In this document: one piece after another, positions 1-64,000 of the stretch | Numbering within the stretch: the stretch's first letter is position 1 | Layout of the letters: every line of letters starts with the position of its first letter | Source of the DNA: a virus | DNA length: 64,000 nt | Virus record (IMG/VR): IMGVR_UViG_3300024255_000011 | Location: 44,851 to 108,850 of that record | Strand: one strand, 5' to 3' | The notes under the pieces: generated by a model | Database searches by the model: none | Seen by the model: only the letters and a program-made list of their open reading frames with translations | Told to the model about the DNA's origin: nothing | Made by a program: the position numbers and the translations under genes

Positions 1-349
1 TATTTTTATTGGTATCATTAATTGACCAATTGCTCCTACTCCATTCCAGCGGTTTATCATTGCCACTGAAGGCTTCACTCTCACCCATCAAATACTTAAA
101 TTTCCATTTTTTAGTCTTATTGGTACAATCTTCATAATTATAGTCAGTAAACCCATCAGAGGTCCCGCTAAACTTTGAATTGTCGTTGCCTTTAGGACTA
201 AAGTATCCCCCTCCCACATCGAATTCGGGTTTGGCCATTTCGAGAGCAGAATTCAGGGGGGGATTGATTGTACTGTGTCTAAAATTTGAGGATATTCTTA
301 CAGATCGAAATGTTGCAAGACCCGTTTGACTAACGTTTGAATCTGTCAT
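1..349 (-). CDS. Partial virion/fibre protein, N-terminal 116 codons
   Basis: The reading frame opens with ATG at 349 and is still open at the left edge, so only the N-terminus is visible. It starts MTDSNVSQTGLATFRSV and contains a Gly-rich stretch (DVGGGYFSPKG), then many aromatic and Ser/Asn residues, as in neighbouring fibre proteins. Its ATG shares one base with the TAA of the preceding 910-residue fibre gene (TAATG), which indicates translational coupling within the fibre operon. I recognise no domain. A role as another adhesin or fibre component is inferred only from position and coupling. Confidence 0.7.
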   Translation of the reverse strand, partial: MTDSNVSQTGLATFRSVRISSNFRHSTINPPLNSALEMAKPEFDVGGGYFSPKGNDNSKFSGTSDGFTDYNYEDCTNKTKKWKFKYLMGESEAFSGNDKPLEWSRSNWSINDTNKN

Positions 350-3081
350 TAGCTGACCCTCAATTGTAATTGAGAACTACTACTACTGTAGTAAAATCCA
401 CCCACCTCGACGTTACTTTGTTGGCTTTCTCCCAGATAACAAACTTGATCACCTGGGATAAATGGAGTGGCTTTTGTTGAAGTAGGTACCCATGCGCCCC
501 CTTCACCCTTTTCAGGGTCCCAAATTAAACTGTGGCCATCTTGAAGGTCTTTTCCGTCACCATAATCAAAATCTTGTAATTCGTTCGCTGAAATCTTGTA
601 AACATCAACAGAGACCTGACCATTCTCATCGGTCGACATCTTCAGATTGTTAGACCGCGATACTAAGTATGATGTCTTGTTGGCTAGCCCGCTTCCGCCA
701 CCGCCGGTTTGAGGGTATTCACACCATAAGAAATCCTTATTAACAGCATCGGTGCCAAAGATACATCGATCCACATTTTGGATTGTCTTACCTAAAACAT
801 TTAAAATTTTATCTCGGATTTCCAGTGTAGGGGTTTCTGAGAATGAGAAGGTAAAGTTTTGACTGTTAGTGTTAACAAAGGTTACACCATTCGCATTTGC
901 CACCGCTGGATAGTAAGTTGAAGTCGCTTTCTCTCCGTCGAATTTAAAGAAGGTTCTATCTCCATTATCCTCATGTAATAAAAGGTCCCTATGTCCAATT
1001 GTAGTTTTACCAGTATTTTCAACTGAGAATAACTTATAACCTTCTGTGGTGTGTATTTTGAGTCCGTCCTCAGCAGTAGCACTTGGGATTCTGATGTGCA
1101 AACGACCTGTCATATTATCACCTGACTTGAATACAAACAAGTCATTGACATCATCAAGGGTCAGACCAGAGGTTTTATCATAGAACTTAATTTTGTAATT
1201 AAATCCCTGTTGGATAACATCAGAGTTCTTAAAGAGTTCAACACCAGTGATGATCATTACACCATTAGGCTTCACCTCCATTGCTACAGATCTATAAACT
1301 GCGTATGCAGTCGTTCTTGCATCTGAAGATGAGATTTCAAAATAATCACCAACCTTTAGGAGTGCACCAAAATCAAGTGTAACAGGATCATCAGAACCAA
1401 TCACTGATGTCCTGGGATCAATAACAACAACGTCTACGTCTCTTTGTTCTGTATTACCACCATCAACCTGGTAATCTTGAACAAAAGTTTTCCAATCAAA
1501 GATCTTACTTTCTGAGTAAAGAGGATCATTTGAATCTGCAGGTTTAATAGTTGCCGCAATACATTGAGCCCAAAAAAGACCATTTTCGTATTCAGTTGGG
1601 TCATAACTACTAGCGTCGCCCACGTCATATCCTGGATAATGTTTGGACGTATTTGTTGGATCCTCAATATCATATCCTATATTAAGACTATCATCACATT
1701 CTGATGACTCTCCATCTAAAAGCATCCTATACTGGAAGACATCAGTGGCGTTTGCCAGTGTATCGATTCTCTGACTGACGTCTGTAATCTTATTATCCAA
1801 CAATGAATCCATCAGATCCACATAGGCTCTAGGAGGGATAATACCAGGGTTAGCAGAATACTCTGGACTAATCAGGTTAGGGGGGAATAGATATTCTGAG
1901 GCTTTCTCAAGTACTACTCTGTCAGTGATAGTGGTGAACGCTGGGGTTGTAATGGCTCCCAGGTCATCAAATACTTCTGGTTCATACTTAATTTTTGTTG
2001 CACCATTGTGGTTAATGTGCCATGGTCCATTGAAATTGAATTTAGTTATTTCATTGGTAACAATATTAACAATATTCTCTTTAGGATTTGTGATTTCCAA
2101 GACTGGAAAATTCTGATCTAACTGAGAGAATCCAGTGATTTTGAAGGTTGGTCCAATGACTGGGTTTGTCGTTTGGATACCAGTTGTAAGTGCAGCTTGA
2201 ATTGGGTTATTTACATCAGTGATGGATACAAACAACCCTCCACTCATAGAGTCACCAATCTTATTGACATATACTTTATCTAACGTGCTCTGTAGATCGA
2301 TGACTAGCTTTACAAGATATCTGTTATCGCCATCTTGTACAGAAGGTTTTCCTAACAGAGGTTGTGATGCAACATGCTCAACATCAAACTGATACAGATA
2401 AGAAGGATCAGACTGTGTGCTGTTGGCCTCAAGAACTTTTGGGCCAATGTTTATGATCTTATAAAAACCATAATTAAAATTATCAACAACATCATTACCA
2501 TTACCATCCTTAGTAATGTTTATAATCTCAATTAGAGACCCGAGGGTAGCTAGATCTAGATCGATCTTTTCGCCAACTGCTGGGGTGTCACTGATGAACA
2601 CAGACAGTACATCTTGCCATAGATAATTAGATGTAGCGAGATAGAATTTTTTTCTGGAATCCTCAATCGTACTACCTGCAATGCTGTCACTATAGACAGG
2701 CAAGATAGATCTCTTACAAGCATCAAATTCTTCACCGATTGTGCCTGCACAATTATTGGCACTCAGAACCTCAAAGTTTCCTGCGGCAACTGCATCAATC
2801 GCGTATGTGTACTCGTGTTGGATAAGAGTATCATAAAGTTCATTAGAGATCTTGACAATTCTGTCAGTCAACCCATCAATCTGGGCGTAAATTTCAGAAT
2901 CTCCATCCTTTCTGTCTTGAATTTCTCCTTCAATCTTTTGATCTAGTTCACTCAGATCTGTATTGAAATCGTCAAGTACGTATCCTGCGATATCAGAAAG
3001 GGTAGTAGTTCCTTTTTTATATCGTTTGGATCCGCCATCACCTCTTTGAACGTAAAACTGATCGTTTGGTAAAAGTGCCAT
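349..3081 (-). CDS. Tail fibre-like virion protein with GDxMTGxL motifs (910 aa)
   Basis: A 910-residue protein. The N-terminus (LPNDQFYVQRGDGGSKRYK) resembles short fibre-docking starts and is followed by a predicted coiled coil at about residues 40-85 (LSELDQKIEGEIQDRKDGDS). Two phage-fibre signature motifs are visible: NKIGDSMSGGL near residue 275 and KSGDNMTGRL near residue 655, each heading a beta-rich segment. Near the C-terminus a DFDYG...DGHSLIWDPEKGEGGAWVP segment matches the common fibre motif DV...G..L.WD....W. It follows the 73-residue gene by 4 nt and overlaps the next gene by 1 nt. These motifs are known from tail fibres of T4-like and other phages. Adhesion to the host is inferred, and no enzymatic domain is seen. 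Confidence 0.75.
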   Translation of the reverse strand: MALLPNDQFYVQRGDGGSKRYKKGTTTLSDIAGYVLDDFNTDLSELDQKIEGEIQDRKDGDSEIYAQIDGLTDRIVKISNELYDTLIQHEYTYAIDAVAAGNFEVLSANNCAGTIGEEFDACKRSILPVYSDSIAGSTIEDSRKKFYLATSNYLWQDVLSVFISDTPAVGEKIDLDLATLGSLIEIINITKDGNGNDVVDNFNYGFYKIINIGPKVLEANSTQSDPSYLYQFDVEHVASQPLLGKPSVQDGDNRYLVKLVIDLQSTLDKVYVNKIGDSMSGGLFVSITDVNNPIQAALTTGIQTTNPVIGPTFKITGFSQLDQNFPVLEITNPKENIVNIVTNEITKFNFNGPWHINHNGATKIKYEPEVFDDLGAITTPAFTTITDRVVLEKASEYLFPPNLISPEYSANPGIIPPRAYVDLMDSLLDNKITDVSQRIDTLANATDVFQYRMLLDGESSECDDSLNIGYDIEDPTNTSKHYPGYDVGDASSYDPTEYENGLFWAQCIAATIKPADSNDPLYSESKIFDWKTFVQDYQVDGGNTEQRDVDVVVIDPRTSVIGSDDPVTLDFGALLKVGDYFEISSSDARTTAYAVYRSVAMEVKPNGVMIITGVELFKNSDVIQQGFNYKIKFYDKTSGLTLDDVNDLFVFKSGDNMTGRLHIRIPSATAEDGLKIHTTEGYKLFSVENTGKTTIGHRDLLLHEDNGDRTFFKFDGEKATSTYYPAVANANGVTFVNTNSQNFTFSFSETPTLEIRDKILNVLGKTIQNVDRCIFGTDAVNKDFLWCEYPQTGGGGSGLANKTSYLVSRSNNLKMSTDENGQVSVDVYKISANELQDFDYGDGKDLQDGHSLIWDPEKGEGGAWVPTSTKATPFIPGDQVCYLGESQQSNVEVGGFYYSSSSSQLQLRVS

Positions 3082-3085
3082 TTTA

Positions 3086-3307
3086 TTAAATCTCGGTTAA
3101 ATCCTGAACATCAAAGTCGGTAATAATATTACCTTTAGATGCAATGTGAGTAATTGGTAAGTTTGCCACGAACTCTACAGAATCGAATCCGACAAGTTCC
3201 CAACGGTTCTTGCCTTCACTATACTGCCAAGTTCTGTTGATTTGGGTACCATTTACGATGTTGGTACCATTATCAACTGAGGGGTCTGTTGGAAACGGTA
3301 GTGCCAT
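3086..3307 (-). CDS. Small single-module virion protein (FPxxP type, 73 aa)
   Basis: A 73-residue protein starting MALPFPTDPSVDNG and continuing to TWQYSEGKNRWELVGFD. This is the FPxxP...G...Y....W module found at the N-termini of several larger fibre genes in this window, here standing almost alone. It has its own late promoter just upstream and is 4 nt from the 910-residue fibre gene. It may be an adaptor, or a docking module detached from a longer fibre. No other domain is visible. Confidence 0.7.
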   Translation of the reverse strand: MALPFPTDPSVDNGTNIVNGTQINRTWQYSEGKNRWELVGFDSVEFVANLPITHIASKGNIITDFDVQDLTEI

Positions 3308-3322
3308 GTTTTTTAGTTTTAG

Positions 3323-3330
3323 TTATTTAT
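3323..3330 (-). promoter_or_regulatory. Late promoter
   Basis: Reads ATAAATAA on the minus strand, 16 nt upstream of the ATG at 3307. It matches the T4-type gp55-dependent late promoter core (TATAAATA) as it recurs throughout this window. Confidence 0.6.
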
Positions 3331-3333
3331 TAG

Positions 3334-6300
3334 TTATTCATCGGGATGAGGTGGGTTGTCATATTGATGTATTGGTGCCAAATTAGAAATGACGAAAGTC
3401 CTACCAGTTTTAACATTATCCTCACCAACCCAGATACATGCCGAAATACCTTTAAAGTGAACTCCAGCTGGGATCTTTTGATCACCCATAAGTCTCATAT
3501 GAATGAGGTTATTGTTTTTATTGAGTTGGTTCATCTGATGATTAGATGAAGTATTATCGAAGCTGTTTCTGAACTTGTAGTTTGTAGAGCTGTCTGGAGT
3601 AAGTTTAACTGCAACACTCTTAAGAATTGTGTCGGGTTCCAAAAGATCTGGAACATCAAAACTTAGATGCATCTGAACAATCTGCCAGTTTCCTGCGTTT
3701 TCTGTTTTGCTATTGTAATCATAGAATAACATGTCAAACTCGATACCAGGTATGAATTCTCCATTGGGTATCTTAAAACCAAATGGGTCTTTCTCGGTAC
3801 CATTAAGTATCTCCCAACCATAGCAGTGGTTAGATGAATTAGATGAATACATCACATCTGTGGTTAACCCAGCTCCTCTGACACTAAAGATATTGTCAAT
3901 ATTATTAGCGGAACCAAAAGTGGTTGGATAAGAAGTGACATTGCGTCCACTATCATAGTTGGAAGCTAACTTGTATTGGGCTCCTGCGTATGATTTCCAG
4001 AAACCTTGTTTACCCATTTGAGGTGAGTATGTCAAGCTAGGTTGGAACCACTTCTTTCTGATATCAAATCCAGTCAATTGACGATTTTCATCAATCGAAG
4101 TGTCAATGGCATATGATCGATATGAAGTAGTACTAGTTTTGTAGGGGTCATCAAGTTCTACGTTTCTGAACCCAGTATCACCGTCCCATGGAACATATTT
4201 ACGTAATGCCTTTCTGACATTGCCACCATCCAACTGAGTGTAATTGAATCCATGAGTTGCAGTCAAGTTCATGACTTCGAACTCTTTTTTGAGCGTGTTA
4301 TCACCAGTAGATTTGACACACTTTGCATTTGTCAAATGGAACAAGTATCCATTGTGTCTGACTCTCATTATTCTAGCCCACGCTCTGACAGCATGGTCTG
4401 CAACAAAGTTGAAATATATTGGATCATTACTTAACCCAGTATAGAACTCTTCATCATTTGTAATGTACTCTGGGTTAAATGGATCACCATATGTACGTTT
4501 ATTATCTTCAGTAATCTCAATCTTTTTCCTTCTGATTGGATACTTGTTTCCAGGTCCTTCATCTACCATCTCAAGTAGAGTTTCGAATGGTGCCATCGCG
4601 GCGAAGTATAGCAAGAACCCAAGTAGAGCCGCCAACAGTGCTGCAATTGCCATGAGGATTTCCTTCAGGAAGGGAATATCATCAAGGTGAAGATCTTTAT
4701 GTACCCTCTTATATTTCCAAGGACTTAAGTGACCATCTGGACTCCAAGTTTTTGGGTTAATACCACTCGTTGGCGTGTTTTTATTACTCTTGTCGCAAAC
4801 AACAAAGAATATATAATCATACCCTATTGGAGCTGTAAGAGTAAACTTTTTGTCTACTTTTGAATTTGGATCCAATACTCTACTATTATACTTGAAATCA
4901 GTCTTAGTCGGCCGCTTATCACCAAAGGGATTGTTGGGCCCGTCTCCAACAGATTTACACCACACAACTTGATACCTAAGATCTTTTGATTTCGTGTTGT
5001 TGTTATAAGACGGAACACCACTTTCCATCCATGAAGCATACTTAAACTCATAAGTACTACCACCAATAATCTTACCACCATTTTTAGGAGGTTGTGCGGC
5101 ACTATATCTCCATCTTGTTTCTGAGAGATCGAACTCTTTGCCTGATACTAGATTTTTGTTTCCAGGGAAAGACGGACCTCTTTGCCACTCTTTCTTTTTG
5201 ATACGAACAGGTACTTCCTCTCCGCGTGGACTCCAGTCTTCAAATGATCTACCGGAATCAGCATCGAAGTTACCAACACCAAAGATAATATACTTCGGAT
5301 GTACATCCTCGTGAGGCTCAATTGGAACGGTACTTCCCTTTGCTGAGCGTTTAGCGAATGTGCCTTGATAATGGAAATAGAATCTATCATTATTATCATT
5401 CGGACTCAAATGCTTTCTCTCCTCAACCACAAACACGGACAGAGCGAAATCGATATTTTGTGTGAGTTCAACATAGAAGTCATCAAGGTGAGCATCACCA
5501 TTGATACTCAATGTATTCAGTGGTTTGATCCACTTAGAATCCGTAAACTCTGGTAAATATTGTTTCCCCGGTGCTCCTGGTTGGTCCCAAGTATGACCAG
5601 TATCACCCCAATAGGCGGGCCCAGTTATTGAATCTACCTCTCTGAAGGTCAATGGTGAAGGTTCTCCCTTAGGACTCCAATCAGTAACTAGAGGAGTTTC
5701 GTGTATGGCCTTGATGTATGTTGCAGACAGGATGAGGCCATCCTTGGAAACGTCGATATTGATTTCCTGTTGGGTGTCCTGAAAATTTGCAATCTTCTTA
5801 AATTGTAGATCAACCCTATTTGTTAATGGATTTAAGGGATCTGGATTTTGGGTTGGATCAAACTCATAAATTTGGATTTCTTGGAAGTGAGCGAGCGCAG
5901 TCGCTGATTTTGGTTTAACTTGGTATCTACGACCAGCTTTGACCTTAATGTATCTCAGAGGTGATTCGAAATGAGTGTTACCAAATTCAGGAGGATCTAC
6001 AGCTTCTTGTTCACCACCCCAATACAGGGGCCCTTCAGTTTTCCACTTTTCTTGTTCTTTAAATTTAAAACGAACAGGTTCCCCATCTCTATTAAATTTT
6101 CCAATAGCTTGCTTGCCATACCAACCATAGAATATCCTTGTTACTCCCTTAGGAGTCTTAAAGGTCATGCCATCACTCTGAGTGTCGGTTGTAATTACTG
6201 GACCCTTTTCATAGAACATATCCCTTACTTTGTCGGGTATATGATAGCTATTATCGACAATGAGCCAACGAAGTAGATCCTCTGGGTGTGTACCTTGTAG

Positions 6301-9300
6301 TGGGATGGGAGGCCAAGACTTCGTATTATCACTTTCATCCTCAGCCCATTGTTGCATTTGGGCCCAGTTATTTTTGTTATCGTCTTTGATGTACCATATC
6401 TGATACGTACCACCTGATGAATTGAAGTCTGTATTCTTTTCAATAGTGTAGTAGGTTTCTGCCTTGACAGAATGTGTATTGAGACCTTTATAAAAATGGG
6501 GATCTGCTACAGATGGGAAGGTGTCCTTGCCCGATGAGTAGTATGCTGGCCCACTATAGGGCATCTCAGTCAGTGCCTCAAACTTGTGGTTGGTGGGTTC
6601 ACCACTCTTACTCCAACTGTCTGGTCCTCTTTCAGAAGCATCGAAGTCAAATGCACCAAAGACAATGGTGTCATTTTCTGCAGTGAAATCAAAGTGAGAC
6701 AATTGTCTGTTTACATATCTACCAGCAACCCAATCTCTAAAGTTTGATGCATCAGGCTTCAACTGTTTGATTTTATTTGAACTCCACATACGCATCTCAT
6801 GAGGAAGATGGAGTTTATAATCATCAGGTTTGTAGATGTTATTATTGTATACATCATTTTGAAGTTTAGTGATCCTATACCTTCTACCTTTCCTGATGTT
6901 TGGTTCATCGTTCTTTTCGCCTAGAACAAAAGTATCACCATAGTAGTAATCATTTTGTCCACCAGCAGAATGTGTTGGGTCTTCACCCCTCTCAATGTTA
7001 GGATACGCGTAGTAGTCAGTTACGTGCGCTCCTGGTTGGAATCCAGGGTTTGGAAGGTGTCCCTCCTGATCATACCCAGCCCAGTAAGCGGGACCTTGGA
7101 GCTCCTCAAGAGGCTCCTCTTTCCAGTAGACTCTAAGGTTTTCTCCTCTTGGATTCCATCCAGTTAGACCTGTACCTCCTTCTGATACTCTCCTTGCTCC
7201 AGTATGCCATGCACCTGATACTACCACACTCCAATTGTAGTCAATAATTTCTGGGAAGGTGAAATAAATTGCATTATCCTCACCATTGAAACTTCTATTA
7301 TTGCGTTGGTGCCAGGCCCATCTATCTTCAACAGGAACATCCTGGTTACCACAAACACCCATCATCCTAAAGTCTTTATTACCTGGTACGTTTAGGTCTC
7401 TTGGTGCTTGACCAAGAAGGAAAACGTGCATGTAGTTGGGGTTTGGTTTTTCAAGAGTAGGGTCAGCGGATGTCCATATCTTATACCTCTTACCTGGTTG
7501 CCATTGTACAGCAGTGCCTTCGTCAGTTGGTACCGCACCATTCAGAGGGTTAACCCAATGATTATTCTTAAGTTGATCAGTTGTTACGAGTGAGTACTTA
7601 TTTGGATATGTCGCATCATTTTCCCAGTCAATCCAGTACTGAGACATATCATTCGCATCTTTTTTGACCTCTCTGTACAATTCCAAGTAAAGAGGTTCAC
7701 CTTTTTTAGACCACTGTTCCTCAGATTTGCCAGCAGCATATACCTTATATTGAATATATTCTGATTGACAGAAGATGGTAACTACCTGCTCATCGTTAAG
7801 CCCTGATCTCCATACAAACTCCTCCATCTGGAATTCTTGAGCATCATTCTGAGACAGACCCTCCCTCTTAATGAATCTAAAGACAATATCAACGTTTGGT
7901 GTTCTGGCAGTTTTCTTAAATGCATATAGAATGCGTTGATTGGCGGGAGGTGGATTCTTAACGTCTATGATATCATCAGAGTTAATGTCAAATACACGTT
8001 CATATTGTTTTTTGGTTTGATCACTTTCATATAATTGACCCTCTAATTCTGACTGTGTTTGTCCGTCTAACCTTAGGATCTCTTTCATCTCTTGTGTGAG
8101 ATGTATCATTGGTTTGTCGTACCTTGACCAGTTAGGTTCTTTGGGGTTATTGCTGCTGTAAACTTCTTCGGAAGCCCAGAATCCACAACCTGTAACATCA
8201 GGCACTTCAGTGATTTCTACATCAATCCCTTCACCAAATCTACTCCAATATTCATTAATGGGTCTGTCTACTAGGGGATTGCCCTTGTCATCATCTGTTT
8301 GGTCATAACGGAATGCACCAAAGAATAGGTAGTCTCCTTGAGCTTCAACCTCAATTGTTTTTGAAGCCCCTGAGTGTTTTGGTCTCAGAAGCAAAGAGTT
8401 ATCATCTTCGTAGTGGTAAAACTTTCTGTTGGGATCACTACCAATTTCTTTATTTCCGAAACTAGGATCTTCGTAGTAATTAGGTTGAATACATCTATCA
8501 TCTGTCCCCCAAATTATTCTATGGGTGTAGATCATGTTATCCCCAGGTGTGATATGGTATTTTCTACCTTTCCTTACCCTAATTGAGTTGTATGTCTCAT
8601 TGTAATCATTCAAAGGGAAGTTATAATATGCACTATTGAAGTCTGGATATCCTCTAAATCCCTTTCTGACATCAGTAACTGATCCAAAATCTCCAAATGC
8701 CCAGTAAGCAGGACCTTTTCTCAAGTCTCTGTTGCCCCTCGCACCACCCATGTGCTCAATTGATACCTCTGGGGCTTGATTTACATGGTCACTTGTACTG
8801 ATAGACACTGGCTCACCATTATTTTTCCAGTCTGCCTTAACACGGTTCGTGTTTCTGGCATGAAAGATCATATGACTAGAAGGAGGTGTGACAACAAACC
8901 CATTGTAATCATTCTTAAGTATAGTTCCACCGTAAATGAAGTTTACATGATCATCTGGGAGATCTTTTTCTGGGAAGTTGTCAACATCAAGTCCGTGATT
9001 TGTCTCAAGTACAAAGTAAATGTCATAATCATACTTGGTTCTAGTGTCTAGTTCACCAGTATTAACATCACCTGAGTACGCAGAAACTTTTAATCTTTCG
9101 CCTTCTTCTACACGCACATTATTTGGTCTCTGACCAAAGAGACCATCAAAATCTTCGCCAGGCAGATATCTATTAAAATGATTCAGTGGTGTTTGCCACA
9201 CATCATCATGGAAATTGGGTCTTTCTCTGTTGATATGGAGCTCACCCCAGTATCCTGGACCATGAATCCATTTTGCTCTGTCAATTTTTTCTGTAATCGT

Positions 9301-12300
9301 CCAAGGTTCACCTCGGTTACCCCAATCCTCTTGATCTATTCTATCAGGAGCTATAGCACCAAGCAGTATCTGAGCGTCTCTATTGGCCAACTGAAATGTT
9401 CTGTAGTTTTCGTATCCAGTTCCCTTAACAAAGGTTCTTTCTGTCCACTCACGTCTCCAAGAATCATCACCATCATTGGAAATATCAGTACCCTCTGGGT
9501 ACTCTGAGACCCATAACTTCTGTTTAATTGGTGCTGGTCTCGATCTCAACTCCTCGTAAATATTATCTTCTGGTGGAATACCATAAATTCTGTAGTATCC
9601 AGGTTGACCAACATATTGCTGACCTTTACCTGCCGACTCATGTGAAATTGGCTTAATCCAATATTCATCATTCAAGTCTGGCAGTTGACCAATACTCCAA
9701 CCATATGGTTTGGTGTCAAGTACCGCGGCAGTCTGAACGTCGGAATAATATGTGGCACCTTTGATCTCCGTTCCATCATATCCATCATAAGGATCGCCCT
9801 TAATTTTTGGTGTTACAAGTACATCAATATACTTACCCTCATTAAGTTTACCTTCATAGTCAATACCCATGTAATTATATCCAGGTGGGTAGTATTCCCT
9901 CTTTACTTTCGATCCTTTTTTGGTGTTGTTGACCCCAAACCACTGCCAGAATGAAGCACGCATGTACCTTTTCTTGGGTTTATACGATTTGTATCCTGTA
10001 GCGTTCCTCTTGTCGCAGTTATATCCCTCAACGGTTGGGCCTTGACTATCTCCAGCAACCCAAGGACCATCTTTAGTGCTTGCAAACCACCAAGTAATAC
10101 CAAAGTCAGACGGACCTTTATGTTCGCACTTTGGTACAATGAAATTGTAATAGATACTCATTTCATCGTCACTAAATGGCCCATAAGTATGACAAATATT
10201 AGTAGGAAGTTTGTCGTACATTGACCAATCTGGCATGGCTGCAGTACTTCCAGATGGAACACAGTACAATCCACGCCATTCTTGTGCAGTAAAATCTGGT
10301 CTATTATCATAGTAGTTGGTCACCAGAATGTCTACACCAGGTTCAGCTTCAGTGGCTACTCTGTTTCTTGCGTCGAATGTGGCAGGCTCTGGTGCTGGCC
10401 CATCATACAGTGAGTACACATCAAAATTTACACTACCATCGTGTTCGTGTCTGTCCAACACAGTGATAATTTCTTGTCCATTACTATCATATGTGCGGTA
10501 TTCGCACTCTGAATATTTGAAATAGTTAGAGATTTGTCCGCCTGCATCCATGCAAGCATCGCACCATCCGAAATGTCCTTTATTATATTGATCTGATGTG
10601 TATACAAATCCTGTTTCCAGAACTACAGCCAAAGCTCCATTGACATATCTGAACTTTGATGCTCTCTTTTCTTTTGTAACATCACGAATGAAGTTAATAA
10701 GATTCAGTTGATCGTTGTCAGTATTTCTATCAAGTAAATACTCACCAATTTGCTCAAAGTCGAAGTCTTGATTGAGTACCCTTGTGGCCTCTCTATTTCT
10801 GATGATATATCCTGTCAGAAGGTTATTGATAACCTCCCTCCAGCTGAGATCTTCACCATTCTTAATTTTTTGAGAAATGTTATCAACAGATACAATTACT
10901 TTATGATCGTATTCTTTTTCTACACCAAGTTGTTTATTGATATAGAAGTTGGTCATATCATACAGAACAGCAAGTGCAGTATGAGTTTGTGGGTCATCAG
11001 TAATTTTGCGTGCAGATAATTTCCTAAACGATCCACGTTTGATAATTTCTTTGAGGTTAAATCCAAACTCACTAAAGTTATTTGAAATGGATTTCTGAAT
11101 CGCATTGCACTTATCGATGGCATTTTGAATGATTGCCTTGTCGTGATCGTTATACTCGCCTGTCCCGCCACCTGTTGGGTCCTCTAACTCATCAAGATTG
11201 AAAGACCCAACGCCTTCGGCTTCGGGAGTTTCTGAAGGTGGTCTCCAGTCAGGCCTGTCCCCAGTAATTTCACTAATGAGCTCAATTAGAGTCATGTCCT
11301 CAAGGGCTTCCATTGCTTCTTGAAGTTTTTTGACATTAGCTTCAAGAAGACCAGAAGAGGTGTCAATCCTATTCATTGTATAGGCAAACTTTATACCTAC
11401 GTTTGATTTCGTTTCCGCAGAGACGTTATAGTGTGATCTAAAAAATCCTGACATGCCAACGACGCCATAGTCAAGACCTTCCGTTGGTTGATTTGGATAT
11501 CCCATTTGATCCCTGCCCCTACTGTTTCCAAGGACAAACACCCATTTTCGATCCGATTCATTATCTTCATAAACCATACCAGAACCTTTCGGTTGATCGG
11601 CGAACGCATTGTTTCCACCAGGCATGGAATGGAATCCAGCTCTTAGATATAAATCGCAGTTACTTGGGCCATTGGTCAGCTTACCAGACTGCCATTTGTC
11701 CATGGACTTATGGATAGTAGTTCCAACTCTATCCATAGCATCGACTGCATCTTCCTTTTTATCTAAGAAAGGGTGCACCCAAATAAACTTCTTTGGTTCT
11801 GCAGTAATAAACTTAACTACCTTTTCTGGTAAGTTCAAAATCCTGTGGGGATTCATTGGTTCATTATCAATACCATCTGGCATACCCAGTTTTACGAGTC
11901 TAACCTTGAGTGAATTCTGAGTTTGGTATCCATTTTCTGGGGCTACAGTATAATTCTTATAATCCCATCCAGACCTATACCAGATTTCTAATCCTGGACA
12001 TTCTGGAAATTGATGTATACTATCAACATTGATATTTTCTGGGCTCCAAGGTTGACTTTCATCTAGTTTAATTTGACCACCGTGACAAAAGATAACATCC
12101 CTCAATATATCACCAGGCAACCATGCTGCTTCTTCTAGTAACTCATTGAGTGTTTCTTCGTCAATATCAATGTTATCGAATATCGGGTTACTGACAGTAG
12201 ACACACCACTACCTATAGTGGATACTGTGACGTCGTCTACAATTTGATAATTGAGGTCGTTTAACTGTTGGTTATTAGAATCGCTGGACGAGTCGTTGGT

Positions 12301-12357
12301 GTCCTGATCTTCGTACTGAGAGTCTCCACCACTCCCATAATTATATGAGTAAGTCAT
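3334..12357 (-). CDS. Giant repeat-containing virion protein with internal hydrophobic helix (3007 aa)
   Basis: A 3007-residue protein, the largest in the window. The N-terminal quarter is acidic and unrecognised, with an alpha-helical stretch around residues 340-370. Between about residues 860 and 2550 lies a series of degenerate units of roughly 150-250 residues. Their ends carry W-x-x-x-G-E-P (DWGNRGEP, DWKNNGEP, QWSKKGEP, SWSKSGEP, DWSPKGEP and variants; I count ten), often followed by GPAYW or GPxYW. At residues 2567-2591 there is an uninterrupted Ala/Leu-rich hydrophobic helix (AIAALLAALLGFLLYF), unusual for a soluble fibre. The last 400 residues form a different, unrecognised domain. 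Its ATG overlaps the stop of the collagen-like gene (ATGA), which suggests coupling. Location in the fibre cluster suggests a long adhesin or baseplate-attached spike. The function is inferred. Confidence 0.8.
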   Translation of the reverse strand: MTYSYNYGSGGDSQYEDQDTNDSSSDSNNQQLNDLNYQIVDDVTVSTIGSGVSTVSNPIFDNIDIDEETLNELLEEAAWLPGDILRDVIFCHGGQIKLDESQPWSPENINVDSIHQFPECPGLEIWYRSGWDYKNYTVAPENGYQTQNSLKVRLVKLGMPDGIDNEPMNPHRILNLPEKVVKFITAEPKKFIWVHPFLDKKEDAVDAMDRVGTTIHKSMDKWQSGKLTNGPSNCDLYLRAGFHSMPGGNNAFADQPKGSGMVYEDNESDRKWVFVLGNSRGRDQMGYPNQPTEGLDYGVVGMSGFFRSHYNVSAETKSNVGIKFAYTMNRIDTSSGLLEANVKKLQEAMEALEDMTLIELISEITGDRPDWRPPSETPEAEGVGSFNLDELEDPTGGGTGEYNDHDKAIIQNAIDKCNAIQKSISNNFSEFGFNLKEIIKRGSFRKLSARKITDDPQTHTALAVLYDMTNFYINKQLGVEKEYDHKVIVSVDNISQKIKNGEDLSWREVINNLLTGYIIRNREATRVLNQDFDFEQIGEYLLDRNTDNDQLNLINFIRDVTKEKRASKFRYVNGALAVVLETGFVYTSDQYNKGHFGWCDACMDAGGQISNYFKYSECEYRTYDSNGQEIITVLDRHEHDGSVNFDVYSLYDGPAPEPATFDARNRVATEAEPGVDILVTNYYDNRPDFTAQEWRGLYCVPSGSTAAMPDWSMYDKLPTNICHTYGPFSDDEMSIYYNFIVPKCEHKGPSDFGITWWFASTKDGPWVAGDSQGPTVEGYNCDKRNATGYKSYKPKKRYMRASFWQWFGVNNTKKGSKVKREYYPPGYNYMGIDYEGKLNEGKYIDVLVTPKIKGDPYDGYDGTEIKGATYYSDVQTAAVLDTKPYGWSIGQLPDLNDEYWIKPISHESAGKGQQYVGQPGYYRIYGIPPEDNIYEELRSRPAPIKQKLWVSEYPEGTDISNDGDDSWRREWTERTFVKGTGYENYRTFQLANRDAQILLGAIAPDRIDQEDWGNRGEPWTITEKIDRAKWIHGPGYWGELHINRERPNFHDDVWQTPLNHFNRYLPGEDFDGLFGQRPNNVRVEEGERLKVSAYSGDVNTGELDTRTKYDYDIYFVLETNHGLDVDNFPEKDLPDDHVNFIYGGTILKNDYNGFVVTPPSSHMIFHARNTNRVKADWKNNGEPVSISTSDHVNQAPEVSIEHMGGARGNRDLRKGPAYWAFGDFGSVTDVRKGFRGYPDFNSAYYNFPLNDYNETYNSIRVRKGRKYHITPGDNMIYTHRIIWGTDDRCIQPNYYEDPSFGNKEIGSDPNRKFYHYEDDNSLLLRPKHSGASKTIEVEAQGDYLFFGAFRYDQTDDDKGNPLVDRPINEYWSRFGEGIDVEITEVPDVTGCGFWASEEVYSSNNPKEPNWSRYDKPMIHLTQEMKEILRLDGQTQSELEGQLYESDQTKKQYERVFDINSDDIIDVKNPPPANQRILYAFKKTARTPNVDIVFRFIKREGLSQNDAQEFQMEEFVWRSGLNDEQVVTIFCQSEYIQYKVYAAGKSEEQWSKKGEPLYLELYREVKKDANDMSQYWIDWENDATYPNKYSLVTTDQLKNNHWVNPLNGAVPTDEGTAVQWQPGKRYKIWTSADPTLEKPNPNYMHVFLLGQAPRDLNVPGNKDFRMMGVCGNQDVPVEDRWAWHQRNNRSFNGEDNAIYFTFPEIIDYNWSVVVSGAWHTGARRVSEGGTGLTGWNPRGENLRVYWKEEPLEELQGPAYWAGYDQEGHLPNPGFQPGAHVTDYYAYPNIERGEDPTHSAGGQNDYYYGDTFVLGEKNDEPNIRKGRRYRITKLQNDVYNNNIYKPDDYKLHLPHEMRMWSSNKIKQLKPDASNFRDWVAGRYVNRQLSHFDFTAENDTIVFGAFDFDASERGPDSWSKSGEPTNHKFEALTEMPYSGPAYYSSGKDTFPSVADPHFYKGLNTHSVKAETYYTIEKNTDFNSSGGTYQIWYIKDDNKNNWAQMQQWAEDESDNTKSWPPIPLQGTHPEDLLRWLIVDNSYHIPDKVRDMFYEKGPVITTDTQSDGMTFKTPKGVTRIFYGWYGKQAIGKFNRDGEPVRFKFKEQEKWKTEGPLYWGGEQEAVDPPEFGNTHFESPLRYIKVKAGRRYQVKPKSATALAHFQEIQIYEFDPTQNPDPLNPLTNRVDLQFKKIANFQDTQQEINIDVSKDGLILSATYIKAIHETPLVTDWSPKGEPSPLTFREVDSITGPAYWGDTGHTWDQPGAPGKQYLPEFTDSKWIKPLNTLSINGDAHLDDFYVELTQNIDFALSVFVVEERKHLSPNDNNDRFYFHYQGTFAKRSAKGSTVPIEPHEDVHPKYIIFGVGNFDADSGRSFEDWSPRGEEVPVRIKKKEWQRGPSFPGNKNLVSGKEFDLSETRWRYSAAQPPKNGGKIIGGSTYEFKYASWMESGVPSYNNNTKSKDLRYQVVWCKSVGDGPNNPFGDKRPTKTDFKYNSRVLDPNSKVDKKFTLTAPIGYDYIFFVVCDKSNKNTPTSGINPKTWSPDGHLSPWKYKRVHKDLHLDDIPFLKEILMAIAALLAALLGFLLYFAAMAPFETLLEMVDEGPGNKYPIRRKKIEITEDNKRTYGDPFNPEYITNDEEFYTGLSNDPIYFNFVADHAVRAWARIMRVRHNGYLFHLTNAKCVKSTGDNTLKKEFEVMNLTATHGFNYTQLDGGNVRKALRKYVPWDGDTGFRNVELDDPYKTSTTSYRSYAIDTSIDENRQLTGFDIRKKWFQPSLTYSPQMGKQGFWKSYAGAQYKLASNYDSGRNVTSYPTTFGSANNIDNIFSVRGAGLTTDVMYSSNSSNHCYGWEILNGTEKDPFGFKIPNGEFIPGIEFDMLFYDYNSKTENAGNWQIVQMHLSFDVPDLLEPDTILKSVAVKLTPDSSTNYKFRNSFDNTSSNHQMNQLNKNNNLIHMRLMGDQKIPAGVHFKGISACIWVGEDNVKTGRTFVISNLAPIHQYDNPPHPDE

Positions 12358-13106
12358 ATTGTCTCCCTAATTGTAACATATAGTGTTCCGTCAGATTCTG
12401 TTAAATACAGTCTACCTGGTGGTCCTGAACTTGGTACATAAGGAATGACCTGTGCGTTAGCTCCCCCATGAGCACCATTGAGTCCATTAACACCATTCTG
12501 TCCACCTGGCCCTGTGGGTCCAGGTCCACCTTGTGGTCCGTTTCCACCTGCAGGTCCTTGAGTTGCACCAAAGGTACCAGCGTATTTCCATTCGAATGAA
12601 ATGTCCCAGAAGAATACTGAAGATGTGTCATATCCGCTTGCGCCAGGAAGACCCCCTTCAACAAAATTGTCATCGGGCCCCGAACAAAGTGCACAATCAC
12701 CAATAGTTGGACTATAATCGTTTAGATAATATGGGTACAAATTGCTGGTTATATCTGGTGTACCTCCTTTCCCGTCAGTGATACCGTTCTTTGTAACTTC
12801 TTCAAACAATTGTTTAGAATTATTGACAACAATCCTAAGGTCTAAACCTTGGCCTGCAGGTCCAACTGGACCTTGGTCACCCTTATCACCTTGCTTACCA
12901 GGAGTTCCATCCACGCCTCTGCTTCCTGCAGGTCCCGCGGGCCCAACAGTTCCTGGAGTACCTGGCGATCCGACTGCACCAGGAACTGGCACATACTGAA
13001 GATTACCCCAAAGGTTCCATGTGGATCCATCCCAGACCCACAATCTATTTCCGTCGACAAAGTGTTGATTTTGTCCGGGTGATGATGGAAATACTGTTTC
13101 TGACAT
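12354..13106 (-). CDS. Collagen-like fibre protein (250 aa)
   Basis: A 250-residue protein. Residues 1-34 form the FPSSP...GNRLWVWDGSTW N-terminal module seen in neighbouring fibres. Residues 43-88 are an almost unbroken run of Gly-X-Y triplets (GSPGTPGTVGPAGPAGSRG...) and residues 184-216 a second shorter collagen-like run. Between them is a globular segment of about 95 residues containing a close Cys pair (DCALC). The C-terminus (GRLYLTESDGTLYV) resembles half of the GDLW module. Collagen-like triple helices are known as trimeric shaft elements in phage fibres, so a trimeric shaft with a small inserted head is likely. It overlaps the 3007-residue gene by 4 nt (ATGA). Confidence 0.8.
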   Translation of the reverse strand: MSETVFPSSPGQNQHFVDGNRLWVWDGSTWNLWGNLQYVPVPGAVGSPGTPGTVGPAGPAGSRGVDGTPGKQGDKGDQGPVGPAGQGLDLRIVVNNSKQLFEEVTKNGITDGKGGTPDITSNLYPYYLNDYSPTIGDCALCSGPDDNFVEGGLPGASGYDTSSVFFWDISFEWKYAGTFGATQGPAGGNGPQGGPGPTGPGGQNGVNGLNGAHGGANAQVIPYVPSSGPPGRLYLTESDGTLYVTIRETI

Positions 13107-13124
13107 TGTATTAATACTTTATTG

Positions 13125-13132
13125 TTATTTAG
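13125..13132 (-). promoter_or_regulatory. Late promoter
   Basis: CTAAATAA on the minus strand, upstream of the ATG at 13106. This is the C-type variant of the T4-like late promoter core. Confidence 0.6.
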
Positions 13133-13135
13133 ATG

Positions 13136-14239
13136 TTACGAATCAGTGTCGACTGTGCTTGTCTGATGTAGGGTGATAAGTGGGTCCTTTTTACTGATTG
13201 AGTTATATATACTATACAACTCTGGCCTGATAATATTATATGGAGAGGCTTTAGCATTAAACCCATGGTATGAAGGATCATCATAGAAAACTTTTGCACT
13301 AGCTGGATCAATAACTTGTACGTCGCTAACATTAAACATTCTGTTTTTACTGCTGCTGCTGTTTCCATATGAGTGTTGCCAGTGGAAACCCAGAAAAATT
13401 GAGTTAGCTGGTGGAGACTCGTGCTGATTAATCATAGCGCGGATTCTAAAGGGTCTGTCGAGTAAATCAAGATCTTGATTCGCGCCATTCTCCGGCTCCA
13501 TGATCTCGTCCCCTGCACCCTTCGTGAAGGAACCGGTGTTTCTAAAAATGTATTTGCCATTCGCTGGATCGCAGTTGGCTTTGCCATTCCAATTATCTCC
13601 ATTGGGTGTCAATTTATTACAGATGTACCGGCCATATTCAAATGAGTACCATATCCCCCAAATTTGATTGATTTGTTGCCTTGTGTAAAATTCTTGCTTG
13701 GAGGAAGATGAGAGCTTATGGTTTGTTCCTGCCCCAGAAATAGCTCCCATAGATTTACTTACATAATAAGTAAAGCTAATACCCCTCACTGGATAAGGGT
13801 ATCCTTTCTCCCCTCTACATGTGAAACCACCTCCAAAAGAATTCGCCGAATTCTTTGCATCGGAGAAACATACAATTGACGTGGGGTACATTTCCTCCGC
13901 GTCATCAAAGTTAGCTGACATATTATTAATATGGGTTCTTACTTTAGATCCCACTTTATAAAAGATGCTGTAATCAGAATGCCTGTGTTTACTATTTTTG
14001 TGTCCTGTATATCCATTTCCATAAATCACAGTCTGATTTCCACCAAATCCACCGCTTCCACCAGTGTTATTGTTAATGCCAGTTCCATCCATTAGTGTGT
14101 AGTCATTACCAATATTTTCATAGTAGATTTCCCCACCCCATGGAGTAAAGAGATCATCGTTAAAACTTTTTGGAGCTACTTTGTTGTTACTTTCGGCTTT
14201 GATTGGAGTAAAGCCGTGAATTGTTCCTACATATCCCAT
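13136..14239 (-). CDS. Unrecognised virion-cluster protein (367 aa)
   Basis: I place the start at the ATG at 14239 (MGYVGTIHGFTPIK), which overlaps the previous stop by one base (TAATG). An in-frame upstream extension to 14278 would run 40 nt into the previous gene and lacks support. The protein is rich in Gly, Asn, Ser and aromatic residues, with a Gly/Asn loop near residues 52-68 and scattered Cys, like surface-exposed beta-rich phage proteins. I recognise no domain. The tight coupling and the shared fibre operon suggest a receptor-binding head or accessory adhesin for the preceding 507-residue fibre. Confidence 0.7.
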   Translation of the reverse strand: MGYVGTIHGFTPIKAESNNKVAPKSFNDDLFTPWGGEIYYENIGNDYTLMDGTGINNNTGGSGGFGGNQTVIYGNGYTGHKNSKHRHSDYSIFYKVGSKVRTHINNMSANFDDAEEMYPTSIVCFSDAKNSANSFGGGFTCRGEKGYPYPVRGISFTYYVSKSMGAISGAGTNHKLSSSSKQEFYTRQQINQIWGIWYSFEYGRYICNKLTPNGDNWNGKANCDPANGKYIFRNTGSFTKGAGDEIMEPENGANQDLDLLDRPFRIRAMINQHESPPANSIFLGFHWQHSYGNSSSSKNRMFNVSDVQVIDPASAKVFYDDPSYHGFNAKASPYNIIRPELYSIYNSISKKDPLITLHQTSTVDTDS

Positions 14240-15762
14240 TATCTTTGATTCCAGTAAAGAGTGCCGCCATCTGACCACAATGCTCCAGGCAAATTAGGAT
14301 CTTCTTCAGGAACTACAAGTGGTCTTGAATCCACGTAGGCCTTGTTCGCTGCGTGCTGAGGAGCAGTAGGATCTTGTTCCAACAAATATAATTGTCCCGT
14401 CATAGAATTCGACTGACCACCGGCCTTCGGTAGATAAGTTGATAAATCAGCTTTGATCTGATCTTCGATGGCCTTTTTGGGCATCAAGGACTTGTCATTA
14501 TTATAAGATCCCTCAAAATGAATCTCGTCACCAGAACTTTTATGATAAACATACAGAAGATCCTGTGTGTTAATGTCGGTTCCCTTCTTCCTTCCTTGAA
14601 CTATAAAAGTACCTGCGTTGTTATTCGCCTCACCTGATCTATTGATAGTTAGGGCGGTAGTTCCATTTAAAGTGCCGCCTTTTATTTGTAAATATGGTCC
14701 CTTAGTATTATCACTGACACTTATACTACCAAGACGCCTGTTAAGATGACCCTTTGTCACCACTGCAGTGTCTGTCTTATCATTATCATAATCTAGATCA
14801 TGATCATGCTCACTGTTTAAATTGACATCATTGTCTGAAGTGTTAACAATAAAAAGGTGTTCAGTTTCATTGATACCCTTAACGGATAGTACTTCAGGGT
14901 CGGTATTGGTGAGTCTTAGATATCCACTGATGTCACCACCTTCGGCACTAAAGGACTTTTTGTAATTTGTAAATCTATAATAGGTATTAGTGGATGTGAA
15001 CAGCATCTCCTTCTCAGGAGACGAAGAAGAATGGTACTCTACTCTGATACCTAGGTACTCTGTATCACCAGAAGAATTTTCGTCTCTGTCCTTATACTCC
15101 GTAACCTGTTTGACTTTGTAAATGCTGTAGTCAAAATTACCATCAGATCCTTCAAATGACACTTCAAGAGTGTCACCGATACCCATGTTGTTAAAGATAT
15201 CAGAGAAAACTCCTTCTCTATCGTTCTGGTGAATGAAAAATTCTACAATATCTCTGTACTGAGTACTAAAGACGTTGACACCTGGATCAGAAATTCCCTG
15301 ATCTAGACTATCGTCAACAATTCTTTTGTTGATACCTGCGATTGTAAAGGCAGTGGCACCAGGTACGCTTGCTTCATATGTTACATGTTCCCAGTCGTCA
15401 AGTTGGGTGGCCAGAGCAACATCATAGTCAATAAGATCTTCAAGAACACTGCCTCGTATTCCAGACTCCAGATTGCTATTTGCCGCCGCGTTACCGGAAA
15501 CGTAATTATAATTAGAATCAATTGTAATATCACTGGTTGCACTGACAAGATCATAACCCCTCTCTAGGGCTGTCTTGTCGTCATCAAGCTGGGCGAGTAC
15601 CCAGTCTGTACTTGCGACGTTATCTGGTCCAACAATGTTCCAGCTATTTGTTAGCGGATCATATTGGTATACGATCCCACCTGTCTTTTCGAGTTCAGCG
15701 ATATCACCTGGCTTAGGATAAATTGCACCCGGACTAGGATTTCTTGGAAAGTAAATTGACAT
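14239..15762 (-). CDS. Tail fibre-like protein with FPxxP N-terminus (507 aa)
   Basis: A 507-residue protein starting MSIYFPRNPSPG, with the FPxxP...Y.YDP....W motif completed by YQYDPLTNSWNIVG around residues 34-47. Fibre signatures follow: YLQIKGGTLNGTTAL near residue 355 and a SNSMTGQLYLLEQDPTAPQHAANKAYV stretch around residues 450-476, a standard GDxMTGxL...P......AANKAYVD fibre motif. It ends with a half GDLW module (GALWSDGGTLYW). It starts 4 nt after the 178-residue gene. Family knowledge of these motifs supports a tail-fibre role. The receptor is unknown. Confidence 0.78.
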   Translation of the reverse strand: MSIYFPRNPSPGAIYPKPGDIAELEKTGGIVYQYDPLTNSWNIVGPDNVASTDWVLAQLDDDKTALERGYDLVSATSDITIDSNYNYVSGNAAANSNLESGIRGSVLEDLIDYDVALATQLDDWEHVTYEASVPGATAFTIAGINKRIVDDSLDQGISDPGVNVFSTQYRDIVEFFIHQNDREGVFSDIFNNMGIGDTLEVSFEGSDGNFDYSIYKVKQVTEYKDRDENSSGDTEYLGIRVEYHSSSSPEKEMLFTSTNTYYRFTNYKKSFSAEGGDISGYLRLTNTDPEVLSVKGINETEHLFIVNTSDNDVNLNSEHDHDLDYDNDKTDTAVVTKGHLNRRLGSISVSDNTKGPYLQIKGGTLNGTTALTINRSGEANNNAGTFIVQGRKKGTDINTQDLLYVYHKSSGDEIHFEGSYNNDKSLMPKKAIEDQIKADLSTYLPKAGGQSNSMTGQLYLLEQDPTAPQHAANKAYVDSRPLVVPEEDPNLPGALWSDGGTLYWNQR

Positions 15763-15766
15763 AGTA

Positions 15767-16303
15767 TCAAGGATTAATAATTGACTCTAGTTGAGCAACT
15801 TGCTCTGTAAGTTGATTAACCTGAGACTGAAGATCGTTAACCAGTGAGGCAGTAGACTCTGTAAGGTAATGAGCTGTTGTGACACTAACCCAGTTACCTG
15901 TGTATGGATCTACAGTATTGCCATCATCATCAACAACAGGTGAAGCGTTTGGGGTTACATAATAAATCTTCAGGAGACTATTTTTAGTATCATACCAACA
16001 GGTTCCAGGAAGTGGATCAATTGGGATGTCAATATTATATTGGTCTAGGTTTGGATAAACATCGGCCAACGTTGGAGGAGTATCACCACTGTAAATAATT
16101 GATCCGGTGTTTTGACCAGAGGTGACTCCAATCCAACCAGGAGTACCTTGTGAATCAATATCAGATGAAAATACGTACATCTGCAGAGAGGATGAACTGA
16201 CCCAAAGTTCTCCATCTCGTCTGAGAGGAGAATTAACATCAGGTTCTACCGGCCTAAGAAGTACCGTGTTTCTAAGTTCTGTTACTCCGGGAGTGCTAGT
16301 CAT
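15767..16303 (-). CDS. Small GDLW-module virion protein with C-terminal coiled coil (178 aa)
   Basis: A 178-residue protein. Two copies of the GDLW module are visible: DGELWVSSSSLQMYVFSS...W at about residues 30-60, and GTCWYDTKNSLLKIYYV...NWVSV at about 99-141. The C-terminal 30 residues form a heptad coiled coil (LVNDLQSQVNQLTEQVAQLE) that probably trimerises the protein. This plan (modules plus terminal coiled coil) is shared with the adjacent 224-residue protein and the end of the 2266-residue protein. A connector or short-fibre role is inferred. Confidence 0.75.
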   Translation of the reverse strand: MTSTPGVTELRNTVLLRPVEPDVNSPLRRDGELWVSSSSLQMYVFSSDIDSQGTPGWIGVTSGQNTGSIIYSGDTPPTLADVYPNLDQYNIDIPIDPLPGTCWYDTKNSLLKIYYVTPNASPVVDDDGNTVDPYTGNWVSVTTAHYLTESTASLVNDLQSQVNQLTEQVAQLESIINP

Positions 16304-16319
16304 TGTATTACCCTTTTTG

Positions 16320-16327
16320 TTATTTAT
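16320..16327 (-). promoter_or_regulatory. Late promoter
   Basis: ATAAATAA on the minus strand, overlapping the stop of the 224-residue gene and 16 nt upstream of the ATG at 16303. Confidence 0.6.
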
Positions 16328-17001
16328 TACTCAACCAAACCAACCTGACTTCTCAGAGTATCTACTCTGGCTTGTAGAGAGTTTGTTGAGGTGTGTAAGT
16401 TTCTAAGTGATGATGCAGGAAGTTGATTATTAAAGTTTTCCTTTGGATTCTCAATTGCCTCAATAGATCTTTGAGTAATTGAAGCCCACTGCCAACCAAT
16501 CATATCCCCGTCATCGTCACGAAGTTCAACTCTCACCTTAAGATCCACATCTTCTCTGTTAAAGTACATATGACTTTGTTTGAAGATATCAATTCTATTT
16601 TCAGGTGTAGGGATAGTGATGTCATCACCATCTGAAGCTGTTGGAAGAATCAGATAGTCATAAGCTCGTTTGTTAGTTGTCAACGCATACCATCTATTAG
16701 GTTGTGCGTCTTCAAACGTCATTTCGTTCTCATTGTACACATACATCAAGTACATGTTGTTGGGGTCAATCCACAAGTTGCCACCATCTGGATCCAGTGG
16801 TGGGTTTGGAATATCGGTACCTGGAATGTAGAAGAGCCAAGAATTTCTTTCGAAATCGTAATAGTAAGGCCCAGATGTGTACTCGTTATTTGTGATTTGA
16901 TAGTTTACTGGAGCATTTACAAAATACTTTGGTGCCGGTTTGTTAGTGCTTTGAGCAGCCGCAGAGTATTCAGTTGCTTCTGTGTTATAGGAATTTGTCA
17001 T
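16327..17001 (-). CDS. GDLW-module virion protein with C-terminal coiled coil (224 aa)
   Basis: A 224-residue protein. After an Asn/Ala/Thr-rich leader there is a Y..W segment (YYYDFERNSWLFY), then a GDLW module (GGNLWIDPNNMYLMYVY...RWYAL, about residues 74-108). It ends in a short heptad region (LHTSTNSLQARVDTLRSQ). It lies 2 nt downstream of the 380-residue gene, so it is probably co-translated with it. Architecture and position resemble the 178-residue protein next to it, and the two may be diverged paralogues. The function is inferred to be a virion connector or short fibre. Confidence 0.72.
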   Translation of the reverse strand: MTNSYNTEATEYSAAAQSTNKPAPKYFVNAPVNYQITNNEYTSGPYYYDFERNSWLFYIPGTDIPNPPLDPDGGNLWIDPNNMYLMYVYNENEMTFEDAQPNRWYALTTNKRAYDYLILPTASDGDDITIPTPENRIDIFKQSHMYFNREDVDLKVRVELRDDDGDMIGWQWASITQRSIEAIENPKENFNNQLPASSLRNLHTSTNSLQARVDTLRSQVGLVE

Positions 17002-17003
17002 GG

Positions 17004-18146
17004 TTATGTGAGGATGAGCTCACCTTGTAAGGTTGAATCTAGATCATTCCAAACGTAAATAGTTTGTTGGTTATTAATATTCAAATTACCAATTGAAAGG
17101 AGGTAGCCAAAAGCATCACCTGTTTGACCCTCAGTTGGAATATCCACAATTGGACCATACTCAATTCTCTCTGTGCTGATTATGTCATTCTGTGTTGCTT
17201 GGCCAAATGGCTTAGTTGCAAACTTGAATGCAAAGGCGGTGTCATCTTGAAGAGAATTAATTGGGATGACAAAGAACTGAGGACTCAGTAATGTTGAATC
17301 CACTGAGAAGTTACCATCACCTGTAATGACTTGAGTCGATCCGTCGTTAAACGCAAGGAATTCTTCGCTGACACCATCTTGATTCACAAGGCCAATTCTC
17401 ATTCCAATGTATTGTAAAGGATCAACCTCAAGAGGTACTGGTCTCAATCTAATAGCAGGAGAGCTCTTAGACTCAGAAACAAACTGATCTGAGTATTCTT
17501 CCTTAGCTGAAAGTTTACAAGAAACGTTAAATGTTACTTGAAAGTCTCCATCAAAAATTGCAGTTCCTGGTTGAGCGGTTACGTTAGTGATAGCAGAATT
17601 AGGATTACTGAATGTAATGTAATGCTTTGTTAGTACTCCATCGACATTCCTTTCGACATACTCAGGTGCCGATCTCCACTCGTAATTGATATATGACTCT
17701 GGTGCACCACCTTGTGGTCTGGTGATTTGGAACATAGTCTCTTCACCTTCGAAGGGAGTAGACTTACCAGAAATCTCAATTTTACCAATAACAAGATTAC
17801 GATTTGGATCTTCGGGTGACATCTCTGGGTTGGTAGAGGATACCCACCTACCCTGTACAGGATCAGAAGAATCGAGAGTTGGAGGTTTATGATACACTCT
17901 CAACTCGCATAGTCTTTGATCCCACCACAAGTCACCATCAAGAAGTTGAACACCCTCGAGCGCAGGATCAATGGTGTCACTATACATCTTAGCGCCAGGG
18001 CTATTCAAAGTCTTCCAGGAATTCTTTCCTGGATCCCAAAAATACACAACCTTAGTTTGTGGATGAACCCAAGTGGAGTAACTTTCTACTCCTAGACCGC
18101 CTGGTCCACTTGGGAAATCATCAGAATCTAACCAACTATCTGTCAT
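17004..18146 (-). CDS. Fibre/baseplate accessory protein with GDLW module (380 aa)
   Basis: A 380-residue protein. The N-terminal DFPSGPGG...VVYFWDPGKNSW is the FPxxP module. DGDLWWDQRLCELRVYH...GRWVSS (about residues 70-102) is a GDLW module. Residues 120-215 (FEGEETMFQIT, INYEWR, PGTAIFDGDFQVTFNVSC) have the strand pattern of an Ig- or PKD-like beta sandwich, which is a tentative reading. The C-terminal part is beta-rich and unrecognised. It is preceded by a late promoter and followed 2 nt later by the 224-residue gene. A structural role in the adsorption apparatus is inferred. Confidence 0.72.
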   Translation of the reverse strand: MTDSWLDSDDFPSGPGGLGVESYSTWVHPQTKVVYFWDPGKNSWKTLNSPGAKMYSDTIDPALEGVQLLDGDLWWDQRLCELRVYHKPPTLDSSDPVQGRWVSSTNPEMSPEDPNRNLVIGKIEISGKSTPFEGEETMFQITRPQGGAPESYINYEWRSAPEYVERNVDGVLTKHYITFSNPNSAITNVTAQPGTAIFDGDFQVTFNVSCKLSAKEEYSDQFVSESKSSPAIRLRPVPLEVDPLQYIGMRIGLVNQDGVSEEFLAFNDGSTQVITGDGNFSVDSTLLSPQFFVIPINSLQDDTAFAFKFATKPFGQATQNDIISTERIEYGPIVDIPTEGQTGDAFGYLLSIGNLNINNQQTIYVWNDLDSTLQGELILT

Positions 18147-18162
18147 AATCCTAGTGTTTTAG

Positions 18163-18170
18163 TTATTTAT
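18163..18170 (-). promoter_or_regulatory. Late promoter
   Basis: ATAAATAA on the minus strand, overlapping the stop of the 2266-residue gene and 16 nt upstream of the ATG at 18146. Confidence 0.6.
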
Positions 18171-21100
18171 TGGTTTTCTTGGGACTCTAGGATAGAGAGT
18201 CTAGCACTCATTCTAGAAATCTCATTTTTCAGTTCCTCAACCTCTGCATTTACTTCAAATGCCGTTGTTGCGGGAATTGATTTATATCCAGTACCCTGAA
18301 CAGGAACCCATACAAAGTCAGTGGATCCAGATGGGATGTAAGCGACTCTCATTTCAGCGGAGTCAGTATCAAACCAAAGATCACCAGACTTCGTAGTGCC
18401 CTTTAGAGGTTGAATTGAGTCGACATGTACCTCAAATCTGTTATCAAGGACAGCCTTAAGGTCACCTGTCACAGAAATCCAAGACTTAGCTGAGAAGTTG
18501 TATGTGTATATTATGTAAGTCTCTGCGTCAATCCAGAGATCACCATTCTTAGCTATTGAAATAGGAGGCTCAGAGTCCTGTAACCAGATGTTACTGAAAG
18601 ACTGAGTTACATTATCTTCTCCACCACCAGATGCTGCACCCAATTCAATCCAGAAGACATTTTCATCTGGCTTGTTGATTAGGTCATCATCAGAAGGATT
18701 AACGGTTCTGAATTCACAAACATAGATGGAGTAGTCAGTTGGATCGATCCAAAGATCACCCCTCTGAGGTACATAGTGACCCTTGACATCATTGATATCT
18801 GGGATAATATGTACTGTTGGTTTCAGTGTGTGAAGTTCATTCAGAATGTCAAGGTTCAGGATATTGGCCTGTTCCTGAGTTTCATATCTGATCAGTTCAC
18901 CATCAGGTCCAACAATATCACTGGTACCTTGAGGACCATCACCTAGGGCCCCTCTCGAATCACCAAAGAACCTTTTGCTAGTCTCGACCGCACGAGGAGT
19001 GTTAACGAGAACAACATCTCTAGTAGTTACTCTGCCCAGTGGGTTGTCGATACAAACAGATCCCGACGCGGCTCTCATAAAGGTCCCTTCAGGACCCTGA
19101 GGACCTGATCTACCATAAACCTTAGTCAGGCTGTTAGTGCCATTCAGGTTCTGATAGAAGATGTTCCAGATGCCAGTTTGTCCAGGATCTCCATCATCGA
19201 GATCAATACTATCAACACTAAAGACTGTGATGATGCCCTTGGCGATGATGTTAGAACCATCCGAATTCTTGAGAGGTTCGTTGGGGTAATTATCACTGAT
19301 TCCCTCAGCAATTGTGCCCCAGTGAATCGTGCCACCATTGTCAGTTTCCTTACATCCAGCAATCAAACCGAAATATGGTTCGTGTGTTTCACCAAAGTTG
19401 ATACAAACTGATCCATTAATCGGATCAACATAGTAACTATTAACCAATCCACCAGATGGACTTTGTCTGTAAAGACTTATCGACTTAACATCAGAAGATC
19501 CTGGTGGTCTGTAGAAACAGGTATAGGTGCCGAATCCATTGGGATAGACATCAGATGCTACAACAAGCTCAATCTTTTTGACAAGAATGGGGTTGCCATT
19601 TTCCAACACCAACTCGCCACCAGATCCAGTGGCGTAGTTGTTATCACTACCCCAATACAGGTAACCCTCAACATCTACCTCTTCACAACCAATCTTAGGA
19701 TGCTCATTGGGACCTGGATCAACTGGTTGATCTGGGCCAGGGCCTTCGGGGACAATTGGAAGACAGATGCCATCGATACAACCATAACCTTCTGGACAAT
19801 CAGAGTTTAGATTACAACCAACTCTACATCTTCCATCAATACAAATAGTACCATTAGGACAATCTGCGTCTTCATCACACTGGGCTGGGAAACATGCTCC
19901 TGGAGGTGTCAGACATGTCTCATTGTCATTAGGACAATCACCATCTACCACACATTGTGGGCGACAAATGCCAACAATACAAATGTAACCAGGAGGACAC
20001 TCTCCATCTGGTCCACATTCACCTTCAGGCTTTCCACCTGGGACACAATGTCCATCCCAACAAATAAAGCCAGGAGGACAATCGTTATCTCCGTTACAGG
20101 GTTTCAGACAAATATTGCCAACACACTCCATCTCTCCAGGACAATCTGTGTCAGAGGTACAGGAGGGTCTACACTTACCATTGAAACACTCAAATCCTGT
20201 AGGACAATCAACATCATCTTCACATCCAATCAGTGGGAGACAGATACCACCGCCAACACATTCGTGTCCAGGAGGACATTCGTTGTCTGACCCACCAGGA
20301 CAGGTTGGGAAACACACTCCATTATAACATTCATATCCATCAGGACATCCATTAACGGAACAATCTGGACGACAAATACCATCAAAACAAACAAAGTTTG
20401 AGGGACACTCACCATCGTTGCCACAATCGATATTGGGGATACACAGTCCACCAATACACATAAACCCTTCAGGGCATGTACCATCATCACAAGGTCTGTA
20501 GCAACCACCGTTGGGCCCACATTCAAATCCATCAGGACAATCTGAATCAATAGTACAAGATGGACGACATAAACCATCAATACACTCTAGTCCAGTCGGA
20601 CAATCGTCATTTGCGTTACATCCAATAACTGGAATACATGCTCCTAGGAGACACTCATATCCAGGAGGACACTCAGTGCCATCACAGGGAGGATAACACC
20701 CACCATCTACACATACAAGGTCTCCAGGACATCCAGTGCCGTCAGGTTGACAGGTAGGGCGACAATGTCCATTAATACAATCCCAAATCTCGCCAGTGGG
20801 AGGTGTTGGACAATCAGTACCATCATCACATCCTCCAGGAAATTCAGGTCCAGGTCCAATTGGAAGACATACACCACCAATACAGACATGACCTGTTGGG
20901 CAACCTTCTGGGGGACACTCAGGGAGACATACACCATCGAAACAAAGGAACCCTTCACCACACTGGTCGTCATTTACATCACAATACTCTCTACATGCTC
21001 CTAGGATACATTCATATCCAGCTGGACAAGGTACGGTACATGGTCCATAGATTGGGTGACAATGGCCATCAATACATTGGAATCCATCAGGACACTCATC

Positions 21101-24100
21101 ACCATTAGGACAAGGCTTCAGACAAAGTCCACCAACACACTCATATCCACTAGGACACTCATTGCTGCTATTGAGGGGACACTCAATAATGACACACTCT
21201 CCATCCAGACAATGATAACCTTCTGGACACTCGCCATTACATCCCTTACCTGGGACACAATAGGATTCGCCATCAATTGTTTGACAATGGAATCCTGGAG
21301 GACATAACATACCCTCCTCATCACCACAAGGTTTCAGGCAGATACCCTGAACACAAAGGAATCCAGCGGGACAATCTCTGTCACCTCCAGGACATTCGAT
21401 CTGTGCACAGATGCCACCAATACACACGAATCCTTCTGGACAATCCTTATCTTCCTCACATCTACCACCAATTGGTTCTTCTGGTGAATACTCACAATAG
21501 GAATCTACATTATCAACCTCAATGTAATATCCACCAAGTGGTGACTTACCAAACTGTTGTCCTGCGACAACGAGTTTCTCGTTCTCATCCAGATAAATTG
21601 CTGACCACTCCTGATCGGATGTGATATCAAAGTCAGGATTATCACAAGTATCAACTGTAAAGGTAGCAAGAACTCGTCTAGCTAGGAGTTGTGTGCTCCC
21701 ATCAGTGATTCCAGTGGTATTATCACTACCATCATTCCAATACAGTTCACCAGCTGAGTAATTTGGATCTACTCTGTTACAATCAGGGAGGAAACCAAAG
21801 TGAACATCACCTTCACACTCGTCTGGATCACAATTGGTACCATCAAGGTAGTAACCTTCTGATGGTGACTGACCATAAGTGATTGTTGTGCCTGATGTAC
21901 CATCAGCTCTCTTGAATACACAAATCCAATCACCAAACTTAAGGTTATCGGAGTTAAAGGATACAACACCAACAATAAATGTGGCGTCTGTTACATCATT
22001 TCCATCTACATCCTTAATCAGGTCACCAGTAGTTCCATCACCCCAGTGGAGTGTGGTTCCAGTGGTGAGGAGAGTCTTGCGACAACCTGTGATTTCACCT
22101 CTTACTGGTATTCCATTACCAATGATATCACCAGGGTCATTCTTACATTTGACATCAGTAGTGTCAAGGAAGAACGCCGTGCTGTCCTCAATGGGATCAG
22201 CTGGGTAAATGCCTTCTCTTGTTGCTTGTCTTACTTCTTCAACGCCACCAACCAGTTTGACATACAGACAATCCCACTTACCATAGTTGTTATCGCACTT
22301 ATCATCAGTGGACACTCTCAGAATCTTGACTACATCAGTGTCAATAACTTCAGATGTAGCGAATACATCAATGTCACTGACTGGACCCCACAGAAGGTTG
22401 GTACCTTCTTCTGTTTCTCTACAACCCTCTGGTTGTGCGTATTCGGTCTCATCCAGAGGACAGTTATCCTCCTCAATATCTACCAAACAATCTCCTAAGA
22501 GATAGAAACCAAATGGTGGAGAAGATGTCTCACTACCATCTTGGCGATGTACCACCAATTTTGTCTGATTGAGATCAGTGATAACCAGACTGAAATACAC
22601 CTTGTTATCCAAGGTCATTGGACGATAAACCCTCTTGACCTTATCTGCCAAGGTACCGTTGCTGTAATTTACATCCTCTCCAGTGAGAGCAATGTATTGA
22701 CTCTTTCTACCCCAGTAAAGTTGCGATGCCGTCAATCTCTCACGACATCCAGTAAAGATACCAAACTGCAGTTCTGGAAGATCTGATACATCATCGAGAC
22801 AATGACCATTATCCTGAATGAAGAATCCTTCTGTTGTACCATCATCTGTTACAGTTGGGGAATAACCAATTGCAAATCCACCACCAATCTTCTCATAAAC
22901 TGCAGCCCAAATACCTTCTTTATCTGTCTCATTGACATTTGGATCTGTACTGAAAACATAGAGAATTCTCTTACAATCAATTACCTTATCACCATTAGAG
23001 CCTGGTGAACTGTAAGAACTGGCTCCAGTTGTACCATCTCCCCAAAGGAGTGCCCCAGTAGATGCGACATCATCAAGTGCTTCACACCCAGTGATGTTAC
23101 CAGGCCAGGGTAGTGTGGTACCTTCTTCGGGTGCTTCCACACTTGGATTCAGACACTCATTGTCACTAACAATAAAGAATCCGATCTCACATGTGGCTGG
23201 ATCGATATTACCTTCATAGATTACTGTATCGATATTACCATCAAACTTGGTGTATGTAAGAAGCCAGTCGCCAGTGATAGTACCATCGTCCTCTATAACA
23301 TAACGAGTACCAGGAGCACTGACTACAAAGTTGAGTTTCTGTACTCCATCAACATATAATCCATTATCATCAACTGGGAGGGATTCTGCTTCGATCCCAT
23401 TACCCCAATACAATCTACCATCATTATTAGGATTGCCGTCTCCGTCAACATCAGAGACTTCTTTACATCCCTCACTAGCAAGGCAACCAGGTACGGTTGG
23501 AGGTAGTGGTTCCTCTGGAATATTGACATCACACTCAGCATCAGCAATGAATGCACTTCTGGTGTCTACGTCAAAAGAGTTATCAAAGATAGAAGCGACC
23601 TTAATGTCTGTGGCATCTACACTGGTATAGTATACATTATACTTACCTTTCATTGAGTCTCTGTCACAACCCTCAAAGGTTATGGCTTTGATCTCAGTGA
23701 CCCCTTCAATTTCTGACCCATCATCTAAAATGGGTGTGCCCAAGGGCTCGGCAGCTTCGGGGTCATAATTATCATAATCATCTTGTGAACCCCAGACCAG
23801 TTTGTTGGTATAATCACCAGCTGGTTCTAATACTGCACAACCAATAGGTTTAATAGGTAGTGGTTGACAACCATCTTGGTCATCACCACAAGAATCTGGG
23901 TCATCGTAAACCAGGAAGTATCCCTCAGGACCTGTAGGGGAACTAATGCCTTCTGTGCTGATTTCATCAGAATCGAGCACTTTATCATCGCAGTTTGTAG
24001 CGCCAACTGCATTCCAACTCTGGGAGTAGAATGTCTCAGGAACTGTGCCCTGAGGCTCATAACCCATCGCGATGGTGCCAGTGATGGATTTGATATCAGT

Positions 24101-24967
24101 TCTTACAAGTTTGGCCCCAGTAAGGTCACCAAAAAGATTACCACCATCATACCAGGTCTCATATACAGATTGAGGACCCCAATACAAGTCTGCACAATCT
24201 CTAACTTTCTTGCAACCAAATACTGTACCGGCTGTTGGTGGCTGAATGGTGCCGCCTCCGCCACTGCCGCCGCCGCCATCACAAGGGTACCAACCACCTG
24301 TGCCGCTGTTAAGGTCTGGGTCCCAACACACAGTTTGTCCAGGTTTGATGCCGTCCATATCGACGTCATCCATTTTCTGGAGTCTAACTTCACCAGAACC
24401 AGGTGACTGTCCATCACCACCCTGACCGATACCAGCAACAATCGTTTGACCTTGCTCATCAAGGGTTTGACGAATGATTCCAAGTTGGTTAGTAAGATAT
24501 TCAACCTTCTCTTCAAGCTGACCACTCTCAGAATCAGAGGTGATTACCTGTTGATTATTTTTCTTGACGTATCCAGATAAAGAATCTGCCAGTGACTGAA
24601 TGTGATCAAAGGGAGATTCACTAATCTCTTCCTCTTCCTCAATTGATTCAGGTTGTACATAATCTGGGATGTATTCTTGTGCTGTTCTCTCTGCATCTTC
24701 CTGCTCCTCATCTAGAGCATACTTATTCCTCAAGTATTCAGTCAATCTTGTATCGACGTCACCACCTTCAGTAATATTAGCTTTAATTTCTCTTACAACA
24801 TCATCAGTAAGTTCAATTTCGTTATTATTGAGCTTCTCTATGAGTTCTTTTTCGTAATCTTCTTGAGTCGGTTGGATCTCACCACCTGCTAACATGCTGG
24901 CTTGATCTACGTTTACTTCCTCAAACAGGTCGTCTAACTGACTAAAAAGATCCTTATCGTTTGTCAT
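18167..24967 (-). CDS. Giant Cys-rich modular adhesin/fibre (2266 aa)
   Basis: A 2266-residue mosaic. Residues 1-200 are acidic with a coiled coil near 150-175. A fibre motif (DDVDMDGIKPGQTVCWD) and a Gly/Ser linker follow. Residues about 245-1165 hold eight units of about 115 residues with the pattern GC......LYWG...........GYF.....C. Residues 1170-1738 hold about 25 repeats of about 22 residues with four cysteines each (C-x(4-8)-CP.G..C..G.C, for example CPEGFMCIGGLC). Two more LYWG units follow (about 1755-1972). Three GDLWxD modules and a C-terminal heptad (LKNEISRMSARLSILE) end the protein. The Cys spacing resembles disulfide modules of extracellular proteins (Dickkopf/EB-like, myxobacterial Cys repeats); this is resemblance, not a search result. 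It has its own late promoter. I infer a long disulfide-stapled adhesin. Confidence 0.82.
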   Translation of the reverse strand: MTNDKDLFSQLDDLFEEVNVDQASMLAGGEIQPTQEDYEKELIEKLNNNEIELTDDVVREIKANITEGGDVDTRLTEYLRNKYALDEEQEDAERTAQEYIPDYVQPESIEEEEEISESPFDHIQSLADSLSGYVKKNNQQVITSDSESGQLEEKVEYLTNQLGIIRQTLDEQGQTIVAGIGQGGDGQSPGSGEVRLQKMDDVDMDGIKPGQTVCWDPDLNSGTGGWYPCDGGGGSGGGGTIQPPTAGTVFGCKKVRDCADLYWGPQSVYETWYDGGNLFGDLTGAKLVRTDIKSITGTIAMGYEPQGTVPETFYSQSWNAVGATNCDDKVLDSDEISTEGISSPTGPEGYFLVYDDPDSCGDDQDGCQPLPIKPIGCAVLEPAGDYTNKLVWGSQDDYDNYDPEAAEPLGTPILDDGSEIEGVTEIKAITFEGCDRDSMKGKYNVYYTSVDATDIKVASIFDNSFDVDTRSAFIADAECDVNIPEEPLPPTVPGCLASEGCKEVSDVDGDGNPNNDGRLYWGNGIEAESLPVDDNGLYVDGVQKLNFVVSAPGTRYVIEDDGTITGDWLLTYTKFDGNIDTVIYEGNIDPATCEIGFFIVSDNECLNPSVEAPEEGTTLPWPGNITGCEALDDVASTGALLWGDGTTGASSYSSPGSNGDKVIDCKRILYVFSTDPNVNETDKEGIWAAVYEKIGGGFAIGYSPTVTDDGTTEGFFIQDNGHCLDDVSDLPELQFGIFTGCRERLTASQLYWGRKSQYIALTGEDVNYSNGTLADKVKRVYRPMTLDNKVYFSLVITDLNQTKLVVHRQDGSETSSPPFGFYLLGDCLVDIEEDNCPLDETEYAQPEGCRETEEGTNLLWGPVSDIDVFATSEVIDTDVVKILRVSTDDKCDNNYGKWDCLYVKLVGGVEEVRQATREGIYPADPIEDSTAFFLDTTDVKCKNDPGDIIGNGIPVRGEITGCRKTLLTTGTTLHWGDGTTGDLIKDVDGNDVTDATFIVGVVSFNSDNLKFGDWICVFKRADGTSGTTITYGQSPSEGYYLDGTNCDPDECEGDVHFGFLPDCNRVDPNYSAGELYWNDGSDNTTGITDGSTQLLARRVLATFTVDTCDNPDFDITSDQEWSAIYLDENEKLVVAGQQFGKSPLGGYYIEVDNVDSYCEYSPEEPIGGRCEEDKDCPEGFVCIGGICAQIECPGGDRDCPAGFLCVQGICLKPCGDEEGMLCPPGFHCQTIDGESYCVPGKGCNGECPEGYHCLDGECVIIECPLNSSNECPSGYECVGGLCLKPCPNGDECPDGFQCIDGHCHPIYGPCTVPCPAGYECILGACREYCDVNDDQCGEGFLCFDGVCLPECPPEGCPTGHVCIGGVCLPIGPGPEFPGGCDDGTDCPTPPTGEIWDCINGHCRPTCQPDGTGCPGDLVCVDGGCYPPCDGTECPPGYECLLGACIPVIGCNANDDCPTGLECIDGLCRPSCTIDSDCPDGFECGPNGGCYRPCDDGTCPEGFMCIGGLCIPNIDCGNDGECPSNFVCFDGICRPDCSVNGCPDGYECYNGVCFPTCPGGSDNECPPGHECVGGGICLPLIGCEDDVDCPTGFECFNGKCRPSCTSDTDCPGEMECVGNICLKPCNGDNDCPPGFICWDGHCVPGGKPEGECGPDGECPPGYICIVGICRPQCVVDGDCPNDNETCLTPPGACFPAQCDEDADCPNGTICIDGRCRVGCNLNSDCPEGYGCIDGICLPIVPEGPGPDQPVDPGPNEHPKIGCEEVDVEGYLYWGSDNNYATGSGGELVLENGNPILVKKIELVVASDVYPNGFGTYTCFYRPPGSSDVKSISLYRQSPSGGLVNSYYVDPINGSVCINFGETHEPYFGLIAGCKETDNGGTIHWGTIAEGISDNYPNEPLKNSDGSNIIAKGIITVFSVDSIDLDDGDPGQTGIWNIFYQNLNGTNSLTKVYGRSGPQGPEGTFMRAASGSVCIDNPLGRVTTRDVVLVNTPRAVETSKRFFGDSRGALGDGPQGTSDIVGPDGELIRYETQEQANILNLDILNELHTLKPTVHIIPDINDVKGHYVPQRGDLWIDPTDYSIYVCEFRTVNPSDDDLINKPDENVFWIELGAASGGGEDNVTQSFSNIWLQDSEPPISIAKNGDLWIDAETYIIYTYNFSAKSWISVTGDLKAVLDNRFEVHVDSIQPLKGTTKSGDLWFDTDSAEMRVAYIPSGSTDFVWVPVQGTGYKSIPATTAFEVNAEVEELKNEISRMSARLSILESQENQ
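19751..21460 (-). repeat. About 25 tandem four-Cys repeats inside the 2266-aa protein
   Basis: A protein-level tandem repeat of about 22 residues and about 100 cysteines, encoded at 19751-21460. The consensus is C-x(4-8)-C-P-x-G-[FYH]-x-C-[IVL]-x-G-x-C-x-P. Individual units differ in sequence while cysteines, Gly and Pro stay fixed, so the array is old or under selection rather than a fresh DNA amplification. Confidence 0.9.
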
Positions 24968-24984
24968 TGAACTTACAGTTTTGA

Positions 24985-24992
24985 TTATTTAG
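24985..24992 (-). promoter_or_regulatory. Late promoter
   Basis: CTAAATAA on the minus strand, overlapping the stop of the 68-residue gene and 18 nt upstream of the 2266-residue adhesin start at 24967. Confidence 0.6.
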
Positions 24993-25191
24993 AAGGGGTG
25001 GTTGAGGTTAGAGTCCATCGTTCATCGATGAAAATGGATTCTACTCTTAGTGATTGGTTATACCATCTATCTCCCTGTTGAAGATCTCCTCCATTATCTC
25101 TAAACTCTGGTTCTGAGTCAGATAAGATAAAAACATTGATGGGACTTGGAGTAACACCAATGCTTGCAACAGTTAGGTAAGGTCTCGCCAT
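24985..25191 (-). CDS. Minimal single GDLW-module virion protein (68 aa)
   Basis: A 68-residue protein whose second half (QGDRWYNQSLRVESIFIDERW) is one GDLW-type module, otherwise seen repeated in much larger fibres and in gp7. It has its own late promoter and lies directly upstream of the giant Cys-rich gene. It may be a small fibre-docking or capping protein. No other feature is visible. Confidence 0.65.
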   Translation of the reverse strand: MARPYLTVASIGVTPSPINVFILSDSEPEFRDNGGDLQQGDRWYNQSLRVESIFIDERWTLTSTTPSK

Positions 25192-25199
25192 TTTTATTA

Positions 25200-25207
25200 T
25201 TATTTAT
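25200..25207 (-). promoter_or_regulatory. Late promoter
   Basis: ATAAATAA on the minus strand, overlapping the stop of the 762-residue gene and 8 nt upstream of the ATG at 25191. Confidence 0.55.
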
Positions 25208-27488
25208 TCCTTCTAAGTTTGAGGGTCTGAATGGGAAGAGTTCGAAGCTCATCGAAGGCGTATGCTCTTGCCCAAAGCCCATAGTTGTGTCTCAAAGTGA
25301 CATTTTCAACAGGATGAATAATATCTGGGCCAGCTAAACCATCTGGATCAGCTGGATCTAAAGGAGCTCCAGGTTCAATTGTGTTGTGGGTAATCCTCTT
25401 TGTTTGTGTAATGGTTTGTTCTGTTGCTAAACTCACATAACCATTCACATCCATTGTAGATCCGAGCATCCACTCATTATCTACAGTGTAAATCATGTGT
25501 TGGTTGAGTAGCACCTCAATGCGAACACAGGAAATTCCATTCACACACTGAGATCCTGGTGGACATCCACCTGCGGGATCACACGGCGCAATAGATATGC
25601 CACTTAATGAAGGTGGGTTAGTAAGGTTCTCTGTGAATCCCCAACTTGGATTGGACACTACACTTGGTGAGTTTCCATCTCCACTATTGTTTAGATAAAA
25701 ATCACCCACCACTGGATTATTGGGTGGCGGATCTCCTGCGTTCCAATCTCCTTTGAATCTTAAAGATCCAGGAATGTTAAGGTTCACCAGTTGTGATCCA
25801 TCACCAATAAACCCACCATTCTCAATTAAAACATTACCATTTTTAATTGTCAGGTTATTCTCAATGTCTACATTTTGATCGAAATCTGCATCACAAACAA
25901 CGTTCAGTGTTCCGTTGAGTTGGAAATGATCGAAACAATTTTTGCCAACAGTTAAGTTGTGATCAATAGTTACATCACCATCAAAGTAGGCGTCACACTT
26001 AGTGTTAAGTTGTCCAAGAATGTTAATGTTATCATTTAAACAATCTTTACCAAGATTGATATCCCCTCCACCAACATTGATGTCTCCAAGAAGATTAAGG
26101 TCTCCTTCAACATCAAGGTCACAAGAAACAGTTACATTACCATTCAACTCAATGTCTGGTGCTGTGTCACACTCCTCTCCAGGGGGTCCAATAATGTGAG
26201 GACCATCACCAGTAACATTAATGTTATTAAGTGTTGTGTCACCCTTTACATCAAGGTCACAGTTGATTTCTACATTACCATTCAATTCAATGGGACTGTC
26301 ATCACAATCTTCATTCTTATCTCCAACTGTCAGTCCGCCATCAACCTGTAAATCTCCTTTTAGGTGACTATCTCCACCAACTTCAAGATCACACTGAATG
26401 TCAACACTTCCATTCAACAAAATTTCTGGTGGGTCATCATCACAATCAACATCACTAGGTCCAATGCTGTGAGGACCATCACCATTGACTTGTAAATTAC
26501 CTTCAACTGTTAAATCACAATTGATTGTTGTTGGTGCATCAATTGTAACTGAACCTTCCAGACATCCATTGCTCCCTAAGAGGACATCACCCAATACAGT
26601 TAAATCGTTTTCAACATTTAAATTACCTTCAACTGTAAGGTCATTAGCAATCTTGATATCACACAGGACATAAACATTCCCGTTTAGATTAATTTGATTG
26701 GTGTTTGATCGACACTGGGTATCAGGGTTTCCAATGTTTATGGTGCCACCAATAACATCAAAATTAACATCGCCACCAACTGTTAGTTCTTTATCTACTG
26801 TAAGATCACACTTGACTGTTGTGTTGCCATTGAGAATGATTTCATTATTACATCCACTACCAATTGTGGCATCACCTTTGATTGTAAGATCACCATCACC
26901 AAGAATATCCCCACCAATGACTGCATCACCGCCTAAATCAAACCCACACTCTGCAACCAATTCACCTTTGATTAGGATTTTATTATCACAATCAGTTCCT
27001 AGGGTTGAATCTCCATCAATAATAAGGTCTCCACCACCTGAAATATCTCCACCAACATCCAAATCTCCGCCAAGATTCAATCCACCATCCATATTAACGA
27101 GGCAGTTAAATCTTGTGGTGTTATTGATAGTGAGTGTGTAAAAACACGCCTTATCAAAATTACCAATCACCACATTGCCATTGACAATCTCAGTGGTTCC
27201 TGCCTGGTTGGTTCTTATTCTGTCTCTTCCGTGGGTAACAATGATAAAGGTGCCATAATCACTCCCATAAATGCCTGACGTAGCATCTCCAATTGCAACA
27301 GAAGGATAATCACGTTCACCTAGTGGGAAAGTGATTCCATTTGAAATAGTACCAATTGAATTCTTAAGATCTCTCCAATCTACTCTGTATGTGAGATCAT
27401 TTGTAGCGTCATTGATGATAATAGAATCATTATCTTCAATGTTTTGAATCTCAGGTAACTGAGTGATTCTAATATCATCGTAAGCCAT
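25200..27488 (-). CDS. Beta-helix tail fibre with paired cysteines (762 aa)
   Basis: A 762-residue protein. The N-terminus (ITQLPEIQNIEDNDSIIIND...YRVDWRDL) is a docking motif shared with the 363-residue neighbour. Then comes a fibre element (SVAIGDATSGIYGS). Residues about 110-560 are ten successive units carrying DLTVxGDLxVxGD-like strands, each with one Cys before and one after an I.LNG.....CDL turn (VKCDL, INCDL, IQCDL, VSCDL). The pattern suggests a stacked beta-helix shaft stapled by regular Cys pairs. FIGDGSQLVNLNI near residue 560 is a known fibre motif. A single four-Cys repeat (CDPAGGCPPGSQCVNGISC, encoded at 25527-25583) links it to the 2266-residue adhesin. Its own late promoter precedes it. 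Confidence 0.8.
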   Translation of the reverse strand: MAYDDIRITQLPEIQNIEDNDSIIINDATNDLTYRVDWRDLKNSIGTISNGITFPLGERDYPSVAIGDATSGIYGSDYGTFIIVTHGRDRIRTNQAGTTEIVNGNVVIGNFDKACFYTLTINNTTRFNCLVNMDGGLNLGGDLDVGGDISGGGDLIIDGDSTLGTDCDNKILIKGELVAECGFDLGGDAVIGGDILGDGDLTIKGDATIGSGCNNEIILNGNTTVKCDLTVDKELTVGGDVNFDVIGGTINIGNPDTQCRSNTNQINLNGNVYVLCDIKIANDLTVEGNLNVENDLTVLGDVLLGSNGCLEGSVTIDAPTTINCDLTVEGNLQVNGDGPHSIGPSDVDCDDDPPEILLNGSVDIQCDLEVGGDSHLKGDLQVDGGLTVGDKNEDCDDSPIELNGNVEINCDLDVKGDTTLNNINVTGDGPHIIGPPGEECDTAPDIELNGNVTVSCDLDVEGDLNLLGDINVGGGDINLGKDCLNDNINILGQLNTKCDAYFDGDVTIDHNLTVGKNCFDHFQLNGTLNVVCDADFDQNVDIENNLTIKNGNVLIENGGFIGDGSQLVNLNIPGSLRFKGDWNAGDPPPNNPVVGDFYLNNSGDGNSPSVVSNPSWGFTENLTNPPSLSGISIAPCDPAGGCPPGSQCVNGISCVRIEVLLNQHMIYTVDNEWMLGSTMDVNGYVSLATEQTITQTKRITHNTIEPGAPLDPADPDGLAGPDIIHPVENVTLRHNYGLWARAYAFDELRTLPIQTLKLRRNK

Positions 27489-27500
27489 AACGCTTTTTAG

Positions 27501-27508
27501 TTATTTAG
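27501..27508 (-). promoter_or_regulatory. Late promoter
   Basis: CTAAATAA on the minus strand, 12 nt upstream of the ATG at 27488 and overlapping the stop of the 363-residue gene. Confidence 0.6.
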
Positions 27509-28596
27509 ATTTTGCGGTTAGGAAGAGTCTTAATTCTATGAAAATCGACGTTTCCATTAGGATAAACAATAAGGTTGCCACCATTAGATAATCTAAAGAC
27601 CCCGCTTAGCGTTTTGTCACCGTCGATGTTTTGGGTGCCATCAATTCTGACAACAGTATGATCCACCTCAATGTACCAACCTGTGTCCTCAAAGGCATTT
27701 GCATTGGGACGCTCCAGACAAGGATGATCTGTTGGAAGTCCTGTGTTTGGATCAACATCAGCTGTGTTAGTTCCACCCATCAAGGTTTCTACGTTGATGC
27801 CTGATGACATCATAGTGCCACCAACATTAGTCTCACCATCAGACAGGACATCCAAGTCCCCCTTACCAATCATATTATCGTCAATATCTTCAAGGATCTT
27901 ATTAAGATCCATTATCTCCTCTGCGTTTCTCCACTGAACTGTCGTGTCTGGGCCATTTGATGTCAGAATCTGATTCTGTTTACCGAAATCAATCAGCACA
28001 CCCCATCTCAATCCCCAAGCACCATAACGATTAATCCTCAACCATTCAGTTCTATCAACATGAAAGGTTAAAGGATGAGCACCAACAGATTGTACTGATG
28101 GATCTCCACCTGTTGTCCTTGTAGATGAACCTAAGAACAGCTCGTTATCATTGTTACCCAATCTAATGAGGACATTTCCCTCATTAACATGAACCATTTC
28201 CTCTGGGAAGTCAGTTCCAATACCAACATATTGCTCACTTATAACAACTGCTCTTGTTCCGCCAGTTGTTACACCAATGGTGTTGTCTCTTGGTCTATAG
28301 AATCCAGTGTTATCGTCCTTAATAAAGGTGATTGATGGTCTTAACTCAGTACCATCAATGAATTTTACAATTCCTCTAAGAATAATTTCATTATCAATGT
28401 CATCACCACCACCGCCGCCACCACCTGGACCACTGCCAGGAGGATAAACACCACTTAGGTGTCCCCAACTGATGGCATGAGTCTCAAATACTTCAAGACC
28501 TGACTTTTTGACGTCAATTACCAGGAGGTCATCATACGAAAACTCATCTATTCTTGGTAATTCGCTAATTAGAATGTCTTGTAAGCAGTCAGACAT
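27505..28596 (-). CDS. Tail fibre-like protein (363 aa)
   Basis: A 363-residue protein. The N-terminus (ILISELPRIDEFSYDDLLVID...SWGHL) matches the docking motif of the 762-residue fibre. A Gly-rich linker (GPGGGGGGGDD) follows near residue 58. ITFIKDDNTGFYRPRDNTIG...VGIGTDFPEEMVHV is the widespread fibre element S-I-x-F..D..TG.Y...IG...P...V. The C-terminus (FHRIKTLPNRKI) resembles the end of the 762-residue fibre (ELRTLPIQTLKLRR). The pair may share attachment and tip chemistry, or one may cap the other. Fibre function rests on known motifs; the receptor is unknown. Confidence 0.75.
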   Translation of the reverse strand: MSDCLQDILISELPRIDEFSYDDLLVIDVKKSGLEVFETHAISWGHLSGVYPPGSGPGGGGGGGDDIDNEIILRGIVKFIDGTELRPSITFIKDDNTGFYRPRDNTIGVTTGGTRAVVISEQYVGIGTDFPEEMVHVNEGNVLIRLGNNDNELFLGSSTRTTGGDPSVQSVGAHPLTFHVDRTEWLRINRYGAWGLRWGVLIDFGKQNQILTSNGPDTTVQWRNAEEIMDLNKILEDIDDNMIGKGDLDVLSDGETNVGGTMMSSGINVETLMGGTNTADVDPNTGLPTDHPCLERPNANAFEDTGWYIEVDHTVVRIDGTQNIDGDKTLSGVFRLSNGGNLIVYPNGNVDFHRIKTLPNRKI

Positions 28597-28613
28597 GAGA
28601 TGTACCCTTTTTG

Positions 28614-28621
28614 TTATTTAT
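28614..28621 (-). promoter_or_regulatory. Late promoter
   Basis: ATAAATAA on the minus strand, 17 nt upstream of the ATG at 28596. Confidence 0.6.
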
Positions 28622-28622
28622 T

Positions 28623-28994
28623 TTAGTTGTATCCGCCATGATCAATGAACAATAATCCATTTAGGACCTGTTGCACTGACCCATTCACGTCTGTCATGTT
28701 AACACTATACACATATTTACCTTGCTGAAACCCTAAAGTGGACTCTTTTGGTAAGCTTAGAGCATAAACACCACCATTACCATCCACAACTCTCGTATCC
28801 AATGGATAAGCTAGGTAAACTGGTTTCTCTGATGTGCTACAAACAGCGTTGATGGCTCCTGGATACTTAGTAAAGGAAGCAGAAAACTTACATCCTGTGA
28901 TGTTCATGGGTGATTTATCTGGATTGGCAAGATAAAACTCCTGACCAAAGTCAGTTCCACCGGTCACGCTTAAATTTACTTGATAATTAGACAT
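28623..28994 (-). CDS. Small virion-cluster protein (123 aa)
   Basis: A 123-residue protein starting MSNYQVNLSVTGGTDFGQEF. The pattern G-x-D-[FY]-x-x-x-[FL]-...-P-x-[DN]-[IL]-[TS]-G-x-x-F/x-[AS]-x-[FI]..., with PMNITGCKFSASFTKYPG, resembles N-terminal domains of phage baseplate or tail-protein families that use an N-x-P-x-x-[IL]-[TS]-G strand pattern (BppU-like). That is a tentative family-level resemblance. It begins 2 nt after the 89-residue gene. Probably a small virion or baseplate accessory protein. Confidence 0.65.
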   Translation of the reverse strand: MSNYQVNLSVTGGTDFGQEFYLANPDKSPMNITGCKFSASFTKYPGAINAVCSTSEKPVYLAYPLDTRVVDGNGGVYALSLPKESTLGFQQGKYVYSVNMTDVNGSVQQVLNGLLFIDHGGYN

Positions 28995-28996
28995 GA

Positions 28997-29266
28997 CTAT
29001 CCTTTACCTTTGGGTGCATTCCTTAAGTTTTCTAACCAATAAAACTCATATCCTCTCGTTCTAATAGTGTCATCTGGATCTCTTGGAGTCAGTCTTTGAC
29101 TAAAGTCATCTCTGACCCAGTGATTCTGAGCATCATCTTTATCAACATACACATCCCACTTATAACCATCAAACACATATTCGATGCCATTTGCAGGATC
29201 AATCCAACTATCACCAGCCCCTGGTTCATTTGGAAAATTTAATTCTAGGTGGGCACAGTTGGTCAT
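28997..29266 (-). CDS. Small FPxxP-module virion protein (89 aa)
   Basis: An 89-residue protein. LNFPNEPGAGDSWIDPANGIEYVFDGYKWDVY (residues 8-39) is the FPxxP...Y.FDG..W module. The rest is charged and ends WLENLRNAPKGKG. It is preceded by an ATAAATAT late-promoter variant and followed 2 nt later by the 123-residue gene. The same module begins the collar fibre upstream. I infer an adaptor or docking protein. Confidence 0.7.
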   Translation of the reverse strand: MTNCAHLELNFPNEPGAGDSWIDPANGIEYVFDGYKWDVYVDKDDAQNHWVRDDFSQRLTPRDPDDTIRTRGYEFYWLENLRNAPKGKG

Positions 29267-29283
29267 TGTTAAACCTCTTTTTG

Positions 29284-29291
29284 ATATTTAT
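29284..29291 (-). promoter_or_regulatory. Late promoter variant
   Basis: ATAAATAT on the minus strand, 17 nt upstream of the ATG at 29266. It differs at the last base from the usual motif but is at the same spacing. Confidence 0.5.
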
Positions 29292-30637
29292 TAGTACTTA
29301 ATACAGTAACTGACTGTAATGTTTTTGGGTCTGGTCTCACTGGTGTATGTGTTAGTTTGATTAACTGATGTTCCAATCAGTTGTGGTGCACTTTCTTCAG
29401 TTTCAACAGTTGTTCCTGTATTAGCACTGAATGGTGTTCCACCTCTCACTGAGTCAGATTGATATTCTCCAAATTGTCTACTTGGATCTGCGTCTTGATT
29501 GGCACCAGCGTCAAATCCACGAATAAAGTTACCTCTTGCGTCTGGCAACTTAACATTGGAGTTAGTGCTGTAAGATGTACCTAACACAGAATGTAGTTTA
29601 GTAGTATCAATCATCATTCCTTGAACTGATGTCATTCCACTCTGAATTACATCTCCATTACATAACAGATATCCAGCTGGGGGAAGTTCTGATGCAAACA
29701 TAATAATGGTACCAACAGGATTAGAGAATCCTGCACTATCTGCATCTCTATCAAGAACTGCAGCAGTAACTACTCCATCACTATCATCCAGGTCAGTTGC
29801 CAACCTAACAACACCCTTGATTGTTTCTGTGGCATCTGGAATCATATCTCCACCACTACTCTTAAGGAATGCTGGGGTAAGAGCAACATTATTAGATCCT
29901 TCATCTCCAGATTTAGCAAACCTAACTGCACCCTTTTGAGTTGTAGTGGCATCTTTAATTGAAATGTTTGTGGTGCCACTTGGACTTGTAACTGTAATTG
30001 GTGTTGTGCCAGTGATGGATCCACCACCTGAACTGCCACCTCCACCAGATCCACCGCCTGATCCTCCTGTTACTTCATTCCAGGATCCTGGATCCTCTGC
30101 ATCATAAACCCACAACGCACCTGTTCCACTGTTATACCATATCTGTCCATCTTTGGGACTTTGTGGTTGTATGTCTGAAACAATAGCTAATGCTTCTGCT
30201 CCACCATCAGATGCTGCTGTGTTGGTGATAACCCACTGACAAGAGCCAACTGCTCCCTCAACATCATGATCTGGTTCATCACAATAATAAACATATAAGT
30301 TTCCTTCAATACTATGCCACCACAACCAACCTTCTCTTGCATTCTCAGGAGGATAAGGTGCACAAACAACAGGCACACCAAGAAATCCAGATCCCCCACC
30401 TGTCATAATGGGAATCCAATCCCCACCTTTATAAACATAAAGCATCCTGTCAGGATGATTCCACCACAAGAAACCCTCTAACTTAATAGAAGGTTCCTCA
30501 TCTGTACTTGTAATTACAGGGGGTTGAATGGCAGTTTCCCAACCACCAACAGATCCATTGAAGATGTATTTGAGACCTGAAGCAGGATCAATATGAATCT
30601 GCTTATCAGTGGGGTTATTTGGAAAATTTAGTGCCAT
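29291..30637 (-). CDS. Tail-collar short tail fibre, gp12-like (448 aa)
   Basis: A 448-residue protein with a readable architecture: an FPNNP docking module (residues 1-35), three GDLW modules (about 54-77, 102-137, 163-189), a Gly/Ser linker (191-208), two Phage_fiber_2-type strands (TQKGAVRFA, TIKGVVRLA), and a phage tail-collar domain from about residue 307 (GTIIMFASELPPAGYLLCNG, then LPDARGNFIRG). The collar domain (PF07484 family) is known from T4 gp12 short tail fibres and microcystin-dependent proteins. It overlaps the stop/start of the 68-residue gene by one base. Its place downstream of 25-6-7-8 matches where T4 keeps gene 12. Irreversible attachment to the host surface is the likely role. 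Confidence 0.85.
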   Translation of the reverse strand: MALNFPNNPTDKQIHIDPASGLKYIFNGSVGGWETAIQPPVITSTDEEPSIKLEGFLWWNHPDRMLYVYKGGDWIPIMTGGGSGFLGVPVVCAPYPPENAREGWLWWHSIEGNLYVYYCDEPDHDVEGAVGSCQWVITNTAASDGGAEALAIVSDIQPQSPKDGQIWYNSGTGALWVYDAEDPGSWNEVTGGSGGGSGGGGSSGGGSITGTTPITVTSPSGTTNISIKDATTTQKGAVRFAKSGDEGSNNVALTPAFLKSSGGDMIPDATETIKGVVRLATDLDDSDGVVTAAVLDRDADSAGFSNPVGTIIMFASELPPAGYLLCNGDVIQSGMTSVQGMMIDTTKLHSVLGTSYSTNSNVKLPDARGNFIRGFDAGANQDADPSRQFGEYQSDSVRGGTPFSANTGTTVETEESAPQLIGTSVNQTNTYTSETRPKNITVSYCIKY

Positions 30638-30843
30638 TATTTGTTAATCAATTGTTGTAATAAAGATTTGATTTCGTCAATCTCATTTCTCAGATCCGTG
30701 ATGTCATCTTGTGATCTTAAGTTTTGTTTAGATTGTTCTCTGGCGATTCTATATCTAGATCGCTCAGAGTTATCGTGGTTTATAATGACACCAGAATCGA
30801 TGTCTTTATAAATGTTGACGTGTCCTTCTACTTTAGCTTTCAT
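30637..30843 (-). CDS. Small coiled-coil virion-cluster protein (68 aa)
   Basis: A 68-residue protein starting MKAKVEGHVNIYKDIDSGVI and ending in a heptad helix (ITDLRNEIDEIKSLLQQLI). Short proteins with a K-x-x-G-x-x-x-[IL]-x-[KR]-D-x-x-[ST]-G start and a C-terminal coiled coil are common between structural genes of T4-like cyanophages; this is from memory, not from a search. It sits between the DUF4815 protein and the collar fibre, with its own late promoter. Function unknown; a trimeric adaptor is possible. Confidence 0.7.
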   Translation of the reverse strand: MKAKVEGHVNIYKDIDSGVIINHDNSERSRYRIAREQSKQNLRSQDDITDLRNEIDEIKSLLQQLINK

Positions 30844-30847
30844 GATA

Positions 30848-30855
30848 TTATTTAT
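30848..30855 (-). promoter_or_regulatory. Late promoter
   Basis: ATAAATAA on the minus strand, only 4 nt upstream of the ATG at 30843. The transcript from this site would be leaderless or nearly so, or the site may mainly serve the downstream collar gene. Confidence 0.45.
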
Positions 30856-33800
30856 TCTGACACAACAAGTTGCATGTCATCAATCAATGGTGCCAAGGCT
30901 GGATTGTTCGATGTCATAACTATCTTGATTGAAATGGCATCAAACTTAGCCAAATCCTGTGCAGACCAGGTAAGTGATTGCCACTCATTTGCCTGAATCA
31001 TTGCTGGGTCAACACTATCTGTGGATCTTGGTTTGATAAGATTCACATTGTTAGGTAAACCTGGAGTCCTGTAAAGAGGTAATGTCTGAGAGTAATCAGG
31101 ATCAGTTGGCCAGATGATTTCATTATCTTCTGTAACTCTTCTCTGCTCATCAGGTAGAACCTGATTAGGATTGAAGGGAATCCATGGAATCGAAGTAATG
31201 TCAGCATCAAACCCAATGTTACGAGGTCTGTAGTAAACCTTGATGGAATCAGCGGAATAGTAAACTGAAGACAACTTCAATTCAATTCCATCACACATAT
31301 TTTCAAAGACGAACAACTTAGATGTCCACTTTGCAAACACACTACCAACAACTTCTGTTTCTGGTGAGAAGACCTGAGATTGTCTGTTAACAACCTGTTT
31401 GATGCCAATGTCATTCAATTCACTCTTACTGAACACTGAAGATCTTCTGATCTTATCTCCTGGTTCGGTGTAAACCATGATTGACTTCTTGTTGCCTTCA
31501 ACTGCAGCAACTTTTGTGGAAATGTTATCAATGTCAAGTTGTTCTCCAACCTTAAGATCCACTCTCTCATTGAATGTGATAACCTTAGTGGTAGCACCAA
31601 GTGATGATGTGAGAGGTTTTGGATAATCAATCAAGTTACGAACCAAAGTCATGTTAGTGCGTTGGATGTCAAACACTGGTGACACCTTATTATCCACACT
31701 ACTCATTCTGATGGTAGTTTCAATTGACTTCTCTCCTCTCATGTGAATTCCATCATTATACTTAAGTTCATTCAAGTAGTTTGCCACTTGCATGGGTTCG
31801 TTATAATAATAACTCTCCATCAATTGAATTGGAACAATGTCATCCAAAATGTAATTGTTATTTTGGTTATACTTGATTTCTTTACCCTCACTGTCCAACA
31901 TAACAGGACTTAGACCAACAGTTTGTGTTGCTCTGTTAGTTGCACCTACCAGAGATGAACTATAAACCACAAGTCCAGTGTATGCATTAATCACCTCATA
32001 GGGTCTTCCATAAGAACATCTGATGTTAGAACCACCACCCTTGAGAGTAAGGGTTGATGGTGTACTTACCATAATGCTGAAGTGGTGAAGATCAACATCT
32101 AATACTTCATGTAAATTATTAATTTCTTCAATTGGAATTCCACCCACTGAATCTCCATCAGTTCCAGTACCAGTTACACCACTGATAGCACAATAGTCAC
32201 CAACAGAAAGACCGTGGTTATACTGATAGACCTTTAGGACTCTGGGGTTCATACCAAAGATCCTTGAACTACGTGATACATCCAGAGAACTCGTTTCAAT
32301 AGAATCCAGTTCTAGTACCTTATCAAACAAAGGTGCGTTTTGAAGGATGATGTTAGCAGAAACATTAGGTTCGAAGTCTGCTCTTCTGAGAGTAAACTTC
32401 ATATCTTGTGTCTGATCCTCTGTCCACAACGCTCCATTTTGTGACTTGAATAGTGAACCCAATACAGCGTTTCTTGTTACTCTGGTATTGGTTCCTACAA
32501 TGTCCTCACCAAGTTTAGAAACATAAGATCTGTACTCAAGTGAGTTAGGAGAAGTAAGAACAACAGCGTACTCAGTGTTGCCCATCAAGTAAACAGGTGA
32601 ACTAAACTTAAATGTAGTGGGTACACTTCCATCATCTGAGGTGGCAACACCCATGATGACTCCAGGAGTGGAGTCTTTGACCCTACAACCTGCTTCTGCG
32701 TTACCTCCCTCACCAATGATGGTTACTTGAGGAACTCTTGTGTAACCAGATCCTGGGTCTGTTAGAATGATTTCATAAACCTGTCCATCATGACCAGGAA
32801 CGTACATGGATGGATCCATCACATTATCATTGATTGGTGCAACCTTTACAACACCTGTTGCAGTTCTGCCACCAGGAAGTTCTGGAATGGAGAACTCAAC
32901 AACAGTCGTGTCATCATATTTTGTTCCCATGTTAGTCAGATCAACTCTTGTGATCTCAACTTCATCATTACAAATTGTGAAGGTGGGTTCTGCTTTGATT
33001 CCAACTAAGTTAGGACAAGTAACAATTTCACCTGGAATAAAGTCGCCATCATAGTTACTCAGAATGACATTGTAAACCTTATTCTGAACATTGGCACCTG
33101 GGTTGGCAGTTGGAGATTCAAACGTTACGTTGGATTTTATAACACCAGTGGCACCACTTTCAGTTCCATTGAGTTCGAATCCATTCTGTAGAACTGACAA
33201 ATCAACATCAGTAGGTAACTCACATCTGACTCTTAGGATAGTGTCAGGACTCTTTGTGACATGAGAATGAGGCAAGATAGTGGTTGTTGGAATTGCACCA
33301 TCTGTAGTAACAATGAATGCGTGAACTCCATGTACATTATCCTTGGATGAGAAGAATGCATCAAGTTCTGTTAAGAAAATTCCATCTGGGTTAGTATCGT
33401 CAACCAGGAATGTTTGAGCAATAGGATCTTGGTGTACAGGTTCAGGGTCCCTGATAATGATTCTCTCAATCACATCTGGTCCTCTAACATCCACATCAAC
33501 ATCAGATATGCCAGTTGATGTTAGAGTTCTTGATTGTTGATCAGTCTGTGTTGTTCTAGACTGAATGTCAGGTAGTCTGGTTGCAACAATGGTTTCCTGT
33601 TTATCCAGCATAATTCCACTGGAGGTAAACATCTTCTCTGCGTAACCTTCGAGATCCTGTTCATTCTTAGTATTAGTTGGAGAAGTAGTGAATCTCAGTA
33701 ACCTGCTTCCTGTTGCAAATGATCTGGTTGGACCAGAAGTTTGATACTGGATAGAACTCATTCTTCCGTTGAACTGAGTTCCTGGAACAGGTGGTCTACC

Positions 33801-36800
33801 ATTAGGAATGATAAACTCACCCTGAAGAACACCATCACCATCAGAAATTAGTGGTACACCAAATCCTTTTCTGTGTCTGTTTGGTGGAGCAACATATCTC
33901 TTTTTGCCATCAGGGAAGTCAGATAACATCTCATCAATTGAACACCAAGCAGTTACATCGATGTCATCAAAGAAAGCATAATATCTGGTGTTGGGTTTCA
34001 GTCTCGTGGCGGTGAAATCGATACCACCAGATCTCATTGTCTCTTGTAACTGAACATCTGTTACCCTGTCACCATAAGAAGTTCTCTTGATTGATGAAGT
34101 GTTAACATTAAATGTTGTTTGTGTTTGACTTCTAACCTGTTGTGTGGACTCAGTGGTTTCTGTAATGTTTACAGTTGCTCTACCATTTTGAGATTGTCTG
34201 GTGGATGAAGTAGAGGAAATTCCTGTGGTTTCCCAATCACCCCAAACAGTTCCCAATCCAGATGTACGCATTTCATCAGTCAGATTAACCATTGCATCAA
34301 ACAATGTGTTATCTTCAATGACCAAGTTTGGAAGTCTGGTAACATCTCTAAACGTATCAATTTCAGGATCCAGTACTAGATTACCTTTGTAGGTAAACAC
34401 AGAATAAGGTTGGAGATTTACTGTTCCAGTCGCAAATGGGTTCGTTGTGAACACACTTTGCTTATAAGGTACAGTAATGATACCATTATTATTAATGTAA
34501 TTACTTCCTTGACGTTGAAGATCTGTTTGATTCTTCTCTTCCAACTCCACTTGATCTGTGAAGTGTGGTGCTCTCAGGTGTGAGAACTTGGGATCAATAC
34601 TATTTCTGTAAGGAATTGTGCCAACATCACCCTTAGAGTGATTAGCAAATGTATCAACAACAATACCATTCTTAAATCTATCAAGACCTGTTACTGCATC
34701 CCTTACACTCATATTGAGTGCACCCTGCTCTAACAGTGACAAGGTAACCACCTGGTGGATGTTATCAACCTTTCTGTCAATGGCAGCAATGTCTGCCATT
34801 GTATAACGTCTATAATTAAACTTCTTGACGTGAATGTCTTCTACTGAGAATGTATAAGCAGGAAGGTAAAGGTCATACAACCTGATTGCAGTTGTGATGT
34901 CTGAAGGACGACGGGGACTGATTGCTGCATTACCCTCCAAGAGGATCATCTTACCATTCTTATCCAAGAAGAGTGAATCAATTCTTGGTAAGTAGTACTC
35001 AAGATCAGATTGGAATGGAGTGAATGGAATGGGTAGTCTTGGAACAAATCCATTACCACCATTAGAAGTGTCTCTATAGTTTATAGCATTGAAAGAGGAC
35101 ACACCATCAACAATGGTTGGAATCTTACTTTCTTTAGAGTTCGCACCCTCAGCAAGAGTGTTAACAATTGGTCTGAAGTCCACACAATCCCTGAGTTCAA
35201 CAACTGTGCCTTCTTTATCAGAGAGTTGAAGAGGAAGGTTTCTGCCTCTTACAAAGGTTGGGATGTCCTTATAAGGAACTCCTAAGTCATGTGTATATGA
35301 GTCAACACTGAAGAAGTCACCATCACCAGAATGTTCAAAGTACTGAAGATCAACATAAAGAGTATCCACTGCTGGTGGCATACCAGGTTTTAGATAGATT
35401 CTTGAAATGTCATAGAAATTATCTCTCTGACCATCATCTAACAGATAGTTTACAGTAACATCAACTGCTCCAGGTTCACCTGGTGCTGCTCCCATTGTAA
35501 TTTGATTGATCTTATGTACATCAGCAATTCCCAGTGATAACAAGGAGTTTGAAGGAATCTTAGAGATCTCAGTTAAGAGGTCTGATGTTTGTGGTTCAAT
35601 TTCAATAAGTGTATTCTTATCTAACTTTTGTTTTGCAATTGCATCAATAACTTGTGTTGGGGCAAGAACCTTGATGGTACAGTTTGATGGTACAGGTTCT
35701 GAAAGTTCAAACTGTGCTTGTCTGTTATCATCCTGGTTGAGAATGACATTGGTAACAACAATGCTTCTACCAACAGGTGTTACAGATGATCCACCAGTGT
35801 TCCTAATGATGGCAATGTTAACTCCAGAGGGGTCAGTAACAAACCTTTCATTATCTCTGTCAGTGGACAATGTGATGCTGGTAGCACCTTGAACAGCACT
35901 CTCAACAAACTGTCTATAAACTCTATAATTGATTCTTGTGGTGATTGGATCACTTTGGAGACTTGCTACAGTCTTAACTGGGAGACTAAAGACCAAATCC
36001 TGATCTTCATTCCCTTTACTCTTCACTCTAATTCTTTGGACAGTCTTACCTGTGACTTTATCAGGAAGTGCAGTGGTAAAGTAAATGGTGGATTGTGATC
36101 TCTGCTCACCATAACCAACAGGTTTGGTTGCAAACAACACCAGTTTAGAAACTGATTTACCTGTGTCATCTACAAATGTTACAACATCATTGGCAATCAA
36201 TTCTTCTGATGCATCACCTGAGAAGTTATCACATGTGATAAAGTTCTGTCCTGCAACACCAGAGAAGAGTGACCTGTCTGCAACATCATAAACTTCCGCA
36301 TCAACATTGTTCTGAACTGAAATGTCAGCAGAGAACTTATCAAGGTTACTTGCAGTTAGGTTTGAGTAGATCGACTTGGTTTTGGTAATCGTGTTACTGA
36401 TTTTACCTGGTGCAGTAATAGCATAACCCTTTGCTTTTGAGTTGTTTGTCTCAAGAACATAGTTTACTCTCTCATTCAGGATACTACCTTCTGGGTAGGG
36501 GAAGTTATAAAGTTTCTTACGTCCTTCTGATGTTGGGACAAACTTGTTTAGGAATGCATTGTAAGTGAAGTGTGTTCCAATCTCAAGAGTTGTTTTTGCT
36601 CCAATGGCAGACACTTTAATTTCAGTATCAGTTCCCAAGTCACCATTAGTGGTTCCTGCTGTGTAGAACTGGAAGTCCACAACCTCATTAGATTTTATAA
36701 GTCTCGAAATCTTTCTATTTGATGTTCCTTCAACAATTTGTACGAGGTTCTCACCATTCTGGAATCCACCAATTACATTGGATACCAACAAAAAGTCCTT

Positions 36801-38606
36801 AGACGATCCTGGTTCTACTGTTGCAAAGGATTGGGATTGCTGACCAAACACAAGTGATCCTTCACTCCAGTCATACTGGTTGCCATCTGAAGTTTCATCA
36901 TCAATCAGAGCAAGTTCTGTGTAATAAACAGAGGAGATGAAACCCATCTTATGAGTTGAGTTATATCCATAATATCCATCCTGTTGATCAACATACTGCT
37001 TAGGAATGAAGTAACGTGGGTGCATAACACCTGATGGTCTGGGTTTGACCACGTTAGCAATCATAATGGTTGCATTACCAATAGGTTGACCTCTCACAAA
37101 GTCTTCTTCCTCAACACCTGTCAATACACAACTGTTGAAATCATTATGGATGATGTTGTAATTATTCATCCCAAGGAAACCATCCAGATCACCAATCTCA
37201 ACATCAGCGACGATGTGAATGGTCATCTGAGGTTCTTTACCATAATAAAGTGGTCTGGATCCTGCATCAGTGGGATCTACTTTAGACTGACCAACATAAC
37301 CATCAGTAAAGTTTCTGTAAAGAGTTAATGTGTCAAAAGCAGCTGTTGACGCATTTTGAGAGATGTTCTGTAAACTTGGAAGACCATGTACATTCGTCAG
37401 AGTGAGGTTATAACCCTCTGTAATCTGAGTGAAAATGTTTGGCATGAAATTCAGATTTCTTGCCTTATTACCATAAACATAAACTGGGTTATTGTAACCA
37501 CACTCATAACCCTGAACATATGCCAAACCTGGATCTACTCTGATGGCATAAAGCCCATCTGCAGCAGTAAAGGTCAGAGGTCTCTCACTTCCACTTCTAG
37601 GGATTGGAGGATATTCACCAGTATCAGGGTCTGCGTCAAACACCCCATCAACTATTTCAGTATTGCAATACTCAAGTGGTTTGATTGCAAAGTCATTTAC
37701 AATGTAATCTCCTGATTCAGAGAATGTTCTCTTTGCAAGAATATCATACAACCAGTCCCACTTTACTGAGGTTCCAGTCTTACCGAGAATCTCACCATTC
37801 TGAATAGTTGCAAGATGAATGAAGTCGGGAGCAACTGATTCAAAATCCAGTTTGCCCAACTTAAGTGTAATTTCTAATCTATCTGCACCAGGTGCAGCGA
37901 AGTTTGAATTCCCTTGTGAATTGTCAAGTAATGAAGTGTCTTCACTTGATGTAATAAAATCTTCTAATACAAAGAATCCAACCTGATAATATGGGCGAGT
38001 TCCGTACTTGTCAAGAGTAATGGTTTGTTTCTCATTACGAACCATGAAACCATTAACATAGTAAATGCCTTCATTAACAGTAAACAGTGTACCCTTACCA
38101 ACTGGAGCAGAGTCGATGGGCTTACTGACGCCACTAACTCCAACCTTAGCTGTGTAAGCCTGTGGGGTATCTGTTTCTAATGTCTCTTGCTCTAAAAACT
38201 GAGTATATTCGTTAGTATTACCTGAATCCTCATATGTCACATAGAAGGTAAGGTCGTCATCATCCGTGGATTCAATTGCATATGTAACCCTTCCCTTCAC
38301 TCCAGAAGTAACACCAATGAAGTTATATCCCACATACTCCTGAGGGTCTGAACCATTAGTGATGGTCGATACTCTCACGTAGGAATGTGGGTTCTCAAGA
38401 GAAAACTCACCAGGGACAACATTGTCCCCATCTTTCATAAAGTGACTGGACAGTGACTGAATCTGATCCTGTAGGATTGATTGAGTTTGATTTAACTCCC
38501 TTGTCTGGATTGGAAACCCAGACTTGTACATAACACGATAAAAGTTCTTTTTGGGATTCCAATCATCATTATATGGGGGAATATTTAAGTTATGATTAGC
38601 AGGCAT
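30852..38606 (-). CDS. Large DUF4815-type baseplate/tail virion protein (2584 aa)
   Basis: A 2584-residue protein. The N-terminus (PPYNDDWNPKKNFYRVMYKSGFPIQTRELNQTQSILQDQIQ) matches the DUF4815 signature of large virion proteins in T4-like cyanophages, with the typical ARELNQLQ-like helix. Later segments include beta-rich stretches and a Thr/Ser/Gln-rich region around residues 1460-1500. It sits directly after gp8, where T4 has genes 9-11, so it probably takes a peripheral baseplate or fibre-network role. No catalytic motif is visible. It has its own CTAAATAA promoter. Length is at the upper end of what I know for this family. Confidence 0.8.
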   Translation of the reverse strand: MPANHNLNIPPYNDDWNPKKNFYRVMYKSGFPIQTRELNQTQSILQDQIQSLSSHFMKDGDNVVPGEFSLENPHSYVRVSTITNGSDPQEYVGYNFIGVTSGVKGRVTYAIESTDDDDLTFYVTYEDSGNTNEYTQFLEQETLETDTPQAYTAKVGVSGVSKPIDSAPVGKGTLFTVNEGIYYVNGFMVRNEKQTITLDKYGTRPYYQVGFFVLEDFITSSEDTSLLDNSQGNSNFAAPGADRLEITLKLGKLDFESVAPDFIHLATIQNGEILGKTGTSVKWDWLYDILAKRTFSESGDYIVNDFAIKPLEYCNTEIVDGVFDADPDTGEYPPIPRSGSERPLTFTAADGLYAIRVDPGLAYVQGYECGYNNPVYVYGNKARNLNFMPNIFTQITEGYNLTLTNVHGLPSLQNISQNASTAAFDTLTLYRNFTDGYVGQSKVDPTDAGSRPLYYGKEPQMTIHIVADVEIGDLDGFLGMNNYNIIHNDFNSCVLTGVEEEDFVRGQPIGNATIMIANVVKPRPSGVMHPRYFIPKQYVDQQDGYYGYNSTHKMGFISSVYYTELALIDDETSDGNQYDWSEGSLVFGQQSQSFATVEPGSSKDFLLVSNVIGGFQNGENLVQIVEGTSNRKISRLIKSNEVVDFQFYTAGTTNGDLGTDTEIKVSAIGAKTTLEIGTHFTYNAFLNKFVPTSEGRKKLYNFPYPEGSILNERVNYVLETNNSKAKGYAITAPGKISNTITKTKSIYSNLTASNLDKFSADISVQNNVDAEVYDVADRSLFSGVAGQNFITCDNFSGDASEELIANDVVTFVDDTGKSVSKLVLFATKPVGYGEQRSQSTIYFTTALPDKVTGKTVQRIRVKSKGNEDQDLVFSLPVKTVASLQSDPITTRINYRVYRQFVESAVQGATSITLSTDRDNERFVTDPSGVNIAIIRNTGGSSVTPVGRSIVVTNVILNQDDNRQAQFELSEPVPSNCTIKVLAPTQVIDAIAKQKLDKNTLIEIEPQTSDLLTEISKIPSNSLLSLGIADVHKINQITMGAAPGEPGAVDVTVNYLLDDGQRDNFYDISRIYLKPGMPPAVDTLYVDLQYFEHSGDGDFFSVDSYTHDLGVPYKDIPTFVRGRNLPLQLSDKEGTVVELRDCVDFRPIVNTLAEGANSKESKIPTIVDGVSSFNAINYRDTSNGGNGFVPRLPIPFTPFQSDLEYYLPRIDSLFLDKNGKMILLEGNAAISPRRPSDITTAIRLYDLYLPAYTFSVEDIHVKKFNYRRYTMADIAAIDRKVDNIHQVVTLSLLEQGALNMSVRDAVTGLDRFKNGIVVDTFANHSKGDVGTIPYRNSIDPKFSHLRAPHFTDQVELEEKNQTDLQRQGSNYINNNGIITVPYKQSVFTTNPFATGTVNLQPYSVFTYKGNLVLDPEIDTFRDVTRLPNLVIEDNTLFDAMVNLTDEMRTSGLGTVWGDWETTGISSTSSTRQSQNGRATVNITETTESTQQVRSQTQTTFNVNTSSIKRTSYGDRVTDVQLQETMRSGGIDFTATRLKPNTRYYAFFDDIDVTAWCSIDEMLSDFPDGKKRYVAPPNRHRKGFGVPLISDGDGVLQGEFIIPNGRPPVPGTQFNGRMSSIQYQTSGPTRSFATGSRLLRFTTSPTNTKNEQDLEGYAEKMFTSSGIMLDKQETIVATRLPDIQSRTTQTDQQSRTLTSTGISDVDVDVRGPDVIERIIIRDPEPVHQDPIAQTFLVDDTNPDGIFLTELDAFFSSKDNVHGVHAFIVTTDGAIPTTTILPHSHVTKSPDTILRVRCELPTDVDLSVLQNGFELNGTESGATGVIKSNVTFESPTANPGANVQNKVYNVILSNYDGDFIPGEIVTCPNLVGIKAEPTFTICNDEVEITRVDLTNMGTKYDDTTVVEFSIPELPGGRTATGVVKVAPINDNVMDPSMYVPGHDGQVYEIILTDPGSGYTRVPQVTIIGEGGNAEAGCRVKDSTPGVIMGVATSDDGSVPTTFKFSSPVYLMGNTEYAVVLTSPNSLEYRSYVSKLGEDIVGTNTRVTRNAVLGSLFKSQNGALWTEDQTQDMKFTLRRADFEPNVSANIILQNAPLFDKVLELDSIETSSLDVSRSSRIFGMNPRVLKVYQYNHGLSVGDYCAISGVTGTGTDGDSVGGIPIEEINNLHEVLDVDLHHFSIMVSTPSTLTLKGGGSNIRCSYGRPYEVINAYTGLVVYSSSLVGATNRATQTVGLSPVMLDSEGKEIKYNQNNNYILDDIVPIQLMESYYYNEPMQVANYLNELKYNDGIHMRGEKSIETTIRMSSVDNKVSPVFDIQRTNMTLVRNLIDYPKPLTSSLGATTKVITFNERVDLKVGEQLDIDNISTKVAAVEGNKKSIMVYTEPGDKIRRSSVFSKSELNDIGIKQVVNRQSQVFSPETEVVGSVFAKWTSKLFVFENMCDGIELKLSSVYYSADSIKVYYRPRNIGFDADITSIPWIPFNPNQVLPDEQRRVTEDNEIIWPTDPDYSQTLPLYRTPGLPNNVNLIKPRSTDSVDPAMIQANEWQSLTWSAQDLAKFDAISIKIVMTSNNPALAPLIDDMQLVVSE

Positions 38607-38624
38607 CTAACTGTTACTTTTCAG

Positions 38625-38632
38625 TTATTTAG
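38625..38632 (-). promoter_or_regulatory. Late promoter
   Basis: CTAAATAA on the minus strand, 18 nt upstream of the DUF4815 gene start at 38606. Confidence 0.6.
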
Positions 38633-40149
38633 AAGGTGATGGTGAGGCTTACTCTCTCGCTCTGAGTTGGCGTTCTGGTGATTGGTGACAGGTTTGTTAG
38701 GTAAGTCATATAACCAGAATACTTTGCGATTTCTGGTCCAGCGTAACCTTTGAAAAATGACAATCCCATAAAGTCATCAATAAAGAAAATATCTGGACTT
38801 ACAATCTTCCCACTCTCAGACCCAATAATCTGATTCTCTCTCTTCAACTTATACGTCTGTCCTTTGTGGTCTACTGTTGAATCATTGTAAACCACTCTTA
38901 GGATACTGTTTTCTGAGTCCCAACCAACAACCAATCCAGTAGCAGTTTCTGCTTGATAAAAATACTCTGCTTCTTGTGTAACCAACTCACCAATAATGAA
39001 GTCTCCTGGACCATTAACATTCTCAACTTTGATTGCATGGACTGCATTCAATGTGTCATTGTTCTTAAAATCATCATCTGAGAATTCCACTTCCTTCAGA
39101 ATTCCAATCTGTCTAAACTGGGTGTCAGTAAAGAAGTCTGTTAGGTTATCTTTGAGATTTGCAAACACACAAACAGTCCTTGATGACAACTGTCTTGATA
39201 ATTGCTCCTTTGCTCTCTTCTCAAAATCAATAATCTCTTCCCTGATTCTCATTGAGGCACCCCAACCACCAGGAGGAGAAATGATAACTGTGGACCTGAA
39301 TCTGCCATCACCTTGTGGGTTTAGTCCATTTCTCTTATCATCAAGTTGTGCTAACCCCTTATAAACTCTCCCTGATGCCCAATCCAACTTAGCGTGAGTG
39401 TAACCACTTCCTGGTCTTATAATCTCAACCTCAGTTACAACACCTCTCCTTATTCTAACTTTAGCAACTGCACCAAATCCATCACCAACAATGTTACAGT
39501 AGTAATCTGGAACATCTGCAATTGGACCTTCTGGGTTGTTGGTAAACCTACTTCCACCATCATCAACCAATACAGTAAACACTGCCCCTGGTTCAGTATC
39601 TGTTACATCATCTGATGTAATTGGAATTAGATTATTAGTAGCATAGTTCTTTTGATTGAATGTATCAACCTTAAACAACTTCAACCACTGATAACCATCA
39701 GAAGTAACAAAGGGTACATCTGCAATGTTCTGTGGTTCAACTAAGGATGGTTTGTCATAGTTGTTAAAAAGACAAACATAAACATAGTTATTACTACTCA
39801 ACACATAATACACAGCATCAAAGAGGTTAGACGCCCCAGAAAATGATGGTGTCTCTTTGTTATAATCGTGTCTGTACATATCAAACACAGTTCCTGAGTG
39901 CCAGGAAATCCTGGGAATCATCATGTGTACATCTAAGTCATTGATTCTTTTCAATGACAACATATCATTGTGAACCTGATAGTATTCCTTAAAGTTGTTG
40001 GTAGGAATAGGTGGCTCTGCATCATTTGGCCATGGTTGTGACTTACCAATAAACAGGTAAGCACTTGCATCACCATCTGCTTCATTGTATGATTCGATTA
40101 AGTTTTGTGCATTCCTAGTTCTAGAATCGTTAGAATTTAGCGTCGCCAT
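38629..40149 (-). CDS. 8: Baseplate wedge subunit gp8 (506 aa)
   Basis: A 506-residue protein. The N-terminal half carries hallmark gp8 segments: ASAYLFIGKSQPWPND, DVHMMIPRISWHSGTVFDMY, and YYVLSSNNYVYVCLFNNYDKPS followed by DGYQWLKLFKV. T4 gp8 is a 334-residue baseplate wedge protein. Cyanophage versions are longer, here by an added beta-rich C-terminal part. Synteny 6-7-8 supports the call. It has a late promoter of its own. Within the wedge, gp8 binds gp10-7-6 in T4. Confidence 0.85.
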   Translation of the reverse strand: MATLNSNDSRTRNAQNLIESYNEADGDASAYLFIGKSQPWPNDAEPPIPTNNFKEYYQVHNDMLSLKRINDLDVHMMIPRISWHSGTVFDMYRHDYNKETPSFSGASNLFDAVYYVLSSNNYVYVCLFNNYDKPSLVEPQNIADVPFVTSDGYQWLKLFKVDTFNQKNYATNNLIPITSDDVTDTEPGAVFTVLVDDGGSRFTNNPEGPIADVPDYYCNIVGDGFGAVAKVRIRRGVVTEVEIIRPGSGYTHAKLDWASGRVYKGLAQLDDKRNGLNPQGDGRFRSTVIISPPGGWGASMRIREEIIDFEKRAKEQLSRQLSSRTVCVFANLKDNLTDFFTDTQFRQIGILKEVEFSDDDFKNNDTLNAVHAIKVENVNGPGDFIIGELVTQEAEYFYQAETATGLVVGWDSENSILRVVYNDSTVDHKGQTYKLKRENQIIGSESGKIVSPDIFFIDDFMGLSFFKGYAGPEIAKYSGYMTYLTNLSPITRTPTQSERVSLTITF

Positions 40150-40166
40150 TCTATCTCTACTTTTTG

Positions 40167-40174
40167 TTATTTAT
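40167..40174 (-). promoter_or_regulatory. Late promoter
   Basis: ATAAATAA on the minus strand, 17 nt upstream of the gp8 start at 40149. Confidence 0.6.
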
Positions 40175-43100
40175 TTACAAGAATTGTACTTCATCCACCT
40201 TGAAGGTTTGGGTCTTCATGTCATTAACCCTTAGGTCAGCAAACATAATAAACCCACTTGGATGAATTACTTTCTTGACTGTTGAATCATAAATTGATTT
40301 CTCTAAAGGAGAAGAGATAACATAAGAGAACCACTGATAATAATAAGAGTCTTGGATGACAGCATAAGATTCACTTATCTTAGAAGTATCATCTAAGAAG
40401 TCTCCCCTTGGTGAAGAAACTCCATCAACAACAATTCTTGCATCAGATTGACCTTCAAGAATAACCATTCCATTGCCACCACGCTCAGTAAACAACATCT
40501 CTCCAGATTTCAACTTGCCACTTACATTAGCAAGTGTGATGATTTGATTATGTGGCTCATAATCAACAACTGTAGCTGTCACCATATCATAGAAGTCTGT
40601 GCCTTGATACGCGGTATCACCAATTTTAAACTCATCAGTTGGATTCAAAAGAACGACTCTTGTGTGAATCATCAACTCTGGTTTTAGTGATCTGTCAGGA
40701 GAAATCTTTCTCCCTGGATCCACAACCTCTAATGACTTAAGTTTACCAATGTCTTCTGTTAGTGGCAAATACTTACCTTTACTCTCAACCAAAATCAACT
40801 CAGGTTCCACATAATCAGTTCCTGGTTTTACAATTTTGATCTCAACAATGGCACCATTCTCAACAATTACATCAGCCTCAGCACCATAACCACTCTGTAT
40901 CAAATCAACAAATATGGCTCTGGGTTTAGAATACCTGTTTCCACCATATTCAATTTGAACTTCCTTGATGGATGTTCCATCCATAATGATCTTGGTGGTT
41001 GCTCTATCAACATACTTTTTATAAAGTCCCTCAATCTTAGGTAATGTTTCATACTGATAACCAGGTGAAGTAACTTTTACAAGTGCTGCTTCATTCTGTG
41101 GATACTTGGAAGATGTGTAATAAGAAAGATGATCATCTTCTCCCAATGTGCTTGGTGTGTAGATATTGAACTGATTCTTATCTAAGAACTTAGGCCAGAT
41201 AATCTTACATGTGTCCTGTCTGTAATGAATGCCACCATATTCAACATTGATTTGCTTAATGTAACCACCCTCAGATAATGGAGCAACAATACAATAAGCG
41301 TATCCACCAACACCACCATTACCATAGAACCAGATGTAGAAGTTATCTGGATAATACTTACCTCTGAAGGTCAGTTCAACATCAATAACTTTACCATCCT
41401 CAACAATACCATAACCCTCTGCTGGCTCAACAAAACCAGATTCAACAACTTCAAAGGTTTTGCCTCTGAGTTCATCATGGACAGTTTCATTGATAATTAC
41501 CTGGTCACCTGCTCTCTGCATGTGTGGAACTTTAGTCCTGATGGTGTACAGAGACCTTGTCATGTTAAAGGTAGGAGTACCATCCAACAACTCCTTAATG
41601 TATGGGTCACCCCTTCTTACCACTGCTGCAGCAGGTGTTCCACCCTCAGCAATACTAACAATATAAGCTTCTTCAATGCCACTGGTTCCAGGTGCACCAT
41701 TGATAAATCTAATCTTGTCATCAGGATAGAAGTGTTTTAGTTGCTCAAACCAAATGTAATTCAATCCAAGATACTTCAGAAGTAAGTCATCATCCAAGTC
41801 ACCAGGTGGGAAGATTGGACCTGGTCTTAGTGGAGGTTTATTTCCATCACCACTAGGATCATGTGCAGACACATCAGTTGCATACTTGTTAGGCATGATA
41901 CCTAATGGGTTGGTAATAATCCACTGAGATTGTCCTCTGGATCTAAACCTGATGTACATCTTACCTGTTATAGGTGACCACCACATCACACCATCTCTCA
42001 ATGCTGTACCATCTGGCATCGCTCTTGGTTGAGTCAGTTTTACAATGACAAAAAGTGATGTTTCATATTGATGTTTCCATGGGTGTTCTCTTTCTGGGGT
42101 GTACCAGTTTGGTACATCTGATGCACCTTCACCTGAAGGTGGATGTTCACCAGGAATCCAACCATTGGGGTCTGTACATATCCACTGTTCTCCATACCAC
42201 ATGTACAGGAGTGCAGTTTGTGGAGACCACCACATGTCACCATATTGGAGTGGACCACCACTCTTACGCTCACTTGGTGCCCAGTTAGAAATAGTTGTTA
42301 GGAGGGCTTCCTGCTCCTTCTGGATACCTGAGGATCCATTGGGATCATCAAACCCATGTGACTTATCTAAAGCACCAACAGTTGGGAGAGTGCCAGTTGG
42401 TTGAGTACAAACCCATTGCTTGGATCCATCTTCATCAACATACCAGATAAACAACCTTCCTGTCTGATTAGAATACCAGAGGTCCCCAGCAACTAATTCC
42501 TCAAGTTCTACATTTGGTTCAATAACACCAAAATAAGTTGTGGATCCCAATGAAGTCAAAACTCCACTTTCAGTTTTATCTAACTTTTCATCTGCATACA
42601 ATCTTAATAGGTGTTGGTCATCCTCAGACAGAATCTCCAACATTTCTTCTGTATTAACATTATAATTCTTAAGAATAATGTTGCCCTGATTATCAATAAT
42701 GTTTGGAATAAGAATCAGTTGCTTCCTGTTATCTCTGATTGTGTCTCCATATTGTATGAGGTTTTTGGATGTAATAATGATAGTAACATCACTGGTTTCC
42801 ACATCATAATCCCACACAACGCCTTTTGCATAAGATGAGGAAATGATTCCAGTACCTCTAACAAACACATGTGACCTGTCACCAATAAACTCACTTCCAT
42901 CTGGATTCAGGAACTGACAGGCATTCAAATTAACAATCTGAATGTGTGAGATAACAACAGTTCTAATATCTTCACCCACAGAGTCCTTAACTGGTTCTCC
43001 CTTAATGAAAGACACTCTACCTTCTGCACCTGCACCACCAGTGTCATAATTATCAACATAAGTGATATCACCAACTTTAGTGGTGTTTGGTAATCCACTC

Positions 43101-46100
43101 TGTACAACAATCTCAGAAACTGAACCAGATAATGTATCTGAGATCTCAACTTCTAATTCATCCTTAGTGGATGTCAGATATATGTTCCTGTATCTTTCAA
43201 CATCATCATAATTGAATATCAGTTTTGTCTCATCATAAGAACTTGCTGCATCATAAACAACAGTGTTGATAGGAACAAGTGATTCATTGATTTCTACACT
43301 GACCTGTTGTGATAATGGTCTGTTACAGAAGGTAGGACCAATGATATATGGATATTCAGGTTCACCTTGATATGTTGTTGTAACAAAGTACGCTCTTATT
43401 CCATCAGGGTACAATTCCTGTGGGAAGTCAGGTGTGTTACAGATTACTGAGTTACATTCATCCAGAAGTCCTGGATATTGTCCATCAATCTTATCTGGTA
43501 ATCTTGCATAAGCAAGATACTCCTTTCCAGATGGATTTGTCTTGATTCTCTCTGGAATCTCTGTATCAATATACTTTCTTTGTAAAAGTTTTTGTATTGC
43601 TGCATCTGGGTCATATGTGTAATCCTCAATGAAAGTACCCATATAATAGGTTGACTCATCAGGAGGAAGTGTTCCAACTGTATCAAAGTTGCCACCACCA
43701 GCAATAAGTTCAGATCTGTCTTCTGCTAACACATAAGAACTTCTGTAATGGACATATCCATCAGAACTGTCATGTTTGTTCGCATAACCATAAGATCCAT
43801 AAATTGGGTTACCATCATACGCCCAACCTAAGATTGGGGAGTGATTATTGGGCACTTCCTCTAAGAAGTCAGCAAGTTTGTCAGGTTTGATAATATATCC
43901 ATAATCTGACCTTACATCTTCTTTATTCTCAAAAACAAACCCATTGTTGATATCATAGTTCCAATTTCTTGTTTCCACAATTTGGTAGTGTCTATCAAAG
44001 TGATAAAACTGAATAAATCCCTCAACTTCTGCATTTTCGCCTTTTGAGGTAATTACACAATAAGTGGAATCTGGATCATAGTCAATTCCAGGATAAACTA
44101 CAGAAACACTGGTAATTTCACCATCTGCAATTTCACATGAGAAAACTGCACCTTTTCCTCTACCAGATGCATCAACTGCACTGATAGTAGGTACATCATT
44201 GTAAAACCGACCTCCACCTGCTAAATTCGCTTTTGTAATCCTTCCAAACTTGTCATAATTGAATAATATGTCTGCACCCTCTCCTCCACTGATTCTGACT
44301 TCAGGATTAGAGGTGTAATTTGTTTTTGTCTCATTTGTGATTCCAACAACTGTTCCCTCATCCAAAATAATGGTTTCATCCACTTTTTGGCCATCAATCA
44401 CCAAAGTGGGATTCACATAACCAGTTCCACCCGCTAAAATCTTATAATGAGTGATTGAACCTTGATAAACCTTGTGTGGGTCATTACAACTGTAAGCAGG
44501 AACACCATCAACAAACAAACCAATGGCATCTGTGCCTTTAGTCAGAATTTGCTCATTTGGAAGGATTCTTTCTCTTCTGGGAATGACATGGAGTTGGTTT
44601 TTGCCAGTTAACTCAGGACCAACTGATAAATCAGATTTTTTGCCTTCAATCACCAAACTAAAGGTATCTGAGTCACTCATAAGATCCTCAAACTTCTCTG
44701 TACCTAAAAGTTCAATGTCCCTGTTACTAAATGGTCCAATAGTGAACATTGGGAGGTTAGAGGATGATGCAAACACATATTTGTCATCAAAATAAATGCC
44801 ACTTATTCCATAAGTGTAATTACTAACAAAATTGACAAATCTTATCCTGTCTGTTTGTGTTGCAAGAAAATCATCATAGTTCTCAATAAGAGAACCCATA
44901 ATTGGTTCCCTGTAGTCAATTCTACCTGGTCCATTAGGAGTTACAATATCAGAGGTTGTATGTAACAACCCTGGATCATGAACCTTAACAGATTTTGCTA
45001 ATCCAAGTGGGAATGACCTTGAGCAGTGAGTTTGTCCATCAGAATCAGTAATATACCCTTCATAATAGTAAGGACCCATAACAGTGGTCCCCTCATGATG
45101 AGGAGCATCAGATCCAATGTACCCACGCTTACAATCAAAGAACTGATTGAAGGACTTTGACCCATAATAGATACCTTCACCCCCAACCACAACAACACCA
45201 CTGTCAGGGAACCCCAGAGTGGTCTCTACAGTGATTGTGTAAACATCCACCCCATCATCATCTGTTCCATACATGAACAGTGGTCTTGTTAACTTGGTTT
45301 TGGGGTTAGCAACAGTTTCCCCATTGATATTGTCCTTCTCAACATAAATTTCATATTGCACTTCATCTTCATAAGAATAATGTGACGCATAATCAACAAT
45401 AATGGATCCATAGATCTTATTATCATTATATGACTTCAGTTGTAACTGAGATCCAATCAATTTGTCTGGATTGGTGGCAGGAAACTCCTGATTAGACAAT
45501 GGGAAGGATACTGGTACTAATCTCAGTAACATTCCTTCATACCAAGTGGAATCAGAAGGAATAATCATCCTGTCTCCAGGATATGACACTTCTATGTCAT
45601 TCTCAGCATAAAGAATCTTGAATAACGCTTTGATACCAAGTTTAGTGCCCTTGGACTGAAAGAAATCTCTAATATTTTCTAATACAGTAGATCTGTCAAT
45701 TAGTTTAGAAACCTTCTTAGCATCAAACCCCTCCGCAAAGGTTTTATGGATGATATCCAAGAAAGCAGACATGAAAAGTCCACTTAAGTTGTAAACTTTG
45801 GCACCAGGGAAGTGACTTGCTGCTTCAGTGGTTTTATACACTGATTCAGTAATAAGATTTCCCAATAATGTTGTTCCAGACGCCCCTCTTTGGAGATCAT
45901 AAAAAATATTACCTGTTCTGTAACGATATAAGATGATTTCATCATCAATCATCAAAATTCCATCTTTTTCTGGAAATCCTTCTCCAGAAAAGAGTACCAG
46001 TTTCTCATCTTCATAACTGGCAAGTATTTGTCTGGACTTATCTAACTGGATTCTACTTTTATTGGTGTCAATTGAGTTATCCAACTCAGTATTGATGAGT

Positions 46101-46363
46101 GGAGTGTAAAGTTGTTCTGTGGATTCAGTTGTATCATTGAATTTCTGGGAAAGATAAGAAAACTCAGTGATTGGTTTGGCATAGGTATCTAAATCCCTAT
46201 ACTTCTGTAAGTTTTGTAATAAATCTTGAGAAAACCCAATGCGCTCTTCACTTTGTTCTGCATATTCCATGAACTCCACAAATCTTGTGTAGTTCTCGAC
46301 AATCCACAGAGGTAGAGTGGTGTCAACTTGTGATGATGGAGTTACCTTCTTATCAAAATTCAT
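40175..46363 (-). CDS. 7: Baseplate wedge protein gp7-like, enlarged (2062 aa)
   Basis: A 2062-residue protein between gp6 and gp8, the position of T4 gene 7 (T4 gp7 is 1032 residues). The N-terminus is a conserved helical region (LPLWIVENYTRFVEFMEYAE) followed by segments typical of cyanophage wedge proteins (FRDFFQ-like helix, KALFKILYAENDIEVSYPGD). At about residues 835-860 there is a YHYH-type motif (LGWAYDGNPIYGSYGY). Between about residues 1286 and 1491 three GDLW modules are inserted (AGDLWYSNQTGRLFIWY, YGDMWWSPQTALLYMWY, DGVMWWSPITGKMYIRF), the same module used in the fibres. Its ATG overlaps the gp6 stop by 4 nt. Assignment to gp7 rests mainly on synteny and the N-terminal style. The insert suggests an added fibre-contact surface. 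Confidence 0.75.
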   Translation of the reverse strand: MNFDKKVTPSSQVDTTLPLWIVENYTRFVEFMEYAEQSEERIGFSQDLLQNLQKYRDLDTYAKPITEFSYLSQKFNDTTESTEQLYTPLINTELDNSIDTNKSRIQLDKSRQILASYEDEKLVLFSGEGFPEKDGILMIDDEIILYRYRTGNIFYDLQRGASGTTLLGNLITESVYKTTEAASHFPGAKVYNLSGLFMSAFLDIIHKTFAEGFDAKKVSKLIDRSTVLENIRDFFQSKGTKLGIKALFKILYAENDIEVSYPGDRMIIPSDSTWYEGMLLRLVPVSFPLSNQEFPATNPDKLIGSQLQLKSYNDNKIYGSIIVDYASHYSYEDEVQYEIYVEKDNINGETVANPKTKLTRPLFMYGTDDDGVDVYTITVETTLGFPDSGVVVVGGEGIYYGSKSFNQFFDCKRGYIGSDAPHHEGTTVMGPYYYEGYITDSDGQTHCSRSFPLGLAKSVKVHDPGLLHTTSDIVTPNGPGRIDYREPIMGSLIENYDDFLATQTDRIRFVNFVSNYTYGISGIYFDDKYVFASSSNLPMFTIGPFSNRDIELLGTEKFEDLMSDSDTFSLVIEGKKSDLSVGPELTGKNQLHVIPRRERILPNEQILTKGTDAIGLFVDGVPAYSCNDPHKVYQGSITHYKILAGGTGYVNPTLVIDGQKVDETIILDEGTVVGITNETKTNYTSNPEVRISGGEGADILFNYDKFGRITKANLAGGGRFYNDVPTISAVDASGRGKGAVFSCEIADGEITSVSVVYPGIDYDPDSTYCVITSKGENAEVEGFIQFYHFDRHYQIVETRNWNYDINNGFVFENKEDVRSDYGYIIKPDKLADFLEEVPNNHSPILGWAYDGNPIYGSYGYANKHDSSDGYVHYRSSYVLAEDRSELIAGGGNFDTVGTLPPDESTYYMGTFIEDYTYDPDAAIQKLLQRKYIDTEIPERIKTNPSGKEYLAYARLPDKIDGQYPGLLDECNSVICNTPDFPQELYPDGIRAYFVTTTYQGEPEYPYIIGPTFCNRPLSQQVSVEINESLVPINTVVYDAASSYDETKLIFNYDDVERYRNIYLTSTKDELEVEISDTLSGSVSEIVVQSGLPNTTKVGDITYVDNYDTGGAGAEGRVSFIKGEPVKDSVGEDIRTVVISHIQIVNLNACQFLNPDGSEFIGDRSHVFVRGTGIISSSYAKGVVWDYDVETSDVTIIITSKNLIQYGDTIRDNRKQLILIPNIIDNQGNIILKNYNVNTEEMLEILSEDDQHLLRLYADEKLDKTESGVLTSLGSTTYFGVIEPNVELEELVAGDLWYSNQTGRLFIWYVDEDGSKQWVCTQPTGTLPTVGALDKSHGFDDPNGSSGIQKEQEALLTTISNWAPSERKSGGPLQYGDMWWSPQTALLYMWYGEQWICTDPNGWIPGEHPPSGEGASDVPNWYTPEREHPWKHQYETSLFVIVKLTQPRAMPDGTALRDGVMWWSPITGKMYIRFRSRGQSQWIITNPLGIMPNKYATDVSAHDPSGDGNKPPLRPGPIFPPGDLDDDLLLKYLGLNYIWFEQLKHFYPDDKIRFINGAPGTSGIEEAYIVSIAEGGTPAAAVVRRGDPYIKELLDGTPTFNMTRSLYTIRTKVPHMQRAGDQVIINETVHDELRGKTFEVVESGFVEPAEGYGIVEDGKVIDVELTFRGKYYPDNFYIWFYGNGGVGGYAYCIVAPLSEGGYIKQINVEYGGIHYRQDTCKIIWPKFLDKNQFNIYTPSTLGEDDHLSYYTSSKYPQNEAALVKVTSPGYQYETLPKIEGLYKKYVDRATTKIIMDGTSIKEVQIEYGGNRYSKPRAIFVDLIQSGYGAEADVIVENGAIVEIKIVKPGTDYVEPELILVESKGKYLPLTEDIGKLKSLEVVDPGRKISPDRSLKPELMIHTRVVLLNPTDEFKIGDTAYQGTDFYDMVTATVVDYEPHNQIITLANVSGKLKSGEMLFTERGGNGMVILEGQSDARIVVDGVSSPRGDFLDDTSKISESYAVIQDSYYYQWFSYVISSPLEKSIYDSTVKKVIHPSGFIMFADLRVNDMKTQTFKVDEVQFL

Positions 46364-48222
46364 TGTTTGGCAATCTTATTGTCAATAGAAGCACCGATTG
46401 AGGATTGTGCAATATCCATATTCAAGAATACTGATTCTTTAGCAATAATGTCCTGATTTCTCGGAATTGCTCGAATCTCAATCAACTCATTATCAGTGGT
46501 AACGTTGATGATCTTGATCGGTACCTTATACCCTAGGTAAATGTCACCACTCTCGTAATCAACTGTCCCAAAGTAGTTATCTTTGATAATCTTATCATTT
46601 GTTTCAGTGTAGAAGAAGGTTCTGATGTTACCTTTAGTATCATCCTCCATGTAATAAACCCTCTCATCAAAGATATCATTGATCTCCATCCTAAATCCTG
46701 TAGAACTAACAACAGGGTGGTTACAATCCAACTCAAAGGGGTTAGAGAAACAGATAGAGTAAGTGGCGTTTGTGTTGATGACTGGTTCGATGTCCTTTCT
46801 CAACCTAAAGGAGGTGTTGTTCCTTGTAATTGAGTTATCTGAGTCATCAATCATACCAACAACGAGTGAGTACCTTGCTGCACCCCCAAATTTGGAGACA
46901 ACAGAACTCTCTTTGTATGAGGTTAGGGTATCCTTGACACTTGAGACAATGGCAGAGGAGTCTTTATTGGTTCTTGACTCATCATAGAAGACAGTAGACA
47001 CTATTTCTACATTGACAACGTCTGGATCCACAAAATTAAGGTCCAGTGAAGCGATTCTGTAAGGTTCTAGTGAACTTTTGATATAATTTTTAGTGATTGT
47101 TGAGATTTTATCACCAGTTGTGGGTTTGACTGCAATATAAATCCTTCCATATTGTGGAATGTCCAGTGTTTCTCCACCAAAGACATAAATGTCATCAACA
47201 GCAGGGAAAATTTGACGAATTATTGATTCATAATCCTCTGTTGTAACACATCTTGTCTGTGCTGCGTAATGTTTTGGTGCTCTGTGCTTGATTGAATGTA
47301 AATCTTCAATTTCTGAACCAGAATTCATTACATAAAGATCAGTCAGGATAGAATCTTCATTAACACGACCCCCATAGGAATCAAATACCTTACCAATGAA
47401 GGTATAATTATTCACATCCTGTACACCATTAGCAAGATTGCCATTAGTAACCAGATAAGTCACAGTAATTACTGCACCTGCCTCTAAAGACTTACCAAAG
47501 TAACCATCACCAAAAGTTAATTCATAATATGAATCCTTTGTTTCCTCAACCCAGAATACTCTACTGTCCTGAGTCAATTTAACAAGGTTTGTTGCTTGTT
47601 TGTAATACCTTACACTCTCCTCAGTGGAGTCTTCCTGGACTTCAACTCTGATAGTGGTTGTATCTACATTATTATTCTCTAACAGAAACTTCTGACTGAA
47701 GTCTGTCTTATCTACAGTGAAGGTGTGACTGAGTCTGATGCCTTCGTATGCTTTTACATTGTGAAATTTACATACACCAGAGGAGGAAACAATTGCTGCC
47801 ACCTGTGCATCAAGAATGTTGAATGTAAAACTTGCTGTACCAGTTCCTGCTTGAAGAACTGATCCAGAACTAATTTCAAGAAACTCTGGGTATCCTTGAG
47901 GATAATTATCAAGGTTTAATCTTAGTTCAAGATCAAAGTTTGTAATGGCACATCGTGCAGATGTTGGGAGGTAACCCAACATGTTAGCATTCTCTACAAC
48001 ATTTCCTCGGATTGATGCACTTGCCAAGAATGATTCATTGGCGACCATGTTGGTCGTGTATGCATTCAATTGTGCCTGATAAGCAATCAGATTTAATATG
48101 ACTTGTAGGTTAGATCCTGCAAAATCATAGTCAGTAAACCGATTTGTCGACTTCAGGTAATCAGTAAGATTCTGTTTAATATTCTCAAAGTCTACTTCAG
48201 TAAGTTTTATAGGTGCTGTCAT
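46360..48222 (-). CDS. 6: Baseplate wedge subunit gp6 (620 aa)
   Basis: A 620-residue protein starting with the gp6 signature: DFENIKQNLTDYLKS...FTDYDFAGSNLQVILNLIAYQAQLNAYTTNMVANESFL. The N-terminal Baseplate_J-like core continues with SIRGNVVENANMLGYLP, and the middle segment (KHYAAQTRCVTTEDYESIIRQIFPAVDDIYVFGGE) is the standard J-like strand-helix unit. T4 gp6 (660 residues) forms the inner baseplate iris. It lies between gp25 and gp7 as in T4, overlaps gp7 by 4 nt, and has its own late promoter. Confidence 0.95.
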   Translation of the reverse strand: MTAPIKLTEVDFENIKQNLTDYLKSTNRFTDYDFAGSNLQVILNLIAYQAQLNAYTTNMVANESFLASASIRGNVVENANMLGYLPTSARCAITNFDLELRLNLDNYPQGYPEFLEISSGSVLQAGTGTASFTFNILDAQVAAIVSSSGVCKFHNVKAYEGIRLSHTFTVDKTDFSQKFLLENNNVDTTTIRVEVQEDSTEESVRYYKQATNLVKLTQDSRVFWVEETKDSYYELTFGDGYFGKSLEAGAVITVTYLVTNGNLANGVQDVNNYTFIGKVFDSYGGRVNEDSILTDLYVMNSGSEIEDLHSIKHRAPKHYAAQTRCVTTEDYESIIRQIFPAVDDIYVFGGETLDIPQYGRIYIAVKPTTGDKISTITKNYIKSSLEPYRIASLDLNFVDPDVVNVEIVSTVFYDESRTNKDSSAIVSSVKDTLTSYKESSVVSKFGGAARYSLVVGMIDDSDNSITRNNTSFRLRKDIEPVINTNATYSICFSNPFELDCNHPVVSSTGFRMEINDIFDERVYYMEDDTKGNIRTFFYTETNDKIIKDNYFGTVDYESGDIYLGYKVPIKIINVTTDNELIEIRAIPRNQDIIAKESVFLNMDIAQSSIGASIDNKIAKQ

Positions 48223-48242
48223 GAGCTACCAACTCTTTAGAT

Positions 48243-48250
48243 TTATTTAT
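48243..48250 (-). promoter_or_regulatory. Late promoter
   Basis: ATAAATAA on the minus strand, 20 nt upstream of the gp6 start at 48222. Confidence 0.6.
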
Positions 48251-48254
48251 GGGG

Positions 48255-48683
48255 TCACCTGGTGGGTGCCAGAATGTAGTCTACAAAGAATACCTGGTCA
48301 TTACCAATGATTTCATACCATAAAGAAACCATAAATTCATTTCTGTCGTATCTTGGCTCAACTTTTAACGTTTTTATCTTTGCTCTTGGTTCACCAAATG
48401 TGATAGATCTCTTAATTTCTGTTCTTAACATCTCTGCAGTTGATTCATCAATCAAATCAAAGAGATAATGTCTGGTGTGAGAACCAATATCACGATTGAA
48501 TGGCACTTCAGAGGGTGCAATCATGATTAAATTCTTGATTGCTGCGTTTATTGCTCTTTCATTCAGTAAAACTGTGATATCATTCGTGATTGGATTGGGT
48601 TCAAATGATAAACTGATGTCTACAAATGTTTTTTGAGCCCTCGTAAGCTTAATTTTATCGACTGGTACGTTTATCGATTGCAT
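48255..48683 (-). CDS. 25: Baseplate wedge subunit gp25 (142 aa)
   Basis: A gp25 family protein (T4 gp25 is 132 residues; lysozyme-like name, structural role). The signature DITVLLNERAINAAIKNLIMIAPSEVPFNRDIG is clear, followed by the conserved EIKRSITFGEPRAKI and the C-terminal strand region. I choose the ATG at 48683 (MQSINVPVDKIKL). The in-frame TTG at 48704 lies inside a terminator-like hairpin and lacks a usable Shine-Dalgarno. No strong SD precedes the chosen ATG; the only GGAGG nearby is sequestered in that hairpin. In the sheath-proximal wedge, gp25 joins gp6 and gp53. Confidence 0.92.
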   Translation of the reverse strand: MQSINVPVDKIKLTRAQKTFVDISLSFEPNPITNDITVLLNERAINAAIKNLIMIAPSEVPFNRDIGSHTRHYLFDLIDESTAEMLRTEIKRSITFGEPRAKIKTLKVEPRYDRNEFMVSLWYEIIGNDQVFFVDYILAPTR

Positions 48684-48689
48684 TGCATT

Positions 48690-48712
48690 AAAAAAGGAGG
48701 GCAATTCCCTCC
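48690..48712 (-). terminator. Rho-independent-type hairpin in the gp25 leader
   Basis: The minus-strand transcript reads GGAGGG-AATTG-CCCTCC followed by seven T. The six-base-pair GC stem plus U-tract is a canonical intrinsic terminator. It ends the small gene at 48719-48889 and lies just after the late-promoter motif at 48713-48721, so a transcript from that promoter would start at or inside the hairpin. Confidence 0.75.
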
Positions 48713-48721
48713 TATTTATTA
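48713..48721 (-). promoter_or_regulatory. Late promoter for gp25
   Basis: TAATAAATA on the minus strand, immediately before the hairpin at 48690-48712 and about 30 nt upstream of the gp25 ATG. It overlaps the stop codon of the 56-residue gene. Confidence 0.55.
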
Positions 48722-48889
48722 GTCAAATAGTGACTCTTCGTCCCACTGAGGGTATTTCTCCTTCAGTTTCTTGATTCTCGCCTGTTCCAAGTACTTATCA
48801 GATTCTGGATTAGTGATTAGTACCTTAGTTCCATGTTCCTGGAACATGGTTTCTTGCAAAAACTCTGGGTAAGCCTGTTCTTGTGTCAT
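48719..48889 (-). CDS. Small charged protein (56 aa)
   Basis: A 56-codon gene starting ATG at 48889: MTQEQAYPEFLQETMFQEHG, then a helical Lys/Glu-rich tail ending YPQWDEESLFD. It is preceded by an AAATAAATA late-promoter motif and followed by an intrinsic terminator. No domain is recognised. It fits the tightly packed minus-strand operon, with no larger ORF competing on either strand. Confidence 0.7.
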   Translation of the reverse strand: MTQEQAYPEFLQETMFQEHGTKVLITNPESDKYLEQARIKKLKEKYPQWDEESLFD

Positions 48890-48907
48890 AACTGTACTCG
48901 TTTTAAG

Positions 48908-48915
48908 TATTTATT
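48908..48915 (-). promoter_or_regulatory. Late promoter
   Basis: AATAAATA on the minus strand, 18 nt upstream of the ATG at 48889 and overlapping the stop of the 48-residue basic protein gene. Confidence 0.5.
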
Positions 48916-49057
48916 TGGTTCCTTGTCCACGATAACGCTTACGATTGCTGGAATTACTCTTTTTGGAGTACTTCGTGTTTTTGGAACGACCTTGATAAGT
49001 GCGCTTTTGGGTGGGAAGGATTACTTCGTCACCATTTTTTGTAAAGATTCTTGACAT
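48911..49057 (-). CDS. Small basic protein (48 aa)
   Basis: A 48-codon gene, ATG at 49057 overlapping the previous TAA by one base (TAATG). The product MSRIFTKNGDEVILPTQKRT continues into a Lys/Arg/Ser-rich tail ending KRYRGQGTK, strongly basic and probably disordered. This could be a nucleic-acid-binding or virion-core peptide. Short basic peptides of this type occur in cyanomyoviruses as far as I recall, but the function is unknown. Confidence 0.7.
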   Translation of the reverse strand: MSRIFTKNGDEVILPTQKRTYQGRSKNTKYSKKSNSSNRKRYRGQGTK

Positions 49058-49200
49058 TACAGTGATTTCTCCAAGTTAGTTAGTCTTTCATTCAATTTGT
49101 CCAGTCTTTCAAACACTTCATCTAAGATTTTAGGTAGATTTTGATGTGTTTTACGTCCTGGAGCTCGATACATGAGTTCTACTGACTCATTTTGTTCCAT
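49057..49200 (-). CDS. Small coiled-coil protein (47 aa)
   Basis: I place the start at ATG 49200 (MEQNESVELMYRAPGRKTHQ) rather than at 49275, which would lie wholly inside the preceding gene. The C-terminus is a clear heptad helix (ILDEVFERLDKLNERLTNLE). It overlaps the 77-residue gene by 14 nt and abuts the basic peptide gene. Function unknown; an oligomerising virion or assembly peptide is plausible. Confidence 0.65.
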   Translation of the reverse strand: MEQNESVELMYRAPGRKTHQNLPKILDEVFERLDKLNERLTNLEKSL

Positions 49201-49420
49201 AATATTCACTTGGGAGGGGTACTTCGCCTTGCCAAACGTAAGGAATGGTAGCAGTTCGAGCTGCTTGTGGTCCAAACCTTTGCCACATAGAGTAAAACTG
49301 ATCTCTAAGTGACATAGAACAAGGAAACTTCTTCATATTTTCAAGTGTAAGAAGTAAAACTTCCTCCTCAACCTGCTGAGGAGTGATGTTGTAGTAATTA
49401 ACCAATGTGGTTTCAGTCAT
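49187..49420 (-). CDS. Hypothetical protein (77 aa)
   Basis: A 77-residue protein: MTETTLVNYYNITPQQVEEE, then a helix and a compact region with two Trp (SMWQRFGPQAART, YVWQGEVPLPSEYYGTK). I recognise no domain. It is the first of a coupled run of small genes leading to gp25, with a TATAAT/AATAAATG-like sequence upstream. A role in baseplate or tail assembly is suggested only by position. Confidence 0.65.
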   Translation of the reverse strand: MTETTLVNYYNITPQQVEEEVLLLTLENMKKFPCSMSLRDQFYSMWQRFGPQAARTATIPYVWQGEVPLPSEYYGTK

Positions 49421-49437
49421 TATCGAGTGTGTAACTC

Positions 49438-49449
49438 ATTTATTATAAC
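49438..49449 (-). promoter_or_regulatory. Possible promoter upstream of the 77-aa gene
   Basis: The minus strand reads TTATAATAAATG. It could serve as a TATAAT -10 box or as an imperfect late promoter (AATAAATG). No convincing -35 is visible. Confidence 0.3.
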
Positions 49450-49454
49450 ACAAA

Positions 49455-49985
49455 TCACTGTACAATGTAATCTGGAGATGTACCCTCTGGATATGTGGAG
49501 TCAAAAATTTCATCCATTGTTGTCGCATTAAGAATTGAATCCAAAATACTCAAATATGCATTTGACTCAGATGTAATTCTGTTGATTGCAGTTTGGGCCA
49601 AAGAATGTCGTTGATTTTCTGGCAGTATAAACTGCAACATTAGAAGTTGATCTGGAATAAAATTCTCATTGAAATTCTTTCTCTGAGGATTCAACAAGCT
49701 GTCTTTGACCAATCTCATAGCAATTTTCTTTGCTGTTTCCACATGGAAAACGGGAACTCCATTTTCGATGTACATGGCATGTCTGAACCTAACGCTAAAG
49801 TTGATGTTATCCCTAGTGCCATGATCACCTGGGGCAAAAATCACATAATCTGTAATTGAATTTCTCTCAATGAATTTCTCTGCGTCATCAGTGTGATCAG
49901 GTTCGAAATATATTAAATCATACCCTTTAGAGCTGCCAACCGGCATGCCGTTGTTTAATACTTTATATAAGAGTGCTTGGGTCAT
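49455..49985 (-). CDS. Hypothetical structural-region protein (176 aa)
   Basis: A 176-residue protein starting MTQALLYKVLNNGMPVGSS. It has mixed alpha/beta composition, with FVIFAPGDHG-like strand-turn segments around residue 50 and a helical C-terminal half (LAQTAINRITSESNAYLSILDSI). It is not gp53-like, which might have been expected near gp25. It has its own late promoter. Function not recognised. Confidence 0.7.
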   Translation of the reverse strand: MTQALLYKVLNNGMPVGSSKGYDLIYFEPDHTDDAEKFIERNSITDYVIFAPGDHGTRDNINFSVRFRHAMYIENGVPVFHVETAKKIAMRLVKDSLLNPQRKNFNENFIPDQLLMLQFILPENQRHSLAQTAINRITSESNAYLSILDSILNATTMDEIFDSTYPEGTSPDYIVQ

Positions 49986-50005
49986 AACATCATTATGGTT
50001 TATTA

Positions 50006-50013
50006 TTATTTAT
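50006..50013 (-). promoter_or_regulatory. Late promoter
   Basis: ATAAATAA on the minus strand, overlapping the end of the 263-residue gene and 20 nt upstream of the ATG at 49985. Confidence 0.55.
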
Positions 50014-50804
50014 CATCTAGGTTGTGGATGTTTCCAAGCAAGCACAGAAAGAGAATAGTCAAGTGCGTCTATGTTTCCATCATCTTCTCTGTGAACCTTT
50101 AATTCTACTTTTGCTCCATTTCCACCCCTCGCATCAAGAAAAACTGAAGATGCTATCTGCATACCCTTCATGCTATTTCCTTGATTAGAAAACACAACAG
50201 CCTGATAAGTGTTTTGCTTTGGTGCACCATTTGGGGAAATGTCAAGATCCAAAAATGCTCTACCTGATTTACCTGTTCCTCTACTAGCAGTGCTTCCCCA
50301 CCAATCAGGTTCAGCTCCACCTAGACCAATCCACTCACCTAAATCTGTTACTGGAACTTGAATAGTGACACAATTTCCATCAGCGTCACACTGTTCTTCA
50401 TCTTTAAATCCCCACTGACTTCCACCAAACTCACCTGGACTTGAACCAGATGGGGGATATGGAGGGGACCATGTAGGATCCCATGGTAACGGGATCGATG
50501 TTTGATTTTCTTGACAATTAAATGCACTATGACCAAATGCCATAAAGTGGTCAAACCCTGCAGGAATATTTATAGTGAGAATAGTTACGTGTCCATTTGT
50601 TAATTTAACAGAATTGTTCTTGAATATAGAATCAAAGTGCAAAGTGGAGTCTTGCAGTTCCTCATGAAAAGGAATGTTTTCCCATCTTGGGGTTGTGTTT
50701 CCTCCATTATTAACTAACATGTACCCAGATTTTCCTGGGTCACCATCCAGTAATATTTCACCTTGAGTGGTAAATACTACTTTTTCATTAACATCTGTTG
50801 ACAT
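50013..50804 (-). CDS. Virion-cluster protein, paralogue 3 of a tandem trio (263 aa)
   Basis: A 263-residue protein. It shares with the next two upstream genes an N-terminal MxxDxNxKV...T.G motif, a central strand pair (FMAFGHSAF, RAFLDLDI...YQAVVFS...MKGMQIASSV) and the C-terminal SLSVLAWKHP. It is longer because of a loop at about residues 95-160 that is rich in Pro, Trp, Ser and Gly and contains three Cys. A beta-sandwich virion decoration or fibre-tip protein is plausible. The family is not recognised. Confidence 0.72.
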   Translation of the reverse strand: MSTDVNEKVVFTTQGEILLDGDPGKSGYMLVNNGGNTTPRWENIPFHEELQDSTLHFDSIFKNNSVKLTNGHVTILTINIPAGFDHFMAFGHSAFNCQENQTSIPLPWDPTWSPPYPPSGSSPGEFGGSQWGFKDEEQCDADGNCVTIQVPVTDLGEWIGLGGAEPDWWGSTASRGTGKSGRAFLDLDISPNGAPKQNTYQAVVFSNQGNSMKGMQIASSVFLDARGGNGAKVELKVHREDDGNIDALDYSLSVLAWKHPQPR

Positions 50805-50843
50805 AACTATTAAGGAGTTTAAAGGACATTGTTACTAACATGA

Positions 50844-51455
50844 TTAGTCAGGGTCATGCCAAGAAAGAACACTAAGAGAACCATCAACCGCTATAACTGA
50901 CGGCCCTCCATCCATAACTTTTCCCATTACTTTAACATTAAGTGGCGCAGTGTTTCCAGGAGTAATGACTGTGGTGTACACAGTTACTGACATTTGAGAA
51001 CCCTTCATTTCTGCAAAGGTGGAATAACACATAGCTTGATAAGCTGCACTGTTATCATCAGGACCTTTTCTGCTCCTGATTGCATCCATAAAGATTCTGG
51101 GTCTAACCTGCTGAAACGTTTCAGACGTAACAGAAAAGACACAGGAAGCAGAAATAAGATGTCGATCTAATCCAGCTTCAGTGGTGACTTCAAATAATAA
51201 TGTTTCCCCACTACCAATAGGTCGCGCGATATTAAGACCATCTGCAGACTCAGATCTCACTGTAGCATAATCTAATTCTTTAAATGTAGTGAATCTCAAC
51301 CACTTGGGAGGTACTCCAGCACCATTGGATGAAATGCCTTCTTCATTAAGTTCACCACCAGCCAATGAACCGAAGTTCCAACCACCAGCTGGTTCGTTGA
51401 GTTCAATTCCACCTTGAGTGTGAACTCTTACTTTATTGTTGATATCAACAGTCAT
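50844..51455 (-). CDS. Virion-cluster protein, paralogue 2 of a tandem trio (203 aa)
   Basis: A 203-residue protein starting MTVDINNKVRVHTQGGIEL and ending DGSLSVLSWHDPD, matching the ends of its neighbours. Its core (LISASCVFSV, RIFMDAI...YQAMCYS...MKGSQMSVTV) aligns by eye with the other two. Its ATG overlaps the preceding stop by 4 nt. Tandem duplication and divergence of a virion surface protein is the simplest reading. Confidence 0.72.
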   Translation of the reverse strand: MTVDINNKVRVHTQGGIELNEPAGGWNFGSLAGGELNEEGISSNGAGVPPKWLRFTTFKELDYATVRSESADGLNIARPIGSGETLLFEVTTEAGLDRHLISASCVFSVTSETFQQVRPRIFMDAIRSRKGPDDNSAAYQAMCYSTFAEMKGSQMSVTVYTTVITPGNTAPLNVKVMGKVMDGGPSVIAVDGSLSVLSWHDPD

Positions 51456-52036
51456 CGGTAATCCTCCGGGTAAGTGAATCCAAATAATGCAAGGTTTGCA
51501 TCGATTGGTCTAACTTTAGCGTGAGATCCTTCTAGACTTTTCATAGTCATTGAGGCTGTTCTGTCAAATGCACCGCTAAAAGATTTTATTGCTGAGAATG
51601 ACACTGACATTTGTAAACCTTCATAACTCACATACTCAGTATCTTTTGAAAACACAATAGCTTGGTATCCCTGAACCCCTTGATTGTCTATTTTTAAATC
51701 CAAAAACATTCTTGGGGAACTTCCAAATTTTGTTTGATCCTCATCTAAGTTAACACAACAAGTACCAAGAACCAAGTAGTGGGTACACTTTTCTTTCAAA
51801 GAAGTATTAAGTAGTTCTATTTCACCTGCACTACTCATAATAGGGAAGCTGTTTTTGAAATTACTGCTTGCCCTAATAGTAGCCCCCTTGGTATCAGCAA
51901 ATCTAGCAAACCTCCTCCAATCACAAAAGCCACCTGATCCTTTAGACTCTACACCCCAATCTATGTTTCCTGCTCCATTTGCAAGATTCCAGGAACCATC
52001 GGTAGCTATTTTAATCTTAGAATTAACATCTAACAT
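51452..52036 (-). CDS. Virion-cluster protein, paralogue 1 of a tandem trio (194 aa)
   Basis: A 194-residue protein starting MLDVNSKIKIATDGSW and ending ALFGFTYPEDYR. The core LVLGTCCVNL, RMFLDLKI...YQAIVFS...YEGLQMSVSF matches the other two paralogues. Its ATG shares one base with the stop of the Cys-rich 530-residue fibre (TAATG), so its product may be a tip or chaperone made together with that fibre. Function not recognised. Confidence 0.72.
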   Translation of the reverse strand: MLDVNSKIKIATDGSWNLANGAGNIDWGVESKGSGGFCDWRRFARFADTKGATIRASSNFKNSFPIMSSAGEIELLNTSLKEKCTHYLVLGTCCVNLDEDQTKFGSSPRMFLDLKIDNQGVQGYQAIVFSKDTEYVSYEGLQMSVSFSAIKSFSGAFDRTASMTMKSLEGSHAKVRPIDANLALFGFTYPEDYR

Positions 52037-53628
52037 TACACCTCCTCCAAGTTAAATCTGTACCTCTTACCATTTCTTCGATTGATGATAAACAAGTCAT
52101 TTTCACCCTCTTGGATTGTATAATCTCCCCATGTGCCATCTACATCATTAGACCCATTCTCATTAGAAAGATGAAGGTCATTAGTGTAAACGTGCTTCCA
52201 TCTCTGACTTGGATTTCCAACAGTATACGTGTCGGTAGAACTAGGAATCAGGTGACCAGTAACTTCATGTGTGATGTGGAAATCATAGGTATGAGTTTGT
52301 CTCCATCTGTTAGAAGCTGAACCAAGATCCTGGTGGTTATCTCTGAAATTAATCAAATTACCCCAAACCCTGCGACTGATGTTTAAGTCACGTGTAAACA
52401 CTCCATCCCATCTGTCAGTAGTGGAATCAGAAGGTTGATCTAACTTAAATGGATCATATCCAATGTTACAATTCACACCATTTGGAACTGCATCCACATC
52501 CACATATCTGGGTTGGATATCAGCATCCTGCTTAGTGTTTGGACCTAAGTGTTCATCAACACGCTTCCAAAGAGTATTGAAAGTAATTGATGCACCAGAT
52601 CCACCACCTTCTCCACTTCCACCTTCAATGTCAATACCAGAGAATCTTAAGTAAGTGTCACCATACTGGTTAGCTGTGAAAACAGTGAGGTAATTATCAT
52701 GGTCATCAACAAAGTTTAACTTACCATCATTGATGTATCCTTCTGGTGGATTATCGGGATAACAAATGGTGATTGGTTGACCATTGACATCTGTGCCAAT
52801 TTGTAAACAACTAAACCCATCTTCACAACCACCGTTAGGTAAAATTGAATTATTACAGAGTGGATAACAGTTTCCACCATAACAATACATGTCAGAAGGA
52901 CATCCAGATCCATACAAATCACATGGGAATGGATAAGGTACACAATAATCAATCCCACCAATGTCAATACAAATAAACCCTTCACCACATTGGTTACCTG
53001 GGTTATTATCACATCGAGCGAAACACATCCCAAAGAAACAATCAAATCCCTCAGGACATGCACCATCAGCACAAGGGAATCCTCCCTCTGGTGGAACACA
53101 AATGAATCCAATATTTGCATTAGATTCTACACATTCCATTCCTGGAGGACATGGGAAGTTAGGATCACCTGGAATACACTTATGCCAACAGTAATCACCC
53201 CAACACTCAAATCCATTGGGACACCCATTAGGTGGCAACTCATTCACATCACATGGGAATGGATATGGAAGACAAATTGGAGTACCACCAGTGATACCAG
53301 GATCCACACAAATGTGACCCTCAGTACATGGTGTGTGATCAACTAAGTCACATGTAGGATAACAATACCCTAGGTAACATACATGATTGGGTGGACATTG
53401 GTCATCCCTGTCACAAGGGATTCTCTCACAGTACCCATCAATACAAACTTTACCAGAAGGACAATCAGTATCATCCAGACAAACTTCTGGAACCTCAATT
53501 TGCGCAAGGAATGATCCTAACTGTGCAGCAGTAACCTTATAACTTTTATCTTCGCGATTGGTTAAGAATAGATCATCATTCTCAATCGGAGATGGGGGTA
53601 AATCATTTAAATTAGAATCTGAAGGCAT
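52036..53628 (-). CDS. Cys-rich tail fibre-like protein (530 aa)
   Basis: A 530-residue protein. The N-terminus (LNDLPPSPIENDDLFLTNREDKSYKVTAAQL) is a cyanophage fibre docking motif. Residues 50-290 are nine four-Cys repeats (CLDDTDCPSGKVCIDGYC, then variants separated by PYPFP or similar), the same type as in the 2266-residue adhesin. A Gly/Ser linker follows (GGSGEGGGSG), then beta-rich repeats with W-x-x-x-x-T/V-x-x-x-D-[LF]-[HN]-I (RWDGVFTRDLNI, RWRQTHTYDFHI, RWKHVYTNDLHL). It ends NDLFIINRRNGKRYRFNLEEV, a C-terminus I associate with cyanophage virion fibres. It is the first gene of a late unit with three small paralogous proteins. Confidence 0.8.
   Translation of the reverse strand: MPSDSNLNDLPPSPIENDDLFLTNREDKSYKVTAAQLGSFLAQIEVPEVCLDDTDCPSGKVCIDGYCERIPCDRDDQCPPNHVCYLGYCYPTCDLVDHTPCTEGHICVDPGITGGTPICLPYPFPCDVNELPPNGCPNGFECWGDYCWHKCIPGDPNFPCPPGMECVESNANIGFICVPPEGGFPCADGACPEGFDCFFGMCFARCDNNPGNQCGEGFICIDIGGIDYCVPYPFPCDLYGSGCPSDMYCYGGNCYPLCNNSILPNGGCEDGFSCLQIGTDVNGQPITICYPDNPPEGYINDGKLNFVDDHDNYLTVFTANQYGDTYLRFSGIDIEGGSGEGGGSGASITFNTLWKRVDEHLGPNTKQDADIQPRYVDVDAVPNGVNCNIGYDPFKLDQPSDSTTDRWDGVFTRDLNISRRVWGNLINFRDNHQDLGSASNRWRQTHTYDFHITHEVTGHLIPSSTDTYTVGNPSQRWKHVYTNDLHLSNENGSNDVDGTWGDYTIQEGENDLFIINRRNGKRYRFNLEEV
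52759..53481 (-). repeat. Nine four-Cys repeats inside the 530-aa fibre
   Basis: A protein-level tandem repeat encoded at 52759-53481 with consensus C-x(4-9)-C-P-x-G-x-x-C-x-x-G-x-C. Some units are expanded between the third and fourth Cys (for example CVDPGITGGTPIC). Confidence 0.88.
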
Positions 53629-53648
53629 TTTAACTTCGTTCTTTTCAC

Positions 53649-53656
53649 TTATTTAT
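53649..53656 (-). promoter_or_regulatory. Late promoter
   Basis: ATAAATAA on the minus strand, 20 nt upstream of the Cys-rich fibre start at 53628. Confidence 0.6.
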
Positions 53657-53677
53657 CAGTTCACCCCATAACCTTTT

Positions 53678-54397
53678 TTAGTTTGAATTCTGAATCAAAG
53701 CAATTTCTGATTCACTAAACAATCCACTCGATACCATTTTATTAATTACACTGTCACTTTCACTCGAAGTTAACAAAGTTTCCGACTCATACAATGAATA
53801 CAATCCATCCCATGTAAACTGAGACAAATCATAACCCTCAGCCATTAACTCACGCACCACGTCAACAAACTGCTCCTTCTTCTCCTTCTTCCCACACCCA
53901 CAAGACTTCCCTTCCTTCTTCTCCTTACAATCACACGCACCATCAGACTTCTCCTTCATCTTCTTAATGAAATCAGGCATCTCACCCTCATTCATGTTAG
54001 CCTTACGATATTGCAAATCGGCACGGGTACCGTTATCCATTTTACCCTGTGATTTGGGCTTCGTCTTCCCACCTACATCAGGTTGCATACCAGGGTTTGC
54101 TGCCTTCACTCTACGACCATGAGTGTATTCAGCACCACTCATCTTAGAATCACCAGAAATCATCTTACCACCTTGAGAACGGGAGTCAGCATACTGCTTA
54201 TCAGTCTGACCATGCTTACCAGCATAAACCTCCTCCACATTCTCAATCTCTTCCTTCTTCATTTTCTTCTTGTCATTCAGAGCCTTCTTCATTGACTCCT
54301 TCTTATTCTTATCCTTATCAAAATCCAAATAATCAGGCTTCGATGCCTCATCAAATCGATTGTAAGTAAATGGACCCTGCGATAATGAGAAACTCAT
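53678..54397 (-). CDS. Lys-rich protein with CxC cluster (239 aa)
   Basis: A 239-residue protein. The N-terminal two thirds are highly charged, Lys/Glu/Met-rich and low in hydrophobics (KKESMKKALNDKKKMKKEE), probably disordered. Residues 151-170 contain a CxC and CxCG cluster in a Lys-rich context (CDCKEKKEGKSCGCGKKEKK), possibly metal-binding. The C-terminal 65 residues are folded-looking (VVRELMAEGYDLSQFTWDGLYSLYE). Similar EGYDLS-x-[FY]-[ST]-x-[DE] endings occur in phage head/scaffold-associated proteins as far as I recall. A packaging, core or tail-assembly role is speculative. It is transcribed from a late promoter. Confidence 0.7.
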   Translation of the reverse strand: MSFSLSQGPFTYNRFDEASKPDYLDFDKDKNKKESMKKALNDKKKMKKEEIENVEEVYAGKHGQTDKQYADSRSQGGKMISGDSKMSGAEYTHGRRVKAANPGMQPDVGGKTKPKSQGKMDNGTRADLQYRKANMNEGEMPDFIKKMKEKSDGACDCKEKKEGKSCGCGKKEKKEQFVDVVRELMAEGYDLSQFTWDGLYSLYESETLLTSSESDSVINKMVSSGLFSESEIALIQNSN

Positions 54398-54417
54398 CGT
54401 TCTATAACTTTTTACAC

Positions 54418-54425
54418 TTATTTAT
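54418..54425 (-). promoter_or_regulatory. Late promoter
   Basis: ATAAATAA on the minus strand, 20 nt upstream of the ATG at 54397. It is the rightmost clear late promoter in the window and marks the start of the late region. Confidence 0.6.
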
Positions 54426-54620
54426 CACTCATACCCTCTCATCCCCTGGGAACTCTCCCCCCTCACCTGAGTGAACCTGAGAAACACACTCCCCTTACTC
54501 AAAAAAATTTCTGTGTTTTACTGTGGGAATACTGTGGCAAAAAAAATTCTCTGTTACTATCTCTGATACCCACATGTGCTCTTATAGCTTATCTATGAGA
54601 TTGGGTCCCCTAACCCCCAT

Positions 54621-54651
54621 ATTATAATAACAGTGTTTTACCACATGTAAA
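54621..54651 (-). promoter_or_regulatory. Sigma70-like promoter candidate
   Basis: The minus strand has TTTACA (54651-54646) and TATTAT at 16 bp spacing, or TATAAT at 19 bp, in the gene-poor gap. The nearest downstream start is over 200 nt away, so it may drive a leader or a small RNA. Confidence 0.4.
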
Positions 54652-54674
54652 GGGGTTAGTTGTTATCTAACCCC
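54652..54674 (-). terminator. GC-rich hairpin downstream of the 150-aa gene
   Basis: A perfect 8-bp stem GGGGTTAG/CTAACCCC with a 7-nt loop, followed on the minus strand by only a short TTTA. It lies 14 nt past the stop of the gene at 54688, so it is a likely terminator or 3' end stabiliser. Confidence 0.5.
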
Positions 54675-54687
54675 AGTTGAGTTGTTA

Positions 54688-55140
54688 TCAGAAACCTGCT
54701 AAGTGATAAGCGTCAGTCAAGTCGCCTGTTGGGTCAAAGTAGTCAGGTGCAGTTTCTAACGCTGCCTGGATAATAACAGTTTTAGCAACCCAACGCGTGT
54801 CGCCTGGGAAGTTAGGGTCTAGTGCCCTAAGTTGTCCTAACGCTGCGTTGATGGAAGCAACTGTGTGTGGGGTGTTGGGGTTCAGTTCCAGATAAGCGCG
54901 TTTGGCGGTTGCAACCCTGGCGCCAGCGGTGACATAACAACCAACCAGGTCAACTGCCTCAGACATAAGATAAGGGTGCCTGGTGGTAGCGGCGGTGGTG
55001 ACCTGGGTGTAGGTGTCCCGCTGACGCTGACTAAGGCGTGCCAGTTGTGCTGGGGTGACATTGGAACCCAAGACCAACTGAATGGGGCGACCTTTTATTG
55101 GGTGAACAGTGACAGTCCTGGTTGCGGTGGTGGTGGTCAT
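54688..55140 (-). CDS. Hypothetical early-region protein (150 aa)
   Basis: I use the ATG at 55140 (MTTTTATRTVTVHPIKGRP), which follows the conserved cassette leader. An upstream in-frame M at 55239 lies in the intergenic element and the previous gene. The protein is Ala/Thr-rich, with helices such as PAQLARLSQRQRDTYTQV and VASINAALGQLRAL. Codon use looks more GC-rich than in its neighbours, a visual impression. No domain is recognised. It is the last gene of the early-type block. Confidence 0.7.
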   Translation of the reverse strand: MTTTTATRTVTVHPIKGRPIQLVLGSNVTPAQLARLSQRQRDTYTQVTTAATTRHPYLMSEAVDLVGCYVTAGARVATAKRAYLELNPNTPHTVASINAALGQLRALDPNFPGDTRWVAKTVIIQAALETAPDYFDPTGDLTDAYHLAGF

Positions 55141-55220
55141 GAGTGGTGTTCCCTTGTTTACCTCTTTATTATAACCCCTCCAAGGGGGTGCCGCCAACCC
55201 CTTGTTGCAAACTGTTGCAC
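55141..55220 (-). promoter_or_regulatory. Repeated intergenic cassette (stem-loop, TATAAT, RBS)
   Basis: On the minus strand: TTGCAACAA, a CCCCT/AGGGG hairpin (55175-55187), GTTATAATAAAGAGG, then an AAGGGA-type SD before the ATG at 55140. Same plan as the other cassettes in the right-hand block. Confidence 0.6.
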
Positions 55221-55376
55221 TCAGTTGACCTGGTTGCAACCACGGGCTGTGCCACCTGGATAACGGGCCTCAGCGAACTGCCTTGCCTGTGGTGGGTTGT
55301 TAGCTTCAATCAACACTTGTTGTGCTGGGTTGCCATTACTGAATGTGATTGTGGTCTTGTAAGTTTTGTTAGCCAT
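55221..55376 (-). CDS. Small hypothetical protein (51 aa)
   Basis: A 51-codon gene, ATG at 55376. The product MANKTYKTTITFSNGNPAQQ continues with a helix and an ARQFAEARYPGGTARG segment. A short strand-strand-helix protein with an A-x-x-x-[FY]-x-A-x-[FY]-PG ending is a common small phage protein type. No function is known. It is separated from the 50-residue gene by an AC-rich 34-nt leader without a strong SD. Confidence 0.65.
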   Translation of the reverse strand: MANKTYKTTITFSNGNPAQQVLIEANNPPQARQFAEARYPGGTARGCNQVN

Positions 55377-55410
55377 GGTGTTTGTTAGTTAGTGTGGTGT
55401 GTGTTAGTGT

Positions 55411-55563
55411 TCAGTCTGTGGCGACTAAGATGTAAGAGTGTACGTTACCCCATAGTTTACGATACTGAGTCAACAATGCCACTGCTCGTTGATACTCACA
55501 TGGTGGGTAAACTGTATCGATGAACTCTCCTTCGTTGTTGTAACGTAACATCAGTTTGAACAT
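55411..55563 (-). CDS. Small hypothetical protein (50 aa)
   Basis: A 50-codon gene, ATG at 55563, preceded by AAGGAGATCACC (good SD). The product MFKLMLRYNNEGEFIDTVYP continues to a helix (YQRAVALLTQYRKLW) and ends YILVATD. Compact alpha/beta peptide with no recognised domain. It sits between two other very small genes in the same orientation. Confidence 0.7.
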   Translation of the reverse strand: MFKLMLRYNNEGEFIDTVYPPCEYQRAVALLTQYRKLWGNVHSYILVATD

Positions 55564-55592
55564 TGGTGATCTCCTTAGTGTGTGTGTTAGTG

Positions 55593-55769
55593 TTACTGGG
55601 CTGGGAAGTTCTCACAGACAGCGTCACATAAACGATTTGTTAACTCAGTTATTAGTCGATCACTTACAATACAACTGAGTTCCATTTCCACAGTGTTAGT
55701 GATGTCCTCCATTAGTTGTTCACGTGACATCAACATTTCAAGTCGTGGGTTGGTTGTGAGTGTGGTCAT
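55593..55769 (-). CDS. Small helical protein (58 aa)
   Basis: I place the start at ATG 55769 (MTTLTTNPRLEMLMSREQLM), right after the cassette leader. The upstream in-frame M at 55811 lies within the cassette. The product is helical and acidic (MEDITNTVEMELSCIVSDRLITELTNRL). No recognised domain. Confidence 0.68.
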   Translation of the reverse strand: MTTLTTNPRLEMLMSREQLMEDITNTVEMELSCIVSDRLITELTNRLCDAVCENFPAQ

Positions 55770-55852
55770 TGGGTTGCTCCCTTGGTTGTTTACCTCTTTA
55801 TTATAACCCATCAGAGCCCCCTTGCGGGGGTTTTGTTGTAAAGGTTAGCAGT
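55770..55852 (-). promoter_or_regulatory. Repeated intergenic cassette
   Basis: On the minus strand: TTACAACAAAACCCCC, a CCCCC/GGGGG hairpin (55817-55830), GTTATAATAAAGAGG and an AAGGGAGCAACCC leader before the ATG at 55769. Confidence 0.6.
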
Positions 55853-56254
55853 TCAGTCTTCGAAGTTATCTAACTCAGTGTTAAGGCAGTCTACCCAAAC
55901 CTCATGCATCTTATCAGGTAGGTTATATTCTTCTAAGTCAAAGTCACTACCTGAAATATTGAGACACCTGTGATATGTCTCATAAGTCATAATAACCTTA
56001 TCCTCTAACGCCCTACGAATAGTCTCCTCCCTATCACAGAAACTCTCATAATACAAGTCCCTCAAGTCTTCAACCAGACCGTCTGAATAAGAGTCGTCGT
56101 CCAGTCCGGTAACCAAGTGTCCCAACTCAGTGCCACCGTCAACCTGCAACATATGATATAATGCCCGGAGGTTATCATATGTAAACTCCTTCACTGCTTC
56201 ATAAGTCCTATCAGCATACCACTCATCCTTATAAACTCCATAAGTCTTAGTCAT
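55853..56254 (-). CDS. Acidic hypothetical protein (133 aa)
   Basis: A 133-residue acidic protein (MTKTYGVYKDEWYADRTYEA). By eye it is a diverged relative of the next upstream product: both have EW..D..Y, an [FL]T..[NE]L..L helix, L...[VI]TG[LM]..D.Y..G..E.L.D.Y, a helical middle and an acidic end. Family not recognised. Small acidic paralogues of this kind are typical of phage early regions and often act as host-takeover factors; that role is inference. Confidence 0.72.
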   Translation of the reverse strand: MTKTYGVYKDEWYADRTYEAVKEFTYDNLRALYHMLQVDGGTELGHLVTGLDDDSYSDGLVEDLRDLYYESFCDREETIRRALEDKVIMTYETYHRCLNISGSDFDLEEYNLPDKMHEVWVDCLNTELDNFED

Positions 56255-56343
56255 AAGGTCTCCCCTTTAGTACTCTTATAGTATAACACCCCACAGGGGT
56301 GCTGCGGGGGTTTTGTTGTAACCCTTAACATAAGGGTTGCTTA
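56255..56343 (-). promoter_or_regulatory. Repeated intergenic cassette with two hairpins
   Basis: Two perfect inverted repeats: AACCCTTA-N3-TAAGGGTT (56320-56338) directly after the upstream stop, and CACCCC-ACA-GGGGTG (56287-56301). They are followed on the minus strand by GTTATACTATAAGAG and an AAGGGGAGACC leader. The first repeat recurs at 57363-57381. Confidence 0.65.
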
Positions 56344-56727
56344 TCAGTCCTCCAACATACCACTCAAAGTCTCATAACAAGAGGACTGCCACTCTTCCTG
56401 TGCTTCCTTCTCAGTCAAGTGGGTGTTCCATAAACGAAACACAGTGTAACAAGTCAGAAACTCCTCAGTCTTCATACAACGAATAAAAGCGTTCCCTACC
56501 TTATAGTCCTCCTCGTCATTGTAAGACAAGTCATCATACATATCCTTTAACTGTTCACCACCGCCTTCAGCGTAGTCATCCTCTGTCATACCAGTGATAA
56601 ACTCAGAGAACTCGTCACCTTCCATACCCAAAGTGTTCATAATATTCAACAACTCTTCTAGACTAAACCGCTTAGAATAGTAGTTGTCGTTAGTCCACTC
56701 CCTGTGAATAGTCAGATACTCAGTCAT
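56344..56727 (-). CDS. Acidic hypothetical protein, paralogue of the 133-aa protein (127 aa)
   Basis: Start chosen at ATG 56727 (MTEYLTIHREWTNDNYYSKR), following GGTAACCAAGGGAGAGAACCC; the longer frame to 56796 runs back through the cassette. The protein is acidic and helical and ends LSGMLED. It aligns by eye with the downstream 133-residue protein (see that entry), suggesting tandem duplication. Function unknown. Confidence 0.72.
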   Translation of the reverse strand: MTEYLTIHREWTNDNYYSKRFSLEELLNIMNTLGMEGDEFSEFITGMTEDDYAEGGGEQLKDMYDDLSYNDEEDYKVGNAFIRCMKTEEFLTCYTVFRLWNTHLTEKEAQEEWQSSCYETLSGMLED

Positions 56728-56800
56728 TGGGTTCTCTCCCTTGGTTACCTGTGTATCATAACGCCCCACTGCCTCCAGCGGGGGGTTTTGTTGCAAAGGT
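56728..56800 (-). promoter_or_regulatory. Repeated intergenic cassette
   Basis: On the minus strand: TTGCAACAAAACCCCC, an imperfect CCCCGCT/AGTGGGG hairpin (about 56764-56784), GTTATGATACACAGGTAACC and an AAGGGAG SD before the ATG at 56727. Confidence 0.6.
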
Positions 56801-56977
56801 TCACAGAGCCGGGAGGGTCACCATTTCAAAGCCTCCGTCCATCAACGTCGCCAGTTGACGGGCCTCGCGATCCAGGAGGGCCACCATGTCATAATTGCCC
56901 TGTTGTTGATGGATAACCATTTGATCTGTCATGTCCTCCAAGCGACCCATGATCAGGTTGATGTTATCATTAGACAT
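56801..56977 (-). CDS. Small helical protein (58 aa)
   Basis: A 58-codon gene, ATG at 56977, with an AAAGGAG SD. The product MSNDNINLIMGRLEDMTDQM continues VIHQQQGNYDMVALLDREAR and QLATLMDGGF, a helix-turn-helix-like pair of amphipathic helices. The boundaries fit the cassette on each side. No recognised family. Confidence 0.68.
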   Translation of the reverse strand: MSNDNINLIMGRLEDMTDQMVIHQQQGNYDMVALLDREARQLATLMDGGFEMVTLPAL

Positions 56978-57079
56978 TGGAAGCTCCTTTGGTTACTTGT
57001 GTATCATAACACCCCATGGGGGTGAATGGTGGGTTTTGTTGCAATCCTTAGCACTCAGGGTTTCTGGGTGCTCTGGGTG
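56978..57079 (-). promoter_or_regulatory. Repeated intergenic cassette
   Basis: On the minus strand: TTGCAACAAAACCC, a CACCCC-N3-GGGGTG hairpin (57010-57024), GTTATGATACACAAGTAACC and AAAGGAG before the ATG at 56977. Confidence 0.6.
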
Positions 57080-57295
57080 TTAGACTGGGGTCACTGTGAT
57101 GGCCAGGATCAGCTCACATGCCAGATCAGTCTGACTGTCCTCTGATACAACTGGGATCTCATCCCCAACAAACTCTGTTGCCAAATCCATCATCAACTCA
57201 TGCATCCTCTCATCTCCTGCACAGAACTCAGCAAACTCTGAACTGAACCCTGTTGCCAAACGTCTGATGGCTTCGTCGTACTTGTTCATGGTCAT
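57080..57295 (-). CDS. Acidic hypothetical protein (71 aa)
   Basis: Start placed at ATG 57295 (MTMNKYDEAIRRLATGFSSE) after an AAGGGAGAG leader; the longer frame to 57364 runs through the cassette. Acidic and helical, ending in a hydrophobic stretch (CELILAITVTPV). No recognised domain. Confidence 0.68.
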   Translation of the reverse strand: MTMNKYDEAIRRLATGFSSEFAEFCAGDERMHELMMDLATEFVGDEIPVVSEDSQTDLACELILAITVTPV

Positions 57296-57408
57296 GGGGT
57301 CTCTCCCTTGGTTTACTCTTGTAGTATGACACACTCTGGGGTCCAATGGGGTGTTTTGTTGCAACCCTTAACATAAGGGCTGCTTATCAGTCAGATAAGG
57401 GTTACTTA
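57296..57408 (-). promoter_or_regulatory. Intergenic cassette with clustered inverted repeats
   Basis: It holds the AACCCTTA-N3-TAAGGGCT repeat (57363-57381, matching 56320-56338) and CTTATC-N5-GATAAG (57384-57399), with CAGATAAG/CTTATCAG overlapping it (57392-57412). It then carries the usual TTGCAACAAAACACCCC flank and an AAGGGAGAG leader. The TATGAT box is degraded (CATACTAC). Confidence 0.55.
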
Positions 57409-57546
57409 TCAGTTACAACTGCGGCGTCCTCTGAGTGACATTTTGCGCTTAGACTTAACTGCTGATGGTAACACAATGTGCTTGATGTCCACAGAGGGAT
57501 TCTCAGTTGCAATGGCGATGATGATGTCCTTCAGTTGCTTGTCCAA
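57409..57546 (-). CDS. Small basic-tailed protein, TTG start (45 aa)
   Basis: A 45-codon frame after a standard cassette, with a TTG start at 57546 preceded by AAGACAGGACACC. The product (M)DKQLKDIIIAIATENPSVDI ends with a strongly basic tail (KSKRKMSLRGRRSCN). No ATG exists upstream in frame before the cassette. The cassette position and the intact frame argue for a gene. The TTG start and small size keep confidence moderate. Confidence 0.5.
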   Translation of the reverse strand: MDKQLKDIIIAIATENPSVDIKHIVLPSAVKSKRKMSLRGRRSCN

Positions 57547-57612
57547 GGTGTCCTGTCTTGTTTACCCTCTTATCATAACGCCTATGCGGGTCTTTAGGGG
57601 TCTTTGTTGCAC
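57547..57612 (-). promoter_or_regulatory. Repeated intergenic cassette
   Basis: On the minus strand: GTGCAACAAAGACCCC, GGCGTTATGATAAGAGGGTAA and AAGACAGGA before the TTG start. It is the most diverged copy, with no strong hairpin. Confidence 0.5.
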
Positions 57613-57934
57613 AATGAAACATCAGTGATGGTGATGGGTCTGGGAGAAAATGATAAAATCTTCTGAAGACCCTTGACTTCTTATGTAAAGTCTGCCAAGA
57701 TGCTGTAAGGACCTGGATTTAAGGAGTTAAATGGGACATTAGGGCATCATTATAATTCACATGATACCATTTACAAATCATTTAATAAACACATTGTGTA
57801 TCAACATAACATTAACACATTGAACACTGGTGGGTATTAGTAGTGTTAAATCCTTGCCATTAACCTCTGTAACCCTCTGTAAGACGTCTTTATCGTGTAT
57901 GCATGTCTTCATACGTCTTTGTCGGTCTTTGTCA
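57613..57934 (-). other. Gene-free stretch with promoter and phased GTCTTT motifs
   Basis: About 320 nt without a supportable ORF on either strand. It contains a sigma70-like promoter on the minus strand (57749-57776) and, at its right end, four GTCTTT/GTCTTC hexamers at 57886, 57905, 57915 and 57925 with 19-, 10- and 10-bp spacing. A weak TCTTC/GAAGA stem before TTTTATC lies near 57655-57675. Confidence 0.5.
57749..57776 (-). promoter_or_regulatory. Sigma70-like promoter candidate
   Basis: The minus strand reads TTGTAA, a 16-bp spacer, then TATAAT (57754-57749). It points toward the 45- and 71-residue genes, consistent with early expression by host RNA polymerase. Confidence 0.5.
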
Positions 57935-58147
57935 TTATGTGAGTAACTTACTCATTGAGATAGTGGTTAAGAATCCAACCATGATTACAATGTCCCATGC
58001 TCTTGTTCTTATAAAGAATGGCACACTGATTAGATCAGCAGTTAAATGAATCCCTGCTCCTAGTTTAGTGTTAACATGTAAGACAATGAAGTATCCAATG
58101 ATAACAAGACCACTACCTATTATCCTACCTAACTCATCAATCCTCAT
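57935..58147 (-). CDS. Small two-helix membrane protein (70 aa)
   Basis: A 70-residue protein: MRIDELGRIIGSGLVIIGYF starts a first membrane segment (GLVIIGYFIVLHV), then a short loop (NTKLGAGIHLTADLIS), a hydrophobic/aromatic stretch and a second segment (DIVIMVGFLTTISM). Probably an inner-membrane protein with two passes. It overlaps the 69-residue gene by 11 nt. Small membrane proteins in phage early regions often alter host envelope or exclude other phages, but no family is recognised here. Confidence 0.7.
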   Translation of the reverse strand: MRIDELGRIIGSGLVIIGYFIVLHVNTKLGAGIHLTADLISVPFFIRTRAWDIVIMVGFLTTISMSKLLT

Positions 58148-58346
58148 CCTTCTTTACTCTATCAATCATGTTATCCAATGAATCTAATAACTCATCAGTG
58201 CGTGTTATTGAATCTAACTCATGGATAAGACGAGTGATTGCTGTCAATGTGTTAGGTCTCTCTGACCTTGACGCTTTGAACAATGCATTCCTAAGTGCAC
58301 CTGACGCTTCATCTAATGACTCTTGTACTGATTGTGATAATGACAT
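58137..58346 (-). CDS. Hypothetical helical protein (69 aa)
   Basis: A 69-residue helical protein (MSLSQSVQESLDEASGALRN) with a Arg/Ser-rich middle and a C-terminal acidic/basic helix (ELLDSLDNMIDRVKKDED). No recognised domain. It overlaps the membrane protein gene by 11 nt and follows the 67-residue gene by 5 nt, so these form one transcription unit. Confidence 0.7.
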   Translation of the reverse strand: MSLSQSVQESLDEASGALRNALFKASRSERPNTLTAITRLIHELDSITRTDELLDSLDNMIDRVKKDED

Positions 58347-58351
58347 AATGA

Positions 58352-58555
58352 TTAATCCTTTGTTGGGTTGTACTCCATGTTGACATCCTCTGCCAATAAC
58401 TTCATAGTAAGATGCCCATCCAGTTGATACCTTGTGTACATCAACTCCTGTTTAGCAGGCACTGGTGTTGTGTGATAAGCTCTCACTAACCTCATTAGAT
58501 AAGGATGCATTTGATCATTGATTTCTGTTGGCAATGGTTGTTGGTTCATAACCAT
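58352..58555 (-). CDS. Hypothetical protein (67 aa)
   Basis: Start set at ATG 58555 (MVMNQQPLPTEINDQMHPYL). A GTG at 58567 leaves no room for the GAGG SD after the previous stop, and an ATG at 58549 is also possible. Compact helical protein ending LAEDVNMEYNPTKD. The leader contains TTATAAT directly before the start. No recognised family. Confidence 0.65.
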   Translation of the reverse strand: MVMNQQPLPTEINDQMHPYLMRLVRAYHTTPVPAKQELMYTRYQLDGHLTMKLLAEDVNMEYNPTKD

Positions 58556-58570
58556 ATTATAACACACACC

Positions 58571-58789
58571 TCAGTTGATTTGCTCTGTTACTACATCATA
58601 CACCTTGTTCATTCTGTTTAACTGCTCCTCACAATACTCCACAGAATAATGGCTCTTCTCTCCCTCTGCTGACATCATCACCTTACCCTGGGCATATTGC
58701 TTCTGCTTCTGCCAATACATTACACCTGAATGCACAGCATGTAATAACTCATACAATGATTCTTCTGTTTCAAACATTGGACACCTCAT
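58571..58789 (-). CDS. Hypothetical helical protein (72 aa)
   Basis: A 72-residue protein. The first ATG (58789) overlaps the previous stop as ATGA. A second ATG at 58777 has a better SD (GAGGTG), so the product may start MFETEESLYELLHAVHSGVM. It is helical with several Tyr/Gln and ends NRMNKVYDVVTEQIN. No recognised domain. Confidence 0.65.
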   Translation of the reverse strand: MRCPMFETEESLYELLHAVHSGVMYWQKQKQYAQGKVMMSAEGEKSHYSVEYCEEQLNRMNKVYDVVTEQIN

Positions 58790-58977
58790 TTAATCAGTAA
58801 GTTAAGTAAATGTTTACTCATCTCTCGATAAGCCTTATCATTTAACTCTCCTATCCGATCATCAAGATACTCATTGATGTACACCTCATAAATCCACCTC
58901 AACTCTCCTCCATGATGTGCTAAAATCCAATCATTGAAATCCTCCTTCATCGTTTCTGCCATTACTTGATAATTCAT
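58786..58977 (-). CDS. Hypothetical helical protein (63 aa)
   Basis: A 63-residue protein starting MNYQVMAETMKEDFNDWILA. It has a GGELRWIYEVYINEYLDD segment and a C-terminal amphipathic helix. It overlaps both neighbours by 4 nt, indicating translational coupling. Function unknown. Confidence 0.68.
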   Translation of the reverse strand: MNYQVMAETMKEDFNDWILAHHGGELRWIYEVYINEYLDDRIGELNDKAYREMSKHLLNLLIK

Positions 58978-59231
58978 ACCTTAACATAAGAACGTGAGGT
59001 GGACTGATACATTTCCGGTGTGATTGAATCATACAAGTCATCTAACTGATCTAACTCATCCTGACGTAATTCATACACATCATTAGTCTCAACAAGAATA
59101 CAATTAGGATCGGTTGAACTCAGTAACTTCCATTGATCATAACCCTGAAACACTCTGGTGAAATACGCCTCTGGGTTTCTTACCTCACAGTCTGAATAAA
59201 CCCTGGTCCTGAGTTTGATTTGTTGAGTCAT
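58974..59231 (-). CDS. Hypothetical protein (85 aa)
   Basis: Start placed at ATG 59231 (MTQQIKLRTRVYSDCEVRNP), which follows AAAGGAGAGACC in the cassette leader; the longer frame to 59357 overlaps the upstream gene by 56 nt. Mixed alpha/beta with an acidic middle (YELRQDELDQLDDLYDSI). No recognised domain. It begins the coupled run of four small genes down to 58352. Confidence 0.7.
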   Translation of the reverse strand: MTQQIKLRTRVYSDCEVRNPEAYFTRVFQGYDQWKLLSSTDPNCILVETNDVYELRQDELDQLDDLYDSITPEMYQSTSRSYVKV

Positions 59232-59301
59232 GGTCTCTCCTTTGGTTACCTCCATATTATAACCCACTGGAGTGACCAGTGGGCGGTTTTGTTGTAATTC
59301 G
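59232..59301 (-). promoter_or_regulatory. Repeated intergenic cassette with perfect hairpin
   Basis: On the minus strand: TTACAACAAAACCGCC, a perfect CCCACTGG-N5-CCAGTGGG stem-loop (59263-59283), GTTATAATATGGAGGTAACC and AAAGGAGAG before the ATG at 59231. This is the clearest copy. Confidence 0.7.
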
Positions 59302-59652
59302 TTACCTAACAGTTGGAACGTTAAACCTGCCAGGGGCAACTGATTCCATAATGTCAAACAACTGCCTGCTACGGTGTTGACGACGAATAGCCTGGTTTAC
59401 TGATGGCTCAGCGATTTGAAACTGATACGATAACGCCTCAACATAAGCGTCATAACAATCATCTGGGTCAGTGAGATCATAGTTTACATGATCAGTGCCA
59501 TCGTCCATGAGTACTCCAACCTCACCGTTGTTAACATTAACCCATGTTCCCTGCATGTTATCCTGATAGAAATACCTGCCAGGCATTTCCTCGACATAAC
59601 CATTCTGAACTAACAGATCTGTTAATTGTTGAACGTTCATTTGGTTTCCCAT
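59302..59652 (-). CDS. Hypothetical protein (116 aa)
   Basis: A 116-residue protein, ATG at 59652 with GGAGG six nt upstream; a second ATG (59640) begins MNVQQLTDLLVQNGY. The N-terminal half looks like a small beta domain (GRYFYQDNMQGTWVNVNNGE, VGVLMDDG) and the C-terminal half is basic and helical (QAIRRQHRSRQLFDIMESV). No recognised family. Confidence 0.68.
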   Translation of the reverse strand: MGNQMNVQQLTDLLVQNGYVEEMPGRYFYQDNMQGTWVNVNNGEVGVLMDDGTDHVNYDLTDPDDCYDAYVEALSYQFQIAEPSVNQAIRRQHRSRQLFDIMESVAPGRFNVPTVR

Positions 59653-59718
59653 TTGTTTACCTCCATATTATAAGGCGTTATGGTCCTGATGGGTGGGTTT
59701 TGTTGTAAACCGTTACAA
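59653..59718 (-). promoter_or_regulatory. Repeated intergenic cassette
   Basis: On the minus strand: GTAACGGTTTACAACAAAACCC, CCTTATAATATGGAGGTAAACAA, then ATG at 59652. The flanks are conserved but the central stem-loop is weak in this copy. Confidence 0.55.
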
Positions 59719-59916
59719 TCAATATTCGATTCCTGCCTCATACTCACTACCAAACATCTGTTCTATAAGAGATTCATTCTCAAACAACAATCCATCCTTA
59801 TAATCACGATTCACTTGCTTGATGCTCTCCTCCACTGCCAGTTGCTCTGTCCTCAACCACGCTAATCTGGTGCGTAAGTCCTGTAGTTGTTTGTTACGTT
59901 CAGTGATTGTCATCAT
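59719..59916 (-). CDS. Small coiled-coil protein (65 aa)
   Basis: A 65-residue protein with a long N-terminal coiled coil (ERNKQLQDLRTRLAWLRTEQ) and an acidic tail. Its start (ATGATG) overlaps the stop of the 57-residue gene by 4 nt. No recognised domain; probably an oligomerising early protein. Confidence 0.68.
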   Translation of the reverse strand: MMTITERNKQLQDLRTRLAWLRTEQLAVEESIKQVNRDYKDGLLFENESLIEQMFGSEYEAGIEY

Positions 59917-60086
59917 TTACCCCATGTGTAAGACGCCATAACATTCTGGAATGGTCCTGATTGCTGAAGAACCTCAACTAACCCATACTCCTCACTTAGT
60001 GAGTAACACAGGTCATATGCCTTATCCAAATCATAACATGTGGTTGACTCATGTGGTGCTGAGTAACACTTAACATAATAACTCAT
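59913..60086 (-). CDS. Small hypothetical protein (57 aa)
   Basis: A 57-codon gene, ATG at 60086, with a strong SD (AGGAGG seven nt upstream). The product MSYYVKCYSAPHESTTCYDL continues DKAYDLCYSLSEEYGLVEVL and ends NVMASYTWGK. It is a compact alpha/beta peptide with three Cys. It is translationally coupled to the coiled-coil gene (ATGA). Family not recognised. Confidence 0.75.
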   Translation of the reverse strand: MSYYVKCYSAPHESTTCYDLDKAYDLCYSLSEEYGLVEVLQQSGPFQNVMASYTWGK

Positions 60087-60115
60087 TGAAAATCCTCCTG
60101 GTGTGTTGGTGTGTA

Positions 60116-60394
60116 TCAGTCTTCGATAAGTTCTGCCATTGCCTCGTTCACTTCAACCTGGTTCACTCGCTCATCATCCCATCGAACACCATCACCATCT
60201 GTGGGTTGTCCCATGTCTCTCATCTCATCGATAAAGAACTGATAAGGGTTTAACAGGTCAACTCGTGCTGCTTGTTGTGCTGTCTTATAAAAACCATAGT
60301 CGTTCATCATCCACAGAACAACTGACCATGTCTCACGGTTGGTCCAACCATTGTAGTCTGTGTCTGTGAGTTGTGTCTGATAGGTGGTGGTCAT
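60116..60394 (-). CDS. NGWTNRETW-family phage protein (92 aa)
   Basis: A 92-residue protein containing NGWTNRETWSVVLWMMND (residues 15-32). The NGWxNRETW motif marks a widespread family of small phage proteins of unknown function (DUF7249-type; named from memory). The rest is acidic (DGDGVRWDDERVNQVEVNEA). It sits between the methyltransferase-like gene and the small-gene block and has a cassette leader. Confidence 0.8.
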   Translation of the reverse strand: MTTTYQTQLTDTDYNGWTNRETWSVVLWMMNDYGFYKTAQQAARVDLLNPYQFFIDEMRDMGQPTDGDGVRWDDERVNQVEVNEAMAELIED

Positions 60395-60473
60395 TGGGTG
60401 TCTCCCTTGTTTACCTCCATATCATAACGCCTCAAAGGGTCGCTGCGGGGGTTCTGTTGCAAACCGTTACAGG
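60395..60473 (-). promoter_or_regulatory. Repeated intergenic cassette
   Basis: On the minus strand: GTAACGGTTTGCAACAGAACCC, a GC-rich centre with an imperfect stem, GCGTTATGATATGGAGGTAA and AAGGGAGACACCC before the ATG at 60394. Confidence 0.6.
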
Positions 60474-60875
60474 TCAGACCATGAACGCCTCCAGACCAGT
60501 CGCCTCACCGAACGAATAATCATATAACAACGCATCTTGACACACAATGTGTGGATGAGTGGTGTCAATACCTAACCTGTTACACATTTCAACGTGATTA
60601 TCCTCCATTAATTCTACACCATACAACATATTATCATTGATGTGTGATAACTCATGGTATTTCGATAATTCTGTCTGCAGGGTCAACAGGAAGTTCCCTG
60701 ACCCTGCTGAGGGATCAAGGAATGTGGAAGAGGGATCTTGCAACGTTGATTGTGGTATCTCTGATACCATCTGGTGACACAGTTCCATGGGTGTGAATAC
60801 CTCACCTGTTACCTTGATACGATCATCACTACGCTCAATAGATGATGTGGTTGTGTTGTGTGTGTTCTTATTCAT
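60474..60875 (-). CDS. Methyltransferase-like AdoMet-binding half (133 aa)
   Basis: A 133-residue protein with the start of an N6-adenine methyltransferase: GEVFTP (24-29, the usual lead-in helix), motif I DPSAGSGNF (54-62) with its Gly-rich loop for AdoMet, and the acidic GVEL strand end (86-89). A CQDALLYDY segment follows, where motif III would lie. The protein then stops, without the catalytic [DN]PPY motif IV. The upstream gene supplies NPPY and overlaps by 8 nt. It may be a second subunit of a split enzyme or a decayed gene. The short length favours one of these over a full methylase. Confidence 0.78.
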   Translation of the reverse strand: MNKNTHNTTTSSIERSDDRIKVTGEVFTPMELCHQMVSEIPQSTLQDPSSTFLDPSAGSGNFLLTLQTELSKYHELSHINDNMLYGVELMEDNHVEMCNRLGIDTTHPHIVCQDALLYDYSFGEATGLEAFMV

Positions 60876-61587
60876 AGTTGTTCATGTAAATAGAGATCAA
60901 CTCATTCTTACCAAGAGATGGCACTTGAGTAATCAACGCCTCTTCTCTAAACTGTGGTTCAAGGGCAACTAAACGCTCTTGAACCTTTTTACTACATTTA
61001 ATTAAATGATGTCCAGTGTCAGCGTAATGTTCAAAGTTCTCTGTCTTGACTCTGCCTCCTGGTCCTCCTCCTTTGAGACCAATGAATACATTAGCGTCAT
61101 GTCTCTCATTATAACTAACGAACTCAAGATCAGGATGAGTGGTGAATGTAGAGATCTTATCCCTAAGAGTATCAGTCTTGATCCAACGCTGACGAACAGT
61201 CTTGATGGTCTTACCAAATGTAGTATCGGGCAATGTGACATCCTCAATACAGATAAGATCAAGTCTTACCTTGTTCTGAGATGATGGTTTGCGAATGGAG
61301 ACAGGCATAACCAGTCGAATGTCATCAGACAAGTCAGCACATTTGTTCAGGAATCGGATGGCAAGGTTGCCTCCTGACCCATAAGGTGGGTTACCAATTA
61401 CAACGTCGAATTTCATACCATCAAATTCATCAAGGTTATCTGTAACAGTCACTCCTCTTATTTTAGCAGAATAATGTCCTTTTGTTGAGTCTTCCCATAC
61501 ATAAATGTCTGATGGTGAGATGCCATAAGTTTGGATAAGAGAAAGAGTGGTGTGACCGCTTGGGTCGGCAATAATAAGATATTTCAT
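60868..61587 (-). CDS. N6-adenine DNA methyltransferase-like protein with NPPY (239 aa)
   Basis: A 239-residue protein. It has a degenerate motif I region (IIADPSGHTTLSL, residues 5-17), then FDVVIGNPPYGSGGN with the catalytic NPPY at residues 66-69, typical of N6-adenine methyltransferases. VMPVSIRK follows (motif VI-like), and the C-terminal half may recognise DNA (FGKTIKTVRQRWIK, GLKGGGPGGRVKTE). Compared with complete Eco57I/HsdM-like enzymes it is short, and the canonical GxGxF loop is lacking; the next gene has one. It sits between the GIY-YIG/DEAH gene and the motif I protein. Methylating phage or host DNA is inferred. Confidence 0.8.
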   Translation of the reverse strand: MKYLIIADPSGHTTLSLIQTYGISPSDIYVWEDSTKGHYSAKIRGVTVTDNLDEFDGMKFDVVIGNPPYGSGGNLAIRFLNKCADLSDDIRLVMPVSIRKPSSQNKVRLDLICIEDVTLPDTTFGKTIKTVRQRWIKTDTLRDKISTFTTHPDLEFVSYNERHDANVFIGLKGGGPGGRVKTENFEHYADTGHHLIKCSKKVQERLVALEPQFREEALITQVPSLGKNELISIYMNNYE

Positions 61588-61611
61588 GGGGTTGTCCCTT
61601 GGTTCAATCCT

Positions 61612-61640
61612 AGATTAACACGGAGGCTCCTCCTTGTCAA
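61612..61640 (-). promoter_or_regulatory. Promoter candidate before the methyltransferase
   Basis: A consensus -35 (TTGACA, 61640-61635), a 17-bp spacer and a weak -10 (TAATCT). It overlaps the stop of the helicase gene. The spacer contains GGAG-GAGC-CTCC. Confidence 0.45.
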
Positions 61641-63700
61641 GCAATTAGATCAGAGAGGACAAAGGATGGCATGGTCTGCTGGCTCCCTGTGGAGACCATA
61701 AGACCCTCAAGGGTCTCAGGGGTTGATCCCATGGATGAGACTGTTGTGGAGACCTGTGAGACCCTCCTGGAGAGGGTCTGAGAGGACAGGACACCAGAGG
61801 AGAGGAGAGAGGAGAGGAGACCAGTGTCACCAGTGACAGGAGTGTAAGATTCACAATTCACAACATCCCGGATTGTGGTGATGACATTACCCTTACTGAT
61901 CTCATTAAAGATAACCTCAGGTGTCAGTGACAAATAATACTGAACAGTCTTGATCTTCTGTTGTAACTCTGTCTTCTCTGCTGGCGTCTTATCTGATGTC
62001 CTAACCCTTGCTCCATTACCATTATTTGCCTGATCATTGATCAACAGACTCTTGGTCATTTCCTTGTCAAAGTTCTGGAAGTTGTTGAAGTCAACAGATA
62101 ACAATGATTCAAGATCCATTCCCTGAACACCACCAGTCATAAGACGAACAACAGTGCCAGGGTCAGTGGCAAGAATGTCATTAACCTGTGACTGATCCAT
62201 TGTATCAAATCCTGCATCCCACTCATAAATGGGAACAAACTCAGTGAACTCATACTCAGAGAGTGTGGGGTTGAGATCAGCAGCAAGGGTGAATGTCTCA
62301 CGCAATGACTCAAGAGCACGAGTGGGAACAAAGTCAATCACACGCCAGTTGTGATCACCACTGCCAGCCCTGAAGGCAAACTGTGACCAGAACTGAATTG
62401 ACTTACCCTCACGACAGTTGATAACAGTGTCCCAGAGTGATTGGGTCACACCCAACACATTTGCTGAGAATGTGAGACACAATGACCTGTTATGTTCACG
62501 AACAAACTGATCAATGGAGTCAGCGTCTGATTGTGTGTCACCAGTGACAACCTTTGCTGGGATAATGTGATCAACCAACTGCTGGAACAAGTGACACGCC
62601 TGAACTGAAGGGAGACACATATAAATGTGATTAGACTGATACAACAACCTGTTAGATGGTTTGATCTCTCGGTTAGTGTCAAAGAACTTGGCGATAAACT
62701 CCTTGACCAGGAACTCATCAACAAACTGATCGTTATCAACCAGGAACAGATTCTTCATTGCGTCAGGGTCATCACCATAAACCTCTGAATACTTGTCTGA
62801 CTGATACTTGGCAAGAACAACAGACATTGTGGGGCGGTCAATGATACCTGCCTCAACGTCAATCTGTTCTTGGAAGTAGTCATAAACAAACCTGTTTGAC
62901 TCAGTGGTGTCCCACAACTGATCATAAGCAGTTCCACTTACCTTGAGACATGGAGTGGTGGAGAGTGACTCACGAACCCTGATGAACTGAGATGACTTAT
63001 CACCAATGTGTGCCTCGTCATAAACCAACAGGTCAATGGTGGGCAGGTTGTCTAACTTACGAACCAGACCCTGAACAGTTGACCACAACACAATCTGTTT
63101 GTTGGTTGACTGCCAGTAGGTCAGTTGATCCTGCCAGTTCTTATCAGACAGTGACACAGTAACCATGTTCTCAAACTTATCAAATGTCTTGACATCATTA
63201 ATCCATGATTGTGACGGTGACTTGAAACGAGAGACAATTAAACTGATGTTGTGACGCTTATCAACAATATGTGACAACACCATAACTGATTTACCTGCTC
63301 GACACTTGGCGGCGAGTAAGAACTCAGTGTAGTCAGTGCGTGACTTATCAACAAACTCTTGCTGATAAGGCTTAAGAGTCAGTTGAGTGCGAGTGTTGTT
63401 ATAATATGTGAAGAACTTATATTCAATCATGTTCTCGATAACATCGAGTGTGGTGGTGTGACTGAACCACTCAGCGTATTTACGAATGCCTGGTTGTGTC
63501 TTCAACCAGGCGTGGATCTCAGTGTCAACGATATCAACGTCTTCCCACCAATGGATAAGGTTGAGTTCCTCGCCCCTGGCCTTCAGATAATTATGGAACT
63601 TAGCCCAGTCTCCATCCTTGTGTCGCTCTTCAAATGACCTGGTGGTCTGACCAATCCCAAAGACCTTGTGGTCTTGACTGGCGATAAAATAAATGTTCAT
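61637..63700 (-). CDS. GIY-YIG/T5orf172-type nuclease fused to DEAH-box helicase (687 aa)
   Basis: A 687-residue protein from ATG 63700, with an AAGGAC SD. The track-style start at 63823 would overlap the preceding gene. Residues 1-90 resemble the GIY-YIG T5orf172 domain: IYFI (3-6), KVFGIGQT (12-19), R21, E61-x-H63, EWF (78-80). Residues about 105-480 form a superfamily 2 helicase core: a Q-like LKPYQQEF, Walker A-type CRAGKS (133-138), a DEAH box in VYDEAH (226-231), SGTA motif III (255-258), and a motif VI-like FAFRAGSGD. The C-terminus is Ser-rich. The fusion resembles type III or other restriction subunits combined with a nuclease; no search was possible. With the downstream methyltransferase genes it may form a phage-encoded modification or restriction system. 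Confidence 0.82.
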   Translation of the reverse strand: MNIYFIASQDHKVFGIGQTTRSFEERHKDGDWAKFHNYLKARGEELNLIHWWEDVDIVDTEIHAWLKTQPGIRKYAEWFSHTTTLDVIENMIEYKFFTYYNNTRTQLTLKPYQQEFVDKSRTDYTEFLLAAKCRAGKSVMVLSHIVDKRHNISLIVSRFKSPSQSWINDVKTFDKFENMVTVSLSDKNWQDQLTYWQSTNKQIVLWSTVQGLVRKLDNLPTIDLLVYDEAHIGDKSSQFIRVRESLSTTPCLKVSGTAYDQLWDTTESNRFVYDYFQEQIDVEAGIIDRPTMSVVLAKYQSDKYSEVYGDDPDAMKNLFLVDNDQFVDEFLVKEFIAKFFDTNREIKPSNRLLYQSNHIYMCLPSVQACHLFQQLVDHIIPAKVVTGDTQSDADSIDQFVREHNRSLCLTFSANVLGVTQSLWDTVINCREGKSIQFWSQFAFRAGSGDHNWRVIDFVPTRALESLRETFTLAADLNPTLSEYEFTEFVPIYEWDAGFDTMDQSQVNDILATDPGTVVRLMTGGVQGMDLESLLSVDFNNFQNFDKEMTKSLLINDQANNGNGARVRTSDKTPAEKTELQQKIKTVQYYLSLTPEVIFNEISKGNVITTIRDVVNCESYTPVTGDTGLLSSLLSSGVLSSQTLSRRVSQVSTTVSSMGSTPETLEGLMVSTGSQQTMPSFVLSDLIA

Positions 63701-63770
63701 GGGAGTGTCCTTGGTTACCTCTGTATCATAACACCACACAGGGTCACCGCGTGGGTTCTGTTGTAAACCG
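63701..63770 (-). promoter_or_regulatory. Repeated intergenic cassette
   Basis: On the minus strand: GTAACGGTTTACAACAGAACCC, a CGCGG/GTG-rich centre with weak stem, GTTATGATACAGAGGTAACC and AAGGAC before the helicase ATG. Confidence 0.6.
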
Positions 63771-64000
63771 TTACAATGAACAGAACTCCACCAGTTTATT
63801 CGCAATGGTGCTGGCGTCAACACTGTTTGATGCGGAGAATGCTTCTAACTCATGGGCAATTACTTTAGGTCCAGCACCACTCTCTGTGTAAGACTTAACA
63901 ATGCTCTTGATTTGATCAGTTGTGAGTCCATTAGTTACAAACTGTTCCCATTCATCCGCATCCTCAAACAAATCACCTAACAAACCATCACCCAACTCAC
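63771..64000 (-). CDS. Partial hypothetical protein, C-terminal 76 codons
   Basis: The frame is open to the right edge, so the true start lies outside; an internal TTG at 63995 is not a convincing start. The visible part reads ELGDGLLGDLFEDADEWEQF and then a helix (LTTDQIKSIVKSYTESGAGPKV), a second helix (IAHELEAFSASNSVDASTIAN) and KLVEFCSL. It ends 70 nt before the helicase gene. No recognised domain. Confidence 0.6.
   Translation of the reverse strand, partial: ELGDGLLGDLFEDADEWEQFVTNGLTTDQIKSIVKSYTESGAGPKVIAHELEAFSASNSVDASTIANKLVEFCSL

Follow-up and report, generated by a model that had tools for sequence, protein, structure and literature searches.

The window analysed here, a stretch of 64,000 bases, belongs to a 108,850-base IMG/VR record that is probably itself a fragment. 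The TerL and gp6 of this virus are nearest to those of the T4-like Synechococcus phages S-N03, S-B68, S-H34 and S-CRM01, and on this sequence affinity the source virus is classed as a T4-like cyanophage. ORF A, a giant minus-strand gene preceded on the same strand by genes for gp25-like, gp6-like and other baseplate proteins, is encoded inside the baseplate/fibre gene block, in agreement with the structural location proposed by an earlier reading made from the letters alone (hereafter, the sequence-only reading). Beyond what that reading described, the window contains a second array (52036-53628), a single unit (25200-27488) and ten Cys-bearing domains flanking the ORF A array. The features are as follows.

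18167-24967, minus strand: ORF A, giant Cys-rich structural protein (2266 aa, 137 Cys in total), with a syntenic full-length homologue in contig L042
24221-24967, minus strand: ORF A N-terminal region, residues 1-249, without signal peptide and without relatives in phage records
21476-24220, minus strand: eight 'GC...LYWG' domains preceding the array, residues 250-1164, first and last Cys invariant in each
19763-21460, minus strand: 25-unit four-Cys array, residues 1170-1735, based on unit count, DUF7107 match and a fold model (pLDDT 84)
19034-19693, minus strand: two 'GC...LYWG' domains following the array, residues 1759-1978, first and last Cys again invariant
18170-19033, minus strand: ORF A C-terminal region, residues 1979-2266, carrying three GDLWxD motifs
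25200-27488, minus strand: bactofilin-like (beta-helix type) fibre with one Cys unit and ten regularly spaced Cys pairs
25527-25583, minus strand: single four-Cys unit CDPAGGCPPGSQCVNGISC, missing from the corresponding site of the G001 orthologue
52036-53628, minus strand: second protein with Cys units (530 aa, 37 Cys), with a fibre-type C-terminus
52762-53481, minus strand: 36-Cys array, nine four-Cys units by Cys count, residues 50-289 of the 530-aa protein

The region at 19751-21460 (ORF A residues 1170-1739) contains exactly 100 Cys, and the repeat count of the sequence-only reading, about 25 four-Cys repeats with about 100 Cys, proved exact, with 25 units of four Cys lying within residues 1170-1735. 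The unit follows the pattern C1-x(3-7)-C2-x5-C3-x4-C4, with x5 in 23 and x4 in 21 of the 25 units, and successive units are joined by linkers of 3-12 residues. The motif CP.G..C occurs 20 times in the array against 0.36 expected from shuffled sequences (shuffle maximum 3). No tandem repeat is visible in the array at the DNA level; the units are old and have drifted apart, to a mean pairwise amino acid identity of about 52% in gapped alignments. The Cys codons of the array (96 TGT : 4 TGC) show the same bias as those in the rest of the window (139:15), and the array is therefore not an obvious recent foreign insert.

The ten 'GC...LYWG' domains that flank the array, eight on one side and two on the other, are each ~100-120 residues long; one of them was modelled as a beta-rich fold (pLDDT 87), and a fold search with it returned no confident match. 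Regarding the ends of the protein, which had been described as fibre-style, the C-terminus carries the three GDLWxD motifs and is weakly similar to two other ORFs of the window (15767-16303 and 17004-18146), but neither the N- nor the C-terminal end had any match in 50,697 phage records. The 530-aa protein matched phrog_892 (tail fiber protein; 2.1e-15), and its C-terminus is common to many cyanophage fibre proteins.

The only full-length homologue of ORF A found (53% identity, tblastn) lies in L042/G001, a contig that is syntenic with the window and whose baseplate genes are 83-88% identical. Its array comprises 29 units compared to 25 in ORF A, the extra ones being whole-unit insertions. All 100 Cys of the window array are kept in the homologue, whereas the remaining array positions are 43.5% identical, and dN/dS at the array is ~0.2, a rough figure since synonymous sites are almost saturated. 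Over whole proteins, Cys retention in the relative reached 136/137 for ORF A and 19/19 for the aligned part of the bactofilin-like fibre, compared to 5/20 for the fibre encoded at 3334-12357, indicating that Cys is specifically constrained in the first two. A co-loss test for Cys pairing yielded only incomplete units that were cut alignments, not substitutions at Cys. The ten Cys pairs of the bactofilin-like fibre (25893-27146, minus strand) are spaced 14-17 residues apart, and this protein may also be disulfide-stapled, given the conservation of 19/19 Cys in the part aligned with its relative. The fibre-type ORF at 3334-12357 (minus strand, 3007 aa), which has no PHROG match, is 41% identical in the syntenic relative, compared to 83-88% for neighbouring baseplate genes.

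At the family level, ORF A passed the cut-off of DUF7107 (PF23416; 42.5 bits, cut-off 24.6) over seven stretches but failed those of the EB module (PF01683; 20.5 bits, cut-off 24.3) and Dickkopf_N (PF04706; 18.2 bits, cut-off 25). Two of its relatives (L093 and L178) pass both EB and Dickkopf_N cut-offs, and 20 of 20 four-unit tiles matched DUF7107 and EB, so that the earlier assignment to disulfide-type modules of the EB/Dickkopf class holds. All three families share their Cys spacing with the ORF A units; ORF A differs from them in being a phage structural protein with 25 copies and no signal peptide.

Structure prediction, proposed earlier as a check, was carried out with AlphaFold2 on one four-unit tile, accompanied by 19 further tiles, none of them overlapping, taken from the window and from relatives. 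The four-unit tile was modelled with a pLDDT of 84, as a short turn and a hairpin per unit. The best fold matches in the PDB were squash knottins, several with 20-22 residues at 0.5-1.1 A, with weak E-values (best 0.055) because the units are only about 20 residues long. Unit 14 gives a gap-free alignment with the squash trypsin inhibitor EETI-II, its four Cys matching Cys II, III, V and VI. Knottin disulfides pair II-V and III-VI, and the pairing C1-C3 and C2-C4 is therefore predicted for the units. Both Cys spacing and predicted fold resemble those of EETI-II and MCoTI-II at these four positions, and the modelled fold agrees with the knottin hairpin core held by disulfides II-V and III-VI. 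In contrast to these inhibitors, the ORF A units have no Cys I and IV, and with them lack the third disulfide and the inhibitory loop, and are arranged in tandem; with four Cys rather than six, and no I-IV disulfide, they are not inhibitor cystine knots. Two disulfides inside each unit are likely. Motifs with six Cys and a spacing near that of squash inhibitors, e.g. CSGPCDEENPCPEGCECVDGEC (C-x3-C-x5-C-x3-C-x1-C-x4-C), were observed in other viral contigs matching the same DNA pattern (L108, L113, L114, L122, L030, L037, L045, L061, L062 and L095).

The distribution of the repeat in other phages and in hosts was assessed with a strict two-unit DNA Cys-spacing pattern, on which all counts rest, as the one-unit pattern includes chance matches and was left uncounted. 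It matched 32 viral contigs and 48 cellular stretches. The unit-bearing phage proteins include gp5-like hubs, gp6 wedges, fibres and other large proteins, and the number of units varies at given sites. The gp5-like hub possesses 2, 3 or 4 units where S-SSM7 carries a Big_5 Ig-like domain, and the gp6 wedge 0, 1 or 2, with none in the Gly-rich loop of P-TIM40 and one or two at that place in other phages. In the bactofilin-like fibre, presence and absence are reciprocal, with one unit at one loop in the window and three at another in G001. Clear units occur in the cultured phages S-SCSM2R, P-SSM7 and S-MS29, P-SS2 being a diverged case. The gp5-like baseplate hub/tail lysozyme of S-SCSM2R, a T4-like cyanophage, has three units like those of ORF A, although these sit in the central hub and those of ORF A in a large fibre-type protein. 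The repeat anatomy and the modularity of the unit can be regarded as firmly established.

The known decoration modules of phages are for the most part beta-sandwiches whose folding takes place in the cytoplasm, and the Ig-like and BACON decorations are domains of beta-sandwich type, without obligatory cystines. The fold of the four-Cys unit is unrelated to these domains. Like the unit, however, Ig-like (Hoc, Big_5) and BACON decorations are optional, modular and variable in number on virion proteins (PMC10385173, PMC6949934), and Big_5 shares the gp5 site in S-SSM7. Searches of the open literature for phage modules of the cysteine-repeat, EGF/Dickkopf or knottin kind found nothing relevant.

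Concerning the virion, ORF084 of the Prochlorococcus siphovirus P-SS2 (2612 aa, 282 Cys) has nine exact four-Cys units against 0.07 expected, with a marginal DUF7107 score (24.9 bits, cut-off 24.6). With a mean of 43 peptides, it ranks with the most abundant structural proteins of the purified virions (PMC2784084, Table 2), in samples that had been reduced and alkylated ahead of proteomic analysis (PMC2784084). There it was named an unknown structural protein, and the word cysteine is absent from the main text (PMC2784084); the four-Cys units now provide a likely identity for this abundant protein. P-SS2 ORF084 is thus a virion protein with four-Cys units, as in ORF A, but it belongs to another type of phage, its units are more diverged and its remaining domains are unrelated. 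As this case is distant, the presence of ORF A in its own virion is suggested by analogy and gene neighbourhood; the protein is probably tail-associated.

The cellular scan covered one genome each for 84,980 species, with exact spacing only. Nearly all of the 48 stretches came from Myxococcota or 'Deltaproteobacteria', which bears out the myxobacterial relatives named by the sequence-only reading, the rest being from a few Bacteroidota, one Phycisphaerales and a few unclassified bacteria; cyanobacteria gave zero matches in this exact-spacing scan. An initial signal-peptide heuristic gave results skewed by which start codon was taken (17/22 phage ORFs passing) and was replaced by a matched heuristic test, in which signal-peptide-like starts were found in 26/33 cellular ORFs (background 26%) compared to 0/21 viral ORFs (background 1%). 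The module is therefore mostly export-linked in cells and made in the cytoplasm in phages, and the paradox already raised, that of disulfide-type repeats assembled in a reducing cytoplasm, is upheld and sharpened rather than solved. Since an export-type disulfide module occurs in proteins made in reducing cells, phages must somehow produce disulfide-type proteins. No Erv/ALR oxidase was matched in the phage record, which is probably incomplete, and the control likewise gave no signal.

The long rigid stalk envisaged by the sequence-only reading is neither needed nor supported by the distribution of the unit, of which one, two or three copies are also found inserted into loops of hub, wedge and beta-helix-like proteins; self-contained beads fit such inserts better than a continuous stalk. 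A purely mechanical role, with disulfide-stapled beads that do not bind themselves and hold other binding domains off the baseplate, would account for arrays that run without interruption for 25 and 29 units, for the position of the ORF A array between beta domains in one chain and for a unit sequence that drifts while its Cys are retained. It is nevertheless unlikely, as one or two units in gp6 and a single one in the bactofilin-like fibre cannot serve as a stalk, and the linkers range from 3 to 12 residues.

The main chemical rival, which is less likely than disulfides and quite improbable in itself, is that the unit Cys bind zinc or iron and that the protein folds in the reducing cytoplasm without oxidation. 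Synthesis is indeed cytoplasmic, and C-x5-C-x4-C-x3-C resembles the CCCH zinc fingers of Nab2, the top sequence-profile match in the PDB (E 1.7e-4), but Cys and composition account for this score. Moreover, the spacing from C4 to the next C1, which would complete the site, can be anything between 3 and 12 residues, a next C1 is lacking where a unit stands alone, the matches to curated families are to extracellular disulfide domains and the cellular relatives are mostly exported. It is very unlikely that the units act as protease inhibitors or as stability elements shielding the virion from proteases of the host or the environment, even though the nearest solved folds are squash trypsin inhibitors and other viral contigs matching the same DNA pattern show six-Cys knottin-like spacing. 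The reactive loop of squash inhibitors lies between Cys I and II, and it is not part of the four-Cys unit since Cys I and IV are missing.

The preferred reading, to which a probability of roughly 0.6 is assigned, is that of an exchangeable knottin-like surface-decoration module with two intra-unit disulfides, probably adhesive and oxidised after lysis. ORF A would be a structural protein with which a T4-like cyanophage builds its adsorption apparatus, and its 25 units would form tandem minimal knottin-like folds, each a short turn and a beta hairpin with C1-C3 and C2-C4 bonds. As a self-contained module, the unit could be inserted into loops of hub, wedge and fibre proteins in copy numbers from one or a few up to dozens, as Ig-like domains are in other phages, at sites whose sequence suggests exposure to solvent. 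The units may bind the surface of the cyanobacterium weakly and multivalently, an adhesive role for which the chances appear about even, while the label of adhesin for ORF A is plausible. The protein would be synthesised without a signal peptide in the reducing cytoplasm and its unit Cys oxidised late, most simply post-lysis in oxygenated water, locking the compact fold; both this disulfide state and its timing are presumed. More tentatively, a family of marine phage virion proteins might exit the host in reduced form and complete their folding only on oxidation post-lysis or at the host surface, oxygen acting as a maturation signal for tail adhesion modules.

A module mostly exported in cells is found here in up to 29 tandem copies within proteins made in the cyanobacterial cytoplasm, and a tiny exchangeable scaffold is identified on hub, wedge and fibre proteins. 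How and when virion proteins gain cystines becomes a question that can be tested in cultured phages.

Two further groups of unit-bearing proteins were observed. P-SSM7_230 (L180:4971-8330), which also has a PA14 match, and its S-MS29 counterpart (L181:4881-8996) are annotated as 'major head protein', a label that looks wrong; both are large and carry a Cys unit close to the N-terminus. Each is followed, a few genes downstream, by a glutaredoxin gene. In L072/L157 (G003, 204 kb record), a fibre-type protein starts with a collagen-like GPQG N-terminus, after which paired Cys units alternate with a repeated glycine-rich domain.
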